A DNA stretch of 64,000 nucleotides from assembly GCF_000002985.6 (NCBI RefSeq), contig NC_003280.10, forward strand, positions 7,684,501 to 7,748,500. Reading direction: 5' to 3'. The notes below the pieces were generated by a model. That model had not been told where the DNA came from and made no database searches. It saw nothing but the letters and a program-made list of their open reading frames with translations. How positions within the stretch are numbered: the stretch's first letter is position 1; every line of letters starts with the position of its first letter. A program made the translations under genes and the position numbers. Shown piece by piece: positions 1 to 64,000 of the stretch. Source of the DNA: Caenorhabditis elegans. Taxonomy: Eukaryota; Nematoda; Chromadorea; Rhabditida; Rhabditidae.

Positions 1-792
1 CAGTGCCTTAATTCACTTTTTCCATTGTACACCTTTTTTAACTTTACTCTTTGCCACACCATTCAGTTTCTCGACGGGTATTTATGTTGAATGATAGCAT
101 TCTTTCATCAGCATTCGAGATTTCTTATGTACATCTGATCATATTTTCTCAAGCATAATCTGAAATTCTTTCCATTTTCCCTGTAACGCATAATATGCAA
201 TTTAGCATAATGCGTTTTTTTGCAATTCTCTAGAAGCATCTAATAAAAATTAAATAATACAAATCGTGTGTGTCGAGGGCTTTCTATGAAAATACAAAAA
301 CCCAATTAGAAACACTAACGTTGTCGTGCTGGGAATATTAAAGATGGAATATAGCCAGTTGGGATTAAGTCTACATGCACTCATAATATTCAAACAATTT
401 CCAGTTAAAGTTTTGGTAAATTGCAAAATGTTCCAAAAATCTGGTTTCATTCAGAAATTGCGAACATTTTGGTAAGTTCTAAGCCCACGCAATAAAGTAT
501 AAAACTTGTAGAAAAAACAATATTTGGTCGACTTCCAAAATTATGATAAACATTTTATGCTTTACAACGATATTTGGAAATTTTGGCACTAGAAGAGCGG
601 CTTAAAATGTTTTCCCCTACAATAAAAATGATACTAATTGATCATAGTTTCCAAGAAAAATCTTTCGACGTGACTTCTTAATCTCACTTTTTTTTAGAAA
701 TATATATTTGTTTTGGTTCATAGAGAAATCCACGAAATTTTCCTCATTTCTACTTATTGATATTATTTAATCAATACAAAATACGCATAAAT
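1..792. other. Intergenic, upstream of the L-domain gene
   Basis: No convincing gene is visible. The stretch is AT-rich. Positions about 391-620 resemble a dispersed element seen again in the first copine intron. The last 100 bases are the presumed promoter and leader of the gene starting at 793. Short open frames on the minus strand here have no recognisable product. Confidence 0.5.
391..620. repeat. Dispersed non-coding repeat copy
   Basis: The stretch shares the series AAAGTTTTGGTAAA, then an AAATTTTGGCACTA-like block followed by AGAGNGG, with positions 30985-31155. A shorter related piece lies at 9825-9872. The similarity was judged by eye, and the element has no open frame or obvious terminal repeats. 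Confidence 0.4.
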
Positions 793-3700
793 ATGAAATG
801 GATAATTTTGTTGCTCGGTATCGTCTTTCTATGCGTTGCCTTTTATCGACCAAACGAAAATATGGAAACTTTTCAAACGGAAAATGGTTAGTTTTCATTT
901 AATTTAATTTTTCTATAGTTTAACTTCAGAATTTGAGTTACGAAGGAAGCGACAAATTACCAAAGAGTTTTCACATAACTTTGAGAAGAGAGCGATTCTT
1001 CCTTTGAAAGAGTTTAGAAGACTTCCGAATGGACGGAATAATCGAGAATTCACTGTTAATTGGGACAATATTTGGTCGATTCGGAATTTTATCACAAGAA
1101 GGTATTGTGATTTCGTGAAGATTTGGCACTTCACTTTAAAGGAACATGATATTTTCTGAAAGAGTCTCACCACGATCATATCGTCTCAAGAAAGTCTAAC
1201 CTTTTTTTTAATTTGGCAATTTGCCAAACCATTGAAATACTATCTTAACAAAGATCCCACTGGCACTACATAATTTTTAATGGATGTTTTATGTTCATAT
1301 GATCTACACCGTGTGTTGTGTGTTCAGAGTTTCCAATTCTAATTCAATTAGCAAGAAATTGCAAGCTTGTTTTGTTTCTTGAAACATTGCTAAAACATGA
1401 AGAATATACACGGATAGCTTCTTAATATAATTATTGAAAAGAGCACTTTGAGGCAAAACCCTACCATTTCAATGATCTCTAAAATCTAGTTTTTAATGTA
1501 ACCTCAATTGTATACATTACTTTTTTCAGTGGCAAGATACTTAAAAAGCTGACTCTATTGAATTTCAAAAGTCCGGAGAATGTGAAAGACGTATGGCATC
1601 ACAGATTGGTTCGAGGCGCCAAGTTGGATCTCAAAAGACATTTTTTCGATTTTCCAGGTAAACTTTTTGATGTATCAATGTTTACTAGATTATGAACTTT
1701 CAGACCAGGAAGAACCAAAAGTGAAAATTAAACTGATCAATAATCATGACGGATGGTTTCCTATTGAAGAATTACGATTCAATTCTGATTTGGTTAGAGA
1801 TGCAGTTCATATTGATACTCAAGAATACGAATGCTCTTTTTACGAGGATCATAACTTTTTACCCAAATATGTGAAGCTAATTGACAAGTTGGGATCGTTT
1901 GCAGTTCGAATAGATCACAATTGTCGATGGAGATATTGGAATTTCGATGTTTCAAATATTGATATCAATTATTTTGATTTAAAGTTTCGAAGTGATCTCA
2001 ACTACACGTCAGACGTCTTTGTAGCATACATAAAAATTCAAGGATTTGGGAAAAACATTGAAACTCTCAGAGAGAAAGTTGTTAAGCCACTCCGTTTGAA
2101 TTGGATCAGGGATATTTGTAGTGAACAAATAGGTTAGTACGTTTTGTAGGCAGTTCGGGATAGATGACAAAATGCCAAAATGTTGCAAAACAGCTACAGT
2201 ACTCTCTCTAGCACCTCCTTTGTCTCATTTTGAGAGTTTTTATCTTGGCTGTCTTTGGCTTTATTAAAACAATTTCGAATACTTATTTTTAAAAGTAAAC
2301 GGTTTTTGATAAAAACAATGACATGCGAGATATGAGGTGTTGAAGTTGAATGAGCAGTGAGGGCACAAGACTAATAGTGAACAATTTTCAGTGTATGAAA
2401 ATGGATGCCTTTTATTTGAAAACACGGATCCAAGTGGTGTTCTATTATTAGAGGAGCTTCGTCAAATTCACTACAACAGAGAGAATTTCAAACGATCAGC
2501 TCCATTTGTCTTGAACTTGCAAAAAGAAGATTGTCTGCACATTTCAAAGAAAATCGAACTGTACGAGAAATTTGGGATAGTTGCTCTTCAAATACTTGAC
2601 AATTGTCCAAAACAAGAGAAAGTATTAATATTAGATGGAAGACAGCCCTTTGATTACGTTACGAATCGAGATGATATCAAATTTCATAAAGGTGATATTG
2701 TACGTTACGCAAGAATTCGATACTTTGCACTGGATGAACACTTGGAAAGATTAGAGAAATGGTTTCTTCAATTGGGATATTCTGATGTCAGAGAAATTGG
2801 TAATATTGATGGATCGGCTGAATATCCAGAAGTTGCTGTAATCGGATGTATATCAACTTTTATGCCATTCCCATATCTACAAAAGACCAGAAGAAATTAT
2901 ACATCTTTGGCAAACACGAAGTATACTGTAAGTTTAATTATTGAAAAACCAAGTCTTACATAAAAAGTGAACAAAAATAGTGCTGTAATTAGTTGGCATG
3001 ATCTGTAAAATTGTATGTTTTTCATATAACAACTCTATATTCAGATTCCAATATTCTATTTTCGAAACAATAGTGGTCTTGACTGTGAGGAAAGGAGAGT
3101 TTCAAATGTTCTTCGACGTGTTTTGGGTAGATTCACAGTGGCAACATCTCGAAACTGTGAGTGTGGACCAGGGACAACGTCTACGACAATTTGGAAGAAC
3201 TGTCAGTTACACCGAGGAACAGTTGAAATTACTGGATCACCAGAACAAAAGAGCCTTTGCAAATATAATTCGATTCGTAAAATTCAAGATGGTCAACTTT
3301 GGATCCATGATACTTCTACTGTTTCCAATTTGGATAGTTTTCCGCGTCTAGAAGAAGTTGAATGTGGCCCCGTGTGGAATGAAACTGATAGGAGAAGGTT
3401 GTCAGCTGTAAGAATAGATGGATACAATCAGAAATTTGAACATGTGGAGCTACTAAAGATGAAGAAAAAAGACGATCAATGTTTGAAATTTGTAGCCGTT
3501 GTTGGTGATAAGAAAAGACTTCCAAGATATTCAGAATCTGAGTGGATGGTTAGTTAAATCTTTTTGAAAGTCTCTCATAAATTGCTGATAATAAATAATT
3601 TCAGCAGGAGCACGATGACCTAAATGACATAGCTATCAATAGAATTGGAAAAAGTAAGAATTGAGTTTTAGAATATTGTATAAATTTATACATATGTATT

Positions 3701-5189
3701 TGGCTTTCAGAATGCGTTGGGTATTCTGGAAAATTTGGTGGTTTGGCCCGAATTATCCCATCAACTCGACGATTGTGAAGTTGTGGAAGGAGATCTTGTA
3801 ATTGATGGAAGTGCTGGTGGTGTATTGAGAATGGCATCGGGACTTCGAAAAGTGAAACGAGTTCTTGGGAATGTGATCATCAAAAATTTAAGATCAGACT
3901 TCTGTGAATTAATCAAAAATCTGAAATACATTGATGGTGATCTCATATTTGAAAACAATCCATATCTGAGAAGAACTTCATTATCGCTGCGAGCTGTTAA
4001 TGGAAAGATTCGGATGATTAGAACGCCTCAACTATGCTGGGAAGTTCAAAAACTTCGTAAAGTGGTACAAGCTTTCAAGATGAAGCATATATATTCTGAC
4101 TGCGCCAACAGTAAGTTTAAATTCAAAAATCAAATGAATAGGTTATTCGTTTCAGTTGAAATGGACACTTTATTTGAAGAATACGAAGAAAAATGCACAT
4201 TCGTGGAAATAATTGTGAGCCTCTGTGTATTGGCGTCAATTTTGATATTTGTTTGCTATGTGATGATAGATGTTGTGATCATCTTCCTGAAATCCCTGAA
4301 TTTCACTCGATGGAGAAAAATAAAAGAATTGGACATTCATCTCAAAACTGACCCAACAGCTTATTTGGACGAAAAATCTTCAGATGAAGAACCTGATGTG
4401 ATGACGTGGAAGAGGAGAATTCTGGTTAAAAATCGTCTGGATGGACGGGATGTGATGGGAGAAAAAAGGAAAAAGGAAATGAAAGAATACCGAGCAAATC
4501 GAAAAACAATTAATTGGAGACGGAAGCTTGGAGCATTGACGAGATCCATTCAAAAGAACGAATCGGATAGTGAGTTCTCAGGACAAAGTTGGTTGAGAAG
4601 AAAAGAGTCAAGAAAGAATGCAAAAGAGATGAATGAAGATCAAGGAAAATATGAAAAAGAAGGTCTTCCGATTGCAGTACTGACTGGTTTAGGAGAAACA
4701 AAATGGAAAGGAAGAACGAAGAACATGGCACTTGAGGCAAGAAAAGCTGATGAACGAGAATTGGAGTATTTTGAAGCAGTTCATAAAGCGATCAAAGAAA
4801 TAATTGACGATGCAGAAGGTGACGAAGAAGATCGAATTCTGATGATTTTGGAAATAATGGAGAAAAGGAAAATTATTGAGCCGAACGAAATTATCACGGA
4901 CACGAACAAATTCGAAGAGCTTCTGGTTCAACTGGAAAATCATTTGAGTGAACGTGAAAAGGAGAAGTGGATTGCCTGGGCTAAAAGGAAACAACAATTA
5001 CGAGAGACGGCGATCACGACATATGGAAAAGGAAAAAGCTTTAACATCTACGATAAGCCAGTTAATCTAGAAGAAGATTATAGACTGAATGCTGGTGTTG
5101 ATAACTCGGAAATGTTTGTGAAAGTGAAAATAGAAACGATGAACTGGAGGTCTTCGGATGAGAGTGGAACTGAAGATCGAGAACTTTAA
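793..5189 (+). CDS. Receptor L-domain transmembrane protein (irld-like), frame broken near 3767
   Basis: Nine exons fit splice signals: 793-886, 930-1101, 1530-1657, 1704-2132, 2392-2927, 3045-3548, 3605-3653, 3711-4110 and 4156-5189. The product would be about 1115 residues. It opens with a signal or anchor segment (MKWIILLLGIVFLCVAF) and an extracellular region. Exons 6-8 look like L domains: Cys-rich segments followed by short beta-strand repeats such as VVEGDLVIDG, VLGNVIIKNL and IDGDLIFENN. Exon 9 encodes one transmembrane helix (about VEIIVSLCVLASILIFVCYV) and a highly charged cytoplasmic tail of about 330 residues. No kinase domain is seen. In the insulin/EGF receptor L-domain family such proteins are nematode-expanded; the function of this one is unknown. 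Exon 8 must be entered in one frame (KCVGYSGKFGGLARIIPST) and left in another (DDCEVVEGDLVIDG), which implies two missing bases near 3767. It may be a pseudogene, a variant allele or a sequence error. Confidence 0.7.
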
Positions 5190-5305
5190 CTTTATGTCGT
5201 TATTTTTAAAATGTAATTTATAAAATTTTTGAATTCAACGAAACATCATTTTTATAAACTCAAAACAAGATGAAACAGTAAAAACAGTAAATTAACAGTG
5301 AAAAC

Positions 5306-6003
5306 TTATGCAATATTCGAAGGAATGTCGTCGAAAATGGATCTGGCTGGCTTGTGATTGGCCGATACTGGGGTGTGCTTCTGGGGGGTAATTCTTGGAC
5401 TTCCAGAAAAGGTGAACTGGTTGCTGGTATTCTGAATCGCTGGAGAGAGGAATCCACGTCCAGCTGGCAACTGAAAATGATATAATTTTATGCGTGAATT
5501 TAATATTTATTTCTTACCGGATTAGATAGGCTCAATCCGGCTGAAAGTGGTGAGCCAGTTCCATAATCATTCTTCTTTTCTTTTCTGAAAATTAAAACAT
5601 TTGTTATAATATGTGGGTACTTCACAAACCTATAGATAAAATGAAACTCGTCGCAGTCATTATGTTTTTCGATGATTGTTCTCGGCTTTGCTTTCATTTC
5701 GTATCCAAGGGCTGCCAACTCGAAACGATCGCTCAACGTCACCTAAAATTAAAAAAAGCTTTCGTCATCAACATTAATAGATTATTACTTTTCTGTGAAG
5801 ATTTGTATTGTAGTTGAACCGTTCAGCGCATTTGTGTGCGATATTTGTGTCTTTTTCAATATCCGAGTCGGTTTTTAACGAATTCTGATCGATTCTTTTC
5901 TGAAAAAAAGTTTTATTGTTATTAATTCTGAAAAAATGATAAAACTCACTTTAAATGGTGTGGATGCCAAAGTAATATGCGAAAACTCCCTTTTAGCCGA
6001 CAT
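5306..6003 (-). CDS. Conserved-looking small protein of unknown function, 169 aa
   Basis: Five exons on the minus strand join in frame: 6003-5950, 5899-5789, 5742-5630, 5584-5518 and 5470-5306, all with consensus GT/AG borders. I do not recognise the family. The N-terminal half is charged and contains HKCAERFNYN and RFELAALGYEMKAKPRTI. The C-terminal half is low complexity and rich in Ser, Pro and Thr with several SP/TP sites (GSPLSAG, GFLSPA, SPRITPQKHTP), as in phosphorylated nuclear or cell-cycle proteins, but that is only a guess. There is no signal peptide or membrane segment. It lies 316 bp downstream of nhx-2 on the same strand and converges with the L-domain gene, whose stop is 116 bp away. 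No clear trans-splice acceptor sits right before the ATG. Confidence 0.75.
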
Positions 6004-6319
6004 AATTGGAAAATTCGAATGTCAGCCGAAGAAATTGTGTGCAATAATTTTAACACCGTTACTGTAAGTTTTAAAGACACATGTCCATTTTGAAGGCATG
6101 GGTCTCGAAGCGAAAAAACTTGTTACGGTAGCGCGCAATTAAAAAACTTGTAAAAATCTTTTTTTTTAGCTTGTTAATTAACGTTAACAAAATATATGAG
6201 AATATAGATGCAGAAAAAAAAGAAATTTCATTCGATGAATGTACATTATTGAGAAAACACAGTCTACCTATTTGAGACTAGTTTAAAACAGAAAGAAATT
6301 GTAAATTAAGGTAAAAAAC
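6004..6319. other. Intergenic between nhx-2 and the 169-aa gene
   Basis: The 316 bp hold a short repeat-like stretch around 6100-6150 (GTCTCGAAGCG, then TTACGGTAGCGCGCAA), a sequence type I recognise from many C. elegans introns and spacers. Apart from the nhx-2 3' end, nothing else stands out. Confidence 0.5.
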
Positions 6320-9300
6320 CTATACTCTTTCGTGGAAGCTTCCTGATTCGTCCGATTCATACCCATCGTTTTCAAATCCATCATTGTCGTTGATTTCGCT
6401 CCGAACCGAATATTCAACTTCAGTTGTTTCTTGGAATAAATGAGTTGGTGTCATAGGTACAGTACTATGATCATCATAGACTGTTACTCCAAAATTCTCT
6501 TTCATGTGTTTGGTGAAATCTATTTTACTAGTCGAACTTACTCCATCGCTGAAAGTATTTGGAATAATTGATTTCAGAAGTTTGAAGAAACTTACATCAT
6601 TGTATTTGTTCGACTTCTTGTATGTTCAATAAGAGCTTTTGTAAATACCATATTACTATTTAAATCTCCACGTGCAATCTTCTTTGCATCTTCATCAACC
6701 AAATGCTGTAAATTAATTATGAATAACAATATCATTAAGCGTATTACCATACCTTGTACTTTCTGACCAATTTAGTCTTATCCATCTCCTTCATATTGTT
6801 CTTATTAACTAAAATTGGTCTCAAATAATTATTGTTGAGTGCATTCCACGAATCACGAATCCAATGATGCCCCTTGAAACCGGCAATGTCTTCCATTCCA
6901 GCCATAGTCGTGTCGATAAGCTATAATTTTCATTTCACTGGAATTTTGGTTCTGAAAACTCACTTCGCTGTAAATATGCTCAATCATGTTCTTTGAGTGA
7001 ACATTCTTTTTCTCAACTTGTAGGAATTCGGCAATTGGTTTCAGTGTAATTCCCTGAAAATGTTAAAAATCTATTTTAGAAGTATTGGAAATAATCCAGA
7101 TTTTTTTTCAAAATTTAACTAGGCACATTAGAAGGCTATGTAAATGAAATGCTGAAAAGTAATAGTAAGGTATGTTTTTTAAAAACATCACGGGTATAAA
7201 ATATAGCTAGATTGTTTAAAAAGATACCTGGAGGAATACAGTGAAGTAGATGACAATGATACAACTGGTGACAAACATATTCTTTCCGGGTATAAAATCT
7301 GGAATTGCAACGACAAGACCGTATGCAATGGCACCACGAAGACCTCCATAAGCCATGATAAATTGGTCTACCTGTATGAAACATATACTTTTTTTTATCA
7401 AATAACACAAATTAATTCTCACCTTTGTGTACTTATTCAGACGATACTTATTCAAGAAATAGCACATAACAACAACTCCAAGGGTACGGTAGATCAAGCA
7501 GAAAACTACAGTAAGAACGATGAAAGATGTGTCCCAGTGATGGTTTGAGGATACTGTTGAGAGTCCCAAAAAGACAAAGATAACTGTTTCCGATGCAAGA
7601 GAAAGCACTTTGATGAATGATTCTGTGGCTTTTACCGTGTCTGGGTCCACATTTTCACGGCAGTACTGACGCATGGCAGCACCACAAAATACAATTCTGC
7701 AAAAATTTTATTGAAAATTAGTTCTAGTTATATTTTGTTTCAGTTTTACAGCTCTGGAAGAGAATTACGGTTTTTGCCAAAACTTTTCATATTAGTATCT
7801 TCAATCTCTAGACCTTAAGTTTACATTTTAAAATTCCGATTTTTAATACAAAATTTAATATGAAAATATGAGTAGGGCTAAAGTTTCAATATAAAAAAGA
7901 AATTCTGAAATAAATTAACTTACGCCATAATACTTGAAAGACCGAAAAGTTCTCCACAAAGATAACAAGTGTACGGAAGAATGAGAATAAATACAGAATT
8001 GAGCACTTTGACCTCTTCATCTCTAGCAAATCTTGTAACAAGACTTGTCAAAAATGCAAAAAGAAGACCAATTCCAATTCCACCAAATGCAACAACCAGG
8101 AAAGAAACACCTCCATTGATATAATCAGATGTTATCAGATTCTCAGTTCCAATTTCAGAGAAGGTCAAGAACATTCGATAAAGTACAACAGCAACTCCGT
8201 CGTTCAATAGAGATTCTCCGAACACGGCAATAAAAAGAACTTCGTTGACCTGTAAACTTTGACTTTGTTATCAGAGAAATTTGGGAGACTGTCTCACTTT
8301 CAATTCCTCGAAAATGACAATTACAGCAACTGGATCTACATCAGCAGCAACTGAACCGAAGAGAAGCATATGCATAAGTGGAGTTTCAACTGAGAATAAT
8401 CCAGTCAAACTGATGGCCCATAAGGAGAGAGCTGTAAATTATTAGATTTATTTCCAAATTTATCTTTAACTAGGCATAACGGTTTCAAAGATATTCAAAA
8501 CTTTTCTAGACTATTTCAAATTGTTATCTTATCACTAAAATTGCTAATGTCCTTTGAGGTTACTATTTTTGAAGTTACAAGCTACAAAATTATCATTATT
8601 TTTAATTGGAGTTTGAAAATTCATAGTCATGTTGTTTTACTTTGTACATAAATATATTAGTTGTGAAAATATTAAAACTAACCAATTGCGACAATATTGA
8701 ATGAAGTTCCAATCATTGCAAAACAAAGAATTGATCCAAAATTATCGAAAAACTGTCTTGCAGGCATAAAGTATCCGGCATCAAAAACAAGTGGCGGAAG
8801 TAGATAAAGCATGAATACTTCACTTTCCAGGAAAAATGCATTTTTATTGACTCCGATCAATTTGAAAATGATTCCAATAATTAAACCAATCATGATGAGT
8901 AACGCGGAATCCGGGAAAAGTTCATTGAGATGTGGAATCAAGTTGAAAACTGAAAAATTGACAATTTTTAGACTGTCTTTTTAATATTGTAATAACTATT
9001 GTTTATTCTTTTTCTTCCAGGACATTCAAGTTTTCTTCGAAAGACTTGGAAAGTTGATTATCAAACAAACAGATTTACAATTTTTCAGAATAATTTTGAT
9101 CTCAAAACATATATTCTTTGTAAGATTATATTTAATTTATGATAGACCGAAAATGCCAATTATCGAAACAAGTCTTTTTAAGTGTCAACTCTTCAATTCC
9201 CTGATTCAATTAGCAGTTTAATTTCCTGAGCATCCCAAAGTGGCAGCTACGTACTAATTTTCGCAATCGATGCTCCAATCAACCATAAACAAATAGTCAT

Positions 9301-9447
9301 TGGAATCTTGACATTCTCCCATTCAAAATAAGCAATTGGATATCTAGATGGATATTCTTTTTCTTCTTCTTCACATTCTGCTCCAACATAGCTCATAATC
9401 AATAAAAGTCCAACGACGAGCACCCAAGGCCTCCGGAGAAGAGACAT
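6320..9447 (-). CDS. nhx-2: Na+/H+ exchanger NHX-2
   Basis: Ten exons join without a break: 9447-9255, 8949-8683, 8431-8298, 8249-7924, 7696-7423, 7371-7228, 7053-6964, 6920-6753, 6705-6596 and 6548-6320, giving 644 residues. This is a cation/proton antiporter of the NHE family with about a dozen membrane helices. Diagnostic segments are [14 protein letters not shown] (about residues 178-191) and FGESLLNDG (208-216). Its Asn-Asp pair at 214-215 corresponds to the transport aspartate region of mammalian NHE1. [13 protein letters not shown] lies in the later helices. The last 240 residues are a hydrophilic cytosolic regulatory tail ending in an acidic, Ser-rich stretch. The N-terminus has a cleavable-type hydrophobic leader. 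The ATG is preceded by a splice acceptor at 9459, fitting SL1 trans-splicing. The symbol is assigned from memory of the B0495 gene order together with the family. NHX-2 is known as an apical intestinal exchanger. Confidence 0.93.
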
Positions 9448-9610
9448 GATTTAATCACTGAAAATTATTTCAAATTCCAAGAATCAAAACAACCGGAAAT
9501 AGTTTTTTGTAAAAGTTCAAAAAGAGCATGAGAGAGAGACGAGAGAGCGCTATGTGCTCTTGATGTTAAAGCAAACGAAGAACTGATAAAAAGTAATTGA
9601 TAATAAAGAA
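9448..9610 (-). promoter_or_regulatory. nhx-2 proximal promoter with GATA-type sites
   Basis: Immediately upstream of nhx-2 lies ACTGATAA at 9582-9589 and a second TGATAA-like core at 9597-9604. ACTGATAA is the preferred site of the intestinal GATA factor ELT-2 in C. elegans. The nhx-2 upstream region is widely used as an intestine-specific promoter, which agrees. The acceptor at 9459 marks a likely trans-splice site. Confidence 0.6.
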
Positions 9611-11252
9611 GAGAAATAGAGATACGAAAGAGAATGAAATTGGGAAACATGGTAATAGGATTGGAATCTTAGGTATGGCACTTGTGTCGACAGTATTTAG
9701 AAGCCGATTACTGTCATTTCCAGGTGAAATTTGTGATTAAATTTCAGGTCTTAACATCAATTATCACAGTTAATATTGCTTAGAACAATTTTTCGTTGTG
9801 TTAAAGGTACTGGTAGATGTTTTCAAAATGTTCAGTAAACGTTTTGGCAGATTGCCAAATTAAAAAAAAAAACTTTTTGAAAAAGTCTTGCGTGTCAGAT
9901 TTCCTGAAAAATTCTACGAACTACAAGAGTGTAAGTCTATTAATATATATACTTTTTTCCCAACTTTCCAATTGCAAAAAGCTGGTCACCATATTTCCTC
10001 TATTAGGGATCTAGTAGTATTGCAACTCTGCGAACTAAGAGAAAAGTTGCAATACTATAAATATTCCCAATATACTATTTTTTTCGCACAAGAGAAAATA
10101 GAAAAATGTGAGTTGATGAGTAGGAAAAATTGTTCTATCTGATTTTTGTCATTATTTCTTCGATATCTTCAATGTTTCAAGGACAACAAATTATAGCAAT
10201 GAAATTATACAAATTAAAAATAAAATAGTAACGCAGGGGGTACGGTAAGTTCAGAAAATTAAAATATCGATGTTCATTTGGCAATGACAAAAACATGGCA
10301 TAACATACCACACCCGGTCTATAAATAGATTGAGAATTCAAATGTTTCGTAATTTTGACCACAAAAAATAAATTCACAAGTGTTTTCAAAAAAACCGGGA
10401 GGGAGCAAGGAAGCCACGTCCGCATGATAGTCGACAAAAAGTGGGGGAAAAGGCCATAAAGATAAGCAATTGAGAGCAAGAGAAACGTGTACGCGGATGT
10501 GACGATCGAAAGGTAAAAAGTAGATCAGAACGGGTTAAAATCAGATATTATTTGGAGCAAAAAAGGACCAAAGAGTCAAAGGGTTTTATTCCCAAAACAT
10601 TTCTGGGAGATTACAGATGCCTTAATGCTAAATACTACATCTAACATTGTGAAAATTTGTTTTGAAAAATACTAAAAGAGGAAAAAATTGCTATGATTCA
10701 AACTCTTCAATAAGATCAACTCAGCCTAATTGGAAATATACTACAATCATTTCTATGTTATTACAGTTGTTATATGATTTACCTTTCACCTCTCATAGAA
10801 CTTCCATATATTGTTTAGCAGATGTAGTGATAATGATTCAGGTACTCTACAAAAAATTGGATACAAAAATGCCAATATATGGGCGTGGCTTCACAAAGAG
10901 CAGTTCAGAAATTCGTCTTCTATGATTCTCAAGAAAATTGCCAAAAGTATTCCTATTCCAGACTAAATAGATCTATTTGAAAAATTTTTATGAGAAGTGC
11001 AGTTAATACTTGTCAATAACTTGGAAGGATCTAAAATCAAAAATTTAATATAGGATGTACCGTTTTTATTTTTTAAAGTACTCGAAAATATATATCATTT
11101 TAATTTCACACCTCTCTAAAATAACAATTTTAAAAAATTAGAAAAATCATAAATAGGCTTCCCTAGTTACATATATATTCATAAACTAGAAAATGAATAA
11201 TAATTCATTCTTATCAAAAACTGAAACTAGTCTCTGGAATCAATAAACCAAT

Positions 11253-11376
11253 TCAAATCGTGCCATTGCGGCCGAAGAGCGCTAATAAATTAGCTTGTAA
11301 AACTTTGGCAGTGTCGTCAGTGCCTGTGATGATAAGAGAACCGTCCTCTAGCACATTACATGCAAAGTAGTACAAT
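11253..11376 (-). other. Candidate alternative last exon of the SPATA20-like gene
   Basis: Downstream of the normal stop there is an acceptor-like AATTAACAG followed by 124 bp that are open and end in TGA. Joined to the donor at 11867 it stays in phase and would encode about 41 residues including EDGSLIITGTDD and KVLQANLLALFGRN, which look like real protein. There is no ATG. It lies beyond the poly(A) signal at 11448, so it would need readthrough; it could instead be a gene remnant. Confidence 0.3.
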
Positions 11377-11447
11377 CTGTTAATTTATCAGTAGACACGT
11401 GGTGGTCGCCACAAAGCTGAAACTGATGTTCGATAAATGACTAAGCG

Positions 11448-11453
11448 TTTATT
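11448..11453 (-). terminator. Poly(A) signal AATAAA of the SPATA20-like gene
   Basis: AATAAA on the minus strand lies 56 bases past the stop codon at 11509, the normal distance for a worm 3' UTR. A TTTCAG acceptor follows about 25 bases later, at about 11420. Confidence 0.55.
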
Positions 11454-11508
11454 CAACTGACAAAAAATGACATATTTACAGTATCTGGATAAGACAAAAT
11501 CTACACAT

Positions 11509-13983
11509 TCAGAATTTATTGAATAGTTCTTCTAATTCCTGAATGGCTTTAACTGGTCTATCACAAACGAATCCTTTACACATGTACACTGCAGGTTTCG
11601 GTCCTTCAGCCATTGCCTTATGAGAAGGTCCCGATGCTGACAAATCTTCTTCTGATTGAATATGTACAACAGACAGGTTATTCAAGAACTTTTGATTCAG
11701 TCGGCTTCGAGTTTCGGACAAAAGTTCAGATTTCGGATCACCAACGAGAACAAATGTGGTAGATCCAATTTGCCATCGATGAAGTGCGACTGCCATTTTT
11801 GGTAGGGCGATTGGGACCCTAAAATTAAAAATGTTGCGAGCTCAAGCAAAAGTTGTTCGATATTACGTATTCAGTCGCTCTGAAGCTCCCCGGAAACACT
11901 GATTCGCCTTCTCACGATATTCCTCCTTTTCAAGAATGTCATAAAGCCTAAGAAGGTTGTTTGATGCGATTGAAGTGGCTGTGGGCTCTGCTCCATCTTG
12001 ATCTGAAATTTAAGTGTTATGTGTACTAATCAAAATTAAAATAGTAACCTTCAATCATTCTCACAGAAACATCTTCATCGGTTTTCTCGCTGATGAAGTA
12101 TCCATTTCCGTTCCAGAACTTTACATCACAAATTTTCTGAAGCTCAACGGCTTTCTTGAGATATTCATCTTTGCCAACTGTTGTATAGAGATCCAAAAGA
12201 GCTTGAATCAAAAACGCATAATCGTCAGAAAATGCTCTTATTTCTTGATTGCCTTGTTCAACTTCTCCATTAGCACCCAAATATACAGATCTTCTAAGCT
12301 CTCCATTATCGTCTAAAAATTTTCCGATGAATTCTGCACACTTTTCAGCTCGATCCAAATATTTTGTTTCTTCAGTAGCTTGATATGCTTTCACAAGTCC
12401 TGTGATTGCTAGTCCTTGCCACGAAGTAACCATTTTTGAATCAAGATGTGGGCTTGGTCTTTGTGTTCGAGCATTCCACAAAATTTCTTTTGCTTCATCG
12501 ATTCCTTTCTTGAGTTCCGCAACAGATATTTCGTGATTCGTGGCACACTCCTCATCAGTCAGCAACTTTCTCAGGACATTTTTATTCTTCAGTTCACCAT
12601 GGGGATCCGAAGATCGTGCAACATTTCCACTATCTTCAACATCGAAATAATCAGCAACTACATCGAAAAGTGAAGCTGATCCAATTTTCTTGTCTCCCAA
12701 TAATTGTTTAATTTCTTCTTTCTCCCAAGCACAAAACGCTCCTTCAACTTTATTCGAAGAATTATGATTTGGCAAGGAATCAGCATCTTCTGCAGCATAG
12801 AATCCACCATCTTTATGACTGATCTTTTGCATGTATTGGTAGATGTCATTAATGACATGCTTTACATTATCATGTTTTCTTTCTGTCAATTTATGAAAAT
12901 CTGAATATGTAGCCAATAGCTGAGATTGATCATACAACATTTTCTCAAAATGTGGAATATGCCATTCGGATCCGACAGAATATCGATGAAATCCATTTCC
13001 AATATGATCATGGATTCCTCCATCAGCCATTGATTCCAAAGTTTTTTGAAGCATCATGATACTGTCTTTGGCTTTTTCGGATTCATTCTCGCTTGCAGCA
13101 AAAGTGATTAGAAAATCTAAATCACAAGCTTTTGGAAATTTCGGAGCTCTGCCAAATCCTCCAAGTCTGCTGTCAAAAGATGATTGTTTGTGAGAATATA
13201 TTGATTTGAACACTTCTTCGGATCTATTGACATCCCCAGAAGCAGTTTCAGGTTGAAGAAGTTTGATAATTTGGGCTCCGCGTTGTTTCAAACTCTCTCC
13301 TTCTTTTTTCCACTGAAAAATTTTAAAACTTTGGCTAATTTTTAAATGAAAAGATTTTGTGGCACCTACTTCAGTATGAATCATGTTGAGGATAGTTGGA
13401 AAGCCGAGCATTCCACGGTTGTCGTCTGGTGGAAAATAGGTTCCGCCAGTGATTGGATGAAGATCCGGTGTTAGGAAAACTGACATTGGCCATCCACCGT
13501 GTCCACTTGAAGCCTGAGATGGAGATATTGATTAAAACAATTTTAATTTTGTTTCATACCACGACAAAAGCCATATAGAGTTTATCAACGTCTGGTCGTT
13601 CTTCTCTGTCAACTTTGATAGCCACGAAGTTGTCGTTCAGGATTTTTGCTGTTGCCTCATTTTCAAATGATTCTTTTTCCATCACATGACACCAGTGACA
13701 AGTTGAATATCCAACTGAAATATTAAAGTTTGTTTGATAATATATTTTGATTATCTACCTGACAGGAAGATAGGTTTGTTATTATCTTTAGCCTTCTGGA
13801 ATGCTTCTTGTCCCCACGGATACCAATCGATGGGATTGTTTGCATGCTGGAGGAGGTAAGGACTCTTTTCCTGTCCAAGACGATTTTTGTACGTTGAAGT
13901 CCTGATTTGTTTTGCTTTACAATTTTCATAATTGAATAAACTTACATTCGGATAACAGTTATTGGTGCAAGCGCTCTTAACAT
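11509..13983 (-). CDS. SPATA20-like thioredoxin-fold protein (DUF255 family)
   Basis: Seven exons join in frame: 13983-13946, 13901-13759, 13714-13560, 13513-13370, 13312-12049, 12002-11867 and 11818-11509, giving 729 residues against about 786 in human SPATA20. Family landmarks are [18 protein letters not shown], then [12 protein letters not shown] with a CxxC-like active site, [12 protein letters not shown], and [17 protein letters not shown] long C-terminal part resembles an (alpha/alpha)6 glycosidase-like barrel. The first 13 residues ([13 protein letters not shown]) are basic and hydrophobic and could be a short mitochondrial targeting signal. The biochemical activity of the family is not established. 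The ATG follows an acceptor at 13995, suggesting trans-splicing. The SF3B5 stop is only 170 bp upstream on the same strand. From memory this is B0495.5. Confidence 0.92.
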
Positions 13984-14164
13984 CAACACTGTCTCTGAAT
14001 TGTTATCTTTTCTAAAATAAATTATCACTAACACGAGCTACCATGAAGTATCATAGAGTAACCAACATTTTTTCCAAATTTCTACTCAAGGTTAAATATT
14101 CTCAAACACATTGAATGGAGATCAAATTACTTCATAAAAAATATAAAATAAGTTATTCAGATAG

Positions 14165-14533
14165 TTAGGCGTCATCAAGAGGATTCTTCTCTGGAGGCGG
14201 TCCACACGGCTGAATCATGCGATTTATCAGATTGAAGCGGGTTCGAGCTCGGCTCTCGTTCTCCACAACGGCAATATACGTGTTCATTCCGGGATGAGAC
14301 ATTTGAAAGGCGCGAGTGTCGCGGTGCTGGAATATTATTTGTTTATTCAAACTTTCTATAGATTTTGGCAGTAGCCGTTTACCGTTTTAAAGAAATTTAT
14401 GAGAAAAAGAGAGAAACAAACCTGATTCACAATCCATTCGTGACGGTTCATGTCGCATGGCCGTACCGGTGTATTTCGATTGAAGATGCTCCAATTGAGC
14501 AAGAACGTGGAATCGTTCTCCGGGAAGAGCCAT
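14165..14533 (-). CDS. Splicing factor 3B subunit 5 (SF3B5), frame broken in exon 1
   Basis: Two exons, 14533-14422 and 14326-14165. SF3B5 is a roughly 86-residue subunit of the SF3b complex of the U2 snRNP, which helps recognise the branch site. Exon 1 starts MALPGERFHVLAQLEHLQSK, where QLEHLQSKY is a family signature. Exon 2 gives HRDTRAF and then ENESRARTRFNLINRMIQP, also a signature. Exon 1 begins in one frame through KYTGT and ends in another (DMNRHEWIVNQ). The conserved Gly-His-Ala between them is covered by 7 bases instead of 9. Two missing bases would restore exon 1 to 114 bp, exactly phase 0 with exon 2, and a 91-residue protein. Such an essential gene is unlikely to be dead unless another copy exists, so sequence error is a serious possibility. 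An acceptor lies 4 bases before the ATG. Confidence 0.8.
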
Positions 14534-14812
14534 TTTCTGGAAATCTACTAATATTTAACGAAGAAACCAATGTAACAGTGAATTTATATAAATAAAAAAG
14601 AGGGAACACATGAAACTTATAGATAAAAGATTATTTAAGAAGTCGTCGCTGTTTTTAAAAACGATAAAAAAAACAAGTGTCGTAAGAATGCGCGCACGAG
14701 GTGTAATCGGTGTTTGCGTACTTGTCCACCGTACTCCTATTCGAAAATGTTTTCTTGATCAAAATTGTTAAATTTATATTCAGAATTATTTCGTTTTCAA
14801 GATAAAATCATT
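14534..14812. promoter_or_regulatory. Divergent promoter between SF3B5 and cdk-11.1
   Basis: The 279 bp separate two head-to-head start codons and must serve both genes. A TATTCAG acceptor at about 14783, some 30 bases before the cdk-11.1 ATG, is a candidate trans-splice site. A short GC-richer block (GCGCGCACGAGG, about 14690) stands out in otherwise AT-rich DNA. I see no TATA box I would trust. Confidence 0.45.
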
Positions 14813-17430
14813 ATGAGCGACCACTTGGGAAGTTCTCATGACGAAGGTGAGCTGTCAGATGAAAGTCACAAGAAAAGTAAGTAGGTTTCACAAGTTTTGA
14901 GTGTAACTTATTATTTCTAGGTCAAAGAGCGTCGAGTTCCGATGAGCCAAATCCAGCCAAGTCGAACAAAGGTATATAAAGTGATTAAATTTGAAACTAC
15001 TAATTATAAATTTCAGGTTTGGAATCAAAAATGCGTGAAAGCATATTAAGTCGTCTGAGCAAGCGGAAGAACAGTGAAAGCGATGATGATACCACAGAAC
15101 AACGGTTTTCAATACAGCCTAAAAACGCTGTATGTTAATTTTTGTGTATTACTGTTTTAAAATTATTAATTCACAGCAAAAGGCAAAAGAGGACCGATAT
15201 CGAGATAAAGAAAGAGATAAAAAACGGGAAAAGGACAAACGAGATGACAGAAGAGACGTGCGTGGACCAGATGCTCGACAAAAAGATCGTGATTTCAAAG
15301 GTAATCAGCAAATAGAATAAGAGGTACTTATTAATACTTTTAGGACGACAGGAAAGATCTGGAAGAGATCAGAAAGTACATGAACATAGACATCATCACC
15401 ATCATAGAAAACACGAAACAGATGGGCACCGCACAAACAGAAGTAACAGAGATCGTTCGTCTGAAAGAGACTCAGAAAAACACAAAAGGCATATTGATCG
15501 TCATAAAAAGTAAGTTCGTTTCTTTCTGAAAAGAAATTAATAATTTTTGTTTGATTTTTTAGATCCAGCACAACTTCTCCTGATAATGACAAATCGCCAC
15601 ACAAAAAGTCAAAACATACAGATGTTCCAGCAGATGCAAAGCTCTTTGATAGAAGTATTTTAAACCACATACATTTTATAGTGATTTAATTTTGAAAATT
15701 TCAGTTCTCGACCCGAACTACAAAAAGAAAGATGACGATGTTCTCGTGATTGAAGATGTAGAAATGTCGCCAATTGAGATATTAGAAGAAAAGGAAGAGA
15801 AAGAAATTGTCGAATTCACTATAGACTCACCAGCTGGCCCCAAGAAATACTCAAAATTCGAAAGCGACCCAGAAAGTGATCATGACGATACTAAACCGAA
15901 GAGCCCTGGAAAAGCTGAAGACGGTAAAAATTTGCCCAGTATCAAAATTGAAACAATTAAGTTATACTTTTATTCATTTAAATCAATTATAGATGACGAT
16001 GTCATAGAAGTATTGGATGATGCTCTACATTCGGATGATGATGCAGATAGCGATGAAGATAAATATTTAAAAACACCAGAAGATCGAGAATGGGAAGAAA
16101 TGACTGAAACTGAACAAAGACTTCATAAAGAAGCAATGAAAAAACGTGCGTCAATGAAACAAAAAACATTGATCGCCCAGTTACCTGTTTTTTATCCCGG
16201 TCTCATGGGATGTAGAAATATTGATGAATATGAATGTGTGAATCGAGTTGATGAAGGAACATTTGGAGTTGTATATCGTGGAAAAGATAAACGAACGGAT
16301 GAGATTGTCGCGTTAAAAAGACTGAAAATGGAGAAAGAGAAAGAAGGATTTCCAATCACTGCTCTTCGTGAAATCAATATGCTTCTAAAAGCTGGAAATC
16401 ACCCGAATATTGTGAATGTTAAAGAAATTCTACTAGGAAGTAATATGGATAAGATCTACATGGCTATGGAGTTTGTTGAACATGACATGAAAAGTCTTTT
16501 AGACACAATGTCTCGTCGAAACAAACGATTTTCGATAGGTGAACAGAAAACACTTCTGCAGCAACTGCTATCTGGAATTGAACACATGCATAAACTTTGG
16601 ATTCTGCATCGTGATCTCAAAACATCCAATTTATTGATGTCTCACAAGGGAATTCTGAAAATTGCCGATTTTGGACTTGCTCGTGAATATGGAGATCCAC
16701 TGAAAAAGTTTACATCAATTGTTGTAACTCTCTGGTATCGATCACCGGAATTGCTTCTTGGTACACGTCTCTATTCAACTCCCGTTGATATGTGGTCTGT
16801 TGGATGTATTATGGCAGAGTTTATTCTCTTAAAACCATTGTTCCCGGGACGCGGTGAACTTGAACAAATTAAGAAAATTTTCATGGAAATGGGAACTCCC
16901 ACGGAATCAATATGGCCTGGAGTCACTGAACTCGACGGTTGGAAGGCATTGACATTTGAGAAGTATCCATATAATCAATTGAGAAAGAGGTTCCTAGCTG
17001 GAAGACTTCTCAATGACACTGGTTTTAAGTTACTTAATGGGTAAGTTAATTGGTTTTTTTGCGAATATCAATATTTAATTGTTTTTTTTTCAGCCTACTC
17101 ACTCTGGACCCAAAGAATCGATTCTCCGCTACACAAGCTCTTGATCACGAATGGTTCACGTGAGTTGAACATTATCACTTAAAAATTGTTTAATCTCAAA
17201 TAACTAATTTCAGTGAAGAACCTTATCCAGTGCCACCGGAGGAGTTTCCAACGTTTCCCGCTAAAAGCGAACAGAATAAAGCTCCACCGCCGGCGAAGCA
17301 GAAACAACAAGAAAATCGCATTTCTCATGTGGATCCAGAAACTGCCAAGCTCCTAAAACAATTCGAGGTGCGACCAGAGCAAGTGAAACCCGGTGGATTC
17401 TCATTGAAGTTCGATCCAACAAGATTCTGA
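14813..17430 (+). CDS. cdk-11.1: Cyclin-dependent kinase 11 (PITSLRE family)
   Basis: Ten exons join without a break: 14813-14876, 14921-14971, 15017-15129, 15177-15300, 15344-15509, 15563-15654, 15705-15923, 15993-17040, 17094-17159 and 17214-17430, giving 719 residues. The N-terminal 340 residues are disordered, with RD/KE-rich and His-rich stretches and acidic Ser clusters. This resembles CDK11, which acts with L-type cyclins in transcription and splicing. The kinase domain spans about residues 355-650. It has the Gly-rich loop GTFGVV (365-370), Lys385, the cyclin-binding helix PITALRE (397-403; PITSLRE in mammals), the catalytic HRD with Asp484, DFG at 502-504 and the activation Thr in FTSIVVTLWYRSPE. 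The C-terminus GGFSLKFDPTRF matches the family. The gene is divergent from SF3B5, another splicing gene. The symbol is from memory (B0495.2). Confidence 0.94.
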
Positions 17431-17750
17431 TCTCCGGCTATCTTCCAGTTTATTTATAATTCGGTTGAATTTTTAAAAAGTATGGACATTTTGAAAATGA
17501 ATTATATTTCATAATTTGGTAGTTTGATTGAAAGCAATGAAGACAAGAAAATGCTACACCCATAGTCAGGCAGAAATTGAAGGATACAAAAAAACGAGAG
17601 TGAAAGGAAGGAATGTCTTAAAATTTGGAAACAAGAAAGTTAGCAGAGAAATGTGGTTGTTGAGAATCACAAAGAAAACGGGTAAGACTGGGAAAAATGT
17701 TATCAATAGTAGCTGGAAATTAAAAAAAAATTTGCATAAAACGTCGGTTC
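17431..17750. other. Spacer between convergent cdk-11.1 and ERMP1-like
   Basis: The 320 bp hold the cdk-11.1 3' UTR and the ERMP1-like 3' UTR. A 78-codon plus-strand frame (17528-17764) overlaps the ERMP1-like last exon, is Lys-rich and lacks family features, so I do not count it as a gene. Confidence 0.55.
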
Positions 17751-20730
17751 TTAGAAAATCTTAACAACGATCTCGGAGCGTCCGCCGACCATTGTGATGC
17801 CCCATCTGAAATTAGAAAAAATATGTAAAAAAACAATTATAAATTATGCTTACCTCCACCATCCAACAGCTTGCTCTGGTGTCTGTCTTCTTGATGAAAT
17901 CATTGCTCTCAATTGCCTCAATGTTTCAGTATCCTGATAGATTCCGTGAGCATAGTGTGTTGCAACGGATAGCTCTATGTTCTCATGCTTCTCCGGATCA
18001 GGAGCCACTCCATTTTTCTATAAATTTAAATATTTTTATCTAAACACAAAATGAAGAGTAGCTGGCACTCACATTTTTCAATAGAATCCAGAATCTACGA
18101 ACTTCTGGAGCTTCATGTCCATAGGTCATGAAAACGAAATAAGTCTGTCTACGACCAAATTCTTTGATATCAATATCAGTGAAGGACCAGGAAAGAAGAT
18201 CATAATCATTGAGAGGAGTTACGTGAAGAGACATCTTATCATATCCACCACGAATCTGAAATAATTTAATAATCACAAATTGATAGTCTATAATCAAACC
18301 TCAAATGTTAGATTCAAGTTTTCGCCCATAGCATGACGTGAGACAAGCTTCAAATCAATTGGATATGGAAGCACTACGGGTGATGGGACAGGAACCCAAA
18401 GGGATTGCTCTGGTGGAAACAGCTCGTGAATAGCTGTATAATATGGCATACGACAGTACTCATCGACAACTCCTGTGCAATTTGGTGCAGAACTTCCTTG
18501 CAAAAATGAATGATCAGGGAGATCGGATGCACCTCTGTAGTCGAGTGAATGAACGAAAAGAGCATTGTCCTTTTGTGTTAAATGTCCTTCGAAATCGTAG
18601 ATCGTACGATTGGCATGGAGGGCAATGATTCGACGGAGGCGTGGATTTTCATGTGAGTACTCGTATGGATTTCCGACTTTAGTGGTTATTAAAACGAGGA
18701 TAAAGAGTGCAAAAATAGCGAACAAGAGTCGGATGATGTAGTTCATTCGTCTTGAGATGTAGAAAAGATTGTTGACGAAAAGAATGAATCCGGATGCAAT
18801 CACAAGCCCCAGTGGGCCCATAATAAACTCAGGATTGATCGCGTTTCCGAGTCTGAAAATATAAAAATTTATATTAAAAGAGAAATTTTGAAAAATACCT
18901 TCCCATTACTGGAACAAAGAAGTCAACACATTGGCTGATGGCATAGGCGGCAAACACAAATGTAGGCAGGAAGCAGAAGAGTTGAGTGAAGAATAGCACC
19001 CGTGGTGTAACACGTCGAATAACACCAAACAGTCCGAGCGCCCAGATTATGATATCTTTGAAGACAGGAAGGATCAGGTTATTGAGCACATAGAATGCAG
19101 ATGACAAGTTGTAAAATGTCATTAAGAACAATATGGATGCAAAAGATAGTAGAATAGTATCATATTGAACCATTTCTACATTCCGAATACGATTGTTGTC
19201 GGCATAATGAGAATGAACGATTGCTCCAGCAATAAGCATTGGAAGTACATAAAGAGCTCCGACGATTTCAGGCATTTTGTACCAACACATAACAAGATCC
19301 ATCTGCACAACGAATGCAATGATAAGAAGCATTGTAATTACCATTGCAAGGAATGCCACAACATGATGTTTGAATGCGATAGCCAAATCTCCAACTGAAT
19401 ATAATCGATTTCTGATGCGAAGAACAACTAGGAAGTATGTTGCAAAGCATGCAATGTAGTTTAGAAGTTTTCCAACATTAACACTGTAGTATACAGTGAA
19501 AAGTCCGACGACATCATAGAAAACCCATCTGTTTTCTTCATCAAATGTTGCTGGTTTTTCAAGATATGGAGATTTGAGAATTGCTCGTACAACTGCAAGA
19601 ACATTTTCACCAGCTCTTTGAATTGCTCCAGGTTCAATACGCCATTCCTCGTCGAATTCTGTGTGATAGAACCATCCATTTTTAGTATATGCGATATCGA
19701 GTCCAGAGATACGACCGTAATCCCGGAAAATACGGAAGTCTGTGTCAGATGGGATTATTCCGGATTGGAAAATTTCTTGAGCAAGAACGGAGCAGAATGG
19801 GTGTGGCGCATTTTCCAAGTATGTTTGAAGAAGCCACGAGTTTCCTGGCCCTGCTTGGAATAGAATTTCACGACCTCCAGATCCAGTACCTTCCAAATTA
19901 ATGAAGGCTCGAATGTCATGACGCCAAGGATGTTGATTAATGAATCCATGAGCAGCTTGTAGAAAGTTCTCTTCAGCACCATTGAACAGGAATACTACAT
20001 CATTTTCAAGTTCAGTTTTGGAATGAGCCAAAACTTCGAGTACATCCATCATAATTGTGCAAGCAACTGCATCATCAGTGGCACCTGGAGTATCTGGCAT
20101 CGTATCGAAATGACAATTGAGAAGCAAAGAATTTCCAGATGGTCCCTTCTTCGGACCAATTCTCACAACGACGTTTGTGATCTTGTGATAGCAGAGAGTG
20201 AAGGAACTCAGAAATTTCAAATCAAAACATCCAGATGGACGTTGAACATCTGATTCGAGACGATTCACACCAACTTCATCAACAACTGAATGGATTTTTC
20301 CAATACGATCTTGGATCATTCCAAAGGCTTTTACCTATAATTTTTCATCATTAAAATTGTAAATTTGAATTTAAAAACAATCTAACTTCTAGATTGTCCG
20401 ATCCACTGGGACGGGATCCGAGAGCAGTGAGTTGTTTAAGCAATACACGAGCTCTTTGTTCACTGAAATCTTCGAAAGATGTTCCATCTCGTACTGCCGG
20501 CATCTTTCTGTGTAAAGCAACAACTCCAGCATAGACGATAGCTACAGTGAGAACGAAGTAGATCCAATGTCTGAATCCAATCGACTCCTGAAATCAGAAC
20601 CTTTAATAATTGAAATTTCAAAAGAATAACCAACTCTTCCTCTTTTCGTTCTCTGATCATCTTCTGGTTGGTTTTTTGAATTGTTTAATTCATCCCGTAA
20701 CTCATTCGGTCCTCCACGTCTTCGGAGCAT
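17751..20730 (-). CDS. ERMP1-like ER membrane metallopeptidase (M28 family)
   Basis: Seven exons join in frame: 20730-20635, 20587-20387, 20334-18899, 18852-18300, 18255-18073, 18017-17854 and 17805-17751, giving 895 residues, close to human ERMP1 (904). A cytosolic N-terminus rich in Arg and Asn is followed by one membrane helix (WIYFVLTVAIVYAGVVAL, about residues 39-57). The lumenal M28 aminopeptidase domain shows zinc-ligand and catalytic segments CHFDT (His about 174), ATDDAV (Asp about 186-187) and NGAEEN (Glu about 220-221). About eight further helices and a soluble C-terminal beta-rich domain follow. ERMP1 and its relatives are ER exopeptidases; the worm substrate is unknown. The ATG is 3 bases from an acceptor at 20734. 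From memory this is B0495.7. Confidence 0.92.
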
Positions 20731-21203
20731 CTCCTAAAATGTCAAAAAAAACAATTATGAAATACAAAATTCAACTGGTTGCTGATAAAAATAATGATAT
20801 CGTGGGAAACTGTGCCAAGGTCATGTCTGATAAATAGTTGGTTTCCAATACGAGTGAGAAATAAAGAGAAAAGAGAGTGATGAGTCAGAGAAACACAGGC
20901 TACAATCATAAAGTTGTAGTCAGGACAAATATTGGTTTGTGCTCGTTTCTTGAATTGCTCCTGGTTGACATAGCAACAGATATTCGTGTACATTTGACAC
21001 CACTAGCATTAAAATTGAAAATAAGTCAAATAAATAAATTAAATATAATTTCTTTATCGCTCTGAATAGTTATATCCGAATAAAAAACAAATATAATGTT
21101 TTAAAAACGATTATGAGGAAAAAAAGTAAATTGATGGTTGGCATGTCGTGAAGGTATAAAAAACGAGTTATCTACCCGAGATTCGAAGAAGTTGAAGGAT
21201 TGC
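20731..21203. other. Spacer between LUC7-like and ERMP1-like
   Basis: The 473 bp include the LUC7-like 3' UTR and the ERMP1-like upstream region. No further gene is seen; the short open frames on both strands look random. The length is long for an operon spacer but short for two independent genes. Confidence 0.5.
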
Positions 21204-22969
21204 TCAATAACGGCGGTCGCGATCGCGTCTGAAAAAACATTGATTGGGTATAAGAGATGGCCTTCAGAGATTCGGTAATTGGAAGGGATATATTTCAAAA
21301 ACAAGGTCACTATCAAACCACTTTCTTTAAACGGAACCTTAATGAGAAATCGTTTTGAAAATGGTTTTACTGAAACTATTTCTGTGTAAGTAGAACAAAT
21401 ATAATCATGAATATGTACCTATCACGATTATCTCTATCATATCTGCGGTCTCCTCTGTCATCTCTTCTGTATGAACGATCGCGAGAACGGCTTCTGTCTC
21501 GGTTACGACGATCACGATCACGGTCTCCTCTGTATTCTCCACGATCCCCACCACGATCGCGTCTGAAATTACTTCATTTGAATTCTTGTTGACAAGAAAC
21601 TGTTTTTAAAACTATTACCTGCCATACGACTCTCTTCTCTGATATCCTCTCTGTGATCCTAGCTTTTCCTCACGTTCTTTACGACGTTCGTCGATAGTTT
21701 CCTTCATTTTAAGATAGGTTTCTCTCGTTTCAACCATTCCAATATGCATTTTTCCGTTGTAATGATCGGCAATTCGTGATTCGTGATCTGTGATATTCAG
21801 TTGTGCGCCGCAATCTTCACAGACACGAAGTTTGGCGGAGTTTGATCCCGGTCCAGCAGTTTTGACTTCTGTTTGACTGTCCTGCAAAATAAAACCATTT
21901 TAACAGTTTTAATTATTTTTTTTAACCTCAATTTCCTGTATTTTCTCTCTCAGTTCTTCGACATATTTATGGAGTTTCATAGATTCTTCTATCTTTCCTT
22001 CATTTCCAAGTTTCTCAATATCATCGACGTTCTGAAATCTACTAATTTAAAATGTATGTAATTCATCGGTAGCTGTTACCTTCGCAATTTTTTCTTCAAT
22101 TTCTGCCACTTGCTTTGCTTTTGAATCAGCAGCTTGCGATGTTTGTGTTTTCACGTCGTCTTCCAATTTTTCACGAACTTTGGCAATTTCAATGTCGACC
22201 AAGTGGACGGCGTGCTCGATTATCTCAAAAGCCTGGAAACAAGAGAAAAATTAGAAAATTTCGCATTACCAGAAACTTACGTCAACATCATAAAAATGAT
22301 CCTTTTCTTTTTGTGCTCTTTCGTAGTCCGCTTTATGAGCCGGTTCGTGCACTTTTCGACAGGAAACAACATTCTGAAAAATTAAATTTGCACTCTTTCG
22401 GTTGAAACTCCCTAATTCAGTAGACTGTGCACAAAATCGAAAAGACATCCACAAAATGTCTAGTGTTTTCCAATAGGAAAATACAGGCTTAACTCACGAT
22501 TCATCAATTCAGAGCCTGGGATGTTCATTGATTCTCGACGCGGCAACCGCATTAAAAAGAAATGACACTTCGGTATCGAAATGACAGAGAGTTAGTTCAT
22601 TTAAATAATTATGTGAAACGGACAGTCAAAACTCACAATTCAACCTTGTTTTGCCGACGGTTTACGATACGCTCGCAGCACTTGCGGGGGCACCTAACAT
22701 TTCAGTGGTTTTTCTTTTGATTATTAATTTTAATAATCGGAGTACCGATAGAACTCACCTGCAATCGACTGTCAGGAACCATATCGTGAGGACATACTCC
22801 AAGCAAGAAGGCACGACAAACGCTATGATGGTCGAACGGCATGGAAGGTTTCTCTATAAATATTATTTAGTTTTACAAGTTAATTTCCTTTAAAAAAAAA
22901 CTAACCTTTATTATCAACGTGCTGGCTCCCCATTAGTTGGGCGATCATATCGCGCATTTGATCCGTCAT
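21204..22969 (-). CDS. LUC7-like U1 snRNP-associated splicing protein
   Basis: Eight exons join in frame: 22969-22906, 22853-22759, 22373-22281, 22232-22080, 22031-21927, 21881-21619, 21562-21419 and 21228-21204, giving 313 residues. LUC7 proteins bind U1 snRNP and help choose 5' splice sites. The first zinc finger uses the Cys and His of VCRAFLLGVCPHD and SCRKVHE. A helical, charged linker follows (residues about 85-170, including EHAVHLVDIEIAKVREKLE). The second finger is CEDCGAQL with the His of DHYNGKMH. The C-terminal 60 residues are an Arg/Asp/Ser-rich tail ending DRDRRY, typical of SR-type splicing factors. The large intron 22374-22758 holds no convincing exon. An acceptor lies 13 bases before the ATG. 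From memory this is B0495.8. Confidence 0.92.
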
Positions 22970-23192
22970 TGCTGATTGGACCTAGATACATAAATAATTT
23001 GAGTATATAGAAGAGCAAATTAATTTCAAAAAAGATATGAGACACAGTGTAAACTGCAACAAGTTATACATATTCCAAAAATAAAACAGTTTGAAAAACT
23101 TTACTATCAGAAAGAGTTACTAGCAATAGGAAATAACATAAAACCGAGTCAATCTGCAATGATAAGTTATACAACACACGTTAAATTTTGAA
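22970..23192. other. Short intercistronic spacer, possible operon
   Basis: Only 223 bp separate the stop of the FtsH-ectodomain gene and the LUC7-like ATG on the same strand. There is an acceptor at about 22982. The spacing suits SL2 trans-splicing, but no clean AATAAA is seen in it. Confidence 0.4.
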
Positions 23193-24204
23193 CTAGTTTT
23201 TTCCTTTTTTCGCTTGATTCTCCAAAAGTCTTTTACGAAGAAGACGACCATATTGAGTGCCTAACCATGCAAGAATCACCACTCCAATGATAAGTTGAAT
23301 CATTCTGAAAATTCATTATTTTTTTGGCTAATTGATGAAAATTCTTACTTGACAGTTGTCATTCCTTGATACAAATCGATTTGGACTCCTTCTGTTAGTC
23401 CAATTCCAATTTCTCCTTCTGCTCGGCGAACATCAGCCCAGAACTGTTGAGCGTTTTGAGGATATTCAACAATTACCGACGCTTCAGAGGCAGCTTTTCC
23501 GTCAATAACGGCGCCTCGATGGAGAATGGCGATTGCTCTAGAGTTGTTTGGAACGAACACGATACGTTGAACTTCGCCGTGCTTCAAATATTTGTCGATG
23601 AACGTTTTCATAGGGATTCCTGGCCTAAATCAGATAAAATTAAATTGACTAAAATTCAAGAAGAAACTATTTAACCTAGTAAAATCTTCATTTGTCAAAC
23701 CATCTGCAGAATTTCGATCTCCTGTGAACATTTGCGAGAGCATAATGAATGACGTGACAAATGATAGCCCAGCAACTGCCAACACATATATTCTCAGTTT
23801 TCTAACTGAAAAATGTTGTTTTTAATTCCTTTATCATTGATCCAGTATTATTTCGATTAAAATATGAAACTCACTGACTGATGGATCGATTTTTTTCGGG
23901 CCGTCTTGCTGGTCGGTAGTTTTGTTCTCTCCTTTTTGATTATCTTCGCCTTCATTTTGATTTTTTTCTTGTTTATCATCCGTATGTCTCGCTCGAATAA
24001 ATTTGAAACCTGAAAGGATAAATTCAAAATTGATGTGCAAAAAAATAACTCACTAGTCAAATGAATCGCTCTTGTTTGCATTGAAATAATCGATTTTTGA
24101 GTAGAAATTAGAGCATTTTCGTGACTTGTAGTGGCAAAAATCGAACATCGATGTCCGAAACATCTTGCGAGGCGATGAGTTGAAAACAATAATTGAGAGC
24201 GCAT
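23193..24204 (-). CDS. Mitochondrial protein with only the FtsH/AFG3 membrane ectodomain
   Basis: Five exons join in frame: 24204-24054, 24009-23875, 23805-23676, 23624-23349 and 23304-23193, giving 267 residues. The N-terminus (MRSQLLFSTHRLARCFGHR) is a good mitochondrial presequence. A disordered charged linker, KQEKNQNEGEDNQKGENK, is followed by membrane helix 1 (about 100-118). An FtsH-extracellular-type domain follows (TFIDKYLKHGEVQRIVFVP to VQIDLYQGM, about 142-230), then helix 2 (about 232-247) and a short basic tail. In AFG3L2 and paraplegin this region precedes an AAA+ ATPase and a zinc protease; both are completely absent and the frame ends cleanly. The protein may modulate the m-AAA protease in the inner membrane, which is inference. 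From memory this is B0495.6. Confidence 0.85.
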
Positions 24205-25288
24205 TGTCGCGGCAAAAATGACAGTGGGCGGGGCTATCTGCAAACAATGCAATGCGCGCGCACGGTTTTTGCAATTCTCCCGCACGGAGTCACACGAGTG
24301 TTTTATTTTTTAGCCCAAGGCAACAAAAATTGCTTAAACTGGAAAATATCAGGATATTCCGCCATATCGATTTCTGTGGATATATAGAAAATGATAATAT
24401 TCGGAACTAGTCTATGTTGTCCGAAGAAAAAAATCTTACGGCCTGAGAAGTGATACCTGTAAGCAATTTGTCTACAAAAAAGCCTGCAAACACCGACTAC
24501 AGTACCCCAAAACACCCGATTTTAATATATTGGTCAGTTTTCAGCTGAAAATTGATTTTTCGAAGTTAATTGAGTGCTGTTTTCAAAAATCGACTGCAAA
24601 TTGAGGTGGAAATGCAGGAAATTTTTTTTTTGAGAGTTTCAGCATTTTCAATCGAAAAATGTGAATTTTCATGCGAAAATCATGTTTCGCATTCCCAATT
24701 ATCCATTTTTCCCGTTTTCCCACAATTCTAGCTTGAAAATAAACATGACAGTTTTGGGATTACAGTAGTCTTCAACGGCACACACCTTTTCGCATCAATC
24801 AAAAACTTGTCTTGTCGTGTCGAGACCGGGAACCGTATTTTTGGCAGAAAAATCGCAAAATTTTGCGTCTGGGTAGGCATTTTCGCCCCTGCGATGTGTC
24901 GGAATATAATTTTGCAGTCACTTCTTTGTTTTCCATTTTTTTAGCTGAATCATCCACTGGTAACATTATGTAATGACTATATTTATAAAAAGCCGTTCCA
25001 AACCACATACAGAAAATAAGCAACAACAAGAAAAAGCAAAGTGAATATTAAAAATAGAGGATAATGTCACACTGTCACACTAATTAGTCATTGCTGAAAA
25101 CATTTAAACCTATACTTAAAATCTTTTCTCGTCTTCACTCTCCTCTATCTCGCTTATTCAAAGAATCTAAAAACACTAGAGATTGTGGGTTGTTTCTGAA
25201 AAAAAAACGAATTCACCTGTCACAGCAAACTTAAAGTTTTCTTCGAATTGTGAGCTCATTTCTCTTTTGATTTTATTTTCATTCCAAC
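24205..25288. other. Intergenic, repeat-rich, upstream of two divergent genes
   Basis: About 1.1 kb with no credible gene. The first 100 bp next to 24204 are GC-richer (TGGGCGGGG, GCGCGCGCACGG) and probably form the promoter of the FtsH-ectodomain gene. The middle is repetitive (see 24745-24870). The last part is the sre promoter. A 76-codon minus frame at 24799-25029 is largely repeat sequence and is not counted. Confidence 0.5.
24745..24870. repeat. Dispersed C. elegans repeat (TACAGTA / TCGTGTCGAGACC type)
   Basis: The stretch contains TTACAGTAGTC, GGCACACACCTTTT, TTGTCGTGTCGAGACC and then GGGAACCGTATTTTTGGC in the order I recall for a very common C. elegans intron and spacer repeat. A related TACAGTACCCC lies at about 24500. 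It has no coding capacity. Confidence 0.5.
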
Positions 25289-26944
25289 ATGAATTTACAA
25301 TACTCGCCGGTTTTTAAATGTCCTCCGGAAATGGTAACTCATTGCCAATGGATATACTGGTTCACCCATTTTGAATTGCTTGCCATGATTATTGAAATTC
25401 CATCATTCTTATTAGTAATTTATGCAACAATCAAAAGTCCGTTTCATTATAATCTCAATTTTATTGGACTATTCATGCTTTTGGGGTATTACGTATTTTT
25501 GGTAGGCCGCTTTATCACATGTCTCTATGAAATTGGATCACTTACAGTTAAAGGTAGATCATGAGAAGAAAAAATAAAATTAAAACTAGATTATTTGTAG
25601 ATGAAGATGCCGAAAATGAAATCTACCCAATGCCACTCATATTGAGCTCAATATTGCAATTCTTTTATATGGGATGTGCATGTGGAATGTAAGATACGAA
25701 ATTAGATATTAGTTTCCAAATTTTCAAATAATCTTTGAAAATCGTGGAAATGGTTTCTTCAAAGGTTTCATTGAAATCTTTAAAGACATAAAAAGCACAT
25801 ATTACCGACTTCGCGACAAACTATACACTAATTTAGAAGCCTCGCAGTTGCATTTGAACGATTTTTTGCAACGTATTTTGTGGAGACTTATGAGAAAAAG
25901 AAGAGAAAGTGGATTTCACTTTTCCTATGTTCAGAGTTCACAGTTGCGTGTGGTGTATCTGCAATAGTTATGCTTTATGGTAAATTTCAGTTCACAGGAT
26001 CACATTTACTGGTTTAATTTTCAGACCTCCTACCATTTGCAGTTATGGCATTTCTAGGCGTGTTTATAAGTTGCGCTTCGTTTTTGGTATGATCTCATTC
26101 TACTGGAAAACTACATAGATTACATGATCTATTTATTTTCGATTTTTTCTACGAAAAATGAAATGACACATAACCGAAATCGTTCGAAATGCAACATTTT
26201 TTTCAGTTTTATCTTGTACTGTTCTACATGAATAAACGTCGACTTCACACTATACAACAAGATAGAGACAATGACGTGTACACATTGAGTGTCCGTTTTC
26301 AGTTATCTGAAAATTTAAAAGTCATGACCGTAAGAAACTTCACTTTGCAGTTTCTGTTATGCAAAAATGTTTTCAGCTGCTCCGAAACGTGGTACTATTT
26401 TCGGGTGTCAACAACTTTGTAATGGCAATTATTCTGACAATGTACATGTCTAAATCATTTAAAGTATCTTACCCATTAGCTACTTTATACTTGCATTTTG
26501 CATTTAACTGTTGTGTGCTTTTGTATGTTCTTGCTAGACATTTGATTAAAAAACACATTTAATTTCAGGTATTCATTTTTGATGCTCATTATAATAATCT
26601 TCAGTGTTAAACAGTATCGAATGTATTATTTTTCAATTCGTTTTGTCCGTAAGTTGAAGAAAATTTTGCGCAACTAACTAAATTAAAACATCTTTGCTAA
26701 TATTTTTGAAAATGTATTTTCAGAATAGATTACATATGCACTACAACCTAGAGTTTCGACTTGATTAGTAATAATATTTTCAGGTGTTGTGCTCTATCCA
26801 CTTGTTGGCAGATGTTTTCAAAATGAATTCTCCCAGTCACCGGTTCAGCAGTTAACAATTCGTGACGAAACTGAAAGTTATTTTGTTAACTTATCTTCAC
26901 AATGGGACGAGAAATTTCAAAAAATTAATCGATTATCGATTTAA
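25289..26944 (+). CDS. Nematode chemoreceptor, sre family (7TM)
   Basis: Eight exons join in frame: 25289-25553, 25601-25688, 25837-25979, 26025-26086, 26207-26329, 26377-26522, 26569-26648 and 26784-26944, giving 355 residues, the usual size for serpentine receptors of the Sra superfamily. Seven hydrophobic helices are visible. After helix 3 comes the family signature LAVAFERFFATYFVETYEKK (the FER-x(10)-YE motif of Sre proteins). The C-terminal tail is short and hydrophilic. Sre receptors are G-protein-coupled and thought to sense chemicals in amphid neurons; the ligand is unknown. There is a poly(A) signal 46 bp after the stop. Which sre number this is I cannot say. Confidence 0.85.
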
Positions 26945-27546
26945 GTTATTGACTATCAAAATCATGGAATACTGATGAATATTAGAGTGAATAAAAATTA
27001 TTTTCTTTTTTTTTGTTGATTGAGTTGAGTGACACAAACTTTAATATTTTTTGTAGTAGAAAGTAAATTTTCAGATTGAGAATTTTCTTATTAAAAGTTC
27101 TCTTCTGTCACAAAATTGTTAGTTATGATCAATTTTAAGGATTCTTCTTTCGGACGAAAGTCTATATTATGTTAGCTGAAATACTTTTCTAGTTGAACCA
27201 TTTTTCAATACATATGTAGAAGCTTTAGAAGACCATAAAATGTTGTTCTCAATAAATTTGACATTTTTGAAGACAGTGTGCATTACTTTTTCAAATTTCA
27301 GATAAACTTTTCAAAGACAAAACTCAGATTTCTTCAATGGAGTGATCAATTCATCGAAAGATTTACTGCATACACAGTTAAAAACTTCTTTCGGCAATTT
27401 CAAAAATAAATAACCATTTTATATACACACAAAAGTATCTCGTTGGTTGACGTTATTTTGGCCATATTGGAACAGTTGAAAAGACATTGTGAAAGTTGAA
27501 TGAAAAATATTTGGACATAAAAAGGATGAAAATGAAATAGTTATTG
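26945..27546. other. Spacer between convergent sre and copine genes
   Basis: About 600 bp of AT-rich 3' flanks. A consensus AATAAA lies at 26990-26995 for the sre gene. No gene is seen. Confidence 0.55.
26990..26995 (+). terminator. Poly(A) signal AATAAA of the sre gene
   Basis: AATAAA lies 46 bases past the TAA at 26942-26944, within a typical worm 3' UTR distance, and is followed by a T-rich stretch. Confidence 0.65.
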
Positions 27547-30500
27547 CTATAGAGATGAGTCTTGTGTTGATCCTCCACTTGATTCCAACGTGCTCAGTTC
27601 TACACGGGGGAACTTCATCTGAAAAATCAGTTTTTAGTTAGGAACTTGGAATTTCGGAAATTGGCGTAATTATTTGAAAAAAAAAACAAACCCTTGCTAA
27701 TCCTCTCTCTTTTAGCCTTCGTTGGTATTGCTCTCTGCTTGTTTGAAGTACTGAGTGACATCTCTCGGGAACTCGAACTGTTAAACTTCCTCTCATTATT
27801 TCCACATCAAGATATTCTGAAATTAAAAAAAATTAACTTAATAATACACCGTGTTTAAACTCATACGTGTATCACTTCCTCTTCTGTCTTGCCGGGGTCT
27901 AGGTGAAAGATCCGGTGGTAGAATTAAATTAGGCATAAGGCTAGGGATCTCAATTCCGACACTCGGTCTTTTATTTGCCAAATCAAAGTCAAATTCAGTC
28001 GGCTTATCAGGAATTAATGACGAACTATGAAACAGAGGAGACCGGCAAACCTGAACAAAATTAAGTTGGGACATTACTCGATTTCTTAAAAAAAAAACCT
28101 GAATTGGCGGTTTTGCAGCAATATTTGCATTATGCATATACTGTACCATGTGTTGGGGTACATGACGAAGAGCTGTCTCAGCAATGCGCGATTTATTGAG
28201 CCACGGTGCTTCTGCTCCATTGAGCAAGGATTTCAGATGAATGAATTGAACAACATCTCGGCGTCCATCTTTTCGTTTTGAGCATAGTTTTTGTAGTGAA
28301 GAAAAATCAAAGTCACCCATCCCAATGATCAGAATAGATAATGGAGCATCTGATGCGGAGTTCAAAGCTTGTTGAATTTCCTAAAATAATTACTTTTAGA
28401 TATCGTTGATCTTTTGATCTTCTTCAAAATACTCACTTTCAAATCAGTTACTTCTCCTCTTGTGAAGAGCGCTAAAACATGATAATGAAGTCCCCGGAAT
28501 CCTGATCTATGAGACATTCTCGTTACATAATTTATCACAGGCGATAGTTTTGATTCTTTTAATGGGGTAACCATTGTCTGTGTTTTCCGGTATGCTTCCA
28601 TTACTCCATCTAATCCACGACAAATTGGATCCATTGAAAAGTTCTGAAAATGAAGGTTATGAAAATGAATCGGATGATAAATCTTACCAAGAAAAATTCA
28701 TTTGATTCATGGAATGTTGGAGGTATTTTCGCACCGATTCCAAAAGCAGCGAACAATCGATTTCTGAAAAATTGATGTTTTTTCTAACAATGTAAAGTGG
28801 AATCAATAGGATTCGGGTATTAAGGTTTCGTCTAGATCGCAAAATACTTACGGTGTATAATCTCTAATAATTGAGCCAATTGCTCGAATGGCCATATGTA
28901 GCTCTCCATCAAATCTTCTTTGATCAAGCTCATGGACTGGTTCTGGACTCGAAAAATCTACACCAATTTCAAAATGAAGTTGTGTTCTGAAAATATTATT
29001 TAAAACATTCCCTTTGCACTTAAATGATAATACTTACCCACTGACAATATAATCCAAGAAAGAATAAAATGAGACATCTGTGAATTTGACTAGTTCCATT
29101 TTTCCACTGTTTTCATAACTCTGAAGTAGGTCATAATAAGTAAATAAATAAAAAGATATTCACAACTTCAAACCTTTTTCTGTGCTTTCTTTACATCGTT
29201 GATCACGCTATACACATTATCCGACCCAGGTCCATATTTCATTTTGGCATAAGTTGTTAAAAACTTTCCTATATACCCTTCTTTTCCATCAACATCTTTG
29301 TACATTACCCAAATTTCCAAAAGTCTGTTTCTGTTATCTGCAGCGTCTTGTGTGTCCAATCGGAATTCAGCCCATTGTGGATGAGAATGGTTTTTCAGAG
29401 CTTCACTTTCATATAGGAAAACTAGCGAATCATCGTCTTTTCCTTCTTCTAATCGGAAGACCTGAAATTCATCAATTTCTTGTTAGAAAATATTTTGAAA
29501 AATGCCTATGTTGATATTTTATTTAAAAAAAAAACTCACTCTAAAGAAAACGGCAGTTTCATCCCATAGAAAATCCTTACGATCCAAAGATTTTCCATGA
29601 AATTGCACTACAATTGGCTGTTCTTTTTCTGGCATTTCAGCAGAAACAATGATTCCACCCAAATATTCGTCTGTGACTCTCTGTGTTCCAGACAGTGCAG
29701 ATGCAATATTTCCATTCTTTTCAAGCTGTCGTCGAAGTTGCAATCCAAATGAACCAATAAGTTCATCAACCTTGAAAATCGAAGTTGCAAGAATATCTCT
29801 GCTTGAACTGGATGGTTTATCACGATCATGACATCGAGAGAAAACTGCTTTGATTAACTGAGTTTTCTCGAAAACGTATTGATATGAGAATTTATCAGTG
29901 AAGACAATATTTCGAGAGAATCGATGAGGAGAACTTGTTCCAACTTTGCTCCATTTGTCTTCACATTCTGTTTCATTATCGTAGAGCTCACAGGTTATTT
30001 GAGTGGCAGTTTCGGTTGTGGCGAAGTCACTAAAAATGAGAATATACTTTTTTAATTTTTTTTCTACTAAAAAAAAATTTTCATAAAACTAATGAAAATG
30101 TCTATTACTGGATTTGAAAACAAACTTACTGTATTGTAATGGAGATCTCTATAGTATTTGACATTGCGTGCTTTGAGCTCGTGCAACTCGGCGTCACACT
30201 GATTCTCGGCGATACCCGAACACCGGCAATCGACTGCGATCTTCTGAAAAATAAACGAGATTTGGATTGTCGGTGGATATATTTAGGTCTCTAGGGAGCG
30301 ATTCTTTTTGCCTTGCCACTAGGAGTGAGAAAAATGAGACTAAACAGAAAACAAGAATGACGTGGCAAAAGGGATGATACTCATGGAATTCGATGTGCAT
30401 ATGTGTGTATGTACATGTGACAACTATTTCATCAACTCTCAGTAGAATGTACATAAAATGAAGAGATTGAAAGAAACACAATACAATGAGATTTGACGGG

Positions 30501-33500
30501 GGAAACGGGAAAAAGCAATGCAAAATAGGAACATGTGACTGACCTTTTTGTAACTTGTTATGCACTTACTAGCACAACAACTCAATAAGGAAGACGTGAC
30601 GAGAGGAAATATATAAACATATTTTTATATTTTAAAAGAGGAAAAGAGTTATATAAATCAAAAGATGATTGCTCGAAATTCGACCGAAAGGTGTCCGTTT
30701 TCACAATAAAAAGTGGACAATTGGCACGTAGAATCATCTAATAATCAAAAATCATTTGTAAATATGAGCTTGTATGATATTAGTAATAAACAAAAAGCGA
30801 GAGGAAAATATAACAATTCAGATAATCCGGTCAAATATAATGCTGTATTTACATCTGAAAGTTTTCGGTTCTCTGGAACTTCTTTGAAAAAACTGTTTTG
30901 TTGGTTGGGCAGTTTGAACTTATACAAAATTACTAAATATCACAATAAAACACACCAATATTTTAAAGATTATAGATTAGGTTTCACAAAATGTTCTGTC
31001 AAAGTTTTGGTAAACGGCCAATTTGAAACACGTTTTTAAAAATCAACTTTTAAAATTACTAGTTGTGCTTTTTGGGCGAAAATAAAACAATTTAAATTAT
31101 ACAAATTTTTAATATGATACTTGGGTATTTTAGCACTATAAGAGTGGTGTTTAACAACCACTGGCGCTACTTCGCCTGACTACTGCATAGGATTGAAAAA
31201 TCAACGGCAACGTTTTCCGTTCGAAAATTTATATCCAAAACTCAAGAAAAAATCTTGGTATAAGAATCGGACTAAAAACTTGGTAGATGCTCTAACCTAT
31301 CTGGTAACTGGTAACAGAAGAAAACAGATTTGGAATAAATAAAAAAGATTTCAAAAAGTGCATACGCTAGTAGTTCAAAAGTGTTTGTTCAAGTACACGT
31401 GCGCGTGAAAGTGTAATTGAAATGGCAACAAAAAGACACAACGAGACGATGCTTCTTCTTCTTTTTCTTCTTTTTGCTCTGCGTTTCTTCTTTTTTCTTC
31501 CTCTTATTCTTGTTTCCTTTTGACCAGTCTCTCCATCTTTTTCATCCAGTTTCACCCAAGAGCTTCGTGTTAGATATAGATGTGGGGATGTCTAGCCACA
31601 CCATATCAACCTCTTTTCTAGTCAAAGGGGTGAAGGAATTCAGAGAAAAATTATAAACTGAAGGAAACAATCACAATAGGAAGCCGCATGAGCTTCTGCT
31701 TTGACGATAACAAGAACAGATTCAGAAGGAAGAAGAGAAAAAAGCGTTTCACAGAAGGAGGATGCAAGAAATTTAAAGCATGCAGCTCTTTCCCGTTTTC
31801 CTCTCTTTTTCTTTTCTTTTCCTTTTCTTGTCGTCCCATTTCCGTTGCCTGTCGAAGATTGAATTTCGCAAAAAGACATGGAAAACTAAAATGGAAAATT
31901 GAAAAACGATGGGTGTCACAGCCATATGACTAATTAGGTGATTTATTATTATTTCACATTTTGCATGGAGCTTAATCGTCGAAAAACAAGCATACCTTCG
32001 TTGCTTCCAAGGCATTATTCCAAAAATAATAGTAGAAAAGTTCAGAAGGAAAATCGTTTTTTAAAGTCGAAACAGAATATCAAAATATGAAAATACGAAG
32101 TGACCTGGTAAAGAATGAACTGACTAAAACAAATCTGAGTGTAAAGTACGGAATTAGTACTAGAGTAGCACTGATGCATACTGAATATGAGCCCTACATT
32201 ACACTTTTGAACTTTTTTGTTCCAACAGTAGGAAGGTGACCGAATTCAAGAAATCTAGTGACTTAGGAAATGACCGTAGTCTAATCAAAAAAATGTTTTG
32301 CCAAATTTTAATGAGATTAAAAATGTGACGTCACAAGCTTAACATCTCTATGCAAAACTGAACGCACTGCTAATCAACAACTATCAAAGTGAGAAAGAAC
32401 CACGAACTTATTGAAAAAATTCGAATAGACATGTTATTTATGATTTAACAAACATGAAAAATCTAATAAATTTAGAAACTTTTACATTTAAAAAAAACTA
32501 AAGAGCATGTTGAACTGAGAAAAGTACCTGAGCTTTTCTGTCTCCAATTTTAAATATCACCTGGACCTCCAGTGCTACAAAGAAAACTCTCACATCCCCG
32601 TACTTACCCATTTACAATTGCCAGTGGTTTTAGTTGAAGCCGAGGTACCATCATATTTGTTTATGTTACGAGTACTTGCGAAACCAGAGACTTTCAAAAA
32701 ATAAGTATCAGCGGTGGCGACGGGAAAGCATAAAAGTTGGTGGCGAGTGGTTAGCATGTAAGTTTGCCGGAGCTGAGTGTGTGCTCCGGCGAGTATGTGA
32801 GTGTGCAATTCAGGCGATTAGCAATTCAGTCGAGAGTTCCGGAGGAGTGCAATCCCGGGCACCCGAATGCCTGATGACGTTAAACAGAAAGTGAGTGAGT
32901 ATGGATCCTTCAGATTCCAATGACTAATAGGTAGTTCAAAAAGTTGGCAAAAATGGAAGAATAGTTCAGTGACCACAGCGTCCGATTATTGTTTATTCTG
33001 GAGACCTGCCAAGCAGGATAAAGGAATAAAGGACAGCTAGTGCGAGAAGAAACACTGAGGCGGAATAATTGGGCACCGTGGGGCAATAGAAGGACGCCGA
33101 GACAACGGAGCACCAGAAAACGAAAGGAAAAAGGACAATCAGAGTAAAAAAAGAAGCAGGAAACGAAGATCAGAAGAAAAAGCGTGATAGGATGTTACCT
33201 CAGAAGAACCTTATAACGAAATGAGTTCAACCGTAAACTATTATGTTTGCTTTGAAAATGTTTTTACGTTAGTAGAAGTAGTTTAACAAAAAAAAGATTT
33301 CTGAATAAGCCAAGTAGTTTGTGTCAAAGACATACATCATCTCATAGTTGAGAGAATTGGTATAAAATAATTTAAAAGTTGTAATTGAAAAACAGAAATT
33401 GGTTATATTCCAATCAAGATTTTCAATGCTTGGAATACAACCTTCCGTAGTCATTTGCGATCTTTAGAAATCCTTAACCGACTTGCTCACTAATTTTCTG

Positions 33501-34087
33501 AAATGTTGACAAGATCAACTTGTCACAAGTCACTTGAACATTGTCTTCCACCTAATTATCTATTCCAAAAGCAAATTTCTGTAAGAGTGCCTGCTCACAA
33601 TGCCTACAAAACCACTTGGTCAGTCACGCGTCAACCTACTTCAAAGAGTTGAAATCACGCGATATTCCACGTCACAAATGAAATATGCTCTCCTACTTAG
33701 TTATAAGTTTCTTGTAAAAGCTTGAAAATCAGCAAATTGGATGAATTAAATATTTTAGAACATTTTGGAATTTTTTTTCGAAATTTATACACAAACATCA
33801 GAATCTTGATTATTCGCCTATGACGTCACAACAGAACAATAAAATAAAAAATGAGAAGCAGTCACCCGTCACACTGAAGAGCAGATTTTCGGCTATATAA
33901 TATGAATAAGGACAGCCAATTTGAAAACATCAAACGCTGAGATGTCTAGTCGAATGAAATTGGGAAATAAATCAAAAAGTGATGTTTACCTCTGAGTGAA
34001 CGGACGGCTGAAGAAATCATGAAGAGCTTTGGTTGAACGACGACGATTTATTCGAGTTGGAGGCAAGGCCATGGCACTGTTGGTCAT
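27547..34087 (-). CDS. Copine (two C2 domains plus von Willebrand A-like domain)
   Basis: Twelve exons fit one frame: 34087-33990, 30243-30130, 30029-29540, 29461-29174, 29120-29038, 28986-28852, 28763-28688, 28643-28437, 28380-28099, 28050-27867, 27816-27692 and 27618-27547, about 717 residues. Copines are Ca2+-dependent phospholipid-binding adaptors. The N-terminal 65 residues are basic and Ser-rich. C2A follows (SNTIEISITI onward), then C2B (VFRLEEGKDDDSLVFLYESE to NVYSVINDVKKAQKK). The copine/vWA domain runs LHFEIGVDFSSPEP, FGIGAKIPP, YHVLALFTRGEVTDL and PLSILIIGMGDFDF. The tail contains an Arg-rich segment and ends TQDSSL. The 27867 donor is chosen by phase; 27861 with GTTTAA also fits. 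Intron 28051-28098 is only 48 bp and open, so retention would add 16 residues. ATG 30164 inside exon 2 (MSNTIEIS) could start shorter isoforms from other promoters in the 3.7-kb first intron. An acceptor sits 4 bases before ATG 34087. From memory this is B0495.10. Confidence 0.88.
30985..31155. repeat. Dispersed non-coding repeat copy
   Basis: It matches the element at 391-620 by eye: CAAAATGTTCTGTC, AAAGTTTTGGTAAA and, about 100 bp later, TATTTTAGCACTATAAGAG. It also shares CAAAATGTTC and GTTTTGG with 9825-9872. No coding capacity. Confidence 0.4.
32766..32790. other. Perfect 8-bp hairpin, GC-rich, in the copine first intron
   Basis: GCCGGAGC and GCTCCGGC flank a 9-base loop rich in GT. It lies in the only GC-rich part of the intron, next to exon-like splice signals. 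The stem is short, so it is not offered as an ncRNA. Confidence 0.4.
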
Positions 34088-37000
34088 TTTCCTGAAAGAA
34101 TTATATATGAAATGAAACAGAAAAAAGAAAGCAAAAGACAAAAAGGAAAAGATTGAAAAGAGCAATTATCAACTCAAGAAAACACAGAGACTCAGAAGAA
34201 ATCTTCGTGAGAAGCTGCATTACTTGATCAAGATAGAATTTAAAGGTAGATGCACTGAGTACTTAAAAAAAAGAAAACGAAAACATACAGACATGCCACT
34301 TATAGCTCGAATTTCTCAATTTGAATAAACTGAGTTACTAAGTGTTTTTATTATATTTAACTAATATTAACGGGAAAAACTAACAAAAATGCATGAACAA
34401 ACAATAATAATAATAATACTAAGTTTTCACTGGATTTATTTAGAGAGAGAGATTAAGGAAGTTGTTAGGATTATAAGACAACAATATGAACAAATGAAAA
34501 AAGAAACATACGTTTTGAAAAAAGTATAGTTCAGAAATTTAAAATAAAATTTTAAAATAGAAAAATCACATAGATTCTAAGAAAGGACGTGCGGGAAAGC
34601 TCTGGGAGCAAGTGACAGCTGCAGAAACGTCATCCATCAGGCTGTGTTGTACGTCAGATGCAAATGGATACAATGCGATTTGGATTCGTTTTGAAACGAC
34701 GCTCCTCACAAATCCAATTGTCCATTTTGAAGTGACATTGATAGTTGCCATTTTGGGCATGACCGGACTTTTTTCACTTCTTTCAAAAATTCCGGGATCT
34801 TTGAAACTTTCTTAGCAAGTCAAAGGCGGACTCATTGAATTATTCAGATGTGTCACTTGTGGGAGTTTGCATTGTAAGACAAAGAAACACAACAAGAAGT
34901 ACGTCACTTTTTTGAGGGTCTGTATTTTGAGAGAAGGGGATTTTGTAAACGCTTCAATAAAACTTGAAATATGCTACCGAAAATTCAAGATAAAGTTTTT
35001 TGGCAGGTGGTTTCTTTCTTCAAATAACCTTTCTTGTCATTACAAACTAATTATTAAAACCCTTTTATCAAAGTTGACACAAGTTCACTCTTTGCCTACA
35101 AAATAAAAATAAGAGCTTGGGATCCTTGGGTACGACGTTTTTTCGAGGAAAGCTAGAAAATTTTCACTTTTTCATTGTTTCATAAGAAAACCTATCAAGA
35201 AAGTGGTGGTGTCCGAAACTTTACTGACTCATCCGGGGCCACTACAGCAGATGCTATTTTTCGAATAAAATACCCAGATGTCAGTAAAGTCGCAAGATGG
35301 AAACAAGAAACAAAAAAAAAAGAAGAGAAATGTGTTGAACAGACGGAGGGAAATCCTTAATGTAAAAAGTTAAGAGTTGTTCTGTGAGTTGGTAAGTTGA
35401 CAAGTGCGAGAACAAACATAGATCAGAAGCCACGAAAGGTTCTCTTGGGCACCCAATAATAGCCGCTGTGAGTATGCATGTGTGTGGCAGAGTTTAATTA
35501 ATAGTTAGGAAGACAGTGAGAGAGCACAAAGCACGGAGAGAAAATACGAGGTTACGGCCGACTAGTGTACGTATCTAATGTTCATTTATTATTGTTATTC
35601 TGTTAAAATTGAAATGACGAAAATGGAGCGTTAGCAGGAAGTATAGAAAATAGGAAAAAAAAAAATCAGAATGAGACCAGTAATCTAGGTTTGCAGATGT
35701 GTAATGAACGTATTCTTGTGAAGAATGAAAAAAGAAAGTAGGAAAAGGGTAGGAAATTGGTAAACGAAAAATAAAAATTAGAGCCTGTATTTAGCGATTT
35801 CCAAAAGAAGTGATCTATGTTTTTATTTTGTTGGAACTCTCTTCTACCTGTATTTTTACATTTTTTGCTTTTTAAAGACTGTAGAACTTGTTGGGTTTAA
35901 ACTCTTGATAACGTCCAAGAATGAATTGCGAATTTGAAAGTACCAAATAATTTTGTTTGGAGAACTTTCTGAACACAAGGTAGGATATTTGATGCCAGCG
36001 TAAAATAAGAAATGTGGAGATTAGAAACAAGATATGAGTTTATAATGTGAAAACGACAAGATCACTAAAGTCGACGAACAGAGAAAAAAATCAGTAGATA
36101 TTCACCATAAAACTCAAAGGAGAAGTGTGTAGTTTTTATCAAAGTGCCCACTTGCCGACCTAGTAGCCAGTGCACAAAGTGCGCTCCTGATCACAGTGTA
36201 ATCTGTGTCAAAATCTCTCAATATCACATGATCTTTAACTAACTGCTATGGAGTTTCAAATGTCAGACGACACAGAGCAGATCACTGGTTTTGAATTGTA
36301 ATTTTGATATGATGGACAAGCAGAGCATCCAATGTACCAGACAAAATGAATGAAGGTGTCTAGAATAGCAGATATGAACGGATACCTTGCCTTAAGTATT
36401 CAAGTGTATACTTGAATCTAATTGGACATTAGGGAATTGTGCATTCTGAAGAAATCTGAAGTGTTTTCAAACATTATTGGAAAATAGTATACAGTTCTGT
36501 CTGGTTGTGGAAGCGATCGAAGAACTCATGTTTGATAACCTGTCATTTTTTGATAGCTTTTTGATTTTCGTTCGAGTCTGCGCGGCAAATGATTGAGCAC
36601 ATGATATGAGTAAAAAATCATTACTACTAAAATAAACGAATACAAAGTTTTATTTAGTTATATATGCCATACAGAAAATTGACAATGGAAAATTATAGCA
36701 TCACAATTTTAAAGGAGATGCATGAGAGGCATTATGAATGCGCAAGACGTCAGATAACTGATCAGCATTTTGAAAAACGAGTAAATGTTCACATAACTTG
36801 TCATAAAATGAGTCTGGCTTCTTCGCCTAAGAAAAAACGATCATTTATTTTCTCAGAAAGCCGAAAAATTATTTACGCAGAGCCCCGGGACCACACGTAT
36901 AGCACTAGAAGCATGGAATACGTAATTAGCGGTATCTGAGAATGGTTCTCGGATTACAAAGAACAAATTGTAAATAAAGGCTGTCAGCTTGTTTCAATCA

Positions 37001-40000
37001 GGAAAAAATAGAGGCTACAACTGGCTATGACCAACTAATTTTGTAGATAAAAATAGAATGAAAAATTCAAAGTTTATTTCAAGAAAAGGGGAAAGCTTTC
37101 CTGGGGCGCACTTTATAATTATCCAAAAGAAAATTGCACCGGAAAGCCAAGCAATAGCTCAATTTGGAAGGTCTTGGTGGTTTGATCTTAATACTGATTG
37201 ATTATTTACGGAAATGGTAAAGAACAATTAGAACACTATATTTTTGAAGCATTGAAAGAAAAGTCTGTAGGGCATTGTAAGAAGCGATATCTGCAACAAA
37301 CAAGGACTTCAACCCTAGAAACGCTTGAAAAATGGGACAAACAGTTGGCTTGATGTTTAGAAATCTTATTCTATTGCGACGCATGTAAAAGTTAGAATTT
37401 TAGGAATCAAGTTTCAAGGATCCCAAATGTCGTATAAACTTTCAAGATTTGAAAATCATGAAACTGTCTTTTTCACTTTTCAAGATTTCAAGCACATAAA
37501 TGCTTGAATCGTTGCGTCTTGAAAGTATCTTTTTGAGTTAGCCAGAAGAAAGACCCATTTTCCGGATCTAAAACCTGAAATTAAATCATAACTGAAATTC
37601 TATTTTCCCTTATTGGGAGCATGTCCATACTTTTCACTCATAAGCTATTGAGAAAGTCCTCTGTTGGAATTGTTGTGCAGGTTGATTATTTTTATATTTT
37701 TCAATACCATAACACTGACACCATTATTCTTCAAGAACATATTGGTGTCATATGGGCGTCAAACACTATCCAGAAACATTTTTATTGCATTCCGAGAGGT
37801 TATGATGTTCGGACAACATGTGTTTGTTTGTGAGTTGACGTTGGTTCCGCAATAAGATCAAACATATTTCTGAGTTTTACACATATTTCATGAAAAAAAC
37901 AAGAACAACTTTGAAATTTCACTTGCGAATGAGAAATTTCTTTTTTACTTCTAATTGTAAGACTTGGTAAATATGTGATGTAGAAGTTATACATACATAG
38001 CTTGGCCAATTTAAGACTGCGTAAAGAAATATTTGAAAAAAACTAATAGAGTTTAATAATACTTTTTGTAATAGGAAGAATTGAAATTTCTCGAAATGTG
38101 AAATATATAATTTAAAGTGAAATATTAAATTTATTTTGCGCCTGAAAATGAAGAAAATAAATCGTTGTTACATATATTGGACTTTTAGTTTGTAGGTCTC
38201 TCAAAAACCAGATAATCAACTTCCTACAATCAAGTGATGTAAATTCATTGCTTCAAATATTTCAAAGGTGACCATCAGTGAACGTTGCACAAGTATAAAC
38301 AAAGTTTCCCTATTCTCGACCAGTGAATGGACGTTAGCCGCTTGCCGTCCCAGGTTGTAACATCCCCTGGCACTTCTTTTTGCTCATCCTCCTCTATCAG
38401 CTCCAAATGATTGTTCTCTTCATCATCTTCACAAAGAGAAAACATTGATTTGAAAGAGAGATTCAGACGTGAACGACAGGCGCCCGAAGTAAGGAGCCGA
38501 GGAAGCTTCATCTGCGGGTATCACACACTTTTCGATCCTCTCTTCTCCGCCTCTCTCTCCCTCTCTCTCTTTCTTTTCGCCCCCACATACACTGATACAT
38601 TCCACCTTATCAATGAAGGCTCTTTATCTCTTTTTATTGATTGACCATGTCGTTGTTGTTTTGTTGGATGTTCTGAAACAAAAGTACATTTCTGAAATAA
38701 TGGTAACCCCTTTATATGTTAACACTTTATTAACTGATCGGACATGTGTTAGATGGAATTCAGTCGTAAAATCTTTGTTCGAATTTCAATTTGCTTTTTT
38801 TCTCCGAAAATTTTACTTTTCACAAATTTTCTCAAACAAAATTGAATCTTAACTTTACACTAGGTATGTAGTTTTTTCATCTAACCTCAAAGTACTGTAT
38901 CATTCTCTTAATGCAAAACAATTTTTTTAACTTCCAAAAAAATTTTAGAAAAAAATCCCCAAATTTTTGTATAGTTCAGAATTTTAAAATTTTAAAATTT
39001 AAATTATTTTTCTCCAATTTTAAAATAAAATTGGAACATAAATGCATCTTGTAGGAACATTGGCTGAAACAAGACAGACATAGGTCGTCTGGAATATATT
39101 AATTTTTATTTGAAATTACCATAATGCGAATGACGTGGCAGACATCTCTTTGTCTACACTTTTTTCACTTTTGAAGTTCTCCCCCATTTCTCGTCAAGTG
39201 TCTTGTCCAAGTTGTTCCCAACACGCCGTTCAAAAACCATTCGTCTTCCTTGTTTCTCGCTCCTTCTCACGAAATCCTTACATTTGACTTATCAACTTTC
39301 TTCCAAATCATTTTTTTGTCTTCCAGTGTGATAATTACCCCCTCTTGTCACTTCTACTCACACTCTTTTTGCCAGTCTTAGATAAGCTCACTTGACGCTC
39401 AAAAATCAACAGCTGTATGCTCGATCTTTCTCTCCACGCAATTTCCATGTATTTTCCATGATCTATGTTATCATGTCTCTTGTGTATGTAGTTCTAAAGA
39501 GAAATATTTGTGGATATTACTCAAGTAAATATTCTTGCATAGACTGAATTATTTCATATTCTTATAAAGCACCAAACCCGTAATGAACGATTGAAAAAAA
39601 TTGAAAAAAGATAGCAACTAGCGTTTGGCGCTAGGACATGTGTTCGACAAAAAGTGATAGGCAAAACGACAGATTTTCGGGGTCAACAATTCAGTAGCAA
39701 TAATCCCTTGGAGCAAGAAGACTTTTCTCGATTTCTTTTTGGTTTTTACGGATAACAAGCCACTTGGCGGGGCAGGAAACTGGCAGAGAAAACTAGATCA
39801 AACATATCAGCAAGTAAAACAAAAAAAATGAGCATGAGCAAAACATAAAGTATAAAGATAAGTACTACTTCTGGGCCAACAAATTTCATTTTTTACCTAT
39901 AGTTACTATAACCTTCCAAATTTGGACGCTAGCATTAAGCATATTGGTCTATCTGTGAATCTATCGTTTAATCTGCAAATACAATTTTTCCGTCTCTAAA

Positions 40001-40402
40001 ACTTTGAAAAATAGACCGTATAGTTTATTTTTTCAAATTTACCACATTGTGTAGCAGACGGATCTAATTTTTGTGGCCACCTTCAAATAATTGGCAAAAT
40101 ATTTCAAATTTTCTAAAAAAGTGATTCTATCTTCAACACGAGTTTTACTACTTTTGACCACCTAGTTCATTTACAATTTCTACTCGTCTGTCATCTTTAC
40201 CGTCCTTCCCATGTTGATTGCTAATCACAAACACTCGTTAATTATTTGCTCTCGATTTTCTATTCCATCTCTTCAATCAACACACTATTTCGTCATGTCT
40301 TTTGTGAAGATGGTGGCAAAACGAATGTACTGGTTAAGTGTAATCGAGAAAAAAGGTTCGATCATTACTATCCACCCCCACATACATTTTTCCTAATCGA
40401 TA
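34088..40402. other. 6.3-kb divergent intergenic region
   Basis: The region lies between the copine start and the giant gene. It is AT-rich with simple repeats: AAT units near 34402-34420 and a CT-rich tract at 38545-38585. Frames of 60-90 codons on both strands have no recognisable product. It probably holds promoters and alternative 5' exons for both genes. One acidic minus-strand frame at 38275-38511 is listed separately. Confidence 0.5.
38275..38511 (-). other. Candidate coding exon, 78 codons, acidic
   Basis: The frame begins MKLPRLLTSGACRSRLNL and continues with an acidic segment (CEDDEENNHLELIEEDEQKE) and VTTWDGKRLTSIHW. Its base composition is higher in GC than its surroundings and it reads like protein. 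It could be an alternative first exon of the copine gene, 4.2 kb upstream of the main ATG. No strong donor that keeps phase was found, so this is weak. Confidence 0.25.
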
Positions 40403-43400
40403 ATGAACGACTACGAAATTCGAGACTTAACCGGGTCTTCTCAAAAGTCAAATAACCAGAAGATATCCAACAATTCTGGTGAAAGTGCTCATTTTAATGG
40501 AACTTCAGAAAACGTTAAAACTGAATCAGATGACGATTCGACGTGTTCTTCTTCATTAAATAAATTATCAAATCGTCACTCAGAACCAATGAACCACTTG
40601 AGTGTAGGCGGTTTTGTGGCAAAAGATTTACTTTCCTCTCTGACTATTCCCTTGCCGCAAACAGTTATTCGCACCTGTCAAAGCATTGATATTGATACTC
40701 CTGATCGATCGAGAAATGACAAAACTCTGACTTCTTTCTTCTATTCATCCTGTAAAAATCTTCTCCTTACTACTATAATTCCTGATCCACTGGACCTTGT
40801 GGCTGCGGCGGTCGGTCAATCGACCGCCCAAGCACTTTTAGTTGCACAGGTAATGCTTACTTTTGAAATTCCAATCAATTATATCCCTTTTCCGTTTTAC
40901 GTGCTCTCTTTCTTCGTTTCTCTTTATTTTTCTTCGCCACTTGAACATGTGTACAATCTTAGAGGCTTCATCTTCTCCAAAAGACATGATAACCTCTTGT
41001 TGCACACTGTTTGGCTATCGATTTTTTAGGCTGGTGATATTCATAACTATAACTGAATGAAAAATATTTTTCTAGTTAAATTTTAAGCCTATAAAAAGGC
41101 TTTCTCAATTTTTGATATACTTAGGTTCTGAGAAGGGATAAGTTAAGTTGAAATAGCTGAACAATGCTTTCTGAGTAAAGTCTTATTTTTTTAAACTCCT
41201 ACCATAATATCTAAAAAATGAAAAAAAAATGTGTTCCTAAAATGGTTCAAGTTAATTTTCTCTTTATTATAATTAACTTTCACTAAAAATAAATCATAGT
41301 TTTTCAAATCTAGAACGATAAACTTTGTATGTACGTAAATTTTTGTATTTTTAGGAACTTTCACAAGTATCTCTAATTTTAATAACTAATACAAATTAAG
41401 AATATGTCTTTGATATAATTAATTTTTACTGTTCAACTAACACTGTTTTGTCCTTGTCTCATTTTCGATCAGATATTTCAGATCGGTTGGATGGTTTGTG
41501 TATGTTGTCGTTGTTGTCTATGTAAATGTATAGCAAATGGACGAGGGGTTCGTGGACAAAAGAAACAAATCCAAGAACCCACAATTGCTGATGATGATGG
41601 ACGTGATTTGCCATACGAAGTACCAGGTTCCATTCATATACCAAAACCTGTGTACAATAAAAAGCTATCCAAATCACGATCATCATCTGTCCCACATGTA
41701 TCTGTGCCGTCACTTGTCTCGTCTAGCGCTGATTACAAGCGATTATCAATGTGGGAAACATCGTTGAATGTTGAAAGTGATGTCGAACCGTTGCACACGC
41801 CGCCACTCGTTGTGGGACGGAAACTTGACTATATCGACAAAGAAGGCAATAATCCAAGTTGTTGTAGAGAAAGAGGAACGCGCAAACCTGGCTTCAGACC
41901 GCTGAGAGGATCGGGATCACCGCCACCACCGTGAGTATTTTAAACAATTCCTTTATGAGCTAGATTGTAGAAATCTATCAAAGTTCGAGATATATATTTC
42001 AAAATTTGGAAAAATAAAGAAATTATAGTTGAAACTCTTTTTCGTTTAATAGACTAGCTTATTGATAGTTAATAATTTTAGTGACCCATCAACTTCGACG
42101 AAAGTCGCTGTTACCTCAGCATCAGAAGTCAAGAAGATCAAAGATCACAAGAAGCAGTTAAAAAAGGAGAAAGAGAAAAAGAAGAAGATGGATAAAAAGC
42201 AATCATCGAGTGGAGGAGGATTCTTCACACGATGGTTCGGAGGTTCGGGCAGTAATAACAGTCAACAGAATCTCGCAGAAGATGTGATCGATGCGCGAAG
42301 CGAACGAAAAACCGCGAAACAACGCGAACAGGAGTTATTGCAACGATCTGAAAGAAGATCCGGGGTACGGTTTATTTAATTTATTACTTATGCACTTTAA
42401 ATTATAAATTGTGAAAAATCAGCAATTGCCTTTCTTTTTTGAAAAAAGCAGGGTGTTTTTAAAACGTTCAAAAATGTTTTATAATTTTCAAAAGCTGACA
42501 ATATTTTTTTTTCTAACTGATTGTGAGCACTGAAAATATAACCATTAAGATTTTGAACGTTTCAGGGAAGAACACACTCCCATGAGGAGTATCGTCGTCA
42601 TCAACAACCAAGCTTAATGGTAAATACGAATTTTGATGAGGACGACTATGCAACGATTGATCGAGTTCGCAGATCCAATAATCGAGAAAGTGAGTTTTTT
42701 CATCTGAAATTTTATTTCCAATCCATTAAACTACAGTGTCAATGCCAGCCTCTCCAAGAAATGTACACTTTGTGGATGAAACATCAGGACCATTAAGCCG
42801 TACAATGAACGAATCTGCATTTGGAGATCGCGCTCATTTACAGTATCGACCACGTGCACAAAAAGGAGCCGCGGGTCCCACCACTCGTGGAGCTCCAACT
42901 TCATCTGTTAATCAATTGGACGAAGCCACACTGGATTTACTCCGTCTGTCCACGGAGCCAAGTCCTGTGCCAAGTAGAAGAGCGTTACCAAAATCAGCGT
43001 CTTTGAGCTCAGTTCAGCAAAAACAACCAATTAAAACAGCTGATGGAGGTCAATTGAAGATTGGAAGTGTGTATACGTGGGATCAGAATAGTGTAGATAC
43101 GACCACTGATGATGAGCGTGCAAAAGATTTCCTAAGGGGCGACAGATCAAGTCGGCTCTCTCCACAATCTGAAAGAAAAAATGAGAGACGTAAGTTTTTT
43201 TGAAAGCTAATCATAAACAGCCAAGTTATTTAAAATACTGAAAAATATATGAATTAAAATTCTCATTTAAACACTTTTGAATTTTTAACGGTTGTTTCTA
43301 TGCTGATCCAATTATTAAATTTTGAAAATTGCAGAAATTCAAATTCGACAACAAAGTAGTGGACCTACAAACCGTCGTGAAACAGAAATTGAGTACGAAG

Positions 43401-46400
43401 AAAAACGACAAGGACCTCCAGTTGTAAGTTGAATATTAAAATTATCTTTATTCGTATTTACTTTGTAGGTTCGTACGACGGTCGAAGGAAAGCTTAAAAT
43501 GGAAAAAATCGTCGGAGCCGACTTGATTACTGTAGATAGTTGCATTTCAAGTGCATGGACAGTACGAGATACTGTCACAAATTATAAGGTAAGATTGATG
43601 AGGCAATTATAAATATTTTAAAACTGATTTTAGATCAAATCCACAATAGGAAAAAAGAGTTTGATCCTGGAAGAAATTAAAGACGGCCAATCAAAATACA
43701 AGGTATTTATTAAATATATAATAGAAAAATTACAAAAATTCTATTATTAGATAACTCTTATCGAAAATGGAGAAACAAAAATGGAACGAGAAGCTAGTTT
43801 GGATGTTCCTGATTTTGTTGTAAGTTGACAGTATTCGTGTCAAAAAAATCCTATTTTAATTTTAGAACAAGAAAGATTACCTTGCTGAAGTGAGCAAAAA
43901 GCTGCTTAGCGATTTGCGTGAAGATTCTGAATCAGTATCGGCTCTTACACACATTGAAGTTGAAATTGTTGAAGATGTTACAAATATTCTGAAAACCTAC
44001 GTAATCGGAGAACGTGCTGATGATGTTCTAGCCGAGGAGCAATTGAGACTTCATTACGAACAAACTGCTGACAAGACACCTTCACCAATTCCTCTTGAAA
44101 AAGTTGAGAAGATTTATGTGGATGAACTGCAAAAAGACAAGATCGAACTTGAGGATCCAGAGAAAGCAGATATTCATTTGATTAAGGATGGACGTCACTT
44201 TGAAGGTGAAGGTGCTTTGAAGAGAATTAGAAGATTTGAAACTGAAGAAAGTATTGAAAAGCCTACAGTAATCCGAATGGAACCAAGATGTGCACATGCA
44301 TTTGCTGATTGTGATGTTGCAAAGAAGGATGATACATCTAACTATACAGTTAAGATTGCTGTTCCACTAGTCCACACTATCACATTCTTGTTGAAAAAAT
44401 CAAAGATGATGAGACAACAAAAAGCTGCTGGTTATGAAATGGAACAAGAAGGACAGAGATTTGAAGATGAGACTACGTTGAGAAGAATCAAGAGATACGA
44501 GACTGAAGAGGAAGAGGAGAAACAGCATGTAGCTGTTATCCAACACGTAGAAGAAGTCAAAGTTGCAACAATGAAAACTCAACGAGAAGTTGAAGCAGAA
44601 GGTGGACAATACGAAATGTCACAAGAAGGTATTCATCTTCGTGGTGAGACTACTTTCAAAAAACGTGGAAAACATCTTGATTCTGAGTCATCTGAAGAAA
44701 GATTCATGGAACGAGAAGCAGAAGGAGGACAGTATGCAATGCAAATGGAAGGAGAAAGACTGCTTGGAGAGAAGAAGTTTAGAAGTAAGGGACGTCATTA
44801 TGAATCTGAATCTGAAGAATCAATGGCTTCATGGAATGGTGGATCACCAACATTGGTTGATTTAGTCAAGAAAGAGTCTTCTTCGATCTTTGAAGCCACG
44901 TTTGAAACTGCTAATAACCATTCTCCAATTGTAGCTGAGGTTAGAAGACCAAAGTTGAAGAAAGAAAACACTACAATTGGATGTACTATTTCAAATCAGA
45001 AAGCAACTTCAGCAAACGCAGAATTGACAACTAAACATGTCAACACTGAAAAGGGATCTGGAAAGTTCCGTGAACTTGGAGAAGAACAAGCAATGATGCT
45101 TTGTGGATTTGAAAATCAAAAGAGTTCCAAAGAAGAAGTCACCGGATCTCGTCAACAAAAGAACGAAATCAAAGTTGCATTTGCTGCGGGATCAGCTGAA
45201 ACTGAAAATACCACAATCTCGACTACAATCTTCCATGATGCTGACTCATTTGCTGTTGAAGGATCTTCAAAATCTGCCAACTCAACTGCCACTTACGGAC
45301 GATTCAAAGAAATGTCAGAAGAGAATGCTTCAAACATGGTTTATCTTCAGAAGAGTGAAAGTTCAAGCTCTAATTTGAGTGGAGCAGAAACTAAGATGAA
45401 GGTGAGTTATACAGTCATACAGTCATAGTCATATGTATATGTATAGTCTATATTATAGTATATAGTATAGTATATGTATAGTCATATGTAGTTATACAGT
45501 CATAAACAAAAAGTTGAGAATTTTCAGCATATACAACGCCAATCATCTGAAGCTCGTTTCTCCGAATTCAAACAAGTAGCCGAAAGCTGTGCAGTCATGA
45601 TCAAAAATACTGGAGTTGAACGTGGATCGACATCTTCAACTGTCGCAGAAGCGGCAACTGGTTAGTTTATTTGGTTATCTCCTGGCCTTAGAAGCTCCCC
45701 TGAGATTTCCCCGCACATGATTGTTTTGCGTGATTTTGATATCCCCCACATATCCAATGTTTATGCACACTTTCCACCCTTAAAAGCACAAAAAAGCACA
45801 CACACCAACCACCATCATCTCCATGCACCGAGCACGCGCAAGCTCACTAAGAACACACCATGACCAAATTTTAGATACGTAAAATCGTTCGTAACTTCTC
45901 GTAAAGGCGTCGCGCGACCAGACATTGCCGCACAGTACTGTAAGTTAGAAGCGTTCCCTTGCAATCGCGCATAACAAAATCCCCACAACTTATTGTTGTC
46001 TCAAGATCTTCGAATTCGTCGCAAGGATGCTAAAGGCGAGATCATCGTGTTCGTGCTCTTCAAGAGAGTATTTGGCAACTACGTTCACGCCTCCATGCGA
46101 CTTGCTTCATCTGGTAGTGGGCTCCTTCGGGAGAACCGGTCAGAACTACGGGAGATGCGTTCCGAAGAGAAGAGAAGCAACAGTATGCATCATGAAGAAT
46201 CTCACTATGCTCATAGTTCATATGAGCATACAAGTGAGCATTATTCACAATCATCGTTCTATCATCAAGGTAAGTCGACTCTCTTAGTGTCTCCCGCTCG
46301 TTGCATCCGCTTGTCCGTGTCGGCTATTTCCTAAAAACTGTGAGAATATTTTGGAGCCGTGAGTGATTAAAAGAGAGATACAGTGACTGTGAGAAACTTG

Positions 46401-49400
46401 AACTCCCCAAAATGACATGGCACCAGGTACCCAGAATTTCGGAATTTCTTACAGAGTCCAGTAGCAGCGTCAGATCCAGTTCGATATACATTGAGCTGGG
46501 TGACGATATGGAGATAATTTGTGAACATAATACTAAACAAGCCATTTTAGTCTACTAAGTATCCAATGTCCACAGTACTGTTCTCTGATTTTTTCTATGT
46601 TCAAATCCAGTAGTGAATGAGTAGAGAGGGGCTCACATTGTCAAAGTTGTTTCTAAAAATTAAAAATCATAATTTTTGTCTCTGTAAGTCCCAAACAATT
46701 CTAACGTTTACTCTAACTTTCGTGCCTGGTTGCCTTTCTTAGTTTTAGTCATACTAGTGCGTGAGGAATGGATAGGTTTTGTCTAAAATAGACTAAAAAA
46801 AGTTTTTTTTGCTTCTTACCACAATCTTTATTCACAATTTTTGAGTTTCTTTCTGAAAGAATTTTTGAATGTTTAAATAAATGGTGGCTATTAGCCAGTG
46901 AATAAAGTCGACCTACATTCCAGAGAGTGATGAGCACGGCTTAGAGCCGGACCAGCAGGTTTCTAAGCAGTTGAGCAGTATCGAAAGACAGCTTTTGAAA
47001 CTAGATGAAGTCGTTATCGGAAATGAATGTACCGATGTCGTCGAGGTGAAAGTGACCATTAAGAAAAGGGAACAAAATGCCAATCAATTGATTGTTGTAC
47101 TTGAGGAGTTATTGGAAACTGCAATTTGTGGAGGAATACGAGAAATTAAGAGATCTATCGTAGATACTTCACTTGAAAGTCGAGTGAGAAAACTTGAACA
47201 AAGTTCGTTATATTCTATCATTAAAAAATCATCATCAAAAGAATCAGTTGTTCATTGTGGTAAACCACCACTCGAAAGACAAGCAAGTCTTGAAGGAAGA
47301 TTCCGAATGGAAGAAAGTTGGTCAGCAGTTGAATGTAAACGACGTTCATCTTCCATTGATCGTGCATCTCTGAAACTTAGAGCTTCACAAGAAGAAGTTT
47401 GTACTGGATTCTGGAACACTTCGAAGGGAGAAAGCACACGAAGAACAATTCTGCAAAAGACAAAAAGTGTCGAGAGTATGTGTTTGAAAACAAAGTCAGC
47501 TTCTTCAACATCTATTGACATGTTTTCTGATTGTCAACGAGCTACAGTAAGCCAAACAATATCAACCGAAATTGCTTCTCATAGAAGAGAAATTGTTGCA
47601 GCTGCTTTCGGAATTTCAACACAGTCCCTAGAACGTCTTCTGAAATTTGTGGAAATTATAGATTGGGAGAATATTACTATGAATGTCTCCCAAAAAGAAC
47701 AATTGTCAGCTAACTTGCAAGCTCTAACCAGTGCTCCAGTAAACTTAGACATTCCGAGTGATTTGGGAAGAATTGTTGCTCCAGCAGAACAAGACGCCTA
47801 CTCTGACCTAATAATGAGAGAACGTGCAGAGTCTAGAGTATTCGCTCAGTTGAGAGCATCTGCAGATGAAATTACCATTCGTGAGGTGGCATTGGGATCG
47901 ATGAGTCAGTTAGAGCAGGCTGCATTTATGAGTCTTCTTATTACAAGTGTCTCCAGATGTGATTTGAGAACAATTGCACCGAGTAATATTATTGCAAACA
48001 CCGAAATTTTCTATGATGTTGCTGAGGAGAAAATGAGTGTTAGTGGAGTTATGAAACGAGAATCAAGAAAAGAACATAGCTCAAAGAAGTTCACATCTTC
48101 AAGAGAAGAAATTATTCAAGGATTCTGGAAGGGAGAAAGAGATGAAGAACGAGTTGTGAAAACATTGAAAGATAGAATGGTAAGCTTCAAGCATTCTCTT
48201 AGTGTTGAAGCTGCTTCCTCTACATCGGAAAATGTTTCACTGGGAATGAGAAAGGCCGATCAAAAATCAGAATTTACGATTTCTCAAAAACTTTCTCCAA
48301 AAGAAATTGTTTCTGAAGCTTATGGAGTATCTGAAAGCAAATTGGATCAATTCTTTCAAGTTATGGAGAAAATGGATTGGAGTAACATCGAACTTGGTGA
48401 AAAAGAACACACGGCCCTTTCAGCCAATATTAGAACACTGGCGCCTGAACAGAAAGTTTGTGATGGAATTCTTGGAAAGCTCAAAGCTCCGAAACAACAG
48501 GATGAGTCAGTTGGAACACAAATACAGGAAATTAGAAGAGCAACAGCTGTTATGTCAGTTCGAGCATCACTTCTGTTGACTATTTCCAGTAATTCCAATT
48601 TTTCCAAAAATATTTCAGACTCTGAAAAAGCAGTGTTCTCTAATCTTATCAGTGTGATTACTTCTCACAATTTGTCAACTATTGGAACATCATCTGAAAC
48701 TACAACAGCTTCTATCAGCTACCAAGATATTCCTGAAATGCTTGCAGCTTCCAAACTTTGGATTTCAAGAAATTCTGAGAAATTGAAAAAAGAAATTCGC
48801 GAACCCGTCATTCAAACAGTTGAATCGTTCTGGAATACAACTAATGATCAAGAAAAGGTCGCTGTATTATTGAACGAAAAGATTGATTCGATTTACAGTT
48901 CTCTCAATACATTAGCTGCAAGCATGGAAAATGAAATAATTTCTCAAGAATTAGTTAGACACACTGAAAATGCTGGAAAGGTTAACATTAAGCCGATCAG
49001 TCCAAGAGAACTTGTATCTTCTTCATTTAAAATTACAAGCAGCGATCTTCAACAATTTTTCAATGTATTGGAGAAAATGGATTGGAGTCAAATCAGTTTA
49101 CCTGCTCAAGAGCATGCAATTATTTCAAAGAATGTCAGAAGCCTTGCTCCGTCGGCATCTGAGTTATCCAACATTTTAGGAAAACTCAGAGCTCCTGAAA
49201 TGCAAGAAGAGACAACAGACTTAAAGATTCGTCAAGCTCAGCAAGCACGTGTAGTTCTAAATGTAAGTGAGAGTATGAGTAATACAATCAGCTCTTCTGA
49301 AACTTTTTCAAGAATTCCTGAAAACAAAAAAGCTACGCTTACCAATCTTGTGGGAATCATCACAACTCAAGATTTGAGCACACTTGGAGCTTCATCTGAA

Positions 49401-52400
49401 AATCAAACGATTGAAATGGACTACACCGAGGCAAAAGAAGAATTGGAAGCTAGCAAGAAACTAGTAGACAAAAATCTATCTGTATTGAAAACAGAAATTC
49501 GTGAAAGCGGAGATGAAGTTGTGCAAGGATTCTGGAATACAGCTTCAGATAAAGAAAAAGTTGGAGCAATCATTTGTGAGAAGCTCAAGAGCATTCATCA
49601 CACTCTTCATACCCATGCGATCAGAACTGTAACTGAAAGCCTCAGCACAGATATTCAAAAAGAACAACAAAAACTGTCTACACATCACTTTGTAAAATTA
49701 TCGACAAGAGACGTTGTTCAGGCAGCATTCCGTATTTCCTCCGAATCGGTAGATCATCTTCTGACATTGGTTGAAAAAATGGATTGGAGTAAAATTGATC
49801 TTGTCGAACCAGTTTATTCAAATATTTCATCAAATGTACAAGCACTTGCAACATCTTCGTCACAATCATCAGGAATTCTTGGCAAGCTGTTACCTCCAGC
49901 ACCGGAAGAAGAAACTACTTCCAAAGAAATACGCGAAATTAACACGGCTAAATGCATTCTGAATGTTATTTCATCTTTAAACTCTACAATCACATCAGAT
50001 GCCTCATTGGATATGATTTCAGAAAGTGAACAAGCCATTTTCTCCAATATCATCGGAGTGATGGCATCAAATAATCTCACAACATCTTCTCAGTCAACAA
50101 GTTCATCTTTCGGATTTAATAATGTTTTTGAACTATCTGAAGCCAGGCGTGTTCTACAGGAATCTAACAAGCAGAATCTGATCCAAAAAGTTCGAGAATC
50201 TTCAGAAGAACTCATTCATGGAATTTGGAGTACTGCTTCTGAAACGGAAAAAGTGGCTATTGTTGTCAAAGAGAAACTGGAAACAGTTCACCAAGCAATG
50301 AAAACATTAGCAATTCAAATGGCTACACAATCAGTTAACTCGGAATTAATTGGATCTGAGGGAAATCTTGCATCTATCAAAAGTATTACTCTGCCAACTC
50401 GGGAAGTCATAAGTGCCGCATTTGGTATTTCCAATGAAGTTATTCAAAAAATGTTGGAAGTTCTTACGAAAGGGGAGTGGAGCACAATTTCTCTTCCACA
50501 AAGTGAGTATGAATCAATTTCCCAAAATGTTCGTGCACTCGCTGAGCCATCTTTTAACTGTGACAGTATTTTGGGTAAGATCAATGCGCCAGGACCACAA
50601 ACAGAAACAACCAGTCATGAATTAATCGAAAAAAATACAGCAGCAGCTGTTGCTAATGTGAAAGCTGCTGTGGAATCAGTCATCTCGAAGGAGTCATCAT
50701 TGGCAAAACTACCAGCCGACGAAAAAGCAATTATTACAAACTTGGCCGGATTGGTTCTTTCTAAAGATGTCTCTTCATTGTGTACCAGTTCAGAAACATT
50801 TGGATTTGATCAGAGAATATTCCGCAATCAAAATGCCAATATTTCTCTGGGAGCTGTGAGATCGGAAACACTCTTGCAAAGACTACGAGAACCAATAGAA
50901 AACCAGGTACAAGGATTCTGGAGTACAGCTTCAAATCAAGAAAAGGCTTCATTTATTGCAAAGCAGAAACTGGATACCATGTATGACACAATGAAAGTGA
51001 TCGCGATCCAAATGATTTCTCAAACAATAGATGGAGACTTCTCAAGTGCCAGTATTAGTTCCGAGACTTTCAAAAATATTGATAAAGCTGCAAGAGAAGT
51101 GGTTGCTGCTGAATTTGGAATTGCAAATGAAAGTGTTCAAAAGGCATTGGAAGTTTTGAACAAAGTTGAATGGAGTGACATCTCTCTACCAGAAAAACTG
51201 CATCAGAATATTTCAAGTAATGTGAGAGTTCTTGCGGACTCGTCATATAACTGTGACAGTATTATTGGAAAACTGAATGCACCTGAGCCCCAGTCTGCTT
51301 ATGTAGATCAACAGATTTCGGAACACCAGACGTTGGAAGTTATTGCTAATATCAAATCAGCTGTGTCGTCTGTCATATCAAATGATTCAGTTTTGTCAAA
51401 ACGATCAGAAGATGAGAAAGCCGTGATCTCAAACATTGCCAATTTGATTATCTCATGTGATTTGGCATCAATGAGCAGTACATCCAATTCATTTGAGTTT
51501 CAACGAGATATTCTTGAACCTCAAAATGCTAATGTTCTACTTGGAACTCCAGCGTCCCAGGTATTTACCAGAAACCTTCAAGAGCCTATTCAATCAGAAG
51601 TTCAAGGTTTTTGGAGTACCAACTCCTCACAGGAAAAGGCTTCGCTTGTTATTAGGCAAAAATTGAATGTTAAATATGATGCAATGAAAATGATGGCAAC
51701 CGAAATAGCTTATCAATCATTAAATTCAAATATTACATCAGAAGAAACCAACTTGGAGTCCCAGAAAAGTTTCGATAAATCAATCAGAGAATCAATTATG
51801 GCATCATTTGGAGTCTCTAGTGAACATGTTCAGAAAACATTAGAGATTCTCTCCAAATCTGAATTGAGCACAATTGTTTTACCGGCTGTTGAATATGAAG
51901 CGACAGTACAAAATATCAAAGCGCTTTCGGAACCAAACTTCAACTGTGAAAGTATCCTAGGAAAACTTAATGCACCAGATCCACAATCAGCAGTAATGGA
52001 CATAATTATGAACGAACAAAGAAAATTAACAGTTGTCTCCAACATACAGTCAGCCATTGAATCGGTAATTTCGAATGACTCATCTCTTGAAAAACTTACG
52101 GAAGTTGATAAATCTGTGATTCTTAAAATATCTGAAATTATCGTTTCTCATGATTTGACTGCACTGAGCAGTAGCTGTTCAGATTTCAATCTGCTTCAAG
52201 AATCAAATACTCAAGAAAAAGCAGACATATTCTTAAAAACTCCAAATTCTCAAATGCTCATTGAACGTCTCCGCGAGCCAATCGAAAAGCAAGTACAAGG
52301 ATTCTGGAGTACTGCAAGCAATTCTGAAAAGCAAGAAATGTTCCTGAAAGAAAAAGTTGAAACAATTCATGCAATGCTTCAAACATTCTCAGCTTCTCTG

Positions 52401-55400
52401 GTTAGTGAAACAGTTCAAAGAGATTTTATGGCAACTGTACAGAGCCTTGCTGCTCTTCGTTCAATCCAATTGACACCTCGAGAAATTTTATGTGCAGCAT
52501 TTGGAATATCAAATGAACAAATCGAACAAACATTCCGCGGTCTCGATGAAGTTGACTGGAGTCATATAGATATTCCGTGTGCACTCAGAGATAATTTGTT
52601 AGTCAATCTGAGAATTGTAAATGCTGATGCTCCAAATGTGTTTGGAAATTTGATCAGTCGTCCAGATGAAAACCAAGAAACGTCTACGGTTCTTGAAGAA
52701 AAAAATCGCATTCAATTCTTACTAAATCTCCAGAGAAGTTTAGATCAAACGGTACAAATGACGTCTTCGCTTACGCGATCAGATGAGAGAATCGAAGTTA
52801 AAGTTTCCAATATAATCTCTTTGATTTCTTCCGAAAATCTTGGAGATCTGATATCACAAGCCGTTCAACTTGCTCAACCAAATATGTCTGATGAGACAGA
52901 AAAATCATTTGAAATTCCAAGAAACATCCTTCTTAACAGAGTTGTGCCAGAAACATCGGAAGAATCGATTCAATCATTCTGGAAGACATCTCAACTTGCT
53001 GAAGAAGCTTCGTCAACTATTTCTGAAAAGCTATCAATGTTGCAATCAGAATTTGTAGTCTCTGCTGCAAAACAAGTTAGTACATCTCTCACATTGGATT
53101 ACCGGCGAAAGATTTTCAATCAAAATTCGGAAATTATATTCGGTGATCTGACAAGAGATGTCGTCAAGGCGGCTTTCTCAGTATCAGACGAAACATTAAA
53201 TACATTATTCTCGCAATTGGAGCAATCGGATTGGAGTCAGATCAAGTTATCTTCCAAGCAAAAATCTATATTATCTGCTAACATAAAATCTCTCGCAACA
53301 TCTAATCTAGACACCCTCATTGGACAACTGATGCCAAGAGAAGCAGATTCGGAGCAGAGTGAAGCTTCATTGTCTGAACGAAGCAGTGTAGAAATGGAGA
53401 ACACTTTCAAAATTCAACAAATTATTTTTGATACAGTTGTACGAAAGTTTGGATCCGATGAAGAAAGGGCATCAATAATAAATCTCATTGGTCTGCTGAC
53501 TTCTGTTAATTTGAAGGCAGCTATCCAAGTTGCTTCTTTTGAAAGACTACCTGATTCACTCGATTCTACAGCTTCAATCACTCCAGTCTTCAAGATTCAA
53601 GAACATGTCCGTCAGCCGACTGAACAGGTTGTTCAAGGATTCTGGTCAAAGGAAAGACATCCAAATGAAACCGTGGAAGTTGTGAATAGAAAAATTGAGG
53701 TGCTGAAGAGTATTTTGAATTGTTATGCTGTTGCTGAATGCCATAAGAGTTTGGAGAGAAGCCTGGAGAAGCCTTCTCAGCAAGATGAAACTTGTGCGAC
53801 CCGAGGAGTTACAGAAGTTGTTCAGAATGCGTTTGCTGTAACGGAACAATCGTATTCCAAGATTCTGAAGGTTTTAGGATCAATGCAAAACTTTGAAATA
53901 CCAGAAGCAGTAAAAGAAACCATTTCAAAAAATTTGAAAATTCTGAATTTGCCACCAGTCGACACATTATTGGTATCAAAATATAAAGAATCACATGTCA
54001 GCAAGACAGTCGAAGAACAAGAATTGGTTCAGTTCATGTTTAATTTCAAATCGGCACTCAATTCTGAAATTGAAATGTCACAAAATGTTTCAAAATGCAT
54101 TGAAGAGGAAACAGTCGTTCTTCCCAACCTTGTAGCTATTTTAGCTTCTGCGAATCTTGCTACAATTGTTCCTACTGAGAGCAGACAACTTTCCGATTCA
54201 GAAAATATTCTCAATTTCTCGATACAACACGAAGAATCCGAGCGATCAGCTGCCACAGTCCGTGATGAAATAAACATTCTAAGGCATTATCTGCAAACAT
54301 TTGCCATTCAAAAGGCATCTTCAGAAGTGAGCAGAGTAATAGAAATCATTAAAACTTCTCAAAGTTTCCATTTGGTTCACACGACAATGCTTGAAGAAAT
54401 TAAGACTATTCAACTTCGGATGGAAGTTCTCAAGAGAGTTTCAATGAATCAGTCAACTGCTGAAGAATTACTTCAAGAGGCGTTCCAAAATAGTGAACAA
54501 CAAATGGAAACATTCCAAAGAATTGTGCAAAATGTTCATTGGGAAGAAACAAAGCTTACAGAGGAAATCATCAGAAATTTGAGAATTAATATGACTGCGA
54601 TTCCAAGATTCGAAAGCACAGTAGGAAGCTTGAAGGCTCCCGATGATCAACACGAGTCTGCAGATTCATACATTTCATCAACAAGACGAGCAGAAGCTGT
54701 TATAAATTTGATGGCAGCAGCTGATAACGCTATTTCAACATCATCCACCTTATCAATGATGGAATCGGATGAACGTCTTCTTCATAAAACTATTCTGAAA
54801 ACGATGGCTGTTTGTAATCTGACAACTCCTGCTTCAAGATCTGAAACAGAAACAATGACTCAAGGATTCTATCAGAAAGTGGAGCAGTGTCAAACAGAAC
54901 AAGAATTAGCTGAACGACCTAAAATAAATTGTGAAATGAAAGTACTTGAAATTTCTGATGACGAAGTTCATGGTATCTGGTCAAGTCGTAAAGAGCAAGA
55001 ATCATCACAAAAGATTCTTTTGGCAAGTGAACTTGAAAAAGCAACACTTCAAACATTGGCAAGTGGCGATGAAACGAATTCCATTTATACGGAACTTGCA
55101 TCATTCGGTACCCGAGAAGAAATTGAGAAGTTGGTTTCTATCGAGCTTCGTGATATTGTAGAAAAAAGTTTTGGAGTATCAGAGGAAAGTTTAAACAAAC
55201 TTCTTAATTTGATTCCAAAAATGGATTGGAGCAGTTTGACGATGCCAATTGTCCAAAAAGAATTGGTTATCAAAAATCTGGCATTGCTTTTACCTGCCGA
55301 GGCTCTAATCATGGAATCGGTTGGCACGATTCAGGCACCACCAGAAGAGGAAGCATTCGCAGAGTTGGATTTGAAACAAGCAAGAGAAGCAAAAGTTATG

Positions 55401-58400
55401 ATGGATATTCAGGAATGCGTATTCACAACATGTACAGGATACACTGAAATGAATAAACCAGATGATGCTGAAATTACCACATTCTCTGCTCTTCTTGGTA
55501 CTCTGTCAATCTGTGATCTCGTGACAATGGCCTCTTCAAATATTCAAGTTGACAGTAAATATGACTACTATAGACGGCCAGCTCCAAAAAATGCAGAGAC
55601 TACATTCACAGAATCCAATGCAGATGCATTTTCATTGGCTCTTCAAGAAGCTGGTGAGGTTACATCTTCTGGTATTTGGAGTACGGTTTCAAACTCAGAT
55701 GCTGCAAAAACTACAGTTTCTGACAAGTTGATTTCTATTTCTAAAACCGAAATGTCTATGAAGGCAGTCAGTGAAAACGCTGTAAATCAGGATCACTCTT
55801 TGAAGAAAGATTCCATCGAAGCAGTAGAGATGAACATTCCGGATTCGCGAAAAGAAATTCTTCAGAAAAACTATTCAATTGATCGATCAAACTCTACTGT
55901 TGAAATGCAAGGAGCAATTGCATCGGAAGACATTGCAATTCAATATTCAGCTCCTCGAGTTGACAATGTTTCTCAAACAATGAGATCACAGAGTCAAAAA
56001 GATTTATTATTTGGAGGAAGTTTCGGAGAACTCGAACCACCACTTCCACAAGAAGAAGACGTGGAAACAACTGCTCGTCAGAGCAGAGTGTATAGATCCT
56101 CAAGTCAAGTTCGTGCTCCATCAGAAGAATCCATTCAGAAAACTGAAGCGTTGAGAAGATCAGAGTCGTTGGAATCAAATGCTAGAAAAACTTTTGTGGA
56201 TAGAAGACGAGAAAACGTTTCGCTAAGTCGAAAGGCATCCGTTGAAAGAGAGACAAACATGGAAGCTCGTGTTGCAAAAGCTGATCAATCCATTCCAGTC
56301 GAGACTCTTCAAAAATCCAAAAAGCAGGAGTCAATATTTTCTTCAGTTGTTGAATCGAAGGATTTGAATGTATGTGGAAGCTGGACAACAGCTAAACCAC
56401 CAATTGGTGCAAAGGTTTCCCTTCAAACTAAAAAAGTAGAAAAAGAGGTCACTTCAGCCACGATGACGGTAGCTAGTGCTAGTGTTGAGTGTGAAGTAGG
56501 ACTAGAGAGTAAGAGAGAGCAAAGTCGTGATGCTACAGGCTCAATGGTTCGTGCAAAGAGTATCGAGGAAGTGGAAAGAGAGTTCGGAGTGGAAGTTACA
56601 TCAACAGAGAAAACTCTTGAAAAGAGGGATCAGATCGAATCATGGATTAAGAGTATTCCTCAGAGATTGGAAGTTGAAGAAAGTGCAGAATTTGGAAACG
56701 ATGAAGTAATAATTGGAGGTGTAATGGGAAGTCTGGAAGCTCCACTCGAACAAGAAGAAGAAACAGAGAAATTGTTGACTATGAAGAGAAGTGCCAGTGA
56801 AGCTAGAAGCTTGAAAGCTGCTACTAAAGAATCAATTGAAGAGGCAGATGAATTCAGTAAAATTGAAGCTGACCAAGAAATTCTTACAGTTCAAAAAGAA
56901 CTTGTGAAAGCAACTGGAATTTTAAATGCTGCTGCATCCAGAGAAATCAATGCAAGTTCAAAAATGGAATATTCAAAGGTTCCGTCGGAAGATGTTATTG
57001 AATTGAGTTTGACAGAATCACGACGTCAATCAAATTCTGGACAGTTCAAAGAAACAAAAGAAGAAGAGATCGTTGGTCTTTGGAATACTGGAACAAAAGG
57101 AGAAAATGCTTCGAAAGTTCTCCCACACAAGCCACCAATTGATACCGCTTCGATGAAGGCAAAAGCTGCAAAACAAAACTCAATTGAGATGACAGGAAGT
57201 CTTCAAAAGTCACCGTCAGCTGAAGCAATGGGAATTGTCTCCCAAAAGGTCACGGAAGGTGCAAATAGTAAATTTGGAATTGCTCAGGGAGCTGTCGAAA
57301 CAACTCTGACGGCTTCTGCTCAATCTGGAGTTACATGTCGTGATATTAGTGTCTCAAATATTGGAGTGGCTTCAGAAACAGTCACACAGTTCTCAAATAA
57401 GGAAACTGGAATTGGATTCGGTGCTTCAAATTTGATTGCTCCTCCTCCAGAATCGGCTGAAACGGAATTCACCGGAAAAATATCGAACCTTTCACAGACA
57501 TCACTTAACAAAATGGCAGCTAGTGATGTGGGAACTACAGTTGAATCAAAAATTCAAGCTCCTGGAGATAACTATGGAGATGTGTCTCTTCTACAAAAAG
57601 TTGCATCTTCTGATGCAATTACAAAAGCAATGCAAGCGTCTAGAGATTCAGCCATAAGTGTTGATTTCAGACAAGACCGAGAAACAGTTTCCGCTGAAAA
57701 GAGTGACTTAAATTTCAAATCTACAAATTCGGAAACTCAAAAACTTAAACTTTTTGAAAGTAAAGAAGAGGAGAGTGGTATTTTCATCCGGTCTAGTCAC
57801 GAATATGAAGAAACTCAAAAGACTTTGAGACATCGTAGTGCTTCCCGAGAATCTGCTAGTCGTACTGTAACTGCCCCAACTAACCAGGAAGTTCAGATGA
57901 ACTTTGACAAAAAAGTTGAAGATTCTGTAGCTGAAGGCTCATTGAGCATAGGAATTGTGAGAGAGTCGTCGCAAAGTGAGGTGATGCAACACGCCGAACG
58001 GACAAGCGAACTGACTAAACTTTCAATGAATGAAGAAGTTGCAGGAGTTCGGGCTGTTAGTGAAACAACTAATGAAACATTCAGAGGATATCAACAAGGA
58101 GATGTTGAAGTTCAGACTGGAGCTGCTATGGGAAGAATTGAAGCACCAAGGCCACAAAGAGGAGAGGCTGAGATAACTCAGAAATTGAGAAGAACATTGA
58201 GTGTCGAAAGAAGTGCTAAGGCTAGTGAAATGGCTGAATCACAGACTGTTACTCAAATCCAAAAAAGAGAAGACTCTTTGGCATCTGAATATTCAGTTCG
58301 AGATACTCTTTTATTGAAATCTTCAAGTGTAAGTCATGTTGCAACTGAACAAATGTCCGAACATTTGGTCATGAGAAGCAAGAGTGAGCATCATATCAGT

Positions 58401-61400
58401 GAGAAGCTTCAAGAACGATTAATTGAGAAAGAATCATTCAGTTCTCAAGAGTTTATTAGTGAGAATCAAGGAGTTCATACTCACTGGGATGTCATTGATA
58501 ACAATGGTGATGCTCTCATATGCTGGAAGTCTTCTGAAACTGAACAAAAATCATTGGATGCTAAGCAGGTTACTGAAGAATTGGCAGGAACAACTCTTGA
58601 CTTGTCAGTAAGATTACTTGGTGGAACGGATGAAGAGAAGATCGCAGAGCATGTGATCGTCGGAGCAAGTGAAGTTCTCAATATTTCTGAAACGAGAGCT
58701 GATATGGAAATGTCAAGACAAGATGCATTCTCTGATGATGCTACTTATGTTGCCTCAGATATTCTCGAAGAACGAAGTCTTTCAACCGTTCACGAATTTG
58801 GAGAATCAGAAGCATCTACAACATTCGGAGTTGGAAAGCTTGTTACGAAAAAGCCAGAAAAAGAAGAAGTTGGCCGAAGTTTCTCTGAAACACGGAAATT
58901 GTCTCAGTTCTCTGATATTACTGCCATTTCTGAAACTACTACTGATATGGATAGCGAGATTTTGAGACTTCCAGAATGTGATCAGAGTGTCACTTTAATT
59001 TCTCACAAGAATCAACAGAAGGATGTGAAAGATCTCAAAGCGACAGTGGAAAACACTGCTGATCAGGTTACGTTATTGGAGAAAAGAGAAGTTAGAGAAC
59101 AATCTGCTGATGTTAAGAAGGTGGAGAAAAGAAGCATAGTGGATGGCAAAAGACTTTCAGAGCCAAGAAATGAAAATGCATTGTCTCAATACACTTCAGA
59201 TATTGTTGATCTTGAGGAAAAAACAGTTGTTCCATTGACCAGGACAGACTCGACAAGTGTGATTCTGAAAGCTTCACAGACAAATCGAACAGATCGAGAA
59301 ATCAGTATTGATAGAGGAGAAGCAAATAGAATGACATCAAAGAATATAATTCAACGAGGAATGTCAAGAGCTTCCCGAGGAGCGTCGATTTCCAAATTCA
59401 AATGACCAAAATCCAGAAAAGCTATTGAAACGAGAAGATAGTTTTGATGAATCTGAATTTGTTACTTCAATGTCCTTGAGAAATGAAATAACTTCTGGAA
59501 CATTCAGAGAGTTCGGAGATGAAAGTGTTGAAGTATGCACTCTTTTCGGAAAAATTGTTCAGAAGAAGTTCGAAGTTGAAGATATTGAAGAAGTTCTTCC
59601 GATGATCCGAAGATGGGCTGAAATTTTGAGCATGAAAGCATCAACAAGTGTCGAAATTCAAGCTGAGAATAAATTATCTAAACCTGAAGCTCAAGCCGAA
59701 AGCCAGAAATATTTGAAAACTGCTAATCTGGAAATTAATAAGATCAATGTAAACGCCACTCACGAGGAAGTCATGTCAGCTACTACTGCCTTAGAATGCA
59801 AGACATCTGGACAAGATGTTGCTTCAATCCGACTTCGTGACAAATCAAGAGAACGTGTTGAAAAGAAATATCAAGAAAATCAATGGAACTTGTTGTCAAC
59901 AAATGCAGAATGGGAAACTCTCTTGAATGATCTTGAAGATTCTGTTACAATTGCTCAAAGTGTTCAAGATTCAATGGCATTCTCTGTTAAAGCTTCAGCG
60001 ACTGTTAACTTGAACAGCGACACTTCCATCAAAAAAGCTCAACCAGAAATTGGAATTCAAAAATCTATTTCTCAATCCAACGTTGAAAAAACTGTTGGAC
60101 AGTTCAGTAGTGCAACTATTGGAAATGAACTTCTGGTCACCAGACTTGGAATGGATTTGGAAGAAATTGAGACACTAGTTGATGAGATTAATCGAGAGCA
60201 AGCTGTTGGTGGCAGAATTCGAGAATTCGGAAAATCAGAAACTGGTGGAGGAATATATTTAGTCAGAAGAGCTTTACCTAAAGTCAAAGAAACTTCTACA
60301 CATACTGTGACCGTAGCAACAAGTTTCCGTCAAATCTTTTCAACGATGAGTGCCGGAGATGAAATCAGTGAAGCCAATGTTGAACTCACAATTCCAAGTA
60401 CTTCTGTCGGAGCTGAAATTAAGAGCACAGTGGCTAGAAGTGATTCGATGACATTCTCAACATCACATGCATCTGAATATACTGCTAGTACTGTAGCTGA
60501 CTATGCTCGTGATATTGCAGTATCAGCATCAACTGCAGCACGTAAGAAGGCGATTCCTACAGAAAGAACAAGTCAAAAGTTGAAAGAAGTTGGTGCAGAT
60601 GGAATTGAGATTCTTTCCCTTTGGGAAGGAATTGAAACTGATTTAGATGCAACAACTCAACTTGTTGATCTTCTTCGTGTCAAATCATCTCTTCAAACTA
60701 TTGAATCAAGTGAAGAAGTTGAGAGAATCAATCAATATTTAGAGATGCCAGAAGAAAAAGGACTAGTTATTCATCTGATAAATGTTCAAAATAAGGAAAC
60801 TTGTGAACGAAACTTTGCCGTTTCGATTTGCTCTTTGGATACTGTTCACTCTAGGAAATCTGAGATACCACCTACATATTCTGTGAGCAAAGTGTTGACC
60901 GAGAAGCGTGTACTTCGTGAGACGTGGCGAGTGATAGAGAGTGGTGATGTGCGATTCAACGCTGTCATCAATTTGCATAGATACAGTTTATCGAAACCGA
61001 CACTGGCACAAGAGACGGTGCTTCGGGAGGTTGTACGAATTGCAGCTCAACCATTATTCATATCAGCAGGTGATATCGAAAGTGATGTTGTTTGGAGTAC
61101 CCATCAATTGGAGAAAACATTCGTGAGAGAAGAAATTGATAGAACCATCATTGGAGCAAGAAAAGGCGAAAATATCAAGAAGAAGTTTGAAGAAGCTGGT
61201 GATGAAAAAGTGAAGTTAAAGGTTGAACTGATTGGAGGAAATCTTCCAAACGAGATTTGCGATATTTCTTGGAAAATCCCAAGACTTGGAGGAAAGGTGA
61301 AGCTGGAAACCGAAGAGTTTGAGTTTGATGAGTGCTTGTTCTATGGTCAAATCAATTGCAAGCAGACAGATTTTGAAGATAAGGATATTGTTATAACAGT

Positions 61401-64000
61401 TCCACGTATCACTTCACTCAATCTATCGACTTTGGCTTCTAAAGAAGAATCGAAAGAAGTGCATGAAGCTTGGTCAATACCTGATCAATCTGAAAGTTCT
61501 GATAAATTAATCATCATTTCCAATATTGGAGAGCCAACCTACATGAGAACAAAAGAATCAAGTGAGGATATCGTTGGAGTTGGTATAGCCTATAATGTTC
61601 CAGAAGAGAATTTGATATCAGCTATCAAGCTTGATGAAAAAGCTTCAGGAGGATGTTATGAACTAACAACCAAAGCTGCCGGAGATGAATACAAAATGAT
61701 AAGCTCGATTCTTTCGAAAACTCAAGCTGTTGAAAAAGTTAAAGGGAAAATGATTCAGAAGGTGGTTGCAAAGGATGAAATTCGTGTTCTGGAGACTACA
61801 ACAGAGTCAGTGAATGCTAACTTCAACTACGAGATTCCGGAAGAAAACTTCAAGATTGGAATTGCAAAAACATGTGCAAACAATGCTGCTCCATTCACTA
61901 TGAGACTTCATGAATGCCTTGATTTCTATGTCAAAATGTTCTATAATATGAACAAGAAAGATGACTTTGAATCTCTTATCAAAACGATTATCATATCAAA
62001 TGGAATTGAATCAAAAACACTTTCTTGTACAGCTGCAGAGCATATTGAAGCAACTAGAAATCCAGAATTCAATCGACCAGCAGAATTCTCTGATATTCAA
62101 AAAACGGTTGTAGACTATAACAAGATTGAAGGTGCATCATTGAACACTTTTGAAGCTTTAAACGAGAAAATGGCATTATCAACAATGCTCAGTAGACAAG
62201 ACGACTATTCTCGTGTAGAACATATTGTCAAAGACAAGAATCGTGGAGCCAATCTAAAATTTAGATTTATCGAATCCAGTGAAGAGAAACAGACTACATT
62301 TAGTGCCTTTGAGATTGACACAGAAAAAGAGGAAATCGAACGAACGATTGATTTGGTTCGTCAGGGTGGACAATTCAAATTGTCGACCGACGCAGCCGAA
62401 GAGAACGAAATCACTTTGCACCGTGACATATCGAAGCCGATTATCACTCATTACGACACTTTGCACCTTATCACGCTTTCGAATTCTGCACCTCACCAAA
62501 TTTTGAGCACCTCTGGAGCATCAAATGAGCTTCATACTATCTCAACTCAACTGTCGAAACCGGCTGAATGGCTCAACACCGAACTGCTTATTGTCGACAA
62601 AAATGTTGAGCAACCTGTGACGTGGCGCGTGTTGGAGTGTGAAGAGTGTGTTGAGAATTTGCACCCGATCTACCGTAGACCTGACGACATTTTCGATTTA
62701 GATGAAATATGGCATATCGCGAGAAATGGTGGAAAGTTCGAACGACGATGCAAAGCAAGTGGCGACGAGAAGGAGATCTTTGAACAAGAAATCAAAAGTC
62801 GCGGAATTAAGGATGATATCATTGATAAGAAGTTTATTGTTGGAAATCAAGGTGAACCAACATCATTCACAACGATTCAAACATCTTCAGTGTCTGCATC
62901 GGTTTCTCAAGACATGAGCCGATTGGGAGAAAAAGAAGCAATCAAAAAGGTTCTTCAAAACTCTAATAAAGGTATCAATGTGGAGAAGAAGATGATTGAA
63001 GCTACTGAATACAGGGAGACTATTAGTGAGCAATTCAGAAAGAACGATGAGTTTGATAAAGCTGATCTCACTGTTAAGGACCGTCGTGCGGGAGGATCTT
63101 ATGAACTTTCAACAAATGCATCTGAACAAAGTTCTTCAAGCGTTTCAAATGAGCTCATTTGTCCTAGACCAAGTCAACTTTCAATTGAAAAGACATTCAT
63201 AACAGCTCAGACAATTATTCCTGCAATATTAAGCTGCAAAGCTTCTGAATCAATTGGACATACAATCTCAGAACAATGGAATCGTCCAAATGATCAATTT
63301 GCTATTTCACAGATTGTGAAGGATTGTAACAAAGAAAACGAGCAGTTTACATTCCGTGAAGCTGGGGAAGAATATCACACAACAAATTGCTTCTACACTC
63401 GAGAACAAGAAGAAAAGGTTATTGCTAAAACATTGCATGAAGCTAGAAAAGGAAGTGGACAGACTTTCGAGACTAAACATGCAACAGATAGATCAATGGA
63501 TGCTTCTCAACATCTTGAAAAGGATCGACTGGCCGAAGCAACTGCTGAGAAACTTTTCGTTATTGGAAATACCGCTGGACCAGTATCTTACAGCTCGAAA
63601 TCTTCTTCAGATATACAGCACAGTCAAGTTGTGAATCTGTCGCGGCCATCTCCATATGTTCAAGTTGAGATTATTAGGAAAGGAGCTAATCTTGGAACAC
63701 CCACCTACTTCCATGCTCGAGAAACAACGTCAAAAACCGAAAATGTGGCAACCCAGCTTAGCAGAAAAGAAGAGAAAATGGAAGTATCAACAACACATAC
63801 AACTCCATTGCTTGCTGAGCCAGTTACTTTTGATTCAAATGCTTCGAAATCTCATTCGACTAGTTTGGATAAAAATCTTGTAGCATCTGAAGACTATGAA
63901 CTTGATGCAGTTGTTATTATTGTTGATAATAACACCGAGCAACCACAATTCTTCCGTTGTTCATGCACCAAGGAAGCTTCAACATCTGCTGCCGCCGCCC
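40403..64000 (+). CDS. Giant tandem-repeat protein, 3' end outside the window, frame broken near 59390
   Basis: Exons: 40403-40849, 41482-41930, 42082-42364, 42566-42689, 42737-43189, 43335-43423, 43469-43588, 43634-43702, 43751-43819, 43866-45401, 45528-45660, 46006-46269 and 46924 to beyond 64000. All join in phase, giving 5505 residues to a TGA at 59403. From about 59350-59401 to the window end the +1 frame is open for about 1530 codons of the same style, so the TGA looks like a frame break. The N-terminal 150 residues are Ser-rich and end in a hydrophobic stretch running into a Cys cluster (GWMVCVCCRCCLCKC), suggesting membrane attachment. Lys-rich and GGG-rich disordered parts follow. 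Beta-sandwich-like segments (exons 7-9) come next, then acidic repeats with GGQYEM, and about 15 units of about 230 residues from 47400 to 58500. I do not recognise the repeat. From memory B0228.4 (cpna-2) is a candidate, because it neighbours B0495; no copine domain is visible inside the window. Confidence 0.8.
45425..45505. repeat. AT-rich short tandem repeat in an intron
   Basis: The intron between exons 10 and 11 of the giant gene consists largely of variants of ATAGTATA, CATATGTA and TACAGTCATA in tandem, ending just before the TTTTCAG acceptor. Confidence 0.6.
45875..45939 (+). other. Exon-like segment in intron 11 of the giant gene
   Basis: A CAAATTTTAG acceptor and a GTAAGT donor bracket 65 bp. 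One frame is open (YVKSFVTSRKGVARPDIAAQ), but joining it to the upstream exon 11 donor (one base left over) gives an immediate stop. It could belong to an isoform with another upstream exon, or trigger decay. Confidence 0.3.
46367..46550 (+). other. Coding-like segment in intron 12 of the giant gene, ends in a stop
   Basis: The plus frame reads DCEKLELPKMTWHQVPRIS and then SIYIELGDDMEIICEHNT, and stops at about 46550. It has protein-like composition, unlike the flanking intron. An ATACAG acceptor ends at 46383 but does not match the phase of exon 12. It could be an alternative terminal exon of a short isoform. Confidence 0.3.
47400..58520 (+). repeat. About 15 tandem coding units, period about 660-714 bp
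   Basis: Within the large exon, a Trp motif (QGFWSTAS or variant) recurs near 47406, 48120, 48827, 49525, 50218, 50911, 51604, 52300, 52974, 53635, 54970, 55668, 56375, 57078 and more degenerately 58485. One copy near 54300 is reduced. Between Trp motifs each central unit carries a REVVxAAFGISxE block, a block like MDWSxIxLP, and a block like SILGKLxAPxPQ. Units between about 48100 and 53600 are best conserved; later units diverge. Confidence 0.85.

Follow-up and report, generated by a model that had tools for sequence, protein, structure and literature searches.

Proteins with a copine (vWA) domain differ widely in what surrounds it. Classical copines such as BONZAI 1 combine two N-terminal C2 domains with a C-terminal copine/vWA domain, and atypical copine-domain proteins of the CPNA-1 type carry the C-terminal domain without C2 domains. 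A vWA/copine domain is also found in the plant RGLG proteins, which are RING ligases. Proteins of this atypical type are located at integrin adhesion sites of muscle, and Caenorhabditis elegans CPNA-1 has an N-terminal transmembrane segment. CPNA-1 is reported at M-lines and dense bodies, where it binds UNC-89 (PMC12812942); cpna-1 is equated with F31D5.3 (PMC12401492), RNAi of which gave muscle defects (PMC2694363). CPNA-2 appears among muscle-enriched proteins (PMC8446793). Null and nonsense cpna-2 alleles were used in complementation tests (PMC5345728), so the gene may not be essential, and cpna-2 RNAi suppresses a gut phenotype (P = 0.0371; PMC7782584), which speaks against a purely muscle role. 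We compare these systems with a giant repeat gene in a 64,000-nt stretch of the C. elegans genome (NC_003280.10, positions 7,684,501 to 7,748,500; hereafter the window), to which all coordinates below refer unless otherwise stated.

Organization and identity of the giant gene

The giant repeat gene is real. Its core is a stop-free frame of 4,167 codons (46902-59402, 12.5 kb, + strand), a length with a chance probability of ~1e-124 at an assumed GC content of 0.38, followed by a stop-free frame of 2,187 codons (59350-65910, + strand) that extends past the window end; these contain frames A and B, respectively, of Table 1. A preliminary description of the window had reported a single exon of more than 17 kb starting behind a 3′ splice site at 46924. 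The coding stretch behind this site (TTCCAG) is real and longer than claimed, ending at 65909. Since no convincing intron fits the frame break described below, 46924-65909 may still be physically one exon, of 18,986 nt, but it comprises two frames offset by a +1 shift at 59350-59402, and the reference sequence offers no read-through from frame A into frame B.

This open stretch forms the middle of one huge gene, a region with almost no introns. Counting the predicted exons on either side, the gene spans ~27.5 kb (40403 to 67928, + strand) and would encode ~7,918 residues if frames A and B are joined. The eleven upstream exons give 1,257 stop-free codons beginning with ATG, and the splice join and reading frame place 46924 in frame with them. 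The 1.26-kb intron preceding the giant exon has a GC content of 0.41, high for this gene (0.10-0.28 in the other 10 of 11 introns). Within it sits a candidate cassette or alternative first exon that also joins 46924 in frame via its 5′ splice site.

Table 1. Predicted features of the giant gene (window positions; those above 64000 lie beyond the window).
Feature	Position	Strand	Basis or remark
Eleven N-terminal exons	40403..45660	+	Splice motifs and frame (predicted borders)
N-terminal exons 1-6	40403-40849, 41482-41930, 42082-42364, 42566-42689, 42737-43189, 43335-43423	+	
N-terminal exons 7-11	43469-43588, 43634-43702, 43751-43819, 43866-45401, 45528-45660	+	
Candidate cassette or alternative first exon	45975..46331 (open frame)	+	Good 5′ splice site after 46269
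Giant frame A	46924..59402	+	Units 1-15 and further degraded unit sequence; ends at TGA 59403-59405
Ten strong units	47376..54302	+	211-298 bits each, profile built from those ten
Starts of units 1-10	47376, 48090, 48795, 49497, 50190, 50883, 51576, 52269, 52944, 53607	+	
Units 11-15, degraded	54303..57773	+	56.0, 116.3, 38.1, 21.0 and 25.4 bits
Overlap of the two open frames	59350..59402	+	Coding frame moves +1, inside unit ~18
Giant frame B	59350..64000, on to 65909	+	Rest of unit ~18, then 40-residue repeats
Remainder of unit ~18 in frame B	59407-59829	+	Profile
40-residue repeats	From ~61411; tight array ~62236 to 65001	+	Profile
Nine short downstream exons	65963-67928	+	Run from frame B to stop at 67928

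The 1,257 N-terminal residues matched no Pfam family at E ≤ 1. Residues 145-163 form a hydrophobic, Cys-rich segment (LLVAQIGWMVCVCCRCCLC) with a hydropathy peak of 1.99, and this peak suggests that the N-terminus may be membrane-attached. Visual inspection of an exon upstream of the giant one revealed a further short repeat at 44446-44820 (GGQYEM..EG...GE..F....), which appears distinct from both repeat types described below.

The gene is probably C. elegans cpna-2, judging from a neighboring frame and from the chromosome II gene list in one paper. Directly downstream and beyond the window (L002 ~5290-5450) lies a thioredoxin-like frame on the - strand (ATWCGPCK), which we take to be trx-1 (B0228.5); because of this neighbor, we take the giant gene to be B0228.4, cpna-2. 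The published list of chromosome II mutations places cpna-2 between F18A1.1 and C34C6.7 (PMC5345728), and the order in that part of the list fits the name without proving it. A second copine gene is present in the same window, 12 kb upstream (exons at 28117-28658, - strand), and the name cpna-2 could therefore belong there instead. Reading frames near it look C2-like by eye, so this second gene may be a classical copine. Other long frames in the window match, by Pfam, a receptor L domain (3684-5186), a DUF255 thioredoxin-like protein (12029-13531), a protein kinase (15653-17041), and an M28 peptidase (18877-20334), the last of these also matching an ERMP1 membrane domain weakly.

Two repeat types in the central region

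In frame A, the autocorrelation over units 1-10 is highest at a distance of 231 residues (z 11.6). The ten strong units occupy residues 159-2467 of the frame A protein and share 15-45% pairwise identity; units 11-15 (residues 2468-3624) were left out of the profile that scored 21-116 bits there. The roughly 15 units of about 230 residues described earlier were thus recovered as ten strong and five weaker ones. One Trp column is kept in all 14 aligned units (unit 11 was left out of the alignment). When the profile was retrained on these 14 units, a degraded piece at frame A residues 3955-4080 scored 23.3 bits, compared with at most 6.3 for shuffled sequences (96 of 100 scored). Residues 3380-4167 are moreover in register with earlier units (e.g., E 1.5e-17 against residues 1098-1839, from local alignment without composition correction or masking). 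From these sequence matches, the array probably extends to about 18 units, 15 of which are well supported. The additional repeats mentioned in the preliminary description do exist in frame B but are of a different type: a 40-residue repeat, unlike the 231-residue unit, gave 31 profile matches, 23 of them in a tight array at frame B residues 963-1884 with a super-period of 121.

The unit had been described as matching no known family, and the searches agree. Comparison of the units with Pfam gave nothing above chance, neither frame A nor frame B reached the cutoff of any Pfam family, and a search of units 1-10 against the rest of the genome retrieved no other place better than E 0.54. Within the library searched, this type of repeat has no classification. 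A rival reading takes the units as a diverged form of a known domain, such as spectrin, plakin, Ig, or ankyrin. The Ig, spectrin, or plakin profile match that would have refuted the earlier description did not appear for the units; a sub-threshold Ig_3 match (E 0.096, 32 residues) falls beyond the window, in the tail. The complete frame A lacked a Pfam match at E ≤ 1; 11 units scanned singly gave scattered, single-member matches to 16 unrelated families (best E 0.0091); and a profile search of PDB sequences returned nothing below E 0.36. Together with the structural search below, these results make a diverged known domain improbable.

The hydrophobic periodicity of the unit (96-100 degrees) is helical. 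An AlphaFold2 model of two adjacent units, built from six alignment rows, likewise comprised helices and no strands, at modest confidence (mean pLDDT 58.6, pTM 0.39). Each unit has a core of ~120 residues with block means of 56-84, most above 70, and low-confidence stretches lie between the cores. Foldseek retrieved 0 matches to the unit model at E 0.001 or less, and a second structural comparison (627 aligned chains) returned common helical arrangements only. The model of the tail (pLDDT 32.4) was unusable. The predicted shape is closest to a series of helical beads, with linkers between them that are either flexible or helical. The proposal of a modular rod or scaffold is supported with respect to modularity, with units predicted to be helical, and less so with respect to shape: given the low-confidence linkers in the model, beads on a string suit better than a stiff rod.

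A copine domain at the C-terminus

Beyond the window (L002 ~3290-4428), the C-terminal 328 residues contain a copine (vWA) domain (PF07002, E 3.4e-72 over 203 residues, covering profile positions 2-217 of 218). At E ≤ 1, C2 families were found neither in the 1,257 N-terminal residues, nor in frame A, nor in frame B (1,549 residues in the window and 637 beyond). The predicted protein thus has the C-terminal copine domain of the classical copines but lacks a match for their two N-terminal C2 domains, the arrangement that characterizes atypical copine-domain proteins of the CPNA-1 type.

Among solved structures, the C-terminal domain is most closely related to the RGLG1/2/5 vWA domains (E 4e-67 to 6e-77, the latter over 246 residues), whereas the solved classical copine, BONZAI 1, matches more weakly (E ~1e-20). 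In this comparison, the copine domain of an animal gene is much nearer to the vWA domain of a plant ligase than to that of BONZAI 1. Its DxTxS, T, and D residues, which we take to be the metal site, align with RGLG5. In contrast to the RGLG E3 ligases, a scan of the 328 C-terminal residues of the giant protein detected no RING family.

Copine matches elsewhere in the genome include at least a locus at II:4.2 Mb, the second gene in the window, and four places on C4. We infer that the II:4.2 Mb locus is cpna-1. It has in common with the giant gene the C-terminal copine domain, with 50% identity across 208 query residues and 48% across another 45, but shows no similarity to its N-terminus, 231-residue units, or 40-residue repeats at E ≤ 1 within the 21.8 kb compared, beyond which the gene may extend. 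Titin, obscurin/UNC-89, and twitchin resemble the giant protein in size, in modular repeats, and possibly in a role as muscle adhesion scaffolds; they differ in that its units are predicted to be helical and match no Ig, Fn3, or kinase family, the sub-threshold Ig_3 stretch lying in the tail. A giant muscle-type scaffold is plausible if the gene is cpna-2, given the copine domain and the reported muscle enrichment of CPNA-2. The earlier likening to giant muscle proteins thus gains from the copine end shared with the presumed cpna-1 and from this reported enrichment, although the protein does not come from one clean 17-kb frame and the description did not include the surrounding gene with its membrane-like N-terminus and copine C-terminus.

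The break between frames A and B

The main question raised by the giant gene concerns its frame break. Unit sequence continues across the break: frame B residues 20-160 match unit positions 83-222 with 19.6 bits (best shuffle 7.8, 97 of 100 scored), and the start of frame B aligns with the end of frame A (E 6e-12, from a local alignment with the same settings as above). The spacing across the break is 295 nt, which compares with 255-297 nt in 14 in-frame pairs (288 nt in nine, 285 nt in two, and 297, 258, and 255 nt once each; two neighboring pairs were not measurable). Codon usage switches directly between the two frames, with no gap, and coding character is kept up to the overlap on both sides.

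A small intron with weak splice sites would remove the break and leave two giant exons. GT..AG pairs that join the frames exist (e.g., 59383 to 59508 and 59256 to 59369, scoring 10 of 17, the highest at 40-130 nt), and longer candidates of 247, 304, and 523 nt score 11, which is also the minimum among the 11 predicted introns of the giant gene. Such scores nonetheless do not exceed chance: when 300 random places in frame A were examined for introns of 40-130 nt, 178 scored at least 10 and 87 at least 11, and the predicted introns, picked partly by motif, score 11-15. The best-scoring candidates also have a GC content of 0.32-0.39, as opposed to the 0.10-0.28 of 10 of the 11 introns. The gapless shift in codon usage is a further point against an intron, as is the unit spacing, since excision of at least 40 nt would leave at most 255 nt, the lower end of the range for in-frame pairs. 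We therefore regard an intron as unlikely. Taken together, splice scores, GC content, codon usage, and unit spacing suggest that the DNA is read continuously. The break most probably reflects either a reference sequence that is wrong by one base or an indel genuinely present in the reference strain. The original N2 reference is reported to have carried ~1 error per 50,000 bp, including 152 exonic errors of 1-2 bp (PMC2978686), a rate that later corrections may have lowered.

Another transcript could also be the source of the copine end. Frame A would then stop at the in-frame TGA at 59403 that the reference carries, after ~5,400 residues, and a separate promoter or transcript would provide frame B together with the copine domain; the candidate alternative exon preceding the giant one suggests that several promoters may be in use. 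However, the interruption lies within a repeat unit, and the unit profile resumes beyond it at the expected spacing. In the interval 59300-59562, no acceptor scoring at least 6 of 7 opens an exon, and 57000-59402 contains no donor scoring at least 8 of 10. Separate products are, on this evidence, decidedly unlikely.

Alternatively, the frame change may be genuine, with ribosomes crossing it by programmed +1 frameshifting, as would accord with coding character maintained on both sides up to the overlap and with an intact downstream frame of 2,187 codons and intact copine exons. Against this, reference errors were common enough to account for a single base, no known shift site was recognized by eye, and codon usage cannot locate the switch within the overlap. 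We consider frameshifting very improbable. There is a correspondingly slim chance that a genuine +1 change of this kind lets one mRNA yield products of ~5,400 residues without the copine end and ~7,900 residues with it; if so, a recoding switch would decide whether a muscle tether carries its docking domain.

Implications for muscle scaffolds

With the one-base error or indel as the preferred reading of the break, the giant protein would run from a putative membrane N-terminus through ~18 helical units and the 40-residue array to a C-terminal copine-type vWA domain. Its N-terminus may be anchored in the muscle membrane, with the repeats acting as a long and flexible tether of the beads-on-a-string kind. 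The vWA domain would dock on partners in the cytoskeleton or at adhesions, in line with reports on CPNA-1. In this way, the protein could scaffold or space membrane and myofilament attachments. We judge it reasonably likely that both parts hold jointly, namely an atypical copine-domain giant (very probably cpna-2) acting through the proposed tether and a one-base error or indel in the reference.

The break marks either a case of recoding or a reference that is one base wrong in a huge coding stretch, an error that would conceal how the repeats connect to the copine domain. In the literature found, cpna-2 is mentioned only in passing, and the giant gene is probably a named but little-studied one. 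For a model animal, the locus extends the list of candidate muscle scaffolds by a giant repeat-built protein whose units have no match in Pfam.
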